From Thelephora terrestris (lineage: Eukaryota; Basidiomycota; Agaricomycetes; Thelephorales; Thelephoraceae), in the NCBI GenBank assembly GCA_015956445.1, contig WIUZ02000027.1, forward strand, positions 1 through 64,000: DNA of 64,000 nt. Direction: 5' to 3'. This document shows positions 1-64,000 of the stretch, one piece after another (position 1 is the first letter of the stretch; every line of letters starts with the position of its first letter). A program made the translations under genes and the position numbers. The notes beneath the pieces are model-generated. The model did not search any database and was not told the DNA's origin. It saw only the letters and a program-made list of their open reading frames with translations.

Positions 1-180
1 TATGACCCGTACGCCGAGTTCGTTCCTGATTCGGAACCGAACTCTGATACCGAGCTTCCAGATTACGAGGACCTATCGGACGTGAACCCGAATGAGATCC
101 GGGAGCAGAACTGGGCGAATGAGGAGTTGGTGAGGGCCGCCTTGGAGACAGTACAAAGGATCCGCAGAGATGTTGATTAG
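1..180 (+). CDS. C-terminal end of an unrecognised acidic protein (partial)
   Basis: An open frame enters from the left edge in frame 1 and ends at TAG 178-180, giving about 59 residues. The visible part is acidic, with many Asp, Glu, Ser and Pro, followed by a short amphipathic stretch ending in Arg-Arg-Asp-Val-Asp. I do not recognise it. It could be the tail of a transposon protein, because retroelements follow, or of a host gene. It is convergent with the minus-strand ORF that ends at 6729, and the copia element has inserted between the two. Confidence 0.4.
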   Translation, partial: YDPYAEFVPDSEPNSDTELPDYEDLSDVNPNEIREQNWANEELVRAALETVQRIRRDVD

Positions 181-367
181 ATAACTCTTTTGTACTGTGT
201 CTCCTTGGAATTAATCTTCTTTCTTGTTTATTGCATATGATCCATGAGTCATAAAGCATAATAGTTTTCGTAAGTCCAATCCAAGGGTCAGATTAATAAG
301 CCGGTTGACTTCTGCGAGAGGTCAACGCGCGACACTTATTAATACATCCCTTGTTGTCGGTAGCCTG

Positions 368-721
368 TGTTGAGCAGGCAGAGTATAATATTATACTACT
401 ACATGGATACTCTAATCCTTACCTGAAGGGGAGAGGTTTTATAGTTGCTAGTGGGAGAGAGAGAGAGAGAAGCGATTGATTGATCTATGGACACATGAGG
501 GGTATATATACTATCTACTCTATTAACGTCACATCTATACAGTGTGACTGATGCATGGTCCGTGCGGCGGCTTAAGGCACGCGCGCGTTATACCGATCGA
601 TCGGGTCACTGATGTGACACCGTCCCTTCGGGTCGCTTATTCAGCGCTCTCCGGCATCGGCTCTCGCACGAAGCGGTAGAGCCGGTTGACCCGTTGCCGG
701 ACACAGACCTTCGGTTCAACA
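368..721 (-). repeat. 3' LTR of the copia element
   Basis: 354 bp, TG...CA ended, matching 6100-6453 base for base by eye. It contains a (GA)n run, a TATATATA tract and a GATCGATC motif. Confidence 0.95.
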
Positions 722-730
722 CTCCCCCTT
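722..730 (-). other. Polypurine tract of the copia element
   Basis: Read on the minus strand this is AAGGGGGAG, directly abutting the 3' LTR. This is the standard position for the plus-strand primer of an LTR retrotransposon. Confidence 0.8.
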
Positions 731-797
731 ACTAAGTACAGCTCCCTATATAACTTCATTGGTGGGAACTGGACTGTAGTAAGTTGGAGGTATGTGC

Positions 798-3700
798 TCA
801 GAAGAATTCAAGGCCTAAGGCATCTCTAAATTTTCTGAGTTTGACGACTCCAAGGTTCTTCGTCAGGAGATCCGCGGGATTGTCATCTCCGGGAATGAAA
901 TACACTACCACGCGTCCATCATTGATGACCTCGCGAATATAATGATAGCGGATGTCAATGTGTTTCGACCTCTTTTCAGTGACCAGGTTTGAGGCGATAA
1001 AGATCGAGCCTTGGTTATCTCCGCAGATTGGGATGGCTTTAAGGTCATAGCCGAGCTCCCCCAGTAGGGTATGCATCCAGACTACTTGGCGGCTACAATC
1101 GGAGAGCGCCATGTATTCAGCCTCAGTGGACGACAGCGCAATGGTTCTCTGCGCTCTTGAGGTCCATGAGATGAGCCCTTTTGCCATTCGGACAAAGTAT
1201 CCACTTTGGGATCGTCTCTGAGTGGGGTCTGAAGCCCAGTCTGAGTCGGTACAGGCTGAGATACCTTCCCGTGAATCTCCGTCGTAGGTTAATTGATATT
1301 TGGAAGTCCCGATTAAATAGCGGCAGATATACAGCGCTTTCTCGACGTGCTCTTTTGATGGGTTTGCAGCATATTGCGCAAGTTTGGTGACCGCGAAGGC
1401 GATATCAGGTCGGGTACCCAGCATTAGGTACAGTAAGGAACCGATTATGGTCTGGAACCTGCTTCGTCTTTCCGGGCATGCTACCTCTGTTGATGGAGTC
1501 GGTACATACCCGGCTGGAAGGGGGGTTGGAGCAACTTTTGCATTTTGCATCCCACATCGCTCGAGGACTGTCTGGAGGTAGGCGCATTGATCTATAGAAA
1601 TCTTGCTGCCATGTCGAGTGATCCTCATGCGGAGGAAATCGGTTAGGTCTCCTAGATCCCTAGTTTCCCATATCTTCATGAACTCCCCCTTGAGCTGCTC
1701 CGTAAGCGCTGTGTGGGGTCCGGTAAAAATGGCATCGTCTACATAGATTAACGCAATTACGAATTTTCCATCTTTATCCTGGTAAATGAAGATCCCGGCA
1801 TCTGAGCTCAAGGATTTGAATCCGAGCTTTTCCATGGACCGTTTCAGGGCTCGCCACCACGCGAGCCCGGCTTGTTTCAGTCCGTAGAGGGCACGCTTTA
1901 AGCGGAGAACATGGGTCTCTTTTCCTGGGGCTACGAATCCCTCTGGTTGTTCCATGTAGATCTCCTCGTCGAGTTCGCCGTATAGGTATGCATTTCGAAC
2001 GTCAAGTCCTTTAAGGACCCATCCTCCGAGGGCGGCCATTGCGAATATTAGGCGCACTGTCTCGAATCGGACAACAGGAGAGAACACGGCATCGTAGTCC
2101 ATTCCCTCAACCTGTGAGAAGCCTTTCGCTACTAAGCGGGCTTTCTTGCGACCATCTGGTTTCTGGTCGAATACCCAGCGGTTTTTAATAACCTTGCGGC
2201 CTCGGGGGCGCTCTACCAGGTCGTATACGTTACGCTTGCGAAGAGCTTCCAACTCTTCGTTGCAAGCTGTCCTCCATTCCTCGAGCTCAGCCTGTGGTAG
2301 TGTGGCGATGTCTCGGTATTTCCATTCTTTTGGAGTTTTTCCGTCGGCAGTTGGTGAGACAGCCTTCGAAATTAAGAGGTTTTGGAGTTCTACTCCCCCT
2401 TCCCGGCATAGCCTAGCCAGAAGGGCATCCGTGTCTTCTTCAGGGGTGGTAAATCCGGATGGTTCAACGGATTTCTCGACCTCATCTTCGGACTCTGACG
2501 CCTCTTCTATCTCTTCCTCAGCGGAGGATTCTCTCTCAGGAAGATGTTGCGTGCTAGGTCCGGGAACTGGTACTGCTCCTGAACTTCGCCCGCGCCTAGG
2601 TGCTACGGAGAAATCTCCGACAACCTTCTTCCAATCCTTCATACGCCGGGTAGATTTTAATATTTTTACCGGATGTTCACTTCCGTAAACATTACCAGGC
2701 TTGGTCGGTACTTTCCGCTCACGCTGAGGCCTCCGAGCCTTATCTGGTGACGGAGGCATAATCGTTGGCGGAGCGGGTGGCGCATCCTCAGGGCCGGAAT
2801 CAGAGCTAGAGCTGGGGGTAGGTGATCTCGGCGGCTCCAAACTGGGCGCTCTAGATTGCACCGGCGTTTGCGGCCGTGGTGCGGGCTCAACAGCACGTTC
2901 CTTGCCTTTTGAGGAAGGCCTGGGGGTAGTTTTGGGACGCGCAGAGGGTGTTGCGTCATCCTCCTCTTGTCCTCCTGGAAGGGGACACTGGCAGTCACCG
3001 TCTTTATGACAGTGATGACTGGGTAAGGGTGGCGCAGTAGATTGCAGCCGTGTGTTGCGCCGTGTACTGGCAGTTGGGCACTTTGGAAAGTGCAACTCAT
3101 CGAAGGTGGCTTGTGCGGCGGAGAAGATAATGTTATTTGGTCCGCGCATGAAGATCCATCCTTTTCCTCCCGGGTGGGTCCCTAGGTAGGTCATCAACTC
3201 CGACCGGGGTGCGAGTTTATTTACCCGTACTTCTTCCGGGATGAAGACGTATGCTCCGCAACCGAGGACCCGAAGATGATCAATCGATGGCTTACTTCCA
3301 TTCAATAGCTGGAATGGGGTCTGCCAGTTTAGGCGACGATTCGGCGTTCGATTGTAAACGTGAGTTGCGTGGTCAATGGCGAATTCCCACCAGGATTGAG
3401 GGAGGCAAGCCTGCAATCTCATGGATTCTGCCTTATCCATCAATGTTCGAATGATCCTTTCCGCGCGGCCATTTTGCTGGTGTGCATGCGGGATAGACTG
3501 GAGGATCTCGATTCCCTTTTCCTTGAGCATCGTTGTAAATGTTAGGGACGTGTATTCTCCCCCGGCATCGGACATCCATCGGCGTACTCTCTTCTGGTAC
3601 TTGGTTTCAACCATAGCCAGGAAATGCCTGGTAGCCACGAGTGCAGCGTCCTTAGTGCGCAAATTCATGGTCCAGGCGTGTGAGGTATAGTCGTCATAGA

Positions 3701-5225
3701 AGACGATTGAGTACTTGTATTTGCGATAGGATTCAATGGGGAAGGTCTTCAGGTCCGAGTGGATCAGCTCGAAAGGGGCAGTTGCTCTGGTGCTGGAAGG
3801 GGGAAAGGTTTTATTGGTCATCTTTCCTTGCGCGCATCCAGTACAGAGGTGCTCTCTTGGGATTTCGACATGAGGAAAATCCTTGACATGTTTCCCGGCC
3901 TTTTGGATCACTTCTTTAGAGGGGTGAGCCAGTCGGCGGTGCATGATTTCAAAATCAGCATCGTATATGGTTTCAATTTTGGCAGCAGTAAGTTGCGCCC
4001 CGAGGAGAGTTCTGATGATGTAAATACTATCATCCTCGGTTCGAGGGTGGAAGGTAAGAAACTTGGTTTCTTCTTCGTAGAGTGAAATTTCGCGAGCACT
4101 CCCCCTCGAGAAGAGTCCGCTTTTGAGGAACTGGCCAAGAGATAATAGCCTATGGGATATTTCAGGAACAAAATAGACAGGATTTAGCCTAACAGCCCTT
4201 TCGTCTACGTAGAGGATCACCGTTCCTTTACCGATGATCGTTGTGAAAGTAGTCGCAGTCCTTAGAGGAATGGGCTCGATTGCCTCGTATTCAACAAAAT
4301 CATTCATATCGAAGGTAAAGTGCCGGGATGCACCAGAGTCGAGCATCCACACGGCTTCAGTTTCACTCAGGGCGGACAAGGTCAAACAAGTGTATTCGGA
4401 AGCTACTACTGAAGAATTACGTTTATCTTCAGCTGCTGTGGAGTCGTTAGTATCGTTACTCAACACTTGAATACTTGTTTCATACCTTCCGCCAGACGGG
4501 CCGGCAACCGACACGGGGGATCCAACAACCATCTCATCACCCGACCATCCCAGGCTCACTTCATCCTCGCTTGGCGGGGTACGCGCCTTTTTGCGAGGTC
4601 GAGGATCGACCGTCTGCTCGCAGGAGCGCTCCAGTCGTTTGAGGGTCTCAATCGTGGGCGTGACGCCTAGTCGTGCTGAGAGATCTCTTGCCTTCTGAAC
4701 GGAGGGGTAGAAGGAAGGGGTCCCTGCACCTTCACGATGGACCGGGAGGGAGCGTGTGGGAAAGGCTGCCATAGAGGCGAAGCCGTAGTCGGTGGCTGAC
4801 ATACCGGAGCTAGACGCAACTGGAGGTTGAGGGGGGATGGGAGAGGGTATGGGGGGCTCCTCAGACTGTTGTGCCTGTTGTTGGAACCTTCCTCGGCCTC
4901 CTCTGGTTCCTCGTCGGTTACGTCCGCGTCCGCCTTGGCCCTGGGGCTGATCCCCGCTGTACTGCTGCTGTTGCTGGAAATTGGGGTTTCCAGGAGTGCG
5001 CTGTACATTGGACAGCCTGTGCGCCTGCTGTCTACCTTTGCCGTTGGACGTCTGCTCCCATGCGAGGAGGATTGACCGCCGAAGACCATCCACATCAAGC
5101 TTGGTCAGATCCTCCGTCTGGCAAATTGCCTGTGGAATGTTATTGTATGACGGAGGAAGCTTTGACATGAGCATCATTGCTTTGATGAAAGGGGGGATGA
5201 CGGCGTCTTCCCCGTTGCTCTCAAG
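798..5225 (-). CDS. Copia Gag C-terminus and Pol (protease, integrase, RT, RNase H)
   Basis: The open frame continues straight on from gag after one UGA; its first Met is at 5177, giving 1459 residues. It begins with the end of a UBN2-type Gag, then a Gln-rich and RG-rich stretch (about residues 65-105) where many copia Gags carry a CCHC knuckle. The aspartic protease motif DSGAS is near residue 280. Integrase follows, with an H-H-C-C zinc region, SDAGGEY and an NGRAER-type catalytic Glu. After an acidic Pro-rich linker comes copia reverse transcriptase with the YVDD active site, then RNase H with CTDSDWA and SSTEAEY. All domains look intact. Expression needs readthrough of the UGA or reinitiation. 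Smaller ORFs overlapping it are shadows. Confidence 0.93.
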   Translation of the reverse strand, partial: LESNGEDAVIPPFIKAMMLMSKLPPSYNNIPQAICQTEDLTKLDVDGLRRSILLAWEQTSNGKGRQQAHRLSNVQRTPGNPNFQQQQQYSGDQPQGQGGRGRNRRGTRGGRGRFQQQAQQSEEPPIPSPIPPQPPVASSSGMSATDYGFASMAAFPTRSLPVHREGAGTPSFYPSVQKARDLSARLGVTPTIETLKRLERSCEQTVDPRPRKKARTPPSEDEVSLGWSGDEMVVGSPVSVAGPSGGRYETSIQVLSNDTNDSTAAEDKRNSSVVASEYTCLTLSALSETEAVWMLDSGASRHFTFDMNDFVEYEAIEPIPLRTATTFTTIIGKGTVILYVDERAVRLNPVYFVPEISHRLLSLGQFLKSGLFSRGSAREISLYEEETKFLTFHPRTEDDSIYIIRTLLGAQLTAAKIETIYDADFEIMHRRLAHPSKEVIQKAGKHVKDFPHVEIPREHLCTGCAQGKMTNKTFPPSSTRATAPFELIHSDLKTFPIESYRKYKYSIVFYDDYTSHAWTMNLRTKDAALVATRHFLAMVETKYQKRVRRWMSDAGGEYTSLTFTTMLKEKGIEILQSIPHAHQQNGRAERIIRTLMDKAESMRLQACLPQSWWEFAIDHATHVYNRTPNRRLNWQTPFQLLNGSKPSIDHLRVLGCGAYVFIPEEVRVNKLAPRSELMTYLGTHPGGKGWIFMRGPNNIIFSAAQATFDELHFPKCPTASTRRNTRLQSTAPPLPSHHCHKDGDCQCPLPGGQEEDDATPSARPKTTPRPSSKGKERAVEPAPRPQTPVQSRAPSLEPPRSPTPSSSSDSGPEDAPPAPPTIMPPSPDKARRPQRERKVPTKPGNVYGSEHPVKILKSTRRMKDWKKVVGDFSVAPRRGRSSGAVPVPGPSTQHLPERESSAEEEIEEASESEDEVEKSVEPSGFTTPEEDTDALLARLCREGGVELQNLLISKAVSPTADGKTPKEWKYRDIATLPQAELEEWRTACNEELEALRKRNVYDLVERPRGRKVIKNRWVFDQKPDGRKKARLVAKGFSQVEGMDYDAVFSPVVRFETVRLIFAMAALGGWVLKGLDVRNAYLYGELDEEIYMEQPEGFVAPGKETHVLRLKRALYGLKQAGLAWWRALKRSMEKLGFKSLSSDAGIFIYQDKDGKFVIALIYVDDAIFTGPHTALTEQLKGEFMKIWETRDLGDLTDFLRMRITRHGSKISIDQCAYLQTVLERCGMQNAKVAPTPLPAGYVPTPSTEVACPERRSRFQTIIGSLLYLMLGTRPDIAFAVTKLAQYAANPSKEHVEKALYICRYLIGTSKYQLTYDGDSREGISACTDSDWASDPTQRRSQSGYFVRMAKGLISWTSRAQRTIALSSTEAEYMALSDCSRQVVWMHTLLGELGYDLKAIPICGDNQGSIFIASNLVTEKRSKHIDIRYHYIREVINDGRVVVYFIPGDDNPADLLTKNLGVVKLRKFRDALGLEFF

Positions 5226-5693
5226 TCAGCCGATATGGGAAGCAAACTTGTCTAAGGCGGGCGTGGGGTCTTGTCCCTCGAGGATCTTGACCTCCATCGC
5301 ATGTTTGAACTCCAGGTAGATTCCGATGATGCCTGGCTTTCCATACTCCTTCTCGATTGCTTTGAGAAGGGCGGCAGCGCTGGTTTCAGCTCGGTACTTG
5401 TACTGGATATCCGGGACAAGGCGCAGGAGGATGTTGCCGAGGGCTTTATCATTTGCCTCAGCCCATGCGTCTACTTCGTCTTGGTTATCAGTGCCTTCCT
5501 GTGCCTGAGTCAATAGGTTGTTCTCGGCATCATAGGTGGCTTCAGTTTTTGGCCATACCTCGAGGGTAGGTTCCTTTTTCTGGATCGTCCTCCATTGTCC
5601 TTGCGACATTAGGTATGAACGCATTGGCCCAGCCCACTGTTGGTAGTTTGGGCCGGAGAGGACGGGGACGAGGGAGGTGAGTTGAGAAGACAT
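5226..5693 (-). CDS. Copia Gag N-terminal part, ended by an in-frame UGA
   Basis: I start at the ATG at 5693, which opens a typical UBN2/copia Gag (Leu-Ser-Gly-Pro-Asn-Tyr, then a Trp-rich segment). An ATG nine codons upstream at 5720 is also possible. UGA at 5228-5226 stops the frame inside the Gag domain, and the next codons continue the domain in the same frame. A CGA (Arg) to TGA change, a C-to-T transition at CpG, is the simplest explanation. The next base is C, which is a leaky termination context, so low-level readthrough cannot be excluded. Confidence 0.85.
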   Translation of the reverse strand: MSSQLTSLVPVLSGPNYQQWAGPMRSYLMSQGQWRTIQKKEPTLEVWPKTEATYDAENNLLTQAQEGTDNQDEVDAWAEANDKALGNILLRLVPDIQYKYRAETSAAALLKAIEKEYGKPGIIGIYLEFKHAMEVKILEGQDPTPALDKFASHIG

Positions 5694-6082
5694 TTGTTTT
5701 GGGAGGTGGAAGTCCTGCAACCAATAACAAGTTTCATCAGTTTATCGTACGCTTTTCTTTTGGTGCCAGAAGCAAATGAAAGGGGAAGAAGCAGTCTTTC
5801 CTTTCAAGGATTACTTTAGTGAGAAGCTTTATCGCATATTGCCTCATTCCACACCGTCGGCAGATGTTAATCGACTACCCTCCCCTGTGGGGTCTACGAA
5901 TGTGTGTTGTGCTCAGCTTTGGCTAGTCACTGTTTCATCCCTTCTTGGGGTTTTTGACTTTTTGTTCTAAGTCCCCTTCCTACGCAGTGGATAGCGCAGT
6001 GGCAGCCATTAAGGCGCACTAAGGTAAGATTAGAGCCTGTTCACAGCGCAGCCACAGAGGCGCAGCTTGGAACACAGGGCAT

Positions 6083-6099
6083 AGCCCGGGCTCATAACC
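6083..6099 (-). other. Primer binding site resembling a half-tRNA-iMet site
   Basis: On the minus strand the bases directly after the 5' LTR read GGTTATGAGCCCGGG. Their complement, GGGCTCATAACC, matches the anticodon stem-loop of initiator tRNA-Met, not a tRNA 3' CCA end. Drosophila copia is known to prime from a cleaved half of tRNA-iMet, so the same mode is inferred here. Confidence 0.7.
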
Positions 6100-6453
6100 T
6101 GTTGAGCAGGCAGAGTATAATATTATACTACTACATGGATACTCTAATCCTTACCTGAAGGGGAGAGGTTTTATAGTTGCTAGTGGGAGAGAGAGAGAGA
6201 GAAGCGATTGATTGATCTATGGACACATGAGGGGTATATATACTATCTACTCTATTAACGTCACATCTATACAGTGTGACTGATGCATGGTCCGTGCGGC
6301 GGCTTAAGGCACGCGCGCGTTATACCGATCGATCGGGTCACTGATGTGACACCGTCCCTTCGGGTCGCTTATTCAGCGCTCTCCGGCATCGGCTCTCGCA
6401 CGAAGCGGTAGAGCCGGTTGACCCGTTGCCGGACACAGACCTTCGGTTCAACA
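6100..6453 (-). repeat. 5' LTR of the copia element
   Basis: 354 bp, TG...CA ended, same sequence as 368-721. It should carry the element's promoter, read leftwards. Confidence 0.95.
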
Positions 6454-6458
6454 GCCTG
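6454..6458. repeat. Target-site duplication of the copia element (right copy)
   Basis: GCCTG directly follows the right LTR and matches GCCTG at 363-367 directly before the left LTR. Confidence 0.9.
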
Positions 6459-6728
6459 AATATCTACTAGTCGTCCAGGGGCAACGGAGGGCCAGGTAGG
6501 GGGAATCTTCGTGTGAAGGTTCGCCGGTACATGTTCACGTATTATACCTCGGGTCTTCTGGGGTATCTTGACTAGTAGCACGTTCCACGTATTGGACTTT
6601 GAATCGTTAGGCATAGGGCATATGGCATAATAAACAGTTTACCGCCATGTTTAGGGCAGGGCACCAACTGACTTAGTGGTGATGAGGCGTTAGATAAAGG
6701 AAATGAAAGGGGGTAAACGGCGAAATCA

Positions 6729-7640
6729 TCACACTTCCTTCCTTACGGCGTTCCATTTTATTTCATTTCCTCCTTTAGTTTTGGTCGTGGTCTCCGTCGA
6801 GAGCACGGTCGCGCCACCTCCAAGATGCACGCCTCTACGGAACACGTACTCATGCGCTCGCCTAACCTTATTCCTGACAGGCACGTAAATCACGTCACCC
6901 GGTTCCGGTTCATCAAGCCTTAACGTCACGTCTCCATGATACACGGTCCTGTTCCCTGCGGGGCCCTCTATCACTAACGTCACGTCAGACGCGTGTAGGT
7001 GTCGCTGACCTAGATCTTCATCCTGTGCGAAAATCACCATCTCCTTCGACGCCAACAGCCCTCGCGGACGATATCCCGGTTCCGGTAAGTACCTTAGTGT
7101 TACTCGTTGTCTTGGCGTACTGATCCGATTTTGCAGGGGACCATCCTCTTCGTTGTAGATTGCTCCTTCCCCTATGCTTCCATCTTCGGTACGGTCAGAA
7201 GCGGGGTCGTCCTCGCTGTCTTCCCATCGTCCGCGACTCCACTTGCTCCGTTCCTGGTTCCTTGTTCCTGGCGTGGTTACGCGTTCGATCTCATCCCGGA
7301 TCGACACCATCCTGTCTTTCCTTTCTTCGGACGTTGTTCTGGTTCCGGCTCCACTTTGTGAAACCAGTCCATTGTCCTCTGATCCGGACTTATCTTGGTA
7401 AGTTCCTTCTTGTCTTATCACCTCTCTGGGCTTATCGTTTCTCAGGGTCTGATGCTGTTGCCCGTCGTACAGCCTTGTTACGCCATGGCGTCGTACGGCA
7501 TTATCATCCGTAGACTCTTTTGCCGCCGACGACTCTTCGTTGACATCTTCAGGTACGTTATCTGGCATCCTTCTATCATGTTCAACCCTGACCTTATCCC
7601 TTTTAGCTCCTTCTATGTCCTTCTCTTGGCTTCCAAACAA
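6729..7640 (-). CDS. Third ORF of the gypsy-like element, unknown function
   Basis: 303 residues, overlapping the end of the protease ORF by 28 bp in another frame. The first two thirds are highly charged and probably disordered. The last third is more ordered, with a repeated (D)VTL motif and a basic Arg-rich segment near the end. No reverse transcriptase, integrase or RNase H motif is present where pol would be expected. It may be a structural or accessory protein of the element, or a remnant. I do not recognise it. Confidence 0.55.
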   Translation of the reverse strand: MFGSQEKDIEGAKRDKVRVEHDRRMPDNVPEDVNEESSAAKESTDDNAVRRHGVTRLYDGQQHQTLRNDKPREVIRQEGTYQDKSGSEDNGLVSQSGAGTRTTSEERKDRMVSIRDEIERVTTPGTRNQERSKWSRGRWEDSEDDPASDRTEDGSIGEGAIYNEEDGPLQNRISTPRQRVTLRYLPEPGYRPRGLLASKEMVIFAQDEDLGQRHLHASDVTLVIEGPAGNRTVYHGDVTLRLDEPEPGDVIYVPVRNKVRRAHEYVFRRGVHLGGGATVLSTETTTKTKGGNEIKWNAVRKEV

Positions 7641-9640
7641 GCTAAGTGTTTCAAGGTCGTTTTCGGACTTTTTTCTCGTGTCTCACCATTTCTTAGGTTT
7701 CGCCCTGAGTCTTCCTTCTCCTCAATATCTCCTTTATCGACCTCCTCAGGGTCTTCACCTTTACCCTCTTGGGCCGACGCCGGCTTATCAGGCGTGCCTG
7801 TTTCGTGGGGCGGACCTTTCGTGGTAAGTTCAGGTCCTTCTCGGTCGTTTTCTCTACTGATACCATTTATCGCGGATTCATAGCCATCCGTTACATCGGG
7901 CATTGATCCTTCAAGACTATTTCTGCCGGTTACTAGGCCAAATCCGTCTTCCTCTTCCACTTCAAGACTCACGGCACGCCTTCGGGCATCTCGGAAGGTT
8001 AGTCCTTCCTTATCGGGAAGTCCGAGCCTTTGTAAACTAATGACGTCGTCGCCATCAATTTCATTAGCCTTCCGACGTTCCGCCAACAGCTTCGGTGTCA
8101 CGTCATCCATCACTTCATCGTCTTCATCGTCGCCCTCGCTTCCGTCATCCCATTCGTTCGACAGGTCCGGTTCCGGTATTCGGCACGAGTACGCTGCCGC
8201 AGGCCTTTCCTTGTTACGCGTCCTTGTCGTTTCACGCGTCTGCCGTTCCTTGTGGCGGTACCTTCCTATATACCTTAGATATTCTTCTCCTTGAGCTTTC
8301 TCTGTCTGGTAACTAGTCCGGCTTGTCCATCGTAGCTTAGTCGTCCGAGTTCTTCTTTTCATGCCTCCGGGTCCTTTCCGCCTTCGGCTAGTAGGTACAT
8401 TGTTCGGTAATTCTTGTTCGGGTTCGTCGTCCGGTATGTCCAGCGTTTGCGAGGGCTCCGCTTCTCCGCTGTCTCGCTCATCTTCTAAATTAGGCTCTTC
8501 CCTGTAGTCATCAATGTCAAACTCCTCTGTTTCTTCCAAGGTGTTGTCATCGCATAGCCTTCTCCATCGCACTTCATCATTCTGCTTCTCTTGTTGCATC
8601 ATTTGCTGAAACTCCTCCCAGTCTTGATCTGTCACTCCCCTTAGCACCTTTTGTATCAGTGTTTCATGTAGAACCGACCGAACAGTAGACTCCTCAATTT
8701 GAGTATTTAACTCTGCCTGATTTTCTGGGTGTTCCTGTCCCTGGGCTTCTTCTTCTTCTGCTGCTCCAACTTCATACTCGTCCATTCCTTGTTCTTCTTC
8801 CTTGTCAGACTCTTCTACCTCTCGTCTCTGTCCTGGTTCCGGTGGATCCATTTCTCCAATTGCCACAGGTGAGTAGGGAAAATCTCTCCCTCTATCTTCT
8901 AGGCCCTGGGCTCCAATATGAGCTACGTTGCTTCCTATGTCGTCATCCTCTTCTTCTTCATCCGTTTCTGGTACTTCCTGTGCTTCCCTAATGGCATAGA
9001 CTTCAGCCGGACTTTGCTTCCGTTCTGTCTGTGGTGTATTGGTCCCTTGCCTTTTTAGGTTAGAGATAGGGGTTATGTTGTGCCACCCGTTCTTGGTCCG
9101 GAATGCTATTCTTGTTCCCTCATTGTCTTCAATGAGATGAGCCCGATTCCTACGTCCCCAGGGTCTTCCCAAGAGTAGCTGAAATCCGACTCGAGGATTG
9201 ACATACAAGTTTCCCCTGGTTAAGATTGGTCCATCATCAGTTTCAATCGTTATTTCAGCCATTGGCACCATTCCTGCACATCTGGTTAGGTTACCATCAA
9301 CTGACAATAATTGAATTTGGTGCGGTTCAGCGTCTAACCAAGGTATTCCTGCCTTTTCTGCCAAGTTCTGACTGATGACGTTGAGCTGGGATCCACTGTC
9401 AAATATTCCAGTCATCCATGCTCTTCCTATCCTCACTGGTACTTTCAACAAGTCTCCCTTCTCCGTTGTTATCTGGGGTTCTTTTACCTGTTCACTGAGG
9501 TAAGCTTCTTCTTCCTCCTCCTCTCCCTCTTCTTCCTCTGACATTTCTGCATCAGATGGGTCTGAGTGATCGTCCTCGTAAATCCCAACAAAACCTGTTT
9601 TGTCCTGAGCTGGGGCCAAAGCCTCACGCTGTGGTCTCAT
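7613..9640 (-). CDS. Retropepsin-containing ORF of the gypsy-like element
   Basis: About 675 residues from the ATG at 9640; the frame is open back to 9655 and is the same frame as gag, separated from it by one TGA. Early in the protein is a retropepsin domain: a flap-like start, DSGSQ active site near residue 80, and a GRPWGRRNR motif where the fungal gypsy protease domain ends. The rest is acidic, with Glu/Asp runs and Arg-rich patches, and contains no RT palm motif. The likely role is processing of the Gag polyprotein. Expression could be by UGA readthrough or by reinitiation at the ATG 16 bp after the gag stop. Confidence 0.75.
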   Translation of the reverse strand: MRPQREALAPAQDKTGFVGIYEDDHSDPSDAEMSEEEEGEEEEEEAYLSEQVKEPQITTEKGDLLKVPVRIGRAWMTGIFDSGSQLNVISQNLAEKAGIPWLDAEPHQIQLLSVDGNLTRCAGMVPMAEITIETDDGPILTRGNLYVNPRVGFQLLLGRPWGRRNRAHLIEDNEGTRIAFRTKNGWHNITPISNLKRQGTNTPQTERKQSPAEVYAIREAQEVPETDEEEEDDDIGSNVAHIGAQGLEDRGRDFPYSPVAIGEMDPPEPGQRREVEESDKEEEQGMDEYEVGAAEEEEAQGQEHPENQAELNTQIEESTVRSVLHETLIQKVLRGVTDQDWEEFQQMMQQEKQNDEVRWRRLCDDNTLEETEEFDIDDYREEPNLEDERDSGEAEPSQTLDIPDDEPEQELPNNVPTSRRRKGPGGMKRRTRTTKLRWTSRTSYQTEKAQGEEYLRYIGRYRHKERQTRETTRTRNKERPAAAYSCRIPEPDLSNEWDDGSEGDDEDDEVMDDVTPKLLAERRKANEIDGDDVISLQRLGLPDKEGLTFRDARRRAVSLEVEEEDGFGLVTGRNSLEGSMPDVTDGYESAINGISRENDREGPELTTKGPPHETGTPDKPASAQEGKGEDPEEVDKGDIEEKEDSGRNLRNGETREKSPKTTLKHLACLEAKRRT

Positions 9641-9655
9641 GGCGCTCACTAGGTT

Positions 9656-11629
9656 TCATTGCAAGGAAGGCGCATTACTCACAATCTCCTGTACTGTTAG
9701 GGTAACTGGGGTGCTCAGAATTTCCTTGGTTATTTCTGAACTGTCTCTTCCCACAGGCCCAGTATTAGCGACTTTGATGATGTTGGGTTTAGGTTGATGC
9801 ATAGGCTCCTTCCTCGTGCTCTTTATGGGTTTTATGGGGATTGTCTTGTCGACGTCCATTGGCACCGCCTGTATGTCAGCTGTCTCCTCAGCTATGCCCT
9901 TGTTGATGTTCATGGTTCCCATTCCTTTGGGGCTCCTTCCTTGGTGGCCATTAGGATTGACGCTTACCTTGATGGGGGCTTCCTTCCTACCCAGACCATT
10001 TGCTTTGCCACCCCTGGGGAGTTTCTTCACCCCTTGGGCACTGCTAGGTAAGTCTCCCTGGGCTACGTTTTTCCTATGAGCTTTGCTGACCTGTTCTGTC
10101 CTTATTGCGCTATAAGCTTGGTAATTTCCTACCTGCCCAGAGGCCCATCCTAGTTCCTCTTGTGCATCTGTCCCAGCGTCTTCTTCCTCGTATTCTACTT
10201 CCATGTAATTACATGCTGCGTCGTCTTCATCATGTTCATATGTCCCAATTCGTGTGAAATGAACTTCTGCTACCTCACGCTGGATTGCCTGCACCCAAGT
10301 TTCTTCTTGAGCCCGGATTATTCGTGAGCCGTCAGGTCGTTGGAGTCTTCCACTGTTTGGTTCTCTCACAACTTTCCCTTGCTGGATTAGCTTGTTCACT
10401 TCCTCACAATACCTGATATGGTGCCCTGGCTGTCCACAACCATAACAGGTAATACTAATCCCAATTGCATTGGCTCCTGTTCCAAGAGCAAAACTCTTCT
10501 GAGGGGGTTTACTTGGTTGCTGAGGATTGGGATTGGTTCGTTGTTGGGAAGGGGAATTGAATTGTTGACGGGGAGGGTTGTTGAATCTCTGATGGGGAGG
10601 AGGGTCTCTCTGGAATGTTCCACCTTGCCAAGAGGATCTGCTTGGGCCTTGTTGAACTGGGGCCTCTATTATGCCTTTGAGCTCTGGGTAGTTCCTGACA
10701 AGATTGACGTACTTTACTAGGTAGTCTGGTTCGTTGAGTTTCAGCCCACTCATGCTCTCAACTAGCTTGTTAAGTTCCTTGTCATCTTTCCCTTTGCCCT
10801 TCTTGGTCCTGGGAGGTGTCTTGGGTGGGGTGATGGGTGACTTCCGTTGTGTAAGGGGTTTTATGTCATGGTCTGACTCATCTCCAGAACTGTATCCGTG
10901 CTTCTTCTCCTTCTCATCATCATCCTCATCTGAGTCAGATTCAGAGTCCGAGGAATCGTACCTAGTCCTTGTAGTGAGATGCTGGTCAAACCTGTTGGGG
11001 TTGAGGACTGAGTTAGCCGCCTTCTCTATGTCAGATATTTCAAATGGGATGGTAACATCCAACTCAGGGTTCACCATCCTCATATGAGATTCTGCCTGTC
11101 TTCTGAACGAAGAATTCAGTCCTTCCCAGAAATATCTGCGAACCTCTCGGTTGGAGATCCTCTTCCTTTCTTTGGCTAGGCCAACCAGCTTCCAGAATTC
11201 TAGCTGATATTTCTTAAACTCATCCAAGGTACGCATCTTGCGTTGTCTCCATTTGGCTGTGAATCCATTGATTTTTCCCATGTTCAGACATACTTCTTTG
11301 ACTCCAAAGTAGTACTCCAAATCCTTCAAGAGATCGTGGTAATCTCTCTCAGCATGGGAAGGCAAACTCCGGAGCTTCCGAGCTACCTTATCACTGCAAT
11401 ATCTAATAAGCCCTTGGTACTTCTCTCTGGATGAGGTCACTCTGTAACGCTCACAGAGGTGCTCATATGTCTCCAGGAAAGGTTCCAGGCTGTAGGGCTC
11501 CCCATCAAAGGTTCGGGGTGCTCTTGATCTGTTGGGGGAGGGCAGTTCCAAATAGGAACCAGAGTAGTGTTGATCTTCATTCCTGAAGATGGGGGAGTGT
11601 TCGTTTTCTGACTCTGATAGACGAGTCAT
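9656..11629 (-). CDS. Gag of the gypsy-like element
   Basis: 657 residues starting at ATG 11629, about 105 bp inside the LTR, as expected for gag. Residues about 35-200 resemble a Ty3/gypsy retrotransposon Gag core (FDGEPYSLEPFLETYE, later a Trp-rich FWEGLN segment). A basic/acidic spacer and a Pro/Gln-rich region follow. One CCHC zinc knuckle, C-x2-C-x4-H-x4-C (CYGCGQPGHHIRYC), lies near residue 405. It forms the particle and binds RNA. The stop is TGA, and the next frame continues in register as the protease ORF. Confidence 0.85.
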   Translation of the reverse strand: MTRLSESENEHSPIFRNEDQHYSGSYLELPSPNRSRAPRTFDGEPYSLEPFLETYEHLCERYRVTSSREKYQGLIRYCSDKVARKLRSLPSHAERDYHDLLKDLEYYFGVKEVCLNMGKINGFTAKWRQRKMRTLDEFKKYQLEFWKLVGLAKERKRISNREVRRYFWEGLNSSFRRQAESHMRMVNPELDVTIPFEISDIEKAANSVLNPNRFDQHLTTRTRYDSSDSESDSDEDDDEKEKKHGYSSGDESDHDIKPLTQRKSPITPPKTPPRTKKGKGKDDKELNKLVESMSGLKLNEPDYLVKYVNLVRNYPELKGIIEAPVQQGPSRSSWQGGTFQRDPPPHQRFNNPPRQQFNSPSQQRTNPNPQQPSKPPQKSFALGTGANAIGISITCYGCGQPGHHIRYCEEVNKLIQQGKVVREPNSGRLQRPDGSRIIRAQEETWVQAIQREVAEVHFTRIGTYEHDEDDAACNYMEVEYEEEDAGTDAQEELGWASGQVGNYQAYSAIRTEQVSKAHRKNVAQGDLPSSAQGVKKLPRGGKANGLGRKEAPIKVSVNPNGHQGRSPKGMGTMNINKGIAEETADIQAVPMDVDKTIPIKPIKSTRKEPMHQPKPNIIKVANTGPVGRDSSEITKEILSTPVTLTVQEIVSNAPSLQ

Positions 11630-11716
11630 ACTGTGAGTGGGGTGGGGATTAAGGGTAGAAGAGGGTCTAATGGTGAATGAGATGTCCTGGGTGATGTGGG
11701 TTTGTTTACTGGAATC

Positions 11717-11733
11717 CCTCGCCGTGGGCTCCA
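11717..11733 (-). other. Primer binding site of the gypsy-like element
   Basis: Two bases inside the LTR the minus strand reads TGGAGCCCACGGCGAGG. This is complementary to a tRNA 3' end terminating in GCTCCA, and complementarity appears to continue into a T-arm-like AATCCC. A U discriminator base before CCA is typical of tRNA-Cys, so a tRNA-Cys primer is inferred. Confidence 0.55.
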
Positions 11734-11735
11734 GT

Positions 11736-13103
11736 TGTCGGGTTCGTGGGGAGTGTAGTGTTATTTCCTATACAGAAGATAACTAACACCCTTTGGTTTG
11801 CTTAGAGACTAGAGTATAGAAACCAAGCAGGCTGGTTGATTAGTCAATGAACTCGACTAACAACTCCACAGGGTAGAGCGGGGTTCCTCTTTCCGGCTCT
11901 TGGTCCTGATGAGTTCGCTGGGGATCTACTAGTAGTGTGTCCCTCAGTAATTCTTCTTAGGGAATCAGTAATGTTATCACTCAGGAGCTCTGTACACTCT
12001 GATTAGACACCTAACTTCACCGTGGGAATCTATGTTCTGATAGGAATGGGGTTCCTGACTCAAGGATGGGCCTTGAGGCTGTGCTTGAGGCTGTGTAATA
12101 GTCCTGTCCTTAGGCTGTACCTAAAGCTGTGTTGAGGCTGTGTCGTGAAGCTAAACCAAATAAGGAAGGTGTACGCTTACACCTGAGGCTGTGCTTGATA
12201 TGTCGTAAAAGTGACAAGATATGTCGTAGAGCTTATAGAGGTATGTCAGATACTTTTAAACTTGCTACAGATGACGCCTAGTGCGTCAAACAAATATAAC
12301 TTCAAATAAACTTGGGATAAAATGATATGTCGTAGAATATGTCGGAGACCTTTGTGGTACCTGCTAAATCTGGCTGTTACCTAGACAAACACTCTTCTGA
12401 AGTGGAGGGCTATCTGCCTAAAGTATCAGACTTCAGCAATACAGACACCAAAAACTCCAACGTCACAAGTGTGCTAGGCTTGATCAGTACTTCTGACTTA
12501 GTGCTTCTTCACACAGAGGATGAGGCTGAAAGTGGTATGTGATTACTCAAAATCACTCAACCAATCAGTCCTAAGGGGTAGGGGGTAGATGAAAAGTTGT
12601 GGGGGAAAACTAGCAAAGAGAGCCTCAGTCTAGGTGAAGACTGAGCTGTTGGTGATTCTCCCTGAGTAGTGGGTGAGCTGCTGTCCTGGTGGGGTGAACT
12701 GATTGTCCCTTAGAAGTGTGGTTGAGGTCTATATATACTAATTTACAGGAGAATGTCCCAGAACATTCCAACGCATTCCACATTATTCCATAACATTCCA
12801 TCATGTTCCATGGCATTCCGTCTTGTTCCTTTGGGTGACCAGTGGTCACATCTGTGACATTCCGTCACCTTCTAGAATGTTCCATTACCTTCTAATACGT
12901 TCCGGTGTTCTCCAGTAGGCTCCAAGGAATTCCATGATTTTCCATGATTTTCCAGGCTTATCTTATCTCTTATCTTATCTATTGTCCTTATCTTATCAAA
13001 TGAATAAACAATTATCCATAAAATATTCCTGCTTGGGCTGTAAGTACACTATTAATTGTGCGAAAAATAGTAAATAAATCATGATTAATCCAGGGGTCCG
13101 ACA
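11736..13103 (-). repeat. 5' LTR of the gypsy-like element (1368 bp)
   Basis: The plus strand starts TGTCGG and ends CCGACA, a perfect 6-bp terminal inverted repeat, with gag and a primer binding site directly inside the left edge. No second copy is in the window, so the right boundary rests on the inverted repeat alone. Inside are direct repeats of GAGGCTGTG (about 12070-12190), repeats of ATATGTCGTA (about 12195-12345), and a long TTCCA array (12748-12960). Confidence 0.65.
12729..12960 (-). promoter_or_regulatory. LTR promoter: TATA box next to a phased TTCCA / heat-shock-element array
   Basis: Read leftwards, TTCCA (TGGAA on the minus strand) recurs mostly every 10 bp from 12960 to 12748, followed by a TATATATA at about 12729-12738. 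At 12870-12882 the plus strand reads TTCtaGAAtgTTC, a perfect three-unit heat shock element, and GAAcaTTC occurs at 12761-12768. The order array, TATA, gag fits a retroelement promoter. Control by heat shock factor is inference from the motif. Confidence 0.6.
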
Positions 13104-15310
13104 CCGGTACTTGCCTAATTGGGAATACTTGCTGATGGGCCATCAGACCCAACATTTCGGTATTTCTCCATTCGGCTGAGGTGCCATCTGGGTGGTTCTG
13201 GGGGCAAAGCCACTTTTGCATTGGTAGATACGGACCTGCACTATTGTAATAGCTCCTCAGTTATCTGACCTCCACTTTTGTATTGACTGGACAGCAGCTA
13301 TTGTGGTGACCCAGAAGCCAACGAAGAGGCAGAACCAGAGGTGATGGTTAACATTGAGGCCATTGATGACAACGAGTACCACAGCCCTGCTTTTTGTAAA
13401 TGTCTTGCTGCATTAGCTTTTAATGTCCATAGTTGTTGTAGTTACTACAGGATGTGCGCAATAAATTGACTTTTTTCCCAAACTCCTAAACATGAACTGA
13501 AGTGAACCAAACAACTGAAATTCAAGCTGTCACTTTGGGCACTTTTGCCGCCTTTGAGGTCACTTCAACGAGCTTGAAAGACGGAACCACATGGCGCACA
13601 CACTTGCAAAGCGGCATGAACCTTTGGCCACTTTTCAACTTTTGATCACTTGAAAGTTGATTAAAGTGATTCTCGTTTCCATGATGGAGAGTGTATTGCT
13701 GTAGGTGGTCTGGACCCTGAGTGTGACTTCATCTGGACGTTCTGTAATGGAGTATACAGTCTCTATTATGCTTGACACAAGCTTCACCTCCAGAGATGCA
13801 AACACTGGCATCAGATTGCGTGCTGTACAAGTGCCTCGTAGACGTGTAAACCATCACTACCCCCTCCACTTCCTTTCGAAAATGAGGTCTATCCCATGCC
13901 TGGGGGAACTGGTGAGTAACACAATATCATCATATCGCCCTCTCCCTCACGCTTGGACTCGGCGGGAGGTTACCTGCCAAAAACTCGAGACAAGGACTTG
14001 AGACATGCAGATATGTTGTTGACCACTATTTGTACAAGCCGGTTTATAAGTTTCCTCCTTGAGATCAGAGGGCAGAACCTTTCTTTCATCGCATCCACCA
14101 CCATCTCTGGTGCCATCTCCCTAAACCCACCAGTCGCAGCTGACATAGAGTGACCATGTCACAACAGTGAGTCTTGCCGTTTATGTCTAGTGGAGAACCG
14201 GGTGTAACCACCTACATCACAGGGGTCTTGACTGGCGGAGCAGTTCGTGTCCATTCGCGTTCAAACAGTTCGGCGCCTGACGCTAATATAACTTCTCTTT
14301 CTATCTACACAAAACTACACGGCCAGTTGTATTCTATTGTACCTTTGTACGTAGTCTGTATGATTGGGCCTGAAATGATGTGGGGCAAAGAAAAGGGTGA
14401 GTGCTGAGCGGGGCGAGGATTACTTATATTGAATATAATTATGAGAAATTAGGATGAGCCCCTAGTAGCAAATTATTTAATGGATCAATTATTTGAACTG
14501 CTTGTGATGGACCAGAAGGCCCAGGGAAACCCCAGATTTATTTCTTTTTTAGTTCCTTGGCTTAGAGTTTTGTGGATGCGCCCCCAAGTGACTGTCAGGG
14601 GCTACAAGCGCGTCCAATTTGGATGCACGCGTGCATCCAAATACAGGACTGACCTTTGCTTGTGGCGCTTGTATGTGCGTAGATATTGATGCCAGTTTTC
14701 CTGATGGTCTGCTGATCGAGGCATATCCCATACAAGGGCTTGTAACCCGTTATAATGTGTTGTAAGCCATTACAAGCTTCCCAGATGACCTTAGCGCCGT
14801 TCTATGTAATGCGTTATAAGGCCCTACCACTTTCATAGGGCTATATATTCGATTGTCGGACTTTTCCCAATTTGCTGATGCTGGCTCCAAAAGGAGAAAG
14901 CTTGAGGACACATTGACAAGCGAGGATCCTCAACCATCTCCGTGACAGATTTTTCTCGAGGATTGCAGCCCATTTTGATGGCGTCGACCTGTGGAATGTT
15001 TTTTTTGCATTTCTGCGACGGTTAGCCTCGTAGGTGGTGCACCTGTAAAGCAGTCGGAAACTCGCACGAAATTCCCACTTTCTTATCAAAATTCTGATTC
15101 CGTGTGGACAGAGTAATGGCACACGCTGTGAAAAATCCCGCACCTTGGATTCAGACAGAAATCACAGATTCAGTTGGTGTACTACTAGGGCACTGAATTC
15201 GGGCGTTTACTTGAAAGGCGACATAAATCACCTTGATTTCAGTCGCTACAATATATTCACAGGGCGTGAGGATTACAGAAGCCGGTCGTGGGCCATGCCG
15301 CTTGCCGGCG
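13104..15310. other. No supported gene, 2.2 kb
   Basis: Only short ORFs without recognisable domains or consistent splice signals are present. A short acidic open stretch around 13290-13450 on the plus strand could be a gene remnant. The one clear structure is the palindrome at 14618-14641. Confidence 0.5.
14618..14641. repeat. Perfect 24-bp palindrome
   Basis: The half-site TTTGGATGCACG is followed directly by its exact reverse complement, with no spacer. An outer inverted repeat TACAAGCGC (14603-14611) / GCGCTTGTA (14665-14673) brackets it asymmetrically. Confidence 0.85.
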
Positions 15311-18265
15311 CTAGCGATTATCTTTTACTACAGTAGAGCGAATAGACGTGAGCTGGCCGCTGCTTCCAGCTTGTCCAACATTGGGTCGAAGTAAACCTTC
15401 AAGCAAGTTAACCACGGAAAGAGATTGGACCAATTTAGCATCGGCCATGTGTAGACATATCTCTGCGGTGTTCAGGAGTCGTTCATCTTTGACCACCTGA
15501 TTTAAAACGATTAAGTACTGACAGGCGCTTCGGAGTAAATCCCACACACCTCGCGCAGCCAAGAAGTGGTTTCGCGCAAGGCAAACACAGGATCCGTCGC
15601 AACTCCTACGGCGTCAGGCACGTCCAGCCACATCATGAATTTTTCCCTCAGGAAGTGACGGAGAGTGGGAATTAGAGAGGCGAAAAGTTCTCTGGACTCT
15701 GCGAGGTGGATATGCCAGGATGCGTAAGCATACTTGAGTGCGGTTTGCCTATGCGGGAACTCGACCTCGGTGTCCATGGCACGTTGAAGCGGCGAGAGGC
15801 CACCCTCCAAGGCCTCATTCATTAGGTTTAGACAGCGAAGGGCAATCAGGGAGTGGAACTTCCCTGGGGCGATGTGGAACCTCTCGTCCGCGCAACGGGT
15901 TGGAGAAGTGAGTAAGTCAGAAAGTAGTTTGTGAAATGGGTGGACAGGCTGATCGGGACCTTGGAGTTTCAAAAGCGGCTGAATTGATTCAAGGATGGTC
16001 ATAACTTCTCTGACCTCTAAGGAGATGAGATCGGCGATTGTAGATGGAGGGAGAGGGTTGGTGACGAGGACCACACCGGCAAGTACCAAACGCACAGCGT
16101 CGTCGTCTTCGGCATCGTTGTATTTAAAAGACGCCTGGAAGATCGATGTACACAGGCGATCAAGACTCAACCCCTTATGGACGCCCTCCATTGTTCCTTC
16201 ATAGACCGTGTCGTCTGGGGAGTGCTCGATGATGGTGAACTGTTTGTCGGGTGATTCCGGCTCGCGGCCCAAAAACTTTACAGTGGCTACTGCGAATACA
16301 AAGAGACCGGCTGCCCTGGCACACAACAGGTCTAGCTGCGCAGCCGTCGGCCAGTCGGTCGGTCCAATCCGGGCAGCGGATAGCTCATGCTCAAGGAAAA
16401 TTCGGATATCGCTATCGCTATCGACAACATGTGATGCGATGCCACGAGGGGCGAAGGCGTCCGCTACACCACTTAGGAGCGGAAAGTGGAGGCTGGTTGA
16501 AATATGGGGTTTTGGCCGGCTCGTCACGAGGAACTTGGTCTTCGGCATCTCCTTAACCCAAAGTCCCATAGCAGAGAGGATGCCAGATTGCGATTCGTCA
16601 TCTCCCCACTCGTCCAATGCGTCAACGACAATGACAGCTGGAACATCCGCTGACTTGAGCGGTTTGACAATCAGCTTCTCCACCTGTTCGGACGGCGACT
16701 CAAACACAACATCTGGATTGGACCGGAGGAGGGAAACAAGAGTTGAACGGATCTCAGGGTGCTGCCGCGCGAGTTGAATGGCGAGGGAGGGGAAGAGAAG
16801 GCGGGGGTGGTGTTCGTCGAATTTGAGTGAACAAAAGAAAGATGATATCAGCGGGCCATCGGCATTGCATCGTTCCGTGACCGCCTGTGCGATCGCGGAC
16901 TTCCCTTCTCCGGCAGGCCCATTGAGCCAAAATATTGGTGGCTTGGTGGAGTCATTGACCCACGACTCGATCGCTTCCAAGATGGTCCCCCGTGTACCCT
17001 TGAGGCAGCCCCAAAAATCATCTTGGTATCCAGCACCTTGAGCGGAGGGATGTAGGTCTAATTGAAGAAACTCGACTACCAAGCCATTAGGATGTGTGGA
17101 ACAAAAAATAGAAATAAGTCTGACCAGGATCAACAATGGCCTCCTCAGACATAGCGCCATCCTCCTGCATCGGGATCCCAGTGGTGACAGGAGAAGGCGT
17201 CTGTTCATGAGAACTGACACTGTCCATAGCGGAGGCGGCCTCGATTGACATATCGTCGAGTCTTGACGAGCTTGGGGGATTCAATGGGCCGTGAGATGAT
17301 TGCACTCCATCAGAACTGTCGCCACCGCCCGTGGCTGTCTGATCCGTAGGGCGGCCATCTGAGAAGAACTCTGGGTCTGTCGTGGACAGATGACTGATAC
17401 GGTTCTTTCCTTTCTCACTGGAAGGATTGGTCCAACTGGAGTATCTGGAATCGAAAGCGTCTCTGAGACGCTTGGCTTGGTCAAGATAAGGCTGCTTTTC
17501 AGACTGACGGGTGGAAGCACACAATGGGTGCATAGACAAGTTTCCATCAGGCACGAATTCACATGAGCGGGTAGCAACTCACAATGTCCATCGCCCTCCA
17601 CTCTTGTCCAAGAATCTTCCTGATCTTGCCGGGGCGCATCTTGGGGTTTGCGGCAGACAGTGCTGGCTTACGCTCTCGAGAGAAGATCATGAACCCGTTC
17701 ATGGGACGTTTTGGTGTCCCGTCTGCCTTGAAAGATTGGGCAGGGGCGTCCTTGACATCTGTGAAGCAAAATCTGTTGGATGAAGCAAGAGTTGAGAGGT
17801 AGAGAAACCGGAAACTGACCACCTGAGTGAGCCGTTTCGAGCCTGGGCGAGGAGGATACGGGAGTGCTGGAAACGAGAGAAGGGGTAACGAGAGTAGTAG
17901 AATCGACGTTCCAGCCACTCATTGATGGATCGACTGAGGGGAAACGGGCCGGGTGAAAGTAGACTCCGGCAGAAGGCAAGGCTGTCGTGCCGACATCGTG
18001 GGGAGGTGAACCGGGGGGGTGAGGGTGGCTAGGGGTGTGGTACGGGCCTTCGCTGAGACTTAAGGGAACTGGCGTGTGTGGATCATAATCGAAAGGAAGT
18101 ACATATCCGTGTGCAACGTAATCTGACTCTGAGCAAAGACAACTTGGGGGTAAGTACAGAAGGCGCAAATAAACATGTCGTACCGATACTTCGCTGTTCA
18201 GGGGTGCTGACATGAGGATAATCTGTGAAGTCGTAGGACGGGTGGGTCCAACGGTGCGATGCCAT
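15311..18265 (-). CDS. HMG-box / NACHT fusion protein (six exons)
   Basis: Exons on the minus strand are 18265-18184, 18128-17823, 17758-17583, 17503-17125, 17075-15550 and 15496-15311. They total 2655 bp, 884 residues, with frame kept across every junction. Residues about 145-210 form an HMG box (KRPMNGFMIFSRER, split by intron 3), giving sequence-specific DNA binding and probably nuclear location. A Ser/Pro-rich linker follows. From about 340 there is a STAND-type NACHT NTPase: P-loop GPAGEGKS (367-374), Walker B VIVVDALDE (about 462-470), sensor-like LVTSRPK (about 497). The C-terminus is helical, with no WD40, ankyrin or TPR repeats visible. Intron 4 (49 bp, CTAAT branch) joins the two halves. 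NACHT proteins in fungi act in non-self recognition and cell death; the combined role is inference. Two separate genes is the alternative, but no good independent NACHT start was seen. Confidence 0.75.
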
Positions 18266-18836
18266 TGGCGGATTGCAGCTGGCGGTAGCTTTTGGGGCGT
18301 AGAGGGGAGTGAATGAAAATAAGAGATGGATGGCTTTGGTACATTCGAATCGTTCGAAGGAGAGGGGGCGTGGCGCTGGAAACCAGCAGTGGCCGCGTCA
18401 CGCGCCAGCCCGGAGGCTTGGAGCACTGGGATCCAGGACTCCGGTGGCGATGGTGATATCAACTCATATCGCTACTTGATACTTTCAAATCCACCACTAT
18501 GAATATCGCCGACCACGGCCAGCACCAACCTTGCACAATACCGGGCATCATGTGTCAAAAGTGAAAGACATAGCTCAACGGAAAATGAGTGTCTGCAAAC
18601 GAACGTGTACATGTACCTGGATTCATCTACATGCGATAGGCGGCTGTATACTACAAAAAACGTGCACCAAAACGCGAACTTGAAGGTCAAGGTGAAAGAT
18701 GAATCGATGAAGAGTGTAAAGGACATACGCAGCTCGGATCGAGACGGAAAACTTGCGTGCATTGGAACAACTAGAGAAGAAAAAAGAACGCATAATTGAA
18801 GACAGGGAGAAAAGCGTGTCGCAAGAGAAAGTGAAA
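18266..18836. other. No supported gene; upstream region of the HMG-NACHT gene
   Basis: Only overlapping short ORFs in several frames without recognisable similarity. It holds the presumed promoter of the HMG-NACHT gene. No clear TATA box was singled out. Confidence 0.4.
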
Positions 18837-21140
18837 CTAGTCACAAATCGGAGAGGGAAGAGATACGCTCTGTTCGCATGTTTGCTGCCTGAGGCCGGTC
18901 TCCGTATTTGCAGAAGCGATACGCAAAGCTTGCGATCTTGATGCGGTGAGGCACGATCGGAAGCAAAAAAGCGGCATCTTCGTGGCATTTGCTTCCTCGC
19001 CGACGATGGCGATCAATACATGGAATAGCTCCTCGACCATGCTCGACAGATTGGGCCCCTCGTATGGTATGCTTCATGAACGATTACTACGGAGAAGTGA
19101 TGCAACGGTTGGAACCGATCCAGGATGGAGGCGAAGATTATGTTGGGATCTAGGATGACGGGAGTCATTTAGAGGATGAACAGGGCTTGGTCGTAGCATA
19201 GTTCGCGAAGCATGGAGTCCCTGTGTGGAAGGAGTTGCCCGCGAAACCGTTCCGTACCCACAGGCCTTTCCGAATCTGGGCAATCATCGACAGGACTAGT
19301 CCGAGCGCATCAAAACTATGTTTGAATGGCATAGAATAAGACACACCTCTGAATGTGAAGTCGATGATCGTCAGAATGGCCTGCTCGCTTGCATTCCTCA
19401 AACAGATGTCCCTCACGTTCCCTAACCCAACCGTTTGCAAATTTTCTTCCGTCAAAATATCCACATGCATGAACAACTCTGCCAACAGCCACTGTGATGA
19501 GTGGTGGAAGCTAACCCATCTAGTACGTCGAATTCCACAGTCAAGTAGGATGCCGTGCATGATCGTGCGTATTGCCGCCACGAGATCCGTCGGAAACGGG
19601 AGGAAAAGGCGTCTCCGTACACTTTGTTGACCAGAGAGAGCGAGAGGATAACGTTGAACACAGGTATCCACGCGTCAGCTTGATATTCTACATGGTTGGT
19701 GGCTGCCCGTTTGTTTGGGTTGCTGAACATAAACAGTTGGCAGGTCTTCGAGGATAACTGGACGAACTCCCTTTTATGAGCCAGGAGTTCCTGAACGGGC
19801 TTGTTTTGACTGAGGTGCCTGAGATCCGAGAATACGGGAATGAACCTTTTCGAGTTGAATGGGAAGGCGTCTGGGTCAATCTCTGCTGTCGGGTCGGTTG
19901 GGTAGATGATTTGAATTTGGTTGGTGAAAAAGGAGGTGATAACGGAGAGGAGCCGGCTGACGATGTTAGGTTGGCGGAAATGTAGAGCGAAATTAGGGTA
20001 TTATGAAGAGCTGGAGGGCAAATTATTTGATGAATGTTTCGGCTTCGCGGTCCACGAGGAGGCAGGAGTCAATAATCCGGTGGTAAACTTTGGCGAAATG
20101 TGAAGCTGAGGCCTCTATTTTTAGCCGTGGTCTCTCTGAGGAGTATATAGACGAGACTCACCAACTTCCGGTGTGATACAGGAACACGTAGTCCAGCCCC
20201 ACGGGAGAATTCACCTCTAACAGTGCTCTTTGGGCTTCGGGATTGGGGTTTGGGGCGCTCGGTTTCCTCGGGCTAATAGTTAACTGGTGATGATCTCAAG
20301 CTTGTGTCCGTTCTGAGGCAACTTCGCATCAGCCCCAAAACCCATTCAATTATGTATCACGACCGATATCCGCTCGCGGAAGGTGTCGTACGCTCGGGGG
20401 ACTGTCACTCCAAGGTCGATTTGCGAAAAGGTGCGCGCGGTTTCAAGAAGTCGAGCAAAATTTGCGCGCATGTCGACTCGGACCTCCCTTTCCCGCCCGC
20501 CAATCACGACGGTGGTATCGATGGCTTCTTCGCGAGTTCGGAAGTGATCACGCCGTCGAAGGAGTGTTTCTCGTCGCCCCAAAGGACAAAACAGGATTGA
20601 CCTTTCATCATAGGATCCGCAGAAGGCAGAAGTCTGAGGTCTGGGGCGATAAGTTTTGGGTTTTCGCTCGAGCTGTCCGCTGGAGGGTGGCGCTAACAAC
20701 CGCTCGGTAGCCGCCAAGCTTCAGTATCTCCGCAATCACATACAGCTGTCATCCCAGGCGTAATCCCTGGAAATCGGAGTGTATCAAGACGGCAGTTGAT
20801 TGGAGGTGAGAATACTCACCCACACCGAACATAGCATTCACCTTTTCTAAAGATGTTGCCACACGCTCTACCCGGGGTTGGTTTCCTCTCCTTCCCTGCT
20901 CCTCCAAAACCTAACCGGTGCTGCAATTCGTGGAGAGATATGTGAAATGGGAGATTGGCGCTCGAATTCGACACGAAGTGGTTGGCGTGCGAGCCCCAGA
21001 ACGCGCCATACAACTCGGTGATGATCTCAGTGCGGGTGAGAGGGGTAAATTCGTATTTCCGTGAGTTCTTGTTGAAGGATGGCGCGGTCGCGGCCGAGCC
21101 AAGCAGATGCAGAGTGGCGTGAGTTGAGAAAAGACATTTG
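18837..21140 (-). pseudogene. Decayed UBR1-type E3 ubiquitin ligase copy
   Basis: Fragments in shifting frames read, in order, like the N-terminal part of a fungal UBR1 (N-recognin). They are a segment before the UBR box (about 21126-20816, with ELYGAFWG and RACGNIFRKGEC), a UBR zinc piece CDCGDTEAW (about 20744-20710), a stretch containing LDYVFLYHTG (about 20200), DSCLLVDREAETFIK followed by a stop (about 20030), then conserved helical segments at 19879-19070 and VEELFHVLIAIVGEEANATKMPL near 19040-18970. Stops, frameshifts and internal deletions separate them. It looks like a duplicated, decayed partial gene rather than the working UBR1 locus. Confidence 0.7.
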
Positions 21141-21335
21141 CCTGGACTGAGCAGGTAGAGTTTGGAAAAAGGAACCCAAATTAAGGGGTGGTGTCGAGTG
21201 ACGCGCAAAATTACCACTCCGCGGTCTAAGGCGCAATCGCGACCATCACTCGGAACATATAAGACGAATATCGCGTTGATCTTCCGGGGATTAACTACTA
21301 CGTAGATAACCGTAGCGCCGACGAGCGGCATGGCC

Positions 21336-21342
21336 CACGACC
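21336..21342. repeat. Target-site duplication of the Plavaka-like transposon (left copy)
   Basis: CACGACC directly before the left inverted repeat; the same seven bases follow the right inverted repeat at 27951-27957. Confidence 0.85.
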
Positions 21343-21379
21343 CCCAGTGAGAATTTGATCCGGCAGGAGCGAGAGCAAT
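21343..21379 (+). repeat. Left terminal inverted repeat of the Plavaka-like transposon
   Basis: 37 bp, exact reverse complement of 27914-27950. GATCCGG within it recurs in the subterminal DNA (CCGGATC near 21391, GATCCGG near 21430). Confidence 0.93.
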
Positions 21380-21622
21380 TGATACGGGGCGAGCCGGATC
21401 TATCCCACGTGAGAAGTTCTAGGCCGCGCGATCCGGCTCAAGCCAGATCGCGGTTCTAAATGAGCCTGCGTCGTGAACATCAAGTTCAACATATTTTCAA
21501 TAGAGTAGACAGCACGTATCTACATCGTTGGTGTCACTCATCTGAATCAATGAAAATTTTGTCCAAGTTATCTTCTTACAAGTCCTCCAACGACCTTAGG
21601 TGTGCTCTGGCCCATTCCCCCA

Positions 21623-24600
21623 ATGGATCCCCCCGAATCCGACCCCCCCCCGGGCACTTGCATGTGTGCAAAGTGCACGCGGTACTCGCGTGTTGGCAAG
21701 GTCGTTTCAAGAAGGACATGGTATCGGCACAACCCCGGTGGAAAAAAAGCCATGTATGGCGGCCTCACGGACGAACAGACACAAGCAACCGATAGGATAG
21801 CTGGGATCTGGCAGGAAGTCCCTAGAAGAAGGGCACGGAAGCGACGTCGTCTGGAAATTGAAGAATTCGAAGTTACCCCGCATACATCTAACCGAGCCAC
21901 GGGGTCGGGCTCAGTAAGTGCGCCCACACTGCATATATGCGCCTCAAAAGTAGGATACTCATAAAACAATACATATAGAGCGTTCAGAACCGTATGCAAG
22001 TTACTCCTGGGCGTGAAACGTCCCCAGAAATCCCCCCTCCCGTCCCTACGCCCGAACCCGGGCGTGTGAGCCATCCCACCCAAAATACTGACCGAGACGC
22101 CCCTCCTTCTCCCCCCTCACTTGATGAAGATCTTCCAGTCCCTCCTGAGCGCTCTGAGACAGAGGATCTCGGTGATAATCGATCTGGAATCGAAGATTCT
22201 GGCCACCGTGAAGAAGATCTCCTGGGTGACCTTGGTCCTCCTCCTTTGGACTCGGACAACGACACCGGCTCTTCTTCTGGGTCTGACTCTGGAGAACCTC
22301 CTCCTTCTGATTCCGACTCTGAAGAACCTCCTCCTGCCGATAACAGCAACGATGAACCTCCTCCTGTTGATCTGACCAACAACGAACCTCCTCCTGCCGA
22401 TCAGAGCAACGATGCTGACCCTGATATCACTCTGGAAAATATGAAACTAAACGCTAGATTTGTCCAGATGGTTCGCGAAGCAACCTTGGAGGCTCAGTTC
22501 AGTCCGGCTGAACTTCGCTCGTTCCAGGATCCTCGAGGAACTCAGTTTGCTCCGTCGGATGACCCCGACCTTCGTCTTTCCATGAAATTCTTTATGTCGA
22601 CTCTGGACCACCTTACGTCTCAGAGAGCGTACGCCGACGCTTGCGACGACATTCTGGAACGCTATCCTGATTCGGGAATTCTCTCGTACGATCAGGTTAA
22701 ACGAAGGGTCTCTAACCTATCTGGCGTCCTTACCTGGAAAGATGACATGTGCATAGACTCTTGTGCGGCCTTTACTGGACCTTTTGCGCTTCTGGAGGAC
22801 TGTCCTCGCTGTCACAAACCTCGCTATGACCAGGAGAAGCTGAGGACCTCTAACGGCAAAACCAAGGTACCCCGGAAGGTCTTTACAACATTCCCGGTCG
22901 GCCCACAACTCCAGGCTCGCTGGGGTAATCCCGAGATGGCCCAGCGGATGTTCTATCGTCGGGATAAGACGGCAGATCTATTGCGGAAGCGGGCTCAGGG
23001 CGAGGACTTCGTATACGACGATATCTTCTGTGGCTCGGACTACTTGGACACCGCAGAAAATGGAGAAATCAAGGACTACGACTCGGTGGTAATGCTATCT
23101 ATAGACGGCGCCCAGCTTTACCGGAACAAAAAATCCGATTGCTGGATTTATATCTGGATACTTCTGGATCTCGCTCCTGACGACCGTTACAAGATTCATA
23201 ACATCCTTCCTGGCGGCATCATCCCCGGTCCAAAAAACCCCAAGCACCTCGATTCCTTTCTATTCCCGGGTCTGGCACATGCTTCTGCCCTCCAGAAGGA
23301 AGGGATGCGTGTCTGGGACGGCTTCAACAACGTGGCCGTCGCTTCTTTTATCTTCCTGCTTCTAATTCTTACGGACGCCGTCGCTTCAGCTGAAGTGAGT
23401 GGCTCTGTTGGCCATCACGGCAGGAAGGGCTGCAGGGTTTTTTGTGGCCTCGTTGGCCGCAACAAACCCGGTGGACCTCACTACTATCCTGTCTTACTGC
23501 GGCCTTTGGACTCGGATATCGAAGGTTCTAATCATGCCGACTTCGATATCAATGGACTACCCGAAGCACACACTTTGTCGTATCGAAACGACCTCAATAA
23601 AGTCCTCGGATCACCTAGCGAAGCTGAATACCGGAGGCGGCGGCTCGAGACCGGGATCAGGAAGGCGAGTTTATTTGATGGGATTCCTCGGATCCTTGGT
23701 TTGCCTTCGTGTTTCCCTGGCGACATAATGCACCAACCTGTCATCAATCTGACGGGTCTTATGTTTGAGCTATGGTGTGAGAAGGAGAACTGTCGAAAGG
23801 GAGATAAATCTCAGGACGTCTGGGACTGGGCTGTCTTGAAAGGCAACGTTTGGAAGGCTCATGGCAGGGCAGTTGCAGCCGCTGCTCCCTACTTCCCCCG
23901 CTCTTACGACCGTACGCCTCGAAATCCGGCCAAAAAGCTCTCGAGTGGTTACAAAGCTTGGGAGCTACTCCTCTATTTCTATGGACTTGGACCCGGACTG
24001 TTCTATAAAATCCTCCCGGAGGCGTACTACAAACATTACTGCAAGCTCGTTATCGGGATCCGGATTATGTACCAGCGCGCGATCTCCCCGGAGCAACTCA
24101 AACTCGCGTATCAATCCATTCTCGAGTGGGTAATTGAATTTGAGCTTCTTTACTATCGCAGGAAGACGGAACGCCTCCATTTCGTCTGACAATGCGTTCA
24201 CTCCCTCGTTCATCTTGTCCCAGAAACCATTCGCATTGGACCACCCTCTCTGTCGGCTCAATGGACGATGGAACGCGTTATCGGCGTGTTCGGCTCGCTG
24301 ATAAAGCAGCCATCAAACCCCTTTGAAAACCTCGCGGAACAGGCAAAAAAAGTGGCGGAAGTTAATGCAATTGTTGCCATGTGGCCATCTCTCGAACGGG
24401 TCAAGAAGGATCCCAGAGGCTCCATTGATATCGGCGCCGGCTATATGTTGCTGGGGCCAAAGGACACACGCGCTTACCGCCTTTCCAACAATGAAAAAAT
24501 GGCGCTCAATGCTTTCTATTCCAGTCTAACGGACGTCCCAAGGGGATCTATCTACCGATGGGCGAGACTCCGCGTTCCCACAGGCCAGATCGCGCGGTCT

Positions 24601-25025
24601 TATTGGAAAGAGGTTATCCGCACTTCGAACGGTGCCCGGACTGATCGCAACGTTAAGGTACGCGATTTGATCTCGGTTACGTTTGGGTATTAAATTAACA
24701 GATGATGTTATTGTAGGTCCACTATCAAGACACAATACGTTTTGCCGAAGTCCAGTTCTACTTTCAAGCCGCCGTCGATGGAATCGAAGAAACCCTTGCG
24801 CTATGTTCCTTGTACTCTCCGGTCGACGAATCCCTCCGGCAACATTCATACAATGCTCTGAACGTGTGTAATTACGAAGGACAAAATAAGTTGGTTGTAA
24901 TCCGGGTACATTCTATCCTTTCAGTCGTAGCAATGGTGCCATTTGGAGAGCAGGGAGAGCAATCCCGTAGGTTTTTTTTGGTGGAAAAGTTTGCCTTGGG
25001 TGTAATTGATACGGACGGTGCTTAA
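21623..25025 (+). CDS. Plavaka-type transposase (CMC superfamily) with one in-frame UGA
   Basis: Exons 21623-21913, 21979-24657 and 24717-25025 total 1093 codons, including TGA at 24187-24189. Start is the ATG at 21623. The N-terminus has a C-x-C-x2-C Cys cluster with a downstream His; an acidic Pro-rich region of near-repeats (EEPPPxD type) follows. The DDE core has CPRCHKPRYD, SIDGAQLYRNK (first Asp), GHHGRKGCR, GDIMHQ (second Asp) and QWTMERVIG (Glu). The UGA lies between the second Asp and the Glu, where family members would read Arg, so CGA to TGA is likely. Without readthrough the catalytic Glu is lost. Introns are 65 and 59 bp. Confidence 0.88.
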
Positions 25026-25190
25026 GACGGGTAGTAATAGAAGCACGTTACACAAATATATTGATCGAAGTCGATATACCTCGCACCGGGTAGATAAGAT
25101 TAACGCGGCTGCTCTCTGCCCCAACGCCTTTCGTATTCCTTCTTTCCCCATCCTTTCTCTTTACCACCACCATCTTCACCTCCACCCCGA

Positions 25191-27550
25191 ATGACTTCGT
25201 CCCCCTTCGCATTTTCCAGTGACTCAGAGCACCGCTCTGGCTCAGATCACATATTGTTTGCCGGCCAGTCTCCTCTTATTCAAAACCAGGATTTCCGCGC
25301 ATCCCACTCGGATATGGGGTCGTCCCAAGCCAACAATCTTTTTTTGGCTAATGGGAATCCCATGGGTGCACATTCCCGAGGCACGTTGGGATTGTATCCA
25401 GGTCCCTCAATGGTATGTTCGCAAGTATCTACAAATTCATCCGTCTTGAACACGTCACAAGCGTTCGGGTCCCTACTCCTCTTTCTCGGATCTCCAGTCG
25501 TTTGACTCCTCTGGGAACTCCCACATGAGGAGATTGGAGCAAGAGAACGCCAAGCTCAAGGTGGAAAGCGAGCATGTTGTCGCGCACATGCAATCCATGG
25601 GGTAAGTCTTTTTTCTTCCAATTATATGTGCATATATGCGCCTATATGCGCTCTATATCAACTAAATAACATATTTAGTGTCGCATTCAACTCGTTTTTT
25701 CATCATGCGAACCAGCAACTTGCCGCAATCGCAGCTGGGATCACCGATCTCCCATCCCACCTCGCCAAGTCTCTCGCGGACATCTTGCCACCCTCCTCTA
25801 CGCCCAATCCTGCTTCCCAACCCGAATCAAACTCTCAAATTGTCCTCCTTCCCCAGCTTGACCAAGGGCTATATAAGGACATCACTCACTGGCGTCCCGA
25901 TGAGTACAACGCTATGCGTAAGGGTAAGGGGAAGAAGGAGGATGAGGACGACTTAGAAAATGACGAACCCTCGTCGGTTTCTGAGTCGTCCAAAGGGAAG
26001 CTTTCTACGCTGTCCTGCTATATGGAGGACGAGCATGGTAGGCCGGTTCCCGAGTCCCAGAGGAGCGCTGCCCGTCACAAGGCAAAGCTATACTGGAATG
26101 GGCTCTTGAAGAAGGCGAAGGAGGGGAAGACGAAGCTTCCCTCTAGCAGGCAGAAGGTGGATCTTCACATGAGGGACGAGTTTGTGTTGCTGATGGAGGG
26201 GAGTTACCCCTGGCTTCGCTATTGCGAGAACCACTGGAAAGCCGACAGGATCTGGATTAACCATTATCCAAACTGGTACAAGAGCGCCGTCGGAGCAACA
26301 AGCACGGAGGTAATTGACGTCGACATGGACGACGTCGACGTCCAGGAACTCCCAAGGAGGAACCTCAAGCGACGTGTGGTCCACGACGAGTCCAACGACC
26401 CCCAGAAGCGTGCACGGGTGGAGGAGGATGAATCCATGCCTCCTCCTCGTCGTCGTACCCTTACCCTACGCACCAAGGTATGCTTATTTTTCATTCAATC
26501 CAATTGTACACCTCGCTAATGCTATGTAGCCAAAGTTCCTGTACGCAGATTCCAATTATATGCGCCTCAAGCCAGCCAACTGACTCATCCCCTATAGCGC
26601 AGGTGTCCGTGTGGCCACAGCGGCTCTAACGGTTCCTACGTCTCAGGTAAGTATTTTCTGGGTCGTCTCAATGTATTATTTAATTTCCCACCTTCCCAGG
26701 TCAACCCGACGACTTCGGAAGGCGAGAGACCCGCCTCTGGCTCCGGTATCCCACCCGCCCTCCCTCCGGCTTCTGTCTCTGGAGAAACCATTCCTATTGC
26801 CTCGACTTCTGGCCCTTCTTCTTGTGCTCCGAACTCTCTTGACGTTTCTGTGGCTCCCCCTGTCTCTGCCTCCGCCGCTATCCTCGAGCTTATCACCCCC
26901 TCGGCTTCTACTCAGGGCGACGCAGGACCTCAAGATATCTCTCGTGCTCAAACCAATGATCTTGCTCTCTCTACTGGTGCTACAGACTCTCAGGCCGCTT
27001 CCTCTTCTGCTCTGAATTCCGCCTCAACTGCTCCTGCCCCCGCGTCCTCCGATCCTGTTGAGCCGCCTACGTCCGGAGAAACCTCGGCTACCGATCTTGG
27101 CAACACATCTGGATCTAGGAACAACGCTGTGCCGACCACGGTGGCTCCCGAAACTCCGGCACCCGGTAAAAAATCTCGCAAGTCGGCTCCCAAAAAGGAC
27201 AAGCAGCCCAAGAAGATGAGTGCGGGACAGTAAGTTTCTATTAACTCGCTCTATTCTACGGCTATGCTGACTAACATACGATCTAGGGCACTGTGCTACG
27301 AAGAATGGAAGAAAACAAATGCCGGCGCCACCGAAAACGCGTTCGAGGTATACTGGAAAGACTCCGTCACTCCTCCAAACAAGAGGGTAAGTATCTTATC
27401 CCCTCTTTCCGTCATCTTATCTCACTTCGTGATCCCCATCAGAAATACGGACGCGAGGCCAGAAAGCTCGTACGTCACCGTTACGACAGCTTCTTTATAT
27501 ATACTGATTCTACGTCGCTTCTACAGAATTCGACTTCTGAGGAGAGCTGA
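25191..27550 (+). CDS. Transposon accessory protein, unknown function (eight exons)
   Basis: Exons 25191-25412, 25462-25601, 25679-26477, 26530-26540 (11 bp), 26598-26646, 26700-27229, 27287-27386 and 27443-27550 give 652 residues with frame kept throughout. An early coiled-coil segment (RRLEQENAKLKVESEH) is followed by a central conserved-looking block rich in Trp and basic residues (YCENHWKADRIWI), an acidic/basic nuclear-signal-like stretch, a long Ser/Thr/Ala/Pro-rich linker and a C-terminal Lys-rich segment with a YEEWKK-like helix. It starts 165 bp after the transposase stop, inside the same inverted repeats. By analogy with TnpA of plant CACTA elements it may bind transposon ends; this is inference. 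Confidence 0.65.
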
Positions 27551-27913
27551 GGCTCTCGTCTGTCTTGGAGGCGTGCCTGCAGCCCCCCAGAAAGGGTACC
27601 AATGTACCGGGCCGGCTGTGGTGCGGGTGGGAATAAGCGGGGGGTGACCCCATTGTACAAATAGATCAGCATCGTTGTCCGTCGACTGTAATTGATACGA
27701 ATAGATTTTTTATCGCTCCCGCTCGACGCCTGTAGAACCGCAAACCTACTCGGATCTATTGAAATCTATTTTACGCTACAGACGGCAACAATTCACTTAT
27801 GCGCGCTCCCGAGCGCTCCTTGCAGACCTACACGAGAGCACGCGTTATTTGTGTCATTCTTGTGACTCGCCTCAACACAGATCGAGCCCGGTCTAGAGGT
27901 TCGCATCGGTTCG

Positions 27914-27950
27914 ATTGCTCTCGCTCCTGCCGGATCAAATTCTCACTGGG
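27914..27950 (-). repeat. Right terminal inverted repeat of the Plavaka-like transposon
   Basis: 37 bp, exact reverse complement of 21343-21379, followed by CACGACC (27951-27957). Confidence 0.93.
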
Positions 27951-27957
27951 CACGACC

Positions 27958-28408
27958 CCCTGCCCCTCCCGCCATATCACAGTCCACCGGTAGCGTCAAA
28001 TGATCACGGTTCCATAGCAGAGATCCGTCTTTACAGACTAAAACTTCTGTTTAATTTTACAAAATTTACAAAAGAACATCCGTTGTGTAACATAAGAAGT
28101 CTGTCGCCGGTACGCATACTGGCCATTTTTTTCCACCTGTATTCGCCGTATTCGCCACCCCTACCACCCAACCATACTGTAAGGTGTTTCTTCCCTCCCT
28201 TCGCCGTCCTCTTCACCCTCAGGTAACTCCGTCTCTTTGTGTCGGTCATGCGTGTGTACGATTTCGATCTCATACTTATGTCTACCGAACAGGACCGTGG
28301 GTAAAAATCGATTTCAAATGACGACGAAAATTAGGCTGTACAGCCAAAGTTAGATCGAACAAAAACCAAGACCCCCTCCCTTTCGGTCGTGGGGATGAGA
28401 CCTTGACA
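27958..28408. other. No supported gene
   Basis: AT-rich stretch near 28040-28080 and pyrimidine-rich stretch near 28130-28220. The only ORF of note (80 aa, minus) has no recognisable domain. It probably includes the 3' region of the F-box gene ending at 28409. Confidence 0.4.
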
Positions 28409-30116
28409 TTACAGCACACTGGCGACAAGCATATCACCCGTCGATCCTGCATAAGGATCTCGGATGCGTGTGCGAATTGTCCGTCCCTCAAAAGTGATCA
28501 CCGGCCTGTGGACAAGATATCCAAATCCCCCATTCGCCTCTTCCTTCTTCACCGCAGATTCCATTAGCCGCATACTAAAATCCTCCGTGCGACTATAAAC
28601 ATCCACGCAGAACACCAACCGAAACTTCCGTGCACTGTGCATCTCGCGAAACGCCTTCAGTTGCCATGGGAAGGAGTATTCCAGAAAACTAGCGCTGTTG
28701 CGGAAGCAGCAGCTGGTTCCACAGAATAGACAAGGTTCCCAATCCCCAAAGTTGTTGTCGCGGTAGATGATTGTGACATCGAGCATTCCAGGAAAGGCGA
28801 CGGTGGAGAGCAAATTTTTCAGAAACCCGGCTGACGATCTCCCCGCGTGGGTGATCGACTCTGCCGTTGTCTCGAACGTCCGAAGGGTCTTGATCTGTGA
28901 CAAATCGAAACGCAGGATTTTCGCTACAAATCGACCCGATGAGTCCACCTCCTTTCCTTCGGAAATAAATCTGACCGTATGGATCGGTTGGGTACAACCT
29001 CAACGTATCTAGGGTCTTTGCGCACCGTTTCAAAAGAAGTGGCAGGCACTTCACCCCGAAGAGGTCCATTCGACGAAACCGAAGTCCCCCAAAAAGCGTG
29101 ACCATATCCTTCACAATCTGCTCCCTCGTGAATAATATGAGCGTCAATCGTCCTTCCAATGGGGGCGAGGAGAGAGGAACAAGTGTTGTGTCTGCTATAT
29201 CCTCTTTTTCATCCCTGAGGAAAGGGTAGTGAAGCTTGAGGTCTTGGAGGTTCGGAAAGAGTCTGATGAAGTACACGATCTGTCGGGAGGAGCCGAACGG
29301 CCGCCTGAGGGCAAGGAACCGAAGTGTCGGGGAGAGATGTCCAAAGTATCGCTGAAGATGCGGCATAAAGTTGCGCAGTGCAAGGTCATCTATTCCAAGT
29401 TCCTGGAGGTTCTTGAGCGCGGAAAAGTAACGTAGGTTGTGTATATCCAGCCATTCGGGAGTGAACCAGACATGGAGACACTTTATGCGAATCCGGAATC
29501 GTTTGACAAGTGGGAGCAGACCGAGCTCGTACTTTTTTCCGAGCGGCCCGGGCCACCAGTACTTTTTTCCGGGTGGCCCGGGCCATAAGAACTCGGTCAA
29601 GGAGTCGTCGTCCGTTGTGAGGGAATAGTGAAGGTGACGGACGGTAGCCAAGTACCACGACCGACAAGTCAGGGAGCATACTATGAGAGTGCGTTTGTCG
29701 TCAACAAAGTAGGAGAGGATCTCCTCCACAAGTTCCTGTGGTAGCTTGTTGACCGGACCCAAAGTGGCATCTGAGCTGAAAAAGCTGAAAAATGACTTGA
29801 TTCCGGCTTTCGTTCGACACCAAAGTCGGTCGGGACGCAATTGGTTTTCTACAGCAGCGTTAGTTAACACGATAAAGGAGAGATACAAGGTGGATAAGCA
29901 CTTATTAGCATGAGCATGTATCTCCGGTGTCGTTGTTATTGTGAGTTCTTGCTGAGGGAGGATGCAGCTGCGGCGGATCTCTTCAAAGTGGCGTAAGCCG
30001 GGAGAAGGAGCTCGAGCTGGAGTAGATAGGGGGAGATGGTGATGGTTATCAATCGACTTGCGTGAATGTGGTAAGCGGGGTCTCAATCTCATGAATCGAT
30101 CAGGACACAGCGGCAT
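28409..30116 (-). CDS. F-box protein, mushroom-expanded family (copy 1)
   Basis: Exons 30116-28976 and 28923-28409, separated by a 52-bp intron at the position conserved in all family members here (after TDPYG); 551 residues as drawn. The F-box is at residues about 121-165 (NKLPQELVEEILSYF, then CSLTCRSWYLATV). A leucine-rich, LRR-like region ends with the family tail (VITFEGRTIRTR, ASVL). The predicted role is substrate adaptor of an SCF ubiquitin ligase. The N-terminus is uncertain. The paralogs have a 31-bp first exon and a 38-39 bp intron; the same splice here would create TAA, so this copy needs an upstream start with the intron read through, or is broken. A 30-bp in-frame tandem duplication (29529-29588) repeats a WPGP-GKKY motif. 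Confidence 0.75.
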
Positions 30117-30418
30117 AACTTATCTTGTCAGAACAGCTTCGGGAATTTGAACATTTCAACCGCAAGAACTTCAAGGAGAGCACCGGTTCATGTCCATGCG
30201 CGAGCAGAGTACACCCTCTCAGTCAGATGCGCCGCTGATTAATGGCACCCCCTGCATTGTCGATGCGTCCAATCTTCGACGGATGGGCTGGGCGAAGGTG
30301 GAGACCGGCGCGGTCCACTGGGTACAGATTTAAAGCCATCCCACTCGCACACATGGACGAGGAATAATCAATGTATATTTTGTACAATTCAGATAAGAAT
30401 ACATCGGGACCTAGGTCA
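30117..30418. other. Intergenic, nothing recognised
   Basis: About 300 bp between the start of F-box copy 1 and the stop of the sulfurtransferase gene. No ORF or motif supported. Confidence 0.4.
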
Positions 30419-31718
30419 TCACTCTCCTTTCGCGATTTTGCTCTGGGGTCTCATCGCATACCCAGTCCAGCTCTAAGGACAATCCATTTGTTCAACTACG
30501 CCAGTTGCAGAAACGGGAGGGAATGGACACACCTCGTCGTACAAGGCGACACCCCTGACACCGAGCAAGTTCAACCCCAACCACAACACTCCCGCAGTCA
30601 TCCCGCTTCCACAGCTCGTCACCGCCTTCCTCTTGCCTTGGAGAATCGCTTGAGTCTCCTCCTCACCTACGGCCTTCTTTAGCTCGCCGAGGATCTGGTC
30701 ACGGGTTTTGAATGTTGGATAGGGTTCATCGGACACGATGTTTGTGCTTTGGGTGAGGAAGACGTTGAATGGAAGCGAAAAGGAGTTGGGGATATGTCCC
30801 GATGAGAGGCCAGGACGAGGTTCAGGATCAGTACCGAGGAATCTGAACAGGATTGAGTAAACGTGACGAAAGTATTTGGAAGGGAGAGCTACCTCCCGCG
30901 AGCGCGTGCGTCAAGAACAAGTTCGGAAGTCGAGTCGAACTTGGAGCTGTTCGACACTATCTGTTCATAACCTAGAGCTCGAGTTAATGCAATAAATGCA
31001 AGATCTGACTCCAACGCATAATACCCCGTATGACGCTCTCGTCGAGGGAGGGTGGAGAATACTGGACCGGCTCAGGGGTCAATGGCTCACGGGAAGACTC
31101 TTCGGCGTTCAAAGTCGATTCCCAGGCCGGTATGCCACCATCGAGCACGCTCGAATTTGTATGACCGAATGCGCGGAACATGAAGAGGGCTCGAGGCGAG
31201 GAGAATATTCCGTGAGTGTCGTACCTGAGATTGAGATGAGTTCGAACGTCGTGCCATGTCATGAGTTTAACATTACAGGACGACTGGGGAAGTTCTCGAG
31301 ATCCCGGAACGTTCTAGGGTGCAGAGAAATACGTCAGCCATGCGTGGCACAAGCAAACCCACAACACGGAAATTGAAGTACATCATGGACACTCACCGCA
31401 GAACTTGGCAAACACCTCCGGATCGGGGATCATATGTTTCAAGCCCAACTCGTGCTCTTTGGCGACCTCATCGAGGTCCAAAAAGCGTGCTTGGGGCAAC
31501 CTCTTTTTCAAGAACTCCCCGCGAGCCTTCCGTGGGGAATTGGGCATGTGCCAACTGGCGTCCACGAAGATCGCGTCTTTGGTTACGCTTGAAGGGTTCA
31601 CGAGGAGCGGTGCCACATTCTGAGAAGAAAACGACCGTGCGGGTACAGACATGTTCAGGAACGGTTGGGTAGCGAATCGACAGCGGCTCAGAAGGATACC
31701 GGGCATGATCATCATCAT
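30419..31718 (-). CDS. Mitochondrial 3-mercaptopyruvate/thiosulfate sulfurtransferase
   Basis: Six exons: 31718-31397, 31313-31277, 31224-31025, 30971-30893, 30842-30533 and 30472-30419; 333 residues, all GT-AG, frame kept. There are two rhodanese domains; the second carries the catalytic loop C-G-S-G-M-T with Cys at about 290, matching the mercaptopyruvate sulfurtransferase type (TUM1-like). It ends in the usual YDESWTGYA. The N-terminus is basic and rich in Met, Arg and Ser, suggesting a mitochondrial targeting peptide. The enzyme moves sulfur from 3-mercaptopyruvate or thiosulfate and in yeast supplies sulfur for tRNA thiolation. It is divergent from the F-box gene starting at 31889, with about 170 bp between the starts. 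Confidence 0.9.
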
Positions 31719-31888
31719 GGTGTTTGACGGACCGTTATTAAGCGCTAGATCGGACCGTGACAGTGACCCTCCGCGGCGGAGTCCGCCCTCCCGCGGCCAC
31801 CTCTAGTCGTCGCTCCCGAATCGCGTCCTCCTCACGTCTGGATTCGAGGCTATATTCCAGCCCAACATCACCCTCAATCAAGGCAACG

Positions 31889-33700
31889 ATGAGCGACATT
31901 CGCCCAGGCGACGGTTTGACCATCGAACAACTGCTCAGGGCATTGCGGGAGCGATTCACGCTCATGTACGTTTGGCTGCCCACGTTGACCGCGTGCATAG
32001 TTGGCTAACGCCCCACTAGCCAAAACAAACCCATTGATCTGACTCTCGATGAAGTGTGTACCAGATGGCTACCCTTCGCGTCTCCCAGCTTATTGTATTT
32101 CTAGGCTCGAGTGTACGAACAGGGCGCCAATGATATTCTAGTCCGTGCGAGGTCGCTCGTGAATTCGCTTCAAATCACTCTTCGAACACCGCCGGAAGTA
32201 CTTGGCATGATATCTTCCTATCTCAGCCTGGACGACTTGTTTAATGCGTCCCAAGTTTGTCACTACTGGCGTTCGGTCTTGATATCGATACCATACTTGT
32301 GGACCCGGATCTCTTGCGAAGATGCACCCTCAGCGATTATCTGCCTCGAGCGGTCCAAATCCCTGCCAATCCACCTACAACTCGAACCAGTATTATCGAA
32401 CGCGGTTCTCAAGGATGTGCTACTCTACAGGAACCCTGTCGCCTCATTGACCTTGAACCACATGCTTGATGATATTCCACACTTGTACCAACTATTCGTG
32501 TTTTCTAGCCCAACCGTGAAGCGACTAAAGATTTACGCCGATAACCTCCTTCGATCAGCAGACGAACGGCAAGCACTGCATGAAATCTGGCAAGACTTCC
32601 CGTCTCTTCGCGAGCTATTTGTCGGCCATTTTTTCGTCCCAATTGATCGGCTCACCGCCCCAAACCTTGTACACCTGGCCCTAGAATACACAGGACACCA
32701 TCAGGATATCACAGTCCAAGCCATTTTAGATGCGCTTCGTGGATGTCCCCTACTGGAAACTCTCCTTCTCCATTACTCAGACAACACGGAGTCTTCGGGC
32801 CCCGCGCACGACCACACCTCCGTTTTCCTCCCCCACCTCCGCAGTATCGAGATGGGTCCGTTTGAGGTTCGCTCTGGACTGATATCCCACCTCGACTTCC
32901 CCCTAGATGTCGCAGTGGGCTTCCGGACGCTGAGCATGGAGGATTTATGCGGCGATCTCCCGCTCGCAGTCCTAGCCTCGATGCAACATGTTTTGAGCAG
33001 GATTGAAATCCACTGCGTCACCCTCGCCGCCCCTCCGCTTTACGTCTACCCACTTCTCCTTATTCGTTTTGAAGGGCCACGCGGCTCTCTGGAAATAACC
33101 ACTTGGGCTGCACTAGACCGTACACAACGGCATGATGTTCTCTTTGGCCCAGAAGGGGTACTATTTTGCCATTCGCCGCGTATTGACAACGTAACGGAGA
33201 TACACATCGTAGGTTGTTCTTTCCACGGTGACCGAGGGTTGGACCACATCAGCACAGCGATGCCAAACCTTGTTTCTATCTCCCTCTTCAACTGTAATCC
33301 TGCTCCGCTACAACTAGCCCCAAAAAACCCTTCGTCACCTCCATTCCCGCGCCTGGAACGCGTGATGGTGCTCGGGGTTGAATCGGGGTTGGAAGAGATG
33401 ACGAGGGTGTTGAGGGACCTTGGCGTACCGCTGAAGACCCTTGTAGTTGGGCAGGGTCCCAGGGGCTCCAGGTACGGGAATGAGGACTTGAAGCTGGACT
33501 ACACCTTGCTGGCAGAGCTTGTGGAAGACCTTCGGATTCGGTGCCCTACCAAGATCTTGGACTGGGGAACTAGGAACGAGATTCGGGATAGGTGGACTAC
33601 AATCAGGCTTAACGGGCCGGTAAGCATGACTGAAAACTTGGTGGTACAAAGTCTCATCGCATTCTGCAGCTCCTTTGCGAAGACCTGGCCTTGGCGATGA
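31889..33700 (+). CDS. F-box protein with LRR-like repeats
   Basis: Exons 31889-31965, 32020-32053 and 32105-33700 give 568 residues. Start is the ATG at 31889. A short helical N-terminus is followed by an F-box at about 60-100 (TPPEVLGMISSYLSLDDL, then QVCHYWRSVLIS). A long Leu-rich region with irregular repeats follows. This belongs to a different F-box family from the 28.4-kb and 54-58 kb copies. It probably acts as an SCF adaptor; no substrate can be named. A decayed tandem copy follows at 33.96-35.14 kb. Confidence 0.85.
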
Positions 33701-33959
33701 AGTTTTGTCAATTTGATACTACGTGGGAGGATGGCACAATTATGAGGGATGTCCCTTGACAGCCACCGTTGTGTGCACTATCAGTGGTAATGTTAGAGCC
33801 TACGTTTGGGTAAGACACAACCTGACTCGCTACATGTGCAACCTCCTTCCACGATTCAAGGGGGGTCATTCCATAAAAATTCGGTTCGGGGCTGAGCATA
33901 TCTCTCGTCGACACTTGAAATCGTCCTTACCCACGGTCCTTTTACGGTTCGGTTCCAAA

Positions 33960-35144
33960 CGCGTCTTTAGAGAATATTCCGCTCTTCAAGAGCCCGGTCT
34001 GGCACGAGCCCAAAAGAATCTCACCAACCGTTTGTGTTTTCTGGCCCATCCGTGGAGCGACTACATTTACACGCCGATGATCCCAGAGGATGACAAACAC
34101 ACCGCAAACAATCTAGTGAGACTTCCCGTGTCTTCGCGGGCTGTTTGCCGGCCAAATCCCCTTCCCCATCAATCAGCTCACCCTTAACCCAAAACCTTGT
34201 ACACCTGGCCCTAGAACACCACAGTCCAGGCCATTTGAATATGCTTCGCAGATCTCCTCTACTGGAAACCCTTCTCCTCAATTACTCAGTCGTCATCTTG
34301 CCGGACATTATACGTGGTCACACACCCTTGTTTGTCTCCACCTCCGCAGTCTTGAGTACTTTGGGTCTGTTTAAGGTTTCCTCTGGACTGATGACCCACC
34401 TCGATTTCCACCTAAATTTCGCAGTGGACTTTCGGAGAATAGGACTGTTCCTCGCAAGCGGCCGTCACGATCCCGCGCACAGCCCTCATCTGCTTCTCCT
34501 TGTTCGTTCGAAGGGCTTTGCGGCTCTCTTGTAATCTCGAAATAATCACTCGGGCTGCACTCGACCATATATAACGGCAGGATATTCTCTTCGGCCCAGG
34601 AGGGGTACTATTCTGCCATTCGCCGCGTGTCGAGGACGTGACGGAGTTCCACGTGGTAGTTTATCCTTTCCAGAGCGACCAAGGGTTGCATCACATCAGA
34701 AAGGCCCCACCGGACCTTTTATATATATTTCCTTCTTCCATTGGATCGAATCCCGCTGCAACTCGTCCACAGAACCCCTCATCGCCTCCATTCACGCTCC
34801 TGGAACGTGTCATAGTTCTCGGACCGGAATCGAGGTTGGAAGGGATTGTAAGAGCGAGGAGGGACCTCGGCGTGCCGCTCAAGACCCTTGTGGTCGGACG
34901 CGGTCCAAGGGGTTATTGCTACGACAGCCTGGAGTTGAACTACACTCCGGTAGCGGGATTCGTAGAAGATCTTCTTGTTGAGTGCCCTGCGAAGATCTTG
35001 GCGTGGGGGACAGGAGCGAGATACAAAATGTGTGCGATCAAGGTCTCTGGGCCGCCGGTGAGCTCAACCGAGAACGTGGTAGCACCGGGTGCCATCATAC
35101 TCTGCAGTTCCTTTTCGCAGACCTGTCCGCCGCCGCCGCGATAG
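33960..35144 (+). pseudogene. Decayed tandem duplicate of the 31.9-kb F-box gene
   Basis: Three open pieces in different frames match the middle and end of the upstream gene in order: PxxKNLT...FLAHPW (about 33990-34060), QNLVHLALEHH...LLETLLLNYS (34180-34420), and LLERVIVLGPESRLEG to the C-terminal tail (34638-35144). The F-box is missing and at least two frameshifts and a deletion separate the pieces. The last piece starts with an ATG and is open for 168 residues, but alone it lacks an F-box. Confidence 0.8.
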
Positions 35145-35469
35145 GAGGATGGTGCAATTGCTATCATAGGACCTACATTTTAATATGATATAACTATAAC
35201 AAGACTTGTATAACTATAACAGCCATCCTCCATGATTCACGAGGAGACTTTCCTCTATGTTCATACCCTGAGCTCACGCGTATAAGTGTCCACAACGGGT
35301 CTTGTCCTTGTGGGAAAATGGATCTTCACGCCACTGCCCCGGAGTCCAAGCCGCGATCATCACCCACTGGCATTGCCGATCACCAGAGCACCTAGAGTCC
35401 TCCACAGTAACCGTCCGCCAGGTTTCCTCGTCTTTCGTGTTATCGCGTGTCTGACCTTCAGCTTAGCTC
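35145..35469. other. Intergenic, presumed promoter of the 35.5-kb F-box gene
   Basis: A short tandem repeat of ATAACTATAACA type lies at about 35189-35220. Nothing else recognised. Confidence 0.4.
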
Positions 35470-37071
35470 ATGGCACCCTCTCTGGTCAAGCCCAGCGATA
35501 CCTGCCTGCAGAAGAGTGAGAAGGGGCTCGCAGCCGCGACCATTCACCTCAAGGAACTTATCCGTGTCATGAATGGGCTACGCTCCCCTCTTCTACGCCT
35601 TCCCACAGAAACTATCATCCACATTCTATCGTACATCATGGGGAGTGCGGGACTTCCCTCTGCCTGGCGATGGATCGTCCGCACATGCCACCGCATTCAC
35701 AAGATCATGTGCACTTCAACTCAGCTATGGCGGACGGCAGATTTCTCCTCAGTTAGGCTAGCCCAGGTCGCGTTCGAAAGGTCTCAAGGAAACATCGGGA
35801 TGATAACCGCATACGTTCACGTCAAGGACAGGCAGGGGAATGAGCATGCCTTAAACGCCTGGAGATTTTGCAGAGACAATATGGCGCTTCAGGGCGGTAG
35901 ACTCCACACATTAGAGCTCTGCGGGTACCCCTCCCACCTCGCTGACTTCTTATGGATCTTTGAACGACCCCTTCCCCGTCTCGAACGCTTGGAGATCCGT
36001 TTCATCCCTTCGCCCTACAACTCTACGAGCCCTCCCCAGCTGGGTCCAGTGGCTCTACAACTCCCATCGGACCTGCCGTTGAGGGTTCTCCATCTTTCTG
36101 GTGCCATTTTACCCTGGTCGTCGAGACTCTACACCGGGCTAAGTGAATTGCACCTCGACTTTGAAAGTTGCAATGCCGCCGTGGAGGTCTCGAAACAGGA
36201 CATATCCAGACTCCTCGAAGCTTCTCCTCAGCTGGAGAGCCTGTTCCTGCGCCGAATTAGGCTGAAGACCGACGAAGAGCAATACAATCCTACCCAGATC
36301 GTGACATTCGCAAGCCTCAAGTCCCTCGTTCTGGCCATTGAGCTTTCAGCATCTGTTAGGCACCTCCTCGATCACCTGGACACCCCCGCAGTCGAGTACC
36401 TCGATATTCAGGCAGATTTTTCCTCATGGGAGGTGGACCATTTTATCGAATATCTTTGCTCTGGTTGTCGTCTTCCGGACAGACTATTCTCAAAGCCACC
36501 AAAGTTCGAATTTAGGCCCTGCTACGAAGATGATCGCGACGCGCTCAAGGTCAGCATGGGCAGGTGTTATGTTCAGTTCGATTTCGGTGCCTACAGCGAC
36601 GAATTCGAAGAAATCTTGGGCGCCATGTTAACCCACATCCTGCCGCTGGTTCCGTCATCCGTCACCACCCTCAGCCTCGAACATTCAAACTTGAACGAAG
36701 ACGATGGGTGGACGGATTTCTTCTCGTCACATCCCGAAGTTCGCTCCATCGAGCTCTGGCATGAGGCTCTCGTGGGCGAGTCGTTGTGGGATGCCTTGTC
36801 ACCTACAGAGGCGGATGGAGTCACTTTGTGCACAAGACTCGAATCAATCGACCTTACAGACTGGGCAGAGACAACGCCCCTATTCAACTGTCTCCTGAAA
36901 CGGAAAGCTGCGGGCTTTGGGCTCAAGCGCCTCCAGTTGTACGAAGCGGGCGAAATGATGGCTGAGACGTTGAGTTCCGTGGTAGAGGAGCTTCAAGTCT
37001 TTCACAGACCGGCCAGACCAACGCAGTGGGTACGTTCCGTCCCCGCTGAATGGAGTGGGACTCCGCGCTGA
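35470..37071 (+). CDS. F-box protein, single exon
   Basis: 533 residues from ATG 35470 with no intron needed. The F-box-like segment is at about 40-90 (LLRLPTETIIHILSYI, then VRTCHRIHKIMCTSTQLWRTADF), typical of agaric F-box proteins with the F-box-like fold. The rest is a Leu-rich, LRR-like region with acidic patches. It probably acts as an SCF ubiquitin ligase adaptor. It does not belong to either of the other two F-box families in the window. Confidence 0.85.
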   Translation: MAPSLVKPSDTCLQKSEKGLAAATIHLKELIRVMNGLRSPLLRLPTETIIHILSYIMGSAGLPSAWRWIVRTCHRIHKIMCTSTQLWRTADFSSVRLAQVAFERSQGNIGMITAYVHVKDRQGNEHALNAWRFCRDNMALQGGRLHTLELCGYPSHLADFLWIFERPLPRLERLEIRFIPSPYNSTSPPQLGPVALQLPSDLPLRVLHLSGAILPWSSRLYTGLSELHLDFESCNAAVEVSKQDISRLLEASPQLESLFLRRIRLKTDEEQYNPTQIVTFASLKSLVLAIELSASVRHLLDHLDTPAVEYLDIQADFSSWEVDHFIEYLCSGCRLPDRLFSKPPKFEFRPCYEDDRDALKVSMGRCYVQFDFGAYSDEFEEILGAMLTHILPLVPSSVTTLSLEHSNLNEDDGWTDFFSSHPEVRSIELWHEALVGESLWDALSPTEADGVTLCTRLESIDLTDWAETTPLFNCLLKRKAAGFGLKRLQLYEAGEMMAETLSSVVEELQVFHRPARPTQWVRSVPAEWSGTPR

Positions 37072-37515
37072 CCATTTCCCAGTGGGGATGTGGATGTAGT
37101 CCTCGTTCTCATTCGCGGGACGAACCTAGTATTTAGCAGAGCCCTGTGGTTGCTTGCCGGACGTTGGCCTCCGTAGCGGGACATTTCTTAACCGAACCTT
37201 GGGACCGGGCAGTCTGCGTGTCATCGCCTGTATCACGAGAACATGAAACACGCATATTTCAGGCAAGTTCACCTCCTGGTACAACCGCAGGCTGGTCATA
37301 CCAGTGGGGTTTTGGTGTATATTCAATGTGTAGCAAACATATAGAGGAAGATACAGCATAAGCGACCATGGGTCGCACAATTTAGGATACGATCATCATA
37401 AACACCCGAGGCGTAAAACCAAAGACGCGCCTCGATGGAAAAAAAAAAAGGGGGGGGGGGGGGGGGGGTTATTTACTTGCGTCGCGAGGACCTATCTCAC
37501 GAGAAGATGGTTTAT
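37072..37515. other. Intergenic between convergent genes
   Basis: Contains the homopurine run at 37439-37468. No gene supported. Confidence 0.4.
37439..37468 (+). repeat. Homopurine run A11 then G19
   Basis: Eleven A followed by nineteen G. It lies between the 3' ends of two convergent genes. The length may be affected by sequencing error. Confidence 0.85.
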
Positions 37516-39519
37516 TTACTGGCTGAATCCGGATTCCGAAAACGCCATCTCGGACATGGCGTCTATACTTTGTTTCTGCGCTTTCTTTCCGCGCCATTTC
37601 GCAGTTGGGAGAGCGATGTGCATTTCCGCTGTACGTATTGACGGTGGCGTCAGTTACCATGGTCGTGATGACCGGGAGCGAACAGACTTACGTCTGCTGT
37701 ATTTACACTTCCCCTGCCTTAAAAATGTGCAGTTGAGCCCACGAGGGCATACGTGACCCATGCAGCAGTCGTCACCGAACTCGCAATTCTTCCCTAGGGT
37801 GGGAGAGTACGTCAGTTTTGTGGCTTGGAGTCGAGACGTGATTCAAGACACAAACCTTTAAGACGAATGGGGCACGGATATTTCTTTGCGTTCTTGCGAA
37901 AATCGCCCAGTTGTTCAGGAGTGAGGATGTAACCATGTCCGAACCGACACCTATGCCCATCCTTGCACCTGGACAAGTAATAGAAGTTACACGGGGGCGG
38001 ATTTTGTTTGTGGAGCGGCTGCAGAGTTATGATAGATAACCAACGGCCAGCTGAAAATCAACGAAGCAAAGAACGTACAAGAGTGGGATCCAGATATAGG
38101 GGTGGCGAAGGTGGAGTTATAGCCTGGGGCGCATACGAAGGTGAGGGCGGTGCACTCATCAAACGGAATGGTGATGAAGTGGACATTTGTGGAGAGAACG
38201 GAGGACTGGGCTGTGGTGGAGTGTAGGAAGGGGTAGGCTGGAAGTGAGGGAAAGGAAGGTTTGAGTAGGGTTGAGGGGAGGGATTTGGGTACGCCTGAGG
38301 GTAACCCGAAGCGAACCTCCTCGGATTAAGTTTCACAGGCATTTTCTGCGTCATAAACACTCCCGGGATCGTGCACTCCGGTATCTCGTAATTCCGTAGC
38401 TGGAATGCGATTTCGTTGTACCCTCGTAAGAAGACCAACTTGTCCAAGAGGCCTTCAGTTTGGAGGTGGCTTAATGTCGTCGTGTAGCCGTTATCGTGGA
38501 GGCCTGAGCACCCCGTCAGATCGACGGTCCAAAGAGGAAAGCCCTACTCACCACCGAAGTATACTTTGACTATTTGTGGGAAACATGTGAAAACACGAAG
38601 AGATTCTGACCGACACTTGCGTCAACAGTGTGATGAAGAGAGTGTTGGAGGGAAATCCAGACCTTTTAGTTTCGTATCCGCGGCTTCTTTCGAGGATCCG
38701 ACATCGACAATGGAAAACAATGGCGCTGCCTTGTTGAAACCTTCGATAAAAGCATCGTACTGTTCGGCGGTGCAGTGGTGGTGGTTAGTGACCGTGTCCC
38801 GTAGGCCGTTGAGATTACAATAGATTGTAAGCCAGATTTGTGGGTTCTTAGTAGGTATGTCCGCGAGGGTTTTTAAGTGTTCCATGATTCCACGATTAAG
38901 AAGGGTAGCGGCTTGAGCTCCGCCGGTGTGTCCGGCGGAGATGAGTTCCGGTGAGAATATGTTGCCATCGCCGTCGACAAGGCACAGCACTAATGGGTTA
39001 CCTTCCTACACACGTGTATAAGAGTGTGAGTCAGCCCGAGACGATATGTGGCGGACGTTCCACATACGGTCAGAGATCTGCCTTTTCTCTCTAGCTCTAG
39101 AATCCGGTTTTCTGCTGCTCTTCTCGATGCCAACTCCGACTTGTGCGCTTTTGGTGTAGAAAACGCTCAGCCATCGTAGTAGAGGGTTGATTGAGGCGAC
39201 TCCGAACCTTTCTTCCAAACATCCACCTGCCGTTCGAGTTCTTCATTGCTTTCCTCCAAGTCTCTGTTCCGCTCTATGGTCGCTCGGAAAAGGTCTAAGC
39301 CGTTGGATAGAAAAAGAGGTATGTTCAGTGATTAAGATTGACCCTCTCCCCGAGGCAAAACCTCACCGGACTGTTGCTGGAGCAGAACTTCCCTGGAAAG
39401 AAAAAAAAACGGGTGGAAGAGTCCGACGGAGTTGAGCCGATATTCAATTTATTAGTGGCGTAGAGGTCTTACCAGGTCTCGAGCTTTTCCTCGTACTTTT
39501 CAGACTGGGTTGCGTCCAT
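37516..39519 (-). CDS. CCCH zinc-finger protein of the fungal DUF7923 type (ten exons)
   Basis: Exons 39519-39473, 39392-39367, 39294-39208, 39147-39068, 39005-38663, 38605-38552, 38503-38079, 38018-37856, 37793-37692 and 37628-37516; 479 residues, frame kept. The N-terminal 75 residues form a coiled coil. A central domain follows with LVDGDGNIFS, GHTGGAQAA and KVYFGGLHDNGY, the pattern of a fungal NYN-like domain of unknown function. A Pro/Ser/Tyr-rich linker leads to tandem CCCH fingers (CKDGHRCRFGH, then CEFGDDCCMGHVC and a third ending in Met-His). This suggests an RNA-binding, possibly nucleolytic role. Introns 48-80 bp. The number of small 5' exons is the least certain part. Confidence 0.8.
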
Positions 39520-40279
39520 GTAAATGCATACCACGTTGCGGAATCGTGACAACGTTCGGGAGCAAGATGTGTATGTAATCAGCCGCAATTTGATCGGACG
39601 GCAACAAATGCTCTTCCGCTTTCCTACAACTCTCGACGCTCGTTCGGACATCCGGACTCCCCGACGGGCGGCAGAAACCCTCTCAGTTCTGAAAAATCAT
39701 GCAAGATATTTGCGCACGAAAAAACAAATATCCTTCGTTAGCAGAGGGCTAAACCATTGGCTCGCGCCATCGTCAAGACCGACGGTGTGGGCGATATTAC
39801 CGCGTAAGTGTCGTCGCAGGGCCTGAAATACTTCCGCTTATTGGGCGTTCCGAGCGAAGAAACCGAACCCGGCAGAGTGAATCCACTTTGGCAAAACTCG
39901 GTGATCAAAAGAAGCGAAAGCTGAATGAGGAATGAAAGGCCACTTACCGACAGGCTACGCTGCCTCCAACGATGAGGCTACGGGTGCACCATTGCATGAC
40001 AATATCGTAACGACACGAACGTCATCTTTTTGCACCCAGAAGGCCTACCAATGAGCAAAGCACTTTCCGGCTCGGATCTGAAACCCTTGGCTCCCTGTTG
40101 TCGGAGGGTCCAGGGGGTGTGTCTCATACAAACGCCATCGGTTATCCTGAGGAGACAGCACGACGGTGCCGAAGAAGGCTCAGACATCTTCGCTATTAGG
40201 CACTCATACCGCCTATCCTGCACTGGAACTCATAGGATGCGCTCAAAGGTGCATTCACACTGGCTTCGACAGCACCCTT
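39520..40279. other. No supported gene, 0.76 kb
   Basis: Upstream of the CCCH gene; only short unsupported ORFs. Confidence 0.4.
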
Positions 40280-40422
40280 ATCTCCTACCGAATGCCCCCC
40301 AGGAGATCGGAGAGATGCTCTTTGCCCATCTCATCTACGACATCCCCAGTTCGCGTGCGTACTCTCTGACGTGCCGCTCCTGGCAATCTGCCATTGTGCT
40401 CCACTCCCATCCTCTCCTCTAA
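40280..40422 (+). pseudogene. Isolated F-box fragment
   Basis: An open piece reads PNAPQEIGEMLFAHLI, then YSLTCRSWQSAIVLHSH, clearly the F-box motif of the 54-58 kb family. It stops at 40422 with no LRR-like region in frame. Downstream DNA to 40943 has only weak similarity at best and no supported gene. Confidence 0.6.
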
Positions 40423-40943
40423 ATTACCCTCTACCACTTGAATCAAACATTCGAGCGGCCAAATTCCAAGAGAACTTGCTAACGGATGGCCTGACGCTTA
40501 TAGCACCCTGCACGCATCCACCACGGGAACGTTTTGCCGTTTGGCGTTGGACGACTTGCGCGGGGGCATTACAGAGCCCGCGATTGGTGAGTAACTGTCC
40601 GAGGCGTATGCGGCCAAGAGTTTCACAGCCGAGGGCTCCCTTGTAGATTTCTATTTCTTGAAGCACATTCTCACTCATAGGAGACTTGAACTCGATTGGA
40701 TGCCTCAACCCCATTGCCAAGAAGCTAGCGATCGAAACCCATGTGGGTTCGCCAACCAAGAGACGACTCGTCTGTTTAACGGCTTGAGGTCGAAACGGAC
40801 CCTTGTAAACACCCTTGTAAATTGTACACAAAATAACAGACGCTGGGTGTTCGGGTCTCTAGTAGCCACCACTCGCCCACGGAGGCAAAAAGCCCTCCTG
40901 AATATCTGGTATACAACCAAACGAAACGCAACGAATGGATAGA

Positions 40944-42115
40944 TCACTTGATACGCTTAAGCTGCAAGGGAGGATGAGCACAAACGAACAAAAAGGAGGC
41001 GAGAACTCACCCTCTCAGTGTTCTTGAACATACGGTTGTCCAAGCTCGTAGCCTTCTCACCGATGCGGTCGATACGCGTGTTCTGGGTGTCAAGTTCCTG
41101 ACCCATGGCCATTCCAAGCGCCTTGAGCCTCTTGGCCGCATCCCCTATCTCGTCCAAGTTATCGTCCAACTCATCCTCGAGTTCGTCGTCCGAATGCGAA
41201 GCCTCGAATTGGAATCTCGACCTCTGTTCCTTGCGCATAGCTTGTTGCGTTCCAGTGAGCTGTCGTCGACCGCCAACCCCTTCTTCTTCGCCGCCGCGTC
41301 CGTAAGTACCCGCTCGTCCGAGGTTGTTTTGGGATTCCCTAACTTCCATCGCGGTACGCTCACGTTCCTCGCGATCTTCATCGTATCGAGCCTGGATCTT
41401 GGCTTCTTTCGCTGCCCGTTTAGCGTCCTTATTGAATGTGATTGCTGGGCGGAAGATAGACCTGTTGAGTTTCTTGAGTTCGTCAGTGTTATCTTCAGCA
41501 CGGAGAGAGTGGTTCTTGGAGATATCGAGGTGGCGTTCCGTATTAGCGAGCTTCTCTGAATACATTACGAGATCAGAACCTAGCAACAACGGCGAGTACA
41601 AGGGAAAACGCACCAGATTGATCACCAAGCTTCAAAAGCGTCCCACGGGCGGTTTCCTCGGCTTCACGAGCCAACCTCAAAGCGTTCCTGGTAGAGTTCA
41701 CGCTCTCCTGCTTGGTAGTCCTAATCTGTTGCTTGATACCCTCGACATCTTCCTCGTTCTCCTCGCCAGGGACAGGCTCCCGCAGTTCGGGACCACGATC
41801 GCCGGCGGTGAAACGATTCTGGCCAGCGCGCTCTGGGTTGTATCCGGAGAACAGCTCAGATCTGGTGGGGTCTGGTGCTCCGCCCCTTGATGGGTTGTAG
41901 CCTCCGCTCCCGCCTCCGTAGCCCCCACCATTTCCGCCGGATGGAGGTTGCTGGTTGTATGCGTCGTTACCGTAGAGATCGCCGTCTCTGCTGGGCACGT
42001 AGGTAGAACCAGCGGTTTTATAACTTGGGGCAGGAGAGCGAGAGGGAGCCGGCCCACTCTGCTTAGGCTCGACGGGAGGGATCAGATTTTGTTCTTTGCG
42101 CCTGAAGAAGGACAT
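40944..42115 (-). CDS. SEC9: SEC9 / SNAP-25-type plasma-membrane t-SNARE
   Basis: Exons 42115-41614, 41555-41011 and 40961-40944 (18 bp) give 354 residues. The N-terminus is Pro/Gly/Tyr-rich and disordered. The Qb SNARE helix lies about 140-215 (IKQQIRTTKQESVNSTRNALRLA) and the Qc helix about 285-350, ending in NRMFKNTERLKRIK, with central-layer Gln residues in each. There is no transmembrane segment and no Cys-rich palmitoylation linker, as in fungal Sec9. It pairs with Sso-type syntaxin and Snc synaptobrevin in exocytosis at the hyphal tip. The last exon encodes five residues and is supported by a 49-bp intron and the family C-terminus. Confidence 0.93.
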
Positions 42116-42274
42116 GACAGTGGGTTGTGAGGAGAAGCGAAACAGGAAAGAAGCAGATATTTAAGTCAATCGACGCCACGTGGTGTGTACACCGCCCAGG
42201 CGCCCGTAACCCTAACAGACACAGCCTACCACACATAGCTATGGGCGCACAACCACACCAGGAAAATAAACCAG

Positions 42275-44805
42275 TCACGACCCTTTCGAGCGTTTCGAAA
42301 CGAGCCCTTTGTCCTTCTTCCCAATTACCGTGACGCCCTTCCCAGATTTCACTAGACTCTTGAGCGCGTCCTCCTTCTGGCGTTTGACGCCCTTCACCCT
42401 CGAGTGTGCATCAACTCCCTTGTTCAATTGCTCTCGCGTCCTCCGCTGCTTCTTGCGCTCTTTGTTCCTCTGCGCCCGCTTCTCCACCGGCGTCATCTCC
42501 GTACGCGAGCGGGGCGCCCTCGAAGACGGAGCCAGAAGCTCCTCGGGTGCAAGCATCGTCGACGCGGTTTGCGATGTCGGTAACGCCGATTCGAGAGATG
42601 CCGCAGCAACGTTGCCAACGCTCACTATACTAGCTTTCGGCTGTGATTGTGAATGAATGTAAGGATTTGTCGTCGAGAACGTAATTGATTGGATAACTTG
42701 CCTGCTTGGGCGTGAAATGCGCATTGCAAAGTGCATCGAGCTTGGCACAGATCTTTTCCCATTGCCTCTCGATCTCTTCGTGTTCCTTTTTCAGTTTGCC
42801 GTCCCTATCTTCACCTGTGGCGCCGCCGTTCTGGGCTGCGGAATACTCATCCTCGTAGATCTCCGCCAACGACTGAGCGGATTTCGTATCTTGGAGGTGG
42901 ATAAGTTTCGATGGGAGGAAGGGTTTCTCATCCACCGGACGGCGTCGGCTGACATCGTCGTAATTATTGGCCAGGATACGAGATTTGATCATCTCCTCGA
43001 GCTCCTGGACAACCTCCTCCGTCACGACGGGAACGGACTTCATGACCCGCTCAAAGTCCAGATCTTCCTCGAGAAGTGAATTCTGAGGTCGATTTCGTGC
43101 GGTAACCTCTCCAGCGAGAGTCCACTTCTTTGGAGCAACGTTTTCTGCCTCCAGGGCTGTGATCTGCTCCTTCAAAGCTGCCATGCGCTTCTGGTGATTC
43201 GTGAGGCCTGCACACAGAGTTTAGCAACAGCCCGCAGTCAACGCCGTGTGATTCACCTTCTTCAGGTTCCTCTTCGCTGTCCTCCTCAGCGAAGAGATCA
43301 TCTTTAAGTCTTTCGATTGCTTGCCGTCCCGTCTGGCCAATCTCTTGATCATCTCCCTCGCTGTCTGCATCGTCATCCTCTTCATCATCGTCCACATCGA
43401 ACTCCTCCTCGTCGTCCTCATCATCGTCCTCATCTTCCGAGTCTTCCTCGTAATCTTGATCTACATCCATGTGGCCGTTCACCATTCCATCCTCATCTCC
43501 AAATTCTTCAAATTCTTCCTCGTCGTCCACCTCTTCTTCCCAAAATACGGGAGTATTGACGGGCAGCCCTCTCCCTTTCGGCTTGATCTTCTTGACTTTA
43601 ACCTCCTCATGGAACCGGACCTTCCCCGCTTTCGCTCTCGCCGGTGACTTTTTCGTTGACATACCAGGAGGCGGGTCAAAGAAATCTCCATACATGGGTT
43701 CTGCGAGGAGGAATGATCCAGAAATTTCCACCGCCAATGATAACCGTACTCACCAGCCTCGTCTGTCCCTCCATTCAGTTTCGGGTCATCGGCAAAAGCA
43801 AAGTAATCAACCGATCCTGCGTCGCTCTCCGAGTCCTCGTCTTCGTCAAGGGATTTTAACCGCCCGCGTGAAACGTGTTTCGATTCCGCCTCATCGGTCT
43901 CTGCATTAAAGGCCGCCAAATCGAAGAACCCGTCGTCGAGTTGGGAACCTGCCAAAGGTTTGGATCGTCGTAAAAGCCGTGAAGAACGTGAAGGTCCGGG
44001 GCTAGCCAGAGCCTCCGGATCCTTGAGAGTCATGACTTCCTCCCCAAATTCCTCGCCATCGTCGTCTTCGTCCTCGGATTCCTCGTCGCCCACTTCCTCT
44101 TCACCATCCCCGTCAACCTCGGCGCCTTCAAGCAATCGTTTCAGGACATCAGGTTCCATGCCCAGCGATTTGATATCCTCCTGCGAGAGATCCTCAAACC
44201 TCAACTTCTTTCGAGCACTCCCACCTTCCTCTTCGTCCCCATCGTCATCGCCACCAACGCCATTCAACAATCGCATATCCGCATCTTCGTCCAACATGAG
44301 CGACCCGTCCAGGGCCTTCGAGAGCATCTCGCACACTCCCTTGGCTCTAAGCTCCAACTGAGCCCAGACCTGCTCCGGACCAGCACCCTCGACGAACAAC
44401 GAAGTCAAAGGCGTCTGGTCAAAAGCGGCGATCTTGGGGGGAGACCTCTTCCTCTTCCCGTTGAGCGCCTTTGTCTGGGACCGCGTTACGGGAGCTTCCT
44501 CAGGACTTAACGAAGACAAAAGTTCGGATATGTGGGGACGAGAGGTAGTTTCCGATTCCAACGCTGCAAAGAGGAAATAAAAATTAAGCCGCGACGACAC
44601 GAGGCTCTCTGGGTCAACAACGAGGCTCACGAGCCACAACGTGGATGCCCTCACCTAGGTCAAAAAGGAATTTTGTCGCGTTCAACGCGGCGGACTGGAT
44701 GTCGGTGCTACCGGAGGCAAAATTGTGCAAGTCCGAGTCGATAACATTTGCGAGGTTGGACAGGACGGTTGGGAGGACGACCTCTTGATCTGAATCTTCG
44801 GACAT
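42275..44805 (-). CDS. MPP10: U3 snoRNP protein MPP10
   Basis: Exons 44805-44655, 44563-43754, 43700-43257, 43207-42702 and 42640-42275 give 758 residues. The protein has very long acidic Asp/Glu tracts, then conserved MPP10 motifs (EPMYGDFFDPP, PKKWTLAGE, LIHLQDTKSAQSLAEIYE, CNAHFTPK) and a basic, Arg/Lys-rich C-terminus. MPP10 acts in the small-subunit processome with IMP3 and IMP4 in 18S rRNA processing in the nucleolus. The last intron (42641-42701) has a GC donor in the context CAG|GCAAGT. It is followed 159 bp downstream by the SEC9 start, same strand. Confidence 0.94.
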
Positions 44806-44912
44806 GAAAGAAAAATGCAAAAGCAGCAAGCCGCGATCACGTGCCGAGCCATAAAAGAAACCTTTGCTTTTTCTACTTTCTGCGAATACTCGGAATCCAA
44901 TTATTGAAAAGG

Positions 44913-46392
44913 TTACAGCGCCTCCTGCGTCAGTACCTTGGCGAGTTCGAATAAATCCACCAACATCGGAGCTACAGCCTCGATCTCTTCGATTTCGTAA
45001 CCCATCTCAGCCTCGAACGCGAGCCGTGCATCCTCCCTTGCGATCGCGATCGTTTGGACAACGGGCGGAAGATCCTCCAAAGCAACGCACTCGACGACCG
45101 CATCCCCAACTTCACCCGCTCTCCTCTTCTCAGCCTTCATATCCTCAAGCTGACCCTCGACCTCCTCCGATACCGCATCCAACGACCCAGAAAGGTCTGA
45201 GTCGGCCAACGAGCTCCGTTCCATCGCTTCTAACAATTCTTCGATCTGCTCCTCCACAGATGCGCCCTTTCGAACGTCTGGTAGGCTCGTGGCCTCTCGG
45301 TATTGTGGCTGGAATCCGGGGTAGGGGCTATAGTTCGGGACGGGCGCCGAAAATCTCCTCCGTTCGTCATATCCAACACTACCTCCCCCATATGCGCCTT
45401 CTCCGTATGCGAACGAGCTACGTCCTCCAGGATACCCGTGCCCGTATTGCGGTTGTCCAATAGTGGCAGAGATCTTGCGGTCCGGATACTCCTCGTACAC
45501 TTCATTGATCCAGGGTCGGGTGTTGCCTTGCATTTGAGGGAACGAATTGTACCTCCCATCTCCAAGCTCGTAGTCTCCGAAATTTGGATAACTGGAAGTC
45601 CCATAGTCTTCCTCCAGGGGTCGCTCGAGAAAATCCACGCTTGCACGCTTCCACTCCAGTTCCCTACTCCGTTCCTGGGCCGCGGCCTTCTTCCCCCGCG
45701 ACTTCGATCTCGACATCATTCCGAGCACGATATCAGTCAGAGTAGACTGTTGGAACGAGATAGCAGTGAGTCAGACGCATGTATTGAAAATTCTAGCGCA
45801 GACTCACCTTGGACTTCAATTCCCTTTCGATCGCTTCTCGTTGCACCGCTGGGGTGAACCGATTGTAAACAATCTTGCGGGGGTCTGGTTTCCTCAAAAC
45901 GTGCTTCTTTGGTCTCAACGAACGCTGGTGAAGGTTTTTATCGCGCTCGAGCTTGGCTCGTGGGGCTAAAACTTGGACTCACGGGCACATGCTCCATCTC
46001 CTGGTTCGCCACAGCTTCCCTTAGCAACCTCCGCTTGACCCGTCTCCCCCTCGACCTCCTGAAAATCGCTTCGTACTCAAGTATTCCCTATCATGTGCAA
46101 CTTTGAGTGAGATATACCCACACCTCGATGGAGAGTACTAGAACGATTGCTCTGGACGTACGGTCGCAGTTTCACCAGGGTTGTTCAGCTCGTACTCCAC
46201 CATCCTCTGGTACTTGACGCTGTTGTTATACTGTTGTTCTTTCATCCCCCTCTCGTGGTCTTCTTCGTCAATTCTCTTCATCCGCTCGTGGGCGAGCCTG
46301 GCCATGTGAAGCATAGCTTCGTTGCGCTGCTTGGTGAGGACGTCTTCCTCCCCGTCCGGCTTCCGCTTCAGCGTTGGTATGTTCAGAGGCAT
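44913..46392 (-). CDS. Conserved-looking hypothetical protein, 428 aa
   Basis: Exons 46392-46162, 46087-45983, 45924-45808 and 45746-44913; frame kept at each junction, so the small N-terminal ORF and the large C-terminal ORF are one gene. The start is the ATG at 46392. Residues 1-75 are helical and charged (KQRNEAMLHMARLAHERMK). A basic Arg-rich segment (RRSRGRRVKRRLL) and a Ser/Tyr/Gly-rich low-complexity middle follow. The last 100 residues are acidic and helical. I do not recognise the family. The basic region hints at nucleic-acid or nuclear function, but that is weak. Its stop is 107 bp upstream of the MPP10 start. Confidence 0.75.
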
Positions 46393-46751
46393 GTGTGCAC
46401 ACAAACAGGGAGGGTGCAGAAGCGTTGGATCGAACCCTGGGTTCCGGAATCAAGTTCCCCACCCCTGTCTGGTCTATAAAACGTGACGTTTCAGATTATA
46501 TGCACTCGTAAGGTAGTAAGACGGAAGTGGAAACGACAGCTAGGGTTAAATAGCAATGCACGAAGAATGAACGTATGTGGGTCAAAGAATGGTGATTTCG
46601 AAGTTGAGAGGGGAAGGATCGAAAGGGTTCAAAGGGAAATAAAGAAAGAACTGGAAACGAAAGACTTGGAGAAACGAAAATCTATGTCCGGAGAGCAAAC
46701 GGCACAACGGTAGGGAGATCGCCACCTAACACTCAACATTGTGCTCTGAAT
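46393..46751. other. Intergenic, nothing supported
   Basis: 360 bp between the 428-aa gene start and the end of the three-RRM gene. A short plus-strand Lys/Arg-rich ORF (46483-46713) is not supported. Confidence 0.4.
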
Positions 46752-49650
46752 TCAACGACCCCCGTTCGCCCAGTGAGAGATAGGCTGAGTTCCATTCCTG
46801 TGGTCAAATCCGTGATTGAAACCGTGCCTATGGCTGTTTGGAGAGGCAAAAATGTTTCCGTCATTAGGATTTGTGCGTTGCTGATGGCGCTGATTACGCC
46901 GGCCGCGGTGTGAGTCACGCGATTGATGATGATGGGGTGCCGAGCCAACCATCGGGAAGGTTGGTGCATGACGACCGGGGGTCATCTGGCCTTGCGCGGG
47001 GAAATGCATGTATGCTCCAGGTGCGTTGATGTGAGGGGTAGTTGGGCCGGCGGACGTCCACTGCATCGGATTGTATGATGGGTAGGGGTGGCTAGCAACA
47101 GGATGGAGGGGAGCAGGCGGGGGCGGTGTCGCCTGGGTCATGGCAGGAGCATGACCAGGAGGTGGAGTGGCAGCATTGCGTATTTCTGGGCCGTCACTCT
47201 GGAAATCAGAGTAGTAGCCGCTGTGTTCAGTTGCATTGTAAACAGGTTTGATGGGCGTATGGGGGCCATGGGGTTGGGACGAGGCAGCCGGAGGATCTGT
47301 GGGTGCGGGAGGGGGTGCCACAGCATAGGGGTTATACACAGCAGTAGTCGGGGGTGGATACGGCTGCATGTGTCCGTATGTTGGATACCCATGGTAGTAG
47401 TGCATGGGGTAGGGGTAATGTGGATAGCTCCATGGAGTAGCCGGGTAGTAAGGATGGTAGGGGTAGGGGACAAAGGATGTTTGGCTTGGCGTGGATGGCT
47501 GAGGTGTTGCTGTGACAGAAGCTGAGGCTTCCAAAGGCCCTGCTTTGTCCGGATGGAGCGTCGGGTATGGGTTTACGGATCCACCGCTGGGATCAGCGTG
47601 CAGGGTGTAACCTATATCAGGAATAGCGAGGCTTTCATGATTGTCGCCTCCCACAAAATGGCGTTGAACACCGCGTCTCCAAGCGAACCGGCCAGGTGGA
47701 TTCAAGTCACGAATCTGGACTCGAATTCTGCGGCCGTCGTGAACGTGATCGTTCTCTTCCTCGATGGCTTTCCTTGGGGAGTCCGTATTGTCAAATTTGA
47801 CAAACGCAAAGGACGAGCCCTTCTTCACGGCTACCAAACAAAAAGTTCAATCCAGTGGATTACGCATCAGAGCGACAGTAACGCACTTGGACGAATCAGT
47901 TGAACCTCCTCGAGTCCCGAGAAACGACCAAAGACGTTTCGGACATCCTCTTCTTCCCATGAGGGTGGTAAACCACCAACGAACAAGGAGGCGTAATCGT
48001 ACTGGAGGGGTCCACTCCCTCCACCAAATCCTCCGGGGAACTGTGAGCTATATGGAGTCGTCGGAGTGCTGGAGAAAGTCAATGGGGTCGTGGGAGAGAT
48101 AGAGCCACTCGTAAATCCGGGTGTAGGAGGGACAGATCCGTACTCAGATGTCGTTTTGAGGGTGCGAGAGGAGTCACTAGGAGGGAGAGTCTCATCGTCG
48201 GCCCAGCTGACTGGCTTTCCTACGAGGGGAGGAAACCCATCCTCAGAGAGCGAATTTCTGCGAGTAGGGACATCGGAGTTGGCTATTGCCGGATCAATAC
48301 CTTTATCGTTACGATTGGAGGAATGCCTGGAGAGCGCAGCGTCTGATTGCGCGCGCGGAAGCATCGTAACGGGGGAATGCCTGATCCGTTCCTCGACAGG
48401 AGGAATGACCGGCGTGCGTTGGCTGGACCTTCCTTGATCTTTTGGGCAATTTTGGTGCGCCCAGGTGACCGTAAGATGAGGAACCGTCCTTAGAGTCTGA
48501 TGGGTTTCAATGTAAGTACAAGCGGGCGGAGTATATAAACGAACTGACCATCAAGGCATTCACTGCGTCCTCACGGTGGTTGAAATTCACTTCCCAAACG
48601 CTGGGGTCCATCCCGGAAGATCTGGGGGCCGCGTGGAGGGAGTTAGCCGTAACGTCTGAGAGGAAATCAGGAAACGAAAGGGCAACGTATATCAGGGGAC
48701 AAACCCGGAACGATGGTTTTGATCTCATCCACGGGGCCAAAGAAACCAACAATCTGGTGAACAGCCTGTGACAAAAGTCAGTGGTGTGCCTGAGTGCGCG
48801 TAGAAGTGCCTCACATCCGCGTTAAAAGATAGGGGCGACAACAAGAGACCATCTTCATCGGTGTCGTTTTCTGAGGGATGTTCCCGAGCACTTTCGTTAT
48901 ACTTGATAGAGAAGTATCTGCTGGCATATGTTAGACGCATATAATGTCATCCAATAGGGATGTTTTACCTCGCTCCTTGGGTCTTGTAAAGTCTCATTGC
49001 AGTCGCGGGTTCGATAGGCTTGAGTGATCCTGTTTCAGAAATGTCTCCCGTGGACGGGTCTGTAGGGGTGAACATGGCGGGTGCACTAAGAGGCGTCAGT
49101 AAGATGAAAGCTGGTAGAAGGACCAACAAACCGGTATGAGAGGTGAAGGGCTCGCGAGGACCGAGCCTTTTCGTATCGAAGGGTACGACCAAAGAACGGC
49201 GGAGGAGGTTTAGCATGGAGGGTAGCAATAAGTTGAGCAGCGCTCTCCGCAGACTATCGACGTGGTCAGAGAGCGCAAGGAAAGTGCCTACACGGAAACA
49301 CAAACTTGGCATTGAACAAAAGCACAGACACCACCATGATTAGGATCGCGGACGACCTTGATGTTCCTGATCTCGGCGTAGGGAGAGAGATGATCGTAGA
49401 GGGCACGGATCAACTCCCTGTGATCCATTGCGGAGGGGAGACTTCCGACGAAGACGCTTGCCTGGTGGGGCAGCTTTTGGAGATCTCCACACCCGGGGGC
49501 GAGTGTGCATGCAGAGTGGTGTGCCAGCTGAGGCGTGGCAGTGGAAGGGGAAGATAACTCTGTCTGCGGGATGGACGGGGACGCAGGGGCAAGAGAGGCG
49601 AAGCGGGTGCCCCATCGTCGGGGACTGGTATCGACGAACTTTTTGGGCAT
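46752..49650 (-). CDS. Three-RRM RNA-binding protein (eight exons)
   Basis: Exons 49650-49306, 49253-49132, 49085-48969, 48917-48815, 48765-48705, 48655-48549, 48496-47887 and 47830-46752; 847 residues, frame kept. RRM1 is at about 64-155 (SVFVGSLP as RNP2, GGVCAFVQ as RNP1). A degenerate RRM spans about 195-285 (FFGPVDEIKTI). RRM3 is at about 455-530 (SLFVGGLPP, SSFAFVKF, split by an intron). The C-terminus is low-complexity, rich in Pro, Tyr, His and Gly, with many PYP/PHY repeats, and probably self-associating. Likely post-transcriptional regulator in cytoplasmic RNPs. It shares a 192-bp divergent promoter with RPB6. Confidence 0.85.
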
Positions 49651-49842
49651 ACTGTGCTTAGCTCTGTGGAAGTAGATGGTGGTGGTCGATGGAAGAGGGA
49701 GGAAGATATTCAGATTTTACTTTTATTTCTCCCAGAATTTCTCTGGCTTTGGTTCGATTTCGAACATGGCTCAGGCTGATTTTGATAAAGTGAGGGGAAG
49801 AAATTCGGTCCTGTGCTCGGCAATTCCCGATTGAGTCTGATC
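49651..49842. promoter_or_regulatory. Divergent promoter between the three-RRM gene and RPB6
   Basis: 192 bp separate the two ATGs (49650 minus, 49843 plus). It contains pyrimidine-rich DNA and no obvious TATA box, common for fungal housekeeping genes. Confidence 0.6.
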
Positions 49843-50495
49843 ATGTCCGACGACGAGTACGGCGGTGGCGGTGGAGGCGACTACGATTACGGTGGCCAGA
49901 GGTGTGTCTACAGGTTACTGGTTTGCTAACTACAATCCTGAATCGGACACTAGCTTTACAGAGGATGCCTTTGTTCGTAACTCATACGCGTCTTCTACAC
50001 GTCCACCGAATTGATTGTTTGCGAAAAGAACGATGAAGGATACGACCTCTTGGCTGAAAACAACCAGGATGGCGAACAGGCTGGTATAGATGAGGAACGT
50101 GATGCCACTCAGCAAAACGAAACCGATGGTTATGCTGGCGGTGACCAGGAGATGGTGGACACCCAAGCCACAGCCGCGCCCGCCCAACAACCAGGCGAAC
50201 GCCAACCAAACAAGGTCCGTATCACCACTCGGTACTTGACCAAGTACGAGAGGGCTCGTGTCCTCGGTACGCGGGCTTTGCAGATCAGGTATGTCCGTTA
50301 TAACACCGTCTGAAGAATTTTCTCACTTCCCGCAGCATGAACGCGCCCGTTCTTGTCCCGCTGGATGGCGAGACGGACGCGCTCCAGATCGCAATAAAAG
50401 AGCTATCACAGCGAAAAATCCCCTTGATTATTAGGAGATACCTCCCAGACGGGTCGTTCGAAGACTGGAGCGTCTCCGAGCTTATTAGTGATTAG
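49843..50495 (+). CDS. RPB6: RNA polymerase I/II/III shared subunit RPB6 (ABC23)
   Basis: Exons 49843-49901, 49954-49972 (19 bp), 50029-50288 and 50336-50495 give 165 residues. The N-terminus is acidic and Gly/Asp-rich, as usual. The conserved core reads [22 protein letters not shown], then [33 protein letters not shown], the full RPB6/omega signature. It is common to all three nuclear polymerases and helps assemble the largest subunit. The 19-bp exon and the following donor GTTCGT are the least certain parts of the model. Confidence 0.95.
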
Positions 50496-50606
50496 CGATC
50501 GATGTCTTGCCCCACTTCCATCTGTTATACACGTGCATCCCGGCTGACCCGCCGCCGTTTATGGTCCGGATGAATACAAGTAATATTAAACAAAAGCCCT
50601 ACGAGG

Positions 50607-52478
50607 CTACCGCTGACCCCCTCGGTACCTCGGCAGGAAGCGAGGCACGGGGTGTGGCAAGCCGCCCTCGACCACACCGTGCCGATCGACTTTCATCGGG
50701 CTAACATTGCCAAAAAGGTCAGAAAAGCTCTTCCTGAATCTTTTTCTCTCCCTCGCTACAGCATCAGCACCCTCTCCGTCGACGTGCATCGGGCTTCCAA
50801 ACCACGTGGTCGACGTCTTTCCCTTCTTCGCCGGCGTCTTGTACACTGGTTCTCTGTCCACCTTCATCGGAGTCAACGTGTTGGCTACCTCAGAGGCGAA
50901 CAGCGGTCTCCGCTCTTCATCGGTCATCCTAGAGGCCGTTTTCCCTGCAGCACCTCGGCGTTTTGATGGACTAGACTCGATATCTGAGTAATGTGACATC
51001 GACCCCCGTCGTTTTGCTGGAGATGCAGGCGGTGTTGACAGAGGTCTCGACGGTTCGGTTGCCTGTTTCGGGGAGACATTTTCCTTGTGGCTTTTGATGG
51101 CTAAACCAGATGTCAAGGAGACGTTACAAAAAACGTGACGGACGAGACACTGACCCCCAAACACCCCATTTGAAATCCTGAACGGGCTCAGACCTTCCAC
51201 CAACGTTGTCTGGTGCTCCCAGTCTGCCGGTTTGTGCTTCTTCCAATCCGCAATCACCTTCTCTGTCCATGAGTCCGTATCCCCCTCGACGTGATAATCG
51301 ATCACCCCATCCCATTCGCTCCCAGGCGACGTCTTGTTTACGAAGATCACGACGCCTGGTGTCTTCGGGCCCTTTCGGGCGTGGGCCACCTTGGCGAATT
51401 CCTTCACAAGCTTCTTAAGACCGTGCACCTTGAGGGAGGTCCCCATGATTATCACCAGGTCGGGTCCTTTCCGCACATCCGCGGCTTGTATTTGGCCGAT
51501 CTCATCACCCAATGGGTGAGGTTCATCGTACAACACGATAGCAGGCCGAAGTGTCCCTATTCTTAGGGCTCGTGCCGAACGTGCGACTCGGGCTTGGGCT
51601 GACAGGCCACCGTCAACCCAGGGTACGGTAGATACGTTCAGGGAACTTACAGCGTGCGGTACAGTCGGGACAATCAGGTGGAAATCCTTGGCTGAACATC
51701 TCCAGGTACGACGTTGAACAGGGATAGTCTGCTGAGCACACTGTGCATCGTACACGGTGGATATCGCCATGAAGCTGAACGTTCCGAACGTCCTTGATCT
51801 TTAATTTGGCCTTGGCCTTCCCTTTCGCCTTCGAAGGACTGGGAGCTTTAGCTTCTTGACTAGAACTGCCAAGTAAACCAGCTCGCTCCTCTAATCCGTC
51901 GATATTTTGCGTGTACGATCTGAGAAGTCGACCCTTAGCATCGAGGGTCTTAATGAATCGGTGGGTGGGTGACGGGGACGCGTCGTCGATAGCCTGTTTC
52001 AAGCCGGCAATGAAGGAATAGAACACAGAGGTGGAAACGGGATTGCGGAACAGTGACGCGTCAAACAGATCGCGTCCCTTGAGGACAACATCGGGGTGTT
52101 TCTGTTTCACGAGGTTATATAAGCCACCCTGAGACCGGAAGTCCTGGAACGGCGTGGCCATCAGCACGAAAACACGTGTAGATTGTGGAGAGACTGCCTG
52201 ACTGGAATTCCACACGAACAAGAGATCCCAGCTCCCGTCACGACTACGATCCGTTTGCTCTTCGTCACAGCCAGGGATAAATTCAACAGAGTTCTCCTGA
52301 CCGACGCGTCCTTTGCGCCGGAATCCAGCGGCAGCGTGAGGGGCATGATGGAGGTTAGTGGTAAGACCGATGCGACGACGACTGGTGAAGGTGAGGTTAT
52401 GTGAAGAGGAGAGACCAAGGGAAATGTGGGAAATCTGCCGCTCGCCCCCGCTGCGAATGATCCTCGATCATTTCCCAT
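50607..52478 (-). CDS. HST3/HST4-type sirtuin (NAD-dependent deacetylase)
   Basis: Exons 52478-52203, 52143-51651, 51598-51155 and 51100-50607 give 568 residues. An ATG at 52346 would give 524 and is equally possible. Sirtuin motifs in order: TGAGIS, GIP-DFRS across intron 1, TQNIDGLE, catalytic His in QLHGD, a C-x2-C ... C-x2-C zinc site, GTLRPAIVLYDE, IIMGTSLKVHG and a NKTSPG segment. This matches fungal Hst3/Hst4, which remove acetyl from histone H3 Lys56. A disordered, phosphorylatable Ser/Pro/Lys-rich tail includes repeated MKVDR motifs (PMKVDR). Intron 2 has two possible acceptors six bases apart. It is convergent with RPB6, 111 bp between stops. Confidence 0.9.
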
Positions 52479-52939
52479 CACCTTCCTAAAACGCGCTCCC
52501 GGAATTCTCACGTGAAACTGGCACCAACGTCATGCAAACTTCCCAAACGGGCAACCCAGGTGGCATTAACTATCAGCCGTGCAACTCAACGGGGTGACCT
52601 GGGGTGACGGTTCGAAGTCACTGCATCATTCCTTGGAAGCTGGTTGGAGGGTCACGGGTTTTATACGAATCTAGGATACTAAGGGTAAGGGTGCTGTACG
52701 AATATACGAGCTCGTTACAAAAAAAAACTCCAGGAGTCGGTCCAGGCCCAGGATCTCGCGTGGCTTGTGTAACTTGCATCGTTTGTGCATCTCGTCCCTC
52801 TTGTGTGTCTAGCAAGTTTTGTACCTCCAACAAAACTCCCTGAGCATCGTGAGACCTGCATATATTCTCACATCAAGCGTATATTCCACCTGTTTATGGA
52901 CAACTATTAGGATAGATAAGACCTTGACCTAGGTCCATA
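52479..52939. other. No supported gene
   Basis: Upstream of the sirtuin gene, then repeat-poor DNA up to the F-box fragment. Confidence 0.4.
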
Positions 52940-53431
52940 TCACAACGCACTGGCAATGAGCAGAGTCGACCCTCCTATATAATCATCTGTGGCACGCGTG
53001 TGAATTGTCCGTCTCTCGCAAGTGACCACGGGCCTGCAAACGAGGTATCTAAATCCCCCACTTACCCATCCATTTTTTACAGGAATGAGACTTGCGTCGA
53101 ATACATTATTATATTCTTCTATGAGGATAGGGTACTGAAGCTTGAGGTCTTGAAGGCTCTGGAAGAGTCCAATGAAATACACGATCTGTCGGGAAGAGCC
53201 TTTGGGCCATCTGAGGGCATGGAGCCGAAGTGTTGTTGAAAGGTGTCCGAAGCACTCTCGAAGATCCGGAATAAAGCTGGATACCTGGAGATCATCGATT
53301 CCAAGTTCCTGAAGGTTGTTGAGCGCAGAAAAGTAACACAGGTTGCGTCCTCCGAACTCTTCACGAGTGAACCGGCGGTCACCATCCCAATGGCGGATTC
53401 GAAGTTCCCCATGGATAAGCGGGGCATCCAA
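52940..53431 (-). pseudogene. F-box family fragment with internal deletion
   Basis: 163 open residues align to the family: CYFSALNNLQELGIDDL, GHLSTTLRLHALRWP, SSRQIVYFIGLF, then a jump straight to the C-terminal FRYLVCRPVVTCERRT and ASAL. The F-box, the middle and the intron region are missing. It is probably non-functional unless it serves as a short LRR-like fragment. Confidence 0.75.
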
Positions 53432-54442
53432 ACCGACTGTATTGACCTAAAGTAACCTGGAAAGTCCCGGTGCTCATCGATTCGTCGCCCTGGTCAAAGA
53501 TAATGGGAGTCGGATTGAGTTTTGACCGATCCTGTTCGGTCCAACAACACACTGCTTCCGCGCATTGCCTTGATTGCTGAGGCAGTGTGGAGTAACTTGT
53601 AGGCTGGGTTGGACGTGTGCTAACGGTTGGGCGGGGTGTAAGCAATGCGAACCGGACTAACCGGCATGCACGAGCCTCGGCACAAGTTTACTTACAGTCC
53701 CCTCCTCGTTTTTCTCTCACCACATTGAGTGGGCCCCTTATTGTCTGGTCTGTATTTAGAATGGGCGGATGCAAGGCCACATTGTGTGACGCCGTTTACT
53801 CTGGACACCCCTCGTGCTAAAACAAATATTATCATCCGGGTAACATATTACCGCCCCATATTGAACTGCTCCAGCTAACCGATTAAGGTTGGCGATGGAA
53901 TCGCCGGGTTGGTCGGAACGAGGCAGCACTTGTTTCTTGTTTCTACTGTGCAATTGTCATCAGTCCAAACCGATCATATGATGGGCGGTGGAGGTTGTGC
54001 GTCAGATGAGTGGCTCCCTTACCAACTTGTGGATTGTACCGTCCTAGGTCCGCCCAGATGAACGTGGACACCTTGTGAGTGACGACGCCGTGGAAGGTTC
54101 AGTTGTAACCGGGGACATGATCGTCAATGCAGGGTGTAGTTTGATCCTAGATATCGTGGGGCCTTGGGAGTGTGTGCGGGCGAATCGGAGTATCCGTGAT
54201 ATGATGACGGATTTCAGGAGGAACCTGCCGGGTGTTACAGAAAACAAAATGCACAAAGTCGTGACCGGAATCACGCCCTGTTCGGATCCCGGGTCCCAGG
54301 TGTTCTCCCCTTCCCTCCCATCTCCCCAACTCTACCCTCTCAACCTGGATCAGCTTTCCGGAGCCTTAGCTGAAAACAACTGCCGCAAGTGCATCCTCCC
54401 CGGACAGAACACACTGTAGCGACAACACCGGTGACAACGATC
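53432..54442. other. No supported gene, about 1 kb
   Basis: The last 150 bp (about 54300-54440) resemble the leader of the 56.96-kb paralog (GCAACTGCATCCTC / CGCAAGTGCATCCTC, CAACACCGGTGAC). This marks the duplicated 5' region of the F-box gene that follows. Confidence 0.45.
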
Positions 54443-55934
54443 ATGCTCGCTCTAACCGGTGCTTATCCGATTCGTACCCCTCCGTTGTCGTTTTCGCTAA
54501 CATTTCTGCAGATTCTCTCGACCTAACCTTGGGACTACCGGAAACCGCAATTAAGTCGCTTCATAGTACAGATTCCAAGAAGGCGTATTTGGGACCGATT
54601 CCCAGGGTGCCGCTGGAAGTTGTGGAGGAAGTGTTTTCCTACCTCGTTGAGGACCACCGCACTCTCCTAGCATGCTCCCTGACTTGTAGGTTGTGGTACT
54701 TGGCCAGCGTCCGTCACCTTCACTACTCCCTCACAACGGATGACGATTCCCTGGCCCCGACGGACAAGAAGCATTGGTGGCCCGGGCCGCTTGAAAAAAT
54801 GTACGAGCTCGATCTGCTCCCGCTCGTCAAACGTCTCCGGATCCGCATGCGGCGTCGTAAAGCCCGGTTCACTCCTGATCGGCTCAATAACACCAACCTG
54901 CGTTCCTTTTCGGCGCTCGAGAACCTCCAGGAACTTGGAATGGATGATCTCGTACTATGCGACTTCATGCCGGATCTCCACAAGTGCTTCGGACACCTCT
55001 CACAGACACTTCGGTTCCTTGCTCTCCGACAGCCCAGCGGTTCTTCCCGACAGATCTTGTACCTCATTGGTCTCTTTTCGAACCTTCAAGACCTCAAGCT
55101 CCACTACCCTGTCCTCAGGGACGAAGAAGAGAATACACTCGACACAACGCCCGATCCCCTGTCCTCACCCCCATTGCGAGGGCGGTTGACGCTCACGCTA
55201 TTCACGAGGGAACAGATTGTGAAGGATATGGTCGCACTTTTCGGCGGACTTCGGTTTCGTCACATGGACCTCTTTGGGGTGAAGTGTCTGCCACTCCTTT
55301 TGGAACAGTGCGCAGAGACCCTGGAGACGCTGAAGTTGTACCCAACTGATCCATACGGTAAGTTTTTATTCATTTTGATGGATAGCATGTTGGCTCATCG
55401 GAGCGATATGCAGCGAAAAAATTGTGTTTCGACTTGTCGCAGCTCAAGGTCCTTCGGACGTTCGAGACCACGGCAGAGTCGATAGTCAACGTGGGGAACT
55501 CGGCACCCGAGTTCCTGACAACTGTTCTCTCCTCTGTCACATCTCCTACGATGCTCGATGTCGTAGTCATTTATCGCGACCGCGACCTTGGCGGGTGGGC
55601 TTTTTGTGGAAACTGCAAACCGGACCCTGTGTGTTTCCGTCACGGCCCCCCAGCAGATCTGGATGATTTCCCACGGCAGCTGAAGGTGTTTCGCGAGATG
55701 TACAGCGCACGAAAGTTTTTGTTGAAGTTCTGCGTGGATGTTCATAATTGCATGGAGGATTTTGGTGTGCGGTTGCTGGAGTCTGCTGTGAAGAAGGAAG
55801 AGGCGAAGGGAGGATTCAAGTACCTCGACTGCGGCAGGCCTACGATCACTTGTGAGAGACGGACGATTCGCACGCGCACCAACGACTATCATGCAGGGGC
55901 GACGGGTAAATGGGTTCTCGCCAGTGCGTTATAA
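54443..55934 (+). CDS. F-box protein, mushroom-expanded family (copy 2)
   Basis: Exons 54443-54473 (31 bp), 54512-55357 and 55414-55934 give 465 residues. The open frame otherwise lacks an ATG; the 31-bp first exon and 38-bp intron (CTAAC branch) restore one and match copy 3 in size and position. The F-box lies at about 35-85 (VPLEVVEEVFSYLVED, CSLTCRLWYLASV). An LRR-like middle (ENLQELGMDDL, GHLSQTLRFLALRQP, FGGLRFRHMDLFGVKCLP) and the family tail (CERRTIRTR, ASAL) follow. Predicted SCF adaptor. A truncated copy begins at the base after its stop codon. Confidence 0.85.
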
Positions 55935-56500
55935 ATGTCAATTTACTCCCATACGTCAAACGACTCCGGATCCGCATGTGGCGTCGTAAACCCAGCTTCA
56001 CTCCCGAGCGGCTCAATGATGCCAACCTGCGTTATTTTTCGGTGCTCGAGAACCTCCAGGAACTTGGAATGGATGATCTCGTACTGCCCGACTTCATGCC
56101 GGATCTCCACAAGTGCTTCGGACACCTCTCACAAACACTTCGGTTCCTTGCTCTCCGACAGCCCATCGGTTCTTCCCGACAGATCCTCATTGGACTCTTT
56201 TCAAACCTTCAAGGCCCTCGACCACAGCTGGATGATTTCCCACGGCAACTGAGGGTGATTCGCGAGATGCACAGCGCACGGAAGTTCTGGTTGGTGTTCT
56301 GCGCAGATGTTTATGGTTGCATGGAAGATTTTGGTATGTGGGGGCTAGATGCAGAGGTGAAGAAGGAAGAGGCGAGCGGAAGATTTGAGTACCTCGAACG
56401 CAGTCCTGTGATCACTTGCGAGAGACGGACGATTTGCATGCGCACCAAAGATTATCATGTAGGGGCGACTGGTAAATGGGCTCTCGCCAGTGCGTTGTAA
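55935..56500 (+). pseudogene. Truncated, internally deleted tandem copy of the F-box gene
   Basis: It follows the previous stop codon directly. It begins at the family position NLLPYVKRLRIRM, so the F-box is missing. After FSNLQ it jumps to PQLDDFPRQLRV near the C-terminus, deleting the middle and the last intron. The remaining frame is open to the family end ASAL. Confidence 0.8.
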
Positions 56501-56605
56501 TGTCCCTCTAGATTGAATTCTTATCGATCCAGTAGTGATCGTTTGTTGTACCACCACCGTTCATATATTACCACACATTGAAGCGATTGGTTTGCTACAG
56601 TGTTG

Positions 56606-56760
56606 TTACCGAAGCACGATAACGGAGAGATGCGAAGCGGATAAGCACTTATGAACATGGGCATGTATTTTGTCGCAGGTGTAGTCGTTACCGTGCGTCC
56701 TTGCTGAGGGAGAAAGAGCTAGAGCCGGTGAAGAACTTGAAGTGCGAACCTTTGCAATTG
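56606..56760 (-). pseudogene. Inverted 5' remnant of an F-box family gene
   Basis: On the minus strand the reading SPSARTHGN...IHAHVHKCLSASHLSVIVL resembles the 5' part of copy 1 (EIHAHANKCLSTLYLSFIVL). It points away from copy 3 and has no F-box attached, so it is a broken inverted duplicate that now forms part of the copy 3 upstream region. Confidence 0.55.
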
Positions 56761-56959
56761 CAGCAATGGGGCCCGGCGCTCGATCTGGCCTCCTTTTCCG
56801 TGCCCCCACGTCTTTTCATTTCTCCCCGCCAGAGCTCCTTCTCTCCAACTTTAGCTTCTCAACCCAGATAAGCTTCCCTCAGCTGCAGTTGAAAAGGATT
56901 GCCGCAACTGCATCCTCAGAAAGAATCCACGGTAACGACAACGCCGGTGACCAAGACAT

Positions 56960-58449
56960 ATGTCCAAGCTAACAAGTACTTATCTACTCCGTACCTCTCC
57001 GTCATCGTGTCTTGCTAAGATTGCCGTAGCGCTTTTCGGTAGACTTTGGCATCAAAAGAAGAAAAAAACCAAGTCGTCTTTTAACCCAGATGCCACAGAG
57101 GTGCCTTTGGGACCGATCAACAAGCTGCCGCAGGAACTTGTGGAGGAAATTCTCTCCTACTTCGTTGACGACACACGCACTCTCCAAGCATGTTCCTTGA
57201 CCTGTCGCTTTTGGTACATTGCTACCGTTCATCATCTTCACTACTCCCTCACAACCGACGACGATTCCTTGATCCCGACGGACAAAAAGCGCTGGTGGCC
57301 TGGGCCGCTCGAAAAGATGTACGAGTTTGATCTGCTCCCACTCGTCAAACGACTCAGGATCCGCATGTGGCGTCATAGAGCCTCGTTCGCTCCTGACCAG
57401 CTGGATGAACACAACCTGCGTTACTTTTCCGCGCTCAAGAACCTCCAGGAACTTGGAATAGATGACCTTGCACTGCGCAACTTTATGCCGGATCTTCAGC
57501 GATACTTTGGACATCTCTCACCGACACTTCGTTTCCTTGCCCTCAAGCGGCCGTTTGGCTCTTCTCGACAGATCGTGTACTTCATTGGACTTTTTCCGAA
57601 CCTACAAGATCTCAAGCTTCACAACCCTTTCCTCACGTATGAAGAAGAGACTATAGTTGACACGACTCCTGTTCCCCTCTCCTCACCCCCATTGCAAGGA
57701 CGTTTGACGCTCGCATTACTCACAAGGGAACAGGTTGTGAAAGATATGATCATGCTTTTTGGAGGACTTCGGTTCCATCACATGGACCTCTTCGGGGTGA
57801 AGTGCCTGCCACTCCTTTTGGAACAATGCGCAGCGACCCTGGAGACGCTGAGGTTGTACCAAACTGATCCATACGGTTGGTTATCTTTTCCCCTGATGGA
57901 GAGGAGTTGGGCTCATTGGAGCGATCTGTAGCGGATAACATGTGTTTAGACCTGTCACAGAACAAGACACTTCGGACACTCGAGACCACGGCGGAGTCGA
58001 TCGCCGGCGCAGGGAACTCGGCACCCGAGTTCCTGAGGTCTGTGCTCTCCTCCGTCGCATCCCCTGGAATGCTTGACGTTGTAGTCATCTATCACGAGCA
58101 CGACTTTGCCGGTTGGGAATATTGTCAAACCTGCAGACCAGACCCCTTCTGTTTCCGCCATCCTTTGTACCCACCTCTGTGTCATTTCCTGGAGCAAATG
58201 GAGGTGTTTCACAAAATGTACAATGCACGGAAGTTTCGGTTGGTGCTCTGCGTGGAGGTTCATCGTTGCATGGAGGATTTTAGTGTGCGGCTGCTGGAAT
58301 CTGCGGTAAAGAAGCAGGAGGTGAACGGAGGATCCGAGTGTCCCATCTGCAGGCCGGTGATCATTTGTGAAAGACGGTCGATTCGCACACGCGCCAGAGA
58401 TTACTATACAGGAGCGACGGGTAAACAGGTTTCCGCCAGTGCATTGTGA
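56960..58449 (+). CDS. F-box protein, mushroom-expanded family (copy 3)
   Basis: Exons 56960-56990 (31 bp), 57030-57875 and 57932-58449 give 464 residues. The 39-bp first intron is a multiple of three, so an unspliced 477-residue product is also open. The N-terminus has a Lys-rich run (QKKKKTK) that could act as a nuclear signal. The F-box is at about 45-95 (NKLPQELVEEILSYFVDD, CSLTCRFWYIATV). An LRR-like region and the family tail (CERRSIRTR, ASAL) follow. It is closest to copy 1 over the LRR region. Predicted SCF adaptor. Confidence 0.87.
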
Positions 58450-61044
58450 TGTACGTCCAGATCAAGGTCTCAAGAACCAGTAATTAATCCCTGGAAAATC
58501 AACACGATATCTACCCTATATCCTTCCCTGTAAACCCGCCTCCAGGTAGTTGATAGTTTTGATTCAGAGTAACTGCATCAGTCAACCTGGATTTCATCAA
58601 ATAAGTGAAAATAAGTGTGAATAAGTGCCAATAAGTGAATAAGTGACACTTATTTAAGCCAGGGTATTTTAGCGCCCGAAAAATTAGCACAGGAATAAGC
58701 GCAAATAAGTGCAAAAAGTAAAAAGTGATCGCAAAATTCACTGATGTGTCGCAAGTTGCGCCTAAGCATAGGATAGTTGAGTCCTTGACCCGACCCTCTC
58801 ACAGGATCATGGCATCAGTGGATATGTCAGGCATCCAGTCTAGAATACCACCCCTCTGGAAAGCTCAGCCGCAACTGTACCATCCACTCACGAGGACACA
58901 TGTCCTCGGTATCTAGGCTGTATTTCGCTGCTTCGTGTAACCATTGTGTTTCCGTAGTGAAAAAGTCGTTTGCTGACCAACTTTTTTACCAAATGAAAAC
59001 CGAAATTGTTATGTTTTTCGGTTTAAGTACTGCGAAGGTGCCAATCATAGGGTCATATCCAAACGCCAAGCTCCTGCAAGAGCCCGTGGAGAAGGTTCCC
59101 AGGAAAACATATCTTGGCCATCGTGTTAATTTGTTTAAATGCCTCCTACAGTTACACAATCAACTTCAAGCTATGAAAAAAAATCGGAACGGTGAACTCC
59201 AGATGTGTAGGAGTGAACACCCGCCGCCTCCATCTATCTTGGCTACGTACTCACAATATCTACTGAAGAGGACCAGGACGAGCAACGTGACAGGGAGTAT
59301 CGGTAGCGAACCACGATGTGGATTGAATGGTCAAGTGCACGTGTACAGCTGACTGGGGCATCTGGTCAACACGATCTTGAATTAATAGTAATCCCGACTG
59401 TAATGAGTACAGGCAAGCGGTGCTGCTCCTCCCCTCCGGTCACCACTCGCAACCCCTTGCTCTAATCCCTAATACGGCCTGTAGATACTGTGAACAGCCG
59501 AGTGGCGATGTTCATACTCTGCAATTCCTATTTGCCAGTCAGTTAGTGCTATATTCTTTCATGGATGCATGTGGATTTTCCAACCTGGAAGAGAAGTTTG
59601 GCGGCATAAGGAATGTAGAGCTGAGAAATCGCGGTTTTGTTTTTGCAAGCCGACACTCGAAAGTTTGTTTTTTCTGTGACGAGGGTAAGCGATAAGGTCA
59701 TAGCAGAGGTGATGAAAAGCAACGCACAAGGTTAGCGATGGCGGCTCGTCTCTCGTTGAACGACTTGGTAGAATTACGGTCCTCAACCCCCCGGCCGGGG
59801 ATATCACACCCTCTCGAGCCTTTGATTCACAGTAGGGATTAGAGATATGACCCACCTCTGAATTCAAAGTCCGCCGCGGATTTCACGATGCCGTGACCAG
59901 ATATCACCGAATGACGACTTCCGGGCAAAGATTCGAGTTGAGAACAAGCCTGGTTGACTACTGTATATATTAACAAGGCCTTAGCGTTTGAGCTCTTGAG
60001 CAACTGGCTATTGGAGAGAAGCGGGGGTGATAGGGACGATGATTGCCAAGCGATGATCGACCCACCATTGTCCCATGGCCCAGCGAGAGGGTCGGAATTT
60101 GGGTCAGGTACTTATTAGATCAAGCTATTCCAATCCTTGCATGTACTAACGGTGACCGTGACTCGGGGTCAATACTAAGTATCAAGTACCTGCACAAGGA
60201 TATAAGACAGACGTGGCGTCAATTATTATGAAGGCTCTATACATCCGGAAAACAGCATACAACATAACAAGGGGAGAAGAGAAGGCATGAGTTGGATCGC
60301 CGTCCCAAGGCAGAGGGCATCTTAGCCAGCGCGGTGATCTACCCTGGCAACAGACACCACGCAACATCGAACGCGAGTGTGACGGTATGAGATCAAGGTG
60401 GGTTTAATTACCAAGAACCATTTCAATTATCTGTCCAGAACGAACCTCGCGTTCGCTGCCTGTGTCCCTCGTCGAGAGATGTTCCGTTGTTGATGCATCC
60501 GATGTACCGAACGGCACTGGTCTGAGCCTTCAGGGCGTCCTGAATATTGGCCAACAGGTAGGTGGTATCGTTCGAGGGTATGATACCATAGGCTGCGAGC
60601 AGATCGTAGGTGGAGTATCGTTAAAACCCACTGAAGAATATTGAGGTTTGTGTCAATAGAGCGACGTTATGATCACAAACCGAATTGTGGTCTCGAAGAA
60701 GTTGACGACTTCTTCGTGTTCCTGGTAGTTAGAGTAGCAAGCCACATCGAAGGTGGACGTGCAGGTTCCATGCTTGGAGGGCTACAAATTACCAGAGCTT
60801 GATGCGTCAACCTAGTGTAACCCTGACCCCATGTGCCCAGATATCAGCGGGAGTCCAGTGCGCAGATCACAACAAGGGGGCTTTATTTGTTCAGAGGTTT
60901 AAGAGAGGAATAGGAGACCAAATGTAGGACTGCGGTGTGAGCTGGTGAACGAGGCGTTCAAGAGTTTGTCTAGATAGACAAGAAAAATAATCTAGCTACT
61001 AGTCAGATAGGAGGAGTCAGATGCAGGATGCCGTGCGCCGCACA
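58450..61044. other. No supported gene, 2.6 kb
   Basis: Several ORFs of 60-150 codons occur (the longest at 58900-59352, plus) but none shows a domain, compositional signal or splice context. The repeat array at 58601-58711 is the only structure seen. Confidence 0.45.
58601..58711. repeat. Array of ATAAGTG motifs at 10-bp spacing
   Basis: ATAAGTG starts at 58601, 58611, 58621 and 58631, again at 58639, then inverted as CACTTAT at 58647, and once more at 58705. The first four are exactly ten bases apart. Confidence 0.85.
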
Positions 61045-61470
61045 TCACAATGCACTGGCGAGAGCGGTATCCCATCTCGAACCTGCGTGCTGATCCGTAA
61101 AACGCGTACGAATTGTTCGTCTCCCACAAATGACCACCAGCTTGCAGACGAGGTACCCGAATCTTCCACCTACCCGCCCCCTCTCTACAATCGACCCCAA
61201 TATCTCCATACCAACATCCACCATGCAACCATGAACATCCACACAGAACACCAATCGAAATTCACATACACTATGCATCTCGCGAAACACCATCAGTTGA
61301 TATGGGGAACGCCGAACACCAAGAAGGTCATTGGGGACATAAACGGGGTCCGGTTTGCAGGATTGACGAAGTGGCCACCCACCCAGGTCAATTTCGCGAT
61401 AGATGATTACAACTTCAAGTATTCCAGGAGAGGCAACAGAGGAGAGCACAGTTTTCAGGAATCCAGGCAC
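61045..61470 (-). pseudogene. C-terminal fragment of the F-box family
   Basis: 141 open residues match the last third of the family: FLKTVLSSVASPGILEVVIIYRE, REMHSVCEFRLVFCVDVHGC and the tail RRTIRTR...ASAL. No F-box or LRR region precedes it; it starts after the family's last intron. Confidence 0.75.
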
Positions 61471-62095
61471 TGCGTTGTCGTGACGTCGAAACTCTCAATC
61501 TCCAATTCCTTCCTATTGGTCGTTCAACTCCATTGAGTTCCGGACTCTTCTTGGCCTTGCGACTGCCTCGAGGCAACCTTCACCCTGATCACCGGACCGC
61601 CTCTATTGTTCCTCGGACGTTCTTCCCCGCTTTGCACCTCCCCTCGGGAACCCTGTTTTGAATCCTCGCGTTCTGCCATCTGCCACACGCTATCCGACCC
61701 TCCGGAACTCTGATATCCCCGACGCCTCGTTCCCCTCACCTTTCAACCTCGTTTCGACTCTCGTTCTAGCCCTTCGCTGTCAGGAACATGGTATTTTTAA
61801 ACTTTTTATAACACGCTCTTTCTTTGAACTCTTCTTACCAATTCTTGTGTTTGAATGCTTCACATTCCTTATCCTTCACGCCAATCATTCAACACACACA
61901 CGCGTGTACTATTCCCAGCGAATCCACAACGAGCTATACAAAGTGCTATCATCGTCCCATCAGAAATCGACTCTATCTACGGCAGGCCTAAAGGTCATCA
62001 ACTGTCCATCCCGGAGATTGTAGTGCTGGCCCCTCCTTGCAAGGACCTCCCCGAACATGGCATCACCATCTTCGGCGCTCAGCTGAACGACTAGT
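61471..62095. other. Uncertain stretch downstream of the coiled-coil gene
   Basis: Minus-strand frames stay open in pieces (61524-61739 basic; 61960-62391 overlapping the end of the next gene in another frame). They may hold alternative 3' exons of that gene. Nothing can be assigned. Confidence 0.35.
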
Positions 62096-63698
62096 TCAAG
62101 CCGATAGGAAGAGATGCCTTCGAGCGGACCGATCAACCTCCCAGATGTCACTGAACTGCTGAACACCTGGTCCCACATCTCCATCACCGGGTGACTGCTC
62201 GACAGCACTATCGACGTAGTCGGCAAGCGACCCTCCGTCTCCCTCATCGGACCCCTGGGTGGGATCCTGCCTTGCGAGGCGAAGCTGGTGTCGGAGTTGG
62301 ATCTCGGACTCGACCTGTCGGTAAGGACAGTGGACCCGATATCGGAATCCTCGCTCCTCACCTCGACCAGATTGGTCACCATCTGACTCAACTGGTCGAG
62401 GGTAAGGATTAGCCAACGCGGTCATATGATGGGCGGGACGGCGTTGAGAGTGTTTGCAACGTTGCCCCTTAGTCACCGGACGTACCTCGGCGACCCTCGG
62501 AGCATCTTCAGCTCGGTCAACCTCCATGACCTCATCCTTGATCTTCACCAACTGATGGATCGGCTGCAAGACGCACCGCCCACAGTTCTCCTTGTCGGAA
62601 GCGGCCAAAGTGGAAGCCGGAGCCGGAGTCGGAACAGGAACTGAGTTCTCAATCGGAGGCGTCACGTAGGACGACGGGTTAGGAGATGGGAGTACCACCT
62701 CGTTGGCGTACTCCAACTCGAACGGAACATTGGCTGTCCCCTCACCAACCAATTTGGGACCCTCCTTGCAGTTACAGGTTTTGTCCTGCAAGGACTCGAC
62801 CTGCGCCGTCAACACAGCCACCACATTCTCGAGTTCTTCCGTCTAGAAGAAGTGTCAGCTTCCCTCATTTCGTCTTCGAGATGAGGAAAGCTACCTTTTC
62901 ATCTCTCCTGGCCAATGCCCCCTTGATGTTGTTGTCACGAACCCTCAACCCGGCGATCAGCTCTTGATGATTGGCGACCATTGCCTCCAATGCCTCGTTC
63001 GTTCCCTGCTGGAAAGCAGCTAAGGTCTCCTTCATCTGAAGACCCTCCGCTGATAAACGAAGGACGTCTGCCTTCGCCTCCTTCACCTCCCGCTCCAATC
63101 GTTCAACCTAGGTAGTTTGATTAGTCAAGAGTCATACTCAAATATTCAAACAGAGAACCTACCCGGCTCTCTCCTTCCCGAACGAGCGACCACAAGAGAC
63201 TAGTGGAAGCAGTGGCATGGCGGACGGCCCGAGGAACGGTCGCTCCATGCTCCAATAGGTCCTGATTGTAGATTCCCCTCTGCAGGGTGTACCAGAGCTC
63301 CTTCTTGATCGGATGCTCCAATTCTCCGAACCTACCCCTCATCTGGAAGGCCACCTTCTCGGCGATTATCGTACGGACCCAGAGCTCATCGTCCCAGGTC
63401 AATCCCATCGAGTGAGGGATCGTCTCCCTGAGACGTTCGGTGTCCACTTCCGTGACAACCTCCAAGATCTAGAAGCCGTTAGTTTGACATCAACGCCGAA
63501 AGAACGGACCTCTACCTAGAGGAAGGCGTTAGTGCGAACACACAAAGCTCTAGGCCTCCCCCATACCTGATCATCAGTGGTATAGGGAGTCCCTGCCGCA
63601 CAGGCATAGGTCCTGCGAGCGGCGGCACGACAGTCAATACGGGATATGGTGGAGATGCCGTTGGCGACTTTGTAGGTATGGTTGTTGGGGAAGGACAT
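62096..63698 (-). CDS. Coiled-coil protein of unknown function (with a split first intron)
   Basis: Exons 63698-63567, 63468-63163, 63107-62895 and 62842-62096 give 465 residues. ATG at 63698. Residues 45-145 form an alpha-helical domain (ELWVRTIIAEKVAFQMRG). Residues 146-240 are a coiled coil (VERLEREVKEAKADVLRL, AALxxR repeats). The rest is Pro/Ser-rich then charged. The first intron (98 bp, 63469-63566) contains two complete sets of intron signals joined at AG|GT (63516/63515). A competing frame at 62391-61960 is also open over the last 300 bp, so the 3' end is uncertain. I do not recognise the family. Confidence 0.6.
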
Positions 63699-64000
63699 GT
63701 TTTGGTAAGATGATGGGGAAGTTGCTGGTGTTGCTGATCAAGGATGGCTCCAAGAAGACGTCCTTCTTATAGCCTAGATCGGTGATCCTTCACGTGACCT
63801 ACCTCAACGAACCTCATTGGTCCAGGTCACATCAACTTCCGCCCCTGTACCATCACCGTTGGCTTACTACATCAAGCTGACACCTCGGCCCGCGGGACGG
63901 CCTTGGAAGAACTTCGTTCCGGAACGCCTAGAACGCGCGTGCACTCAAAATAGGTCTCAAGACCCTGATGACCCCTTCATGACATCACGAACCCCTTTTC
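63699..64000. other. Upstream region of the coiled-coil gene
   Basis: About 300 bp to the window edge, presumed promoter; no motif supported. Confidence 0.4.

Follow-up and report, generated by a model that had tools for sequence, protein, structure and literature searches.

Gene structure and domain layout

Contig C20 of the Thelephora terrestris genome (40.6 Mb) is 174,362 bp long, and the window analysed here covers its first 64 kb. On its minus strand, at 15311..18265, lies what is very likely a single fused gene, in which an HMG box and a NACHT NTPase share one frame of 884 residues. A first-pass annotation, made from the letters of this stretch, had drawn the gene with six exons and five short introns, and we reproduced this anatomy, with all introns running from GT to AG. 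Exon 1 (18184..18265) opens with the ATG at 18265, a putative start, and is followed by exon 2 (17823..18128), by exon 3 (17583..17758), which carries the first part of the HMG box, and by exon 4 (17125..17503), which is itself chimeric in our reading: it holds the end of the box, a tail predicted to be mostly disordered and, at its 3' terminus, a remnant of the NACHT family. Exon 5 (15550..17075) encodes the NACHT/NPHP3_N NTPase and then a helical region, and exon 6 (15311..15496) the short C-terminal end, the frame closing at 15311. The introns measure 55 bp (intron 1, 18183-18129), 64 bp (intron 2, 17822-17759), 79 bp (intron 3, 17582-17504, which splits the HMG box), 49 bp (intron 4, 17124-17076, donor GTCAGA, which joins the HMG exon to the NACHT exon) and 53 bp (intron 5, 15549-15497).

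Both domains proved to be full, as had been claimed. The HMG box (17432..17714, residues 145-212) matches Pfam HMG_box over profile positions 1-68 of 69 (E 3.1e-17, 63.2 bits). On the NACHT side, the 884-residue frame matches NPHP3_N at residues 348-501 (E 2.1e-25) and NACHT at 364-503 (E 8e-7; 29.5 bits, against a cut-off of 26.7), and both the P-loop GPAGEGKS (16897..16920, residues 367-374) and the Walker B region VIVVDALDE (16609..16635, residues 462-470) are intact, the combination that defines a STAND/NACHT NTPase.

The architecture is already deposited. The T. terrestris protein BJ322DRAFT_1114717 (P0001, 789 aa) is the product of the same gene, is listed with both domains and corresponds to residues 96-884 of our frame, with an identical junction between HMG and NACHT. 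It begins at Met96, inside exon 2, and places the donor of intron 2 3 nt further on, which adds one Gly. Exon 1, absent from the deposited model, and the early part of exon 2 are putative, because that model starts at Met96.

Origin and state of the HMG box

The paralog of the HMG half is P0120 (BJ322DRAFT_1024303), encoded on contig C10 and 64-72% identical over the box, with an intron at the same position inside the box as intron 3. As this paralog and the common intron position indicate, the fused domain stems from a conserved protein of the cell that exists in its own right. P0120 and its agaricomycete kin resemble the chimera in the HMG box and in the position of the intron within it; they differ in having no NACHT and in sequence conservation, since 55 columns do not vary among 15 agaricomycete relatives and the fusion departs from 18 of them, 11 within the box, 3 ahead of it and 4 behind it. 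When each of these 15 proteins was left out in turn, it broke 0-4 invariant columns. P0146, which has the look of an animal-type SOX protein, was dropped before the count, and the 15 relatives had been gathered with the fusion itself as query, so that bias, if any, favours the fusion. The residues lost include the basic tail YPDYVYRRRPN; in SOX and MATA boxes the basic tail contacts DNA.

The box is nevertheless not a wreck, since its HMG_box score (63.2 bits) does not fall below that of P0120 (61.0 bits); with the HMG_box_2 profile the fusion scores 36.7 and P0120 49.1. It matched 66 distinct PDB sequences, the best of them SRY and HMGB1. In a predicted structure the three-helix HMG fold is kept, with helices at P0001 residues 56-71, 77-90 and 93-113 and a pLDDT of 94-98 over this block, in a model that is otherwise poor (mean pLDDT 48.8); in a second model, built on an alignment dominated by NACHT sequences, the box is poorly predicted. 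Compared with P0120, the HMG half gives a dN of 0.342 and a dS of 1.11, and the box alone 0.151 and 1.02 (Nei-Gojobori).

A NACHT NTPase without detectable sensor repeats

The genome contains at least 91 scored NACHT matches. The closest own-genome paralog of the NACHT half among the matches listed is L017 (61% identity), against which dN is 0.284 and dS 1.10 (Nei-Gojobori). Both halves of the chimera are free of stops, with dN below dS, and purifying selection has probably acted on both over much of their history; the comparison also spans the time before the fusion and, with dS near 1.1, leaves the fusion undated. Stops were found inside 11 of the at least 75 other NACHT matches listed.

In the second structural model, the one from the alignment dominated by NACHT sequences, the NACHT half is predicted well, and the PDB entries that match best are CED-4, MalT and a STAND-TPR protein; plant NLRs follow lower down. 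A linker of about 135 residues, predicted to be mostly disordered, separates it from the HMG box. Pfam found no repeat family after NACHT, and a tblastn search with 15 relatives, including NACHT-WD40 proteins such as P0035, gave no downstream WD40 match in positions 1-30000 of the window, so that a WD40 sensor downstream of NACHT was discarded. Before NACHT, Pfam recovered HMG families only and no N-terminal effector or signalling domain from the recognized fungal classes (HeLo, Goodbye, sesB, PNP and others). Relative to a complete tripartite fungal NLR, the chimera thus appears to lack both C-terminal WD40/ANK/TPR repeats and an N-terminal domain of known class. The NLR-like NACHT-WD40 proteins of T. 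ganbajun (for example P0030 and P0035) share its NPHP3_N/NACHT core at 45-46% identity; they differ in their N-terminal region and in the WD40-type repeats that follow NACHT, whereas the chimera has an N-terminal HMG box and no such repeats were found in it.

An ancestral intron as the probable joint of the two halves

In the NACHT paralogs of this genome an exon ending near QNCKLI is followed by an intron, a 7-nt microexon (for example GATGCAG), a short intron and the NACHT exon, the donor of the short intron being GTCAG in 14 of the 29 loci compared. We examined 53 of the at least 75 other NACHT matches listed, L017 among them. The arrangement AG|7-nt microexon|GT is present in all 28 paralogs from L018 to L045 and in all 20 further ones from L055 to L074 (18 recognized through a pattern and two, L068 and L072, by eye), and four more paralogs show the same layout by eye. 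The chimera reads GTT|GATCCTG|GTCAGA at this point: the 7-mer (17125..17131) and the donor are retained, and no AG acceptor stands in front. L017, with GCT|GGTCCAG|GTCAGC, has lost its acceptor likewise, and these two are the sole exceptions among the paralogs examined. NACHT sequences of the L017/P0005 type, 54-61% identical to the fusion, also have a similar 'DPG' tail before the intron; the difference lies in the upstream partner, an HMG box in the chimera and a WD40-like frame in L017. The frame in L017 is the WD40-like stretch of a NACHT-WD40-NACHT tandem and stops within the same intron.

Deposited proteins reflect this layout. Five of ten relatives (P0030, P0034, P0035, P0046 and P0068, all from T. 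ganbajun) read LI-D[AS]-AD at the joint, which is what the microexon predicts, and in P0030 and P0035 this reading fits the microexon and intron of the T. terrestris paralogs. Among the other five, the joint is made differently in T. ganbajun P0045 and P0064 and in T. terrestris P0074, P0042 has a later start and P0077 is uninformative at this point.

On these splice signals and proteins, intron 4 is the ancestral intron of the Thelephora NACHT family, and, with the acceptor lost, the microexon would now form the 3' terminus of the HMG exon. That intron 4 is an ad hoc product of gene modelling was rejected, since a corresponding intron runs across the NACHT family. The in-frame fusion proposed in the first-pass annotation is thereby borne out, its 49-bp joining intron matching the family intron and the deposited protein having the same joint.

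That annotation had also named two separate mRNAs as a finding that would undo the fusion. Under this reading there are two overlapping units: one yields an HMG mRNA with intron 4 unspliced, whose frame closes at 17087, and the other a NACHT mRNA driven by a promoter within exon 4, with its start between Met273 and Met306; the deposited fusion is then a mere choice of gene model. Several features speak for it. Retention of intron 4 brings an in-frame TAA at 17087-17089 into the frame and would give an HMG-only protein of about 326 residues; in-frame Mets are present in exon 4 at residues 273, 281, 300 and 306, from which a separate NACHT mRNA is possible; and the upstream WD40 frame of L017 ends inside the same intron. 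Against these, the HMG reading frame meets no stop codon until it has entered intron 4, and its end would then fall within an intron that belongs to the NACHT family; the donor and the microexon remnant have been retained, and the deposited model joins the two halves. A NACHT start within its own exon was ruled out, the first Met of exon 5 being residue 484, which follows the P-loop (367) as well as Walker B (462-470). We therefore regard two separate units as quite improbable. The ancestral intron, the lost acceptor, the lack of a NACHT-exon start before the P-loop and the deposited model all point to a single fused gene, very likely on sequence grounds. More precisely, and with good though not full confidence, we read the locus as a genuine chimera, in which an HMG duplicate has become continuous with a NACHT microexon remnant and splicing of intron 4 joins both in frame.

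Two side observations concern the family at large. Judged by its splice signals and in part by the T. ganbajun proteins, the 7-nt microexon appears unusually short and uniform, in 48 of 48 sampled paralogs with L017 set aside. At L046 (C59:968000-977500, minus strand), another NACHT-WD40-NACHT tandem carries two TAG codons in its first NACHT, and its WD40-like frame meets a stop within the conserved intron that precedes the second NACHT; acceptor loss may thus have given a second fusion there.

The breakpoint in exon 4

Homology with P0120 extends to residue 268; from the sequence comparisons, the breakpoint would lie no earlier than about residue 268 and no later than about residues 296-310. 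When the last 20 residues of exon 4 (about 296-315) were compared with the pre-intron tails of nine NACHT relatives, they were the best of 66,959 20-mers of the window; with the first 14 columns alone, 60 of 66,959 windows were as good, the site itself counted. The tail of L017 by itself gave 9 windows as good with 20 columns and 1,005 with the first 14 (of 66,959, again counting the site). The relatives' tails had been chosen partly through a pattern covering the last six columns, residues on which the match mostly rests, and the figures for the first 14 columns are therefore the fairer ones. An earlier test with 11 tails, in which none of 40,000 random 20-mers from the window was as good and one of 1,071 G|GT sites was, the site itself, is superseded by the nine-tail version, from which two tails were dropped and in which the columns are shown apart.

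At the DNA level, an end-anchored global alignment of the last 75 nt with L017 scored above all of 2000 shuffles, and a search of 17060-17330 across the genome returned no match but itself. A strict profile of 20 columns, built from the tails that precede the intron, did not recover exon 4 from the window, and when exon 4 was aligned with L017 as DNA, locally and without anchoring, 720 of 1000 shuffles were as good; the breakpoint consequently stays loose.

Distribution and related systems

The first-pass annotation had named the same architecture in related species as something that would support the fusion, and the protein searches did not supply it. HMG and NACHT occurred together only in P0001 among the best 120 of 198 matches to the full-length protein, among the 26 matches to the HMG region of the full-length candidates and among the 11 matches to the HMG part alone. 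So far the chimera thus appears, among the matches listed, in one species, T. terrestris. The closest NACHT relatives among those matches, P0002 and P0003 (71-72% identity), come from a metagenome and were compared here as proteins. The protein searches returned no HMG relative from T. ganbajun, and the absence of the fusion there is for this reason weak evidence.

The annotation also knew of no described HMG-NACHT protein. This stands for the literature, where none is described among the papers listed, and falls for the databases, which already hold the protein. We found no paper on T. terrestris with NACHT and none that combines NLR, integrated domain and HMG-box. HMG, transcription factors and DNA-binding are not mentioned in the main text of PMC9815663, nor in the available portion of PMC4986451, and the available text of PMC12258605 does not mention HMG.

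Some parallels exist outside the Thelephorales. In the NLRs of Sordariales, according to the available text of PMC12258605, foreign domains are common and mostly confined to one to three proteins, a range that covers 92% of 185 non-canonical domains. These proteins resemble the chimera in that a foreign domain is fused to a NACHT protein; they differ in belonging to another phylum and in that their common additions are zinc finger, SPRY and kinase domains, mostly C-terminal. Among plant NLRs, the sections available of PMC4599002 report that Rx1 can contact and distort DNA and that RRS1-R carries a WRKY domain. What is shared here is the notion that an immune NTPase may touch DNA directly, whereas the architecture is another one and contact is made through a WRKY domain or by Rx1 itself.

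Possible function of the chimera

How the gene may have arisen and how its product may work can be sketched as follows. An HMG-box gene conserved in agaricomycetes would have been duplicated, the copy would have lost its stop codon and a NACHT gene the upstream acceptor of its microexon, and the last HMG exon would have run on into what remained of that microexon. Removal of the ancestral 49-bp intron would then join HMG exon and NACHT exon in frame, as the anatomy and the deposited model suggest. The resulting protein would consist of a folded HMG box, a disordered linker and a STAND NTPase. In what seems its most likely manner of working, nucleotide-driven self-assembly of NACHT would cluster the attached HMG boxes, either on chromatin, with DNA binding that is altered and probably less specific, or as bait for something that targets the conserved parent factor. 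Retention of intron 4 would yield the HMG-only protein instead.

The first-pass annotation had read the gene as a receptor that acts directly on genes. Its premise, one gene, is upheld by the anatomy and the deposited model; action on genes is a possibility, weakened by the divergence of the HMG box at otherwise invariant positions, and it is not favoured either by the search for sensor repeats, which found none, or by the relatives listed, none of which shares the architecture. A specific version, that of a STAND switch without sensor, whose assembly gathers HMG boxes on chromatin and in which retention of intron 4 toggles between HMG-only and NACHT-coupled forms, is put forward here as a tentative and rather doubtful proposal. 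If this is true, loss of a microexon acceptor would have produced a member of the NACHT class whose action on genes is direct.

The bait reading amounts to an integrated decoy, the HMG box having been copied from P0120 and being a poor DNA binder, yet still bound or modified by an antagonist. The box is indeed a diverged duplicate of a conserved factor that kept its fold and lost its basic tail, and integrated decoys have been proposed for Sordariales NLRs in the available text of PMC12258605. The position of the HMG domain argues otherwise, being N-terminal, where fungal NLRs carry effectors, as does its general profile score, which is not lowered (63.2 bits versus 61.0 for P0120). Moreover, no partner NLR and no sensor were identified, and we know of no antagonist of HMG factors. 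On balance a decoy seems unlikely.

Whatever its product does, the chimera offers a view of how such joints form, which is seldom visible in fungal NLRs. The likely route is that a microexon without acceptor comes to end any upstream coding exon, WD40-like in L017 and HMG here, and that the next intron can still be spliced in frame. If the chimera is active, a nucleotide-gated assembly module would have been linked in this way to a DNA-binding fold.

Genomic surroundings

Duplicated sequence lies on both sides of the gene. Upstream, a segment of about 1.5 kb (18970..20471) is shared with C7:1003647-1005219, at 91% and 84% in two pieces, and among the matches listed a further copy lies at 826554-827622 of C7 (83-91% by piece over the two copies); the longest frame of this flank (19452-20000) has no Pfam match. 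Just downstream, a repeat of about 1 kb (13669..14706) has at least two copies, 94% identical, on C60 and C56, and another repeat (12000-13106) has at least 30 further matches. A repeat-rich stretch of this kind would be a likely setting for duplicates to become joined.

Such surroundings also suit a plainer account, in which the chimera is a by-product of duplication that drifts without selected function and heads to decay. Its restriction to one species among the matches listed, the lack of sensor repeats and the diverged HMG box agree with drift as well. What it leaves unexplained is a frame of 884 codons free of stops, when 11 of the at least 75 other NACHT matches listed contain internal ones, a dN well below dS on both halves and an intact P-loop and Walker B; we consider drift somewhat unlikely. 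Like the decoy, it is compatible with one fused gene.

The first 25 kb of the window are crowded with other elements: a copia-type polyprotein at 798-5225, a weak aspartyl-protease match at 7613-9655 and a tnp2-type transposase at 21979-24189. Further on, F-box frames recognized by Pfam lie at 28689-30119 and 32105-33700, and two more frames (54370-55485 and 56951-57931) resemble the first of these by eye, forming a local family with members in both orientations.
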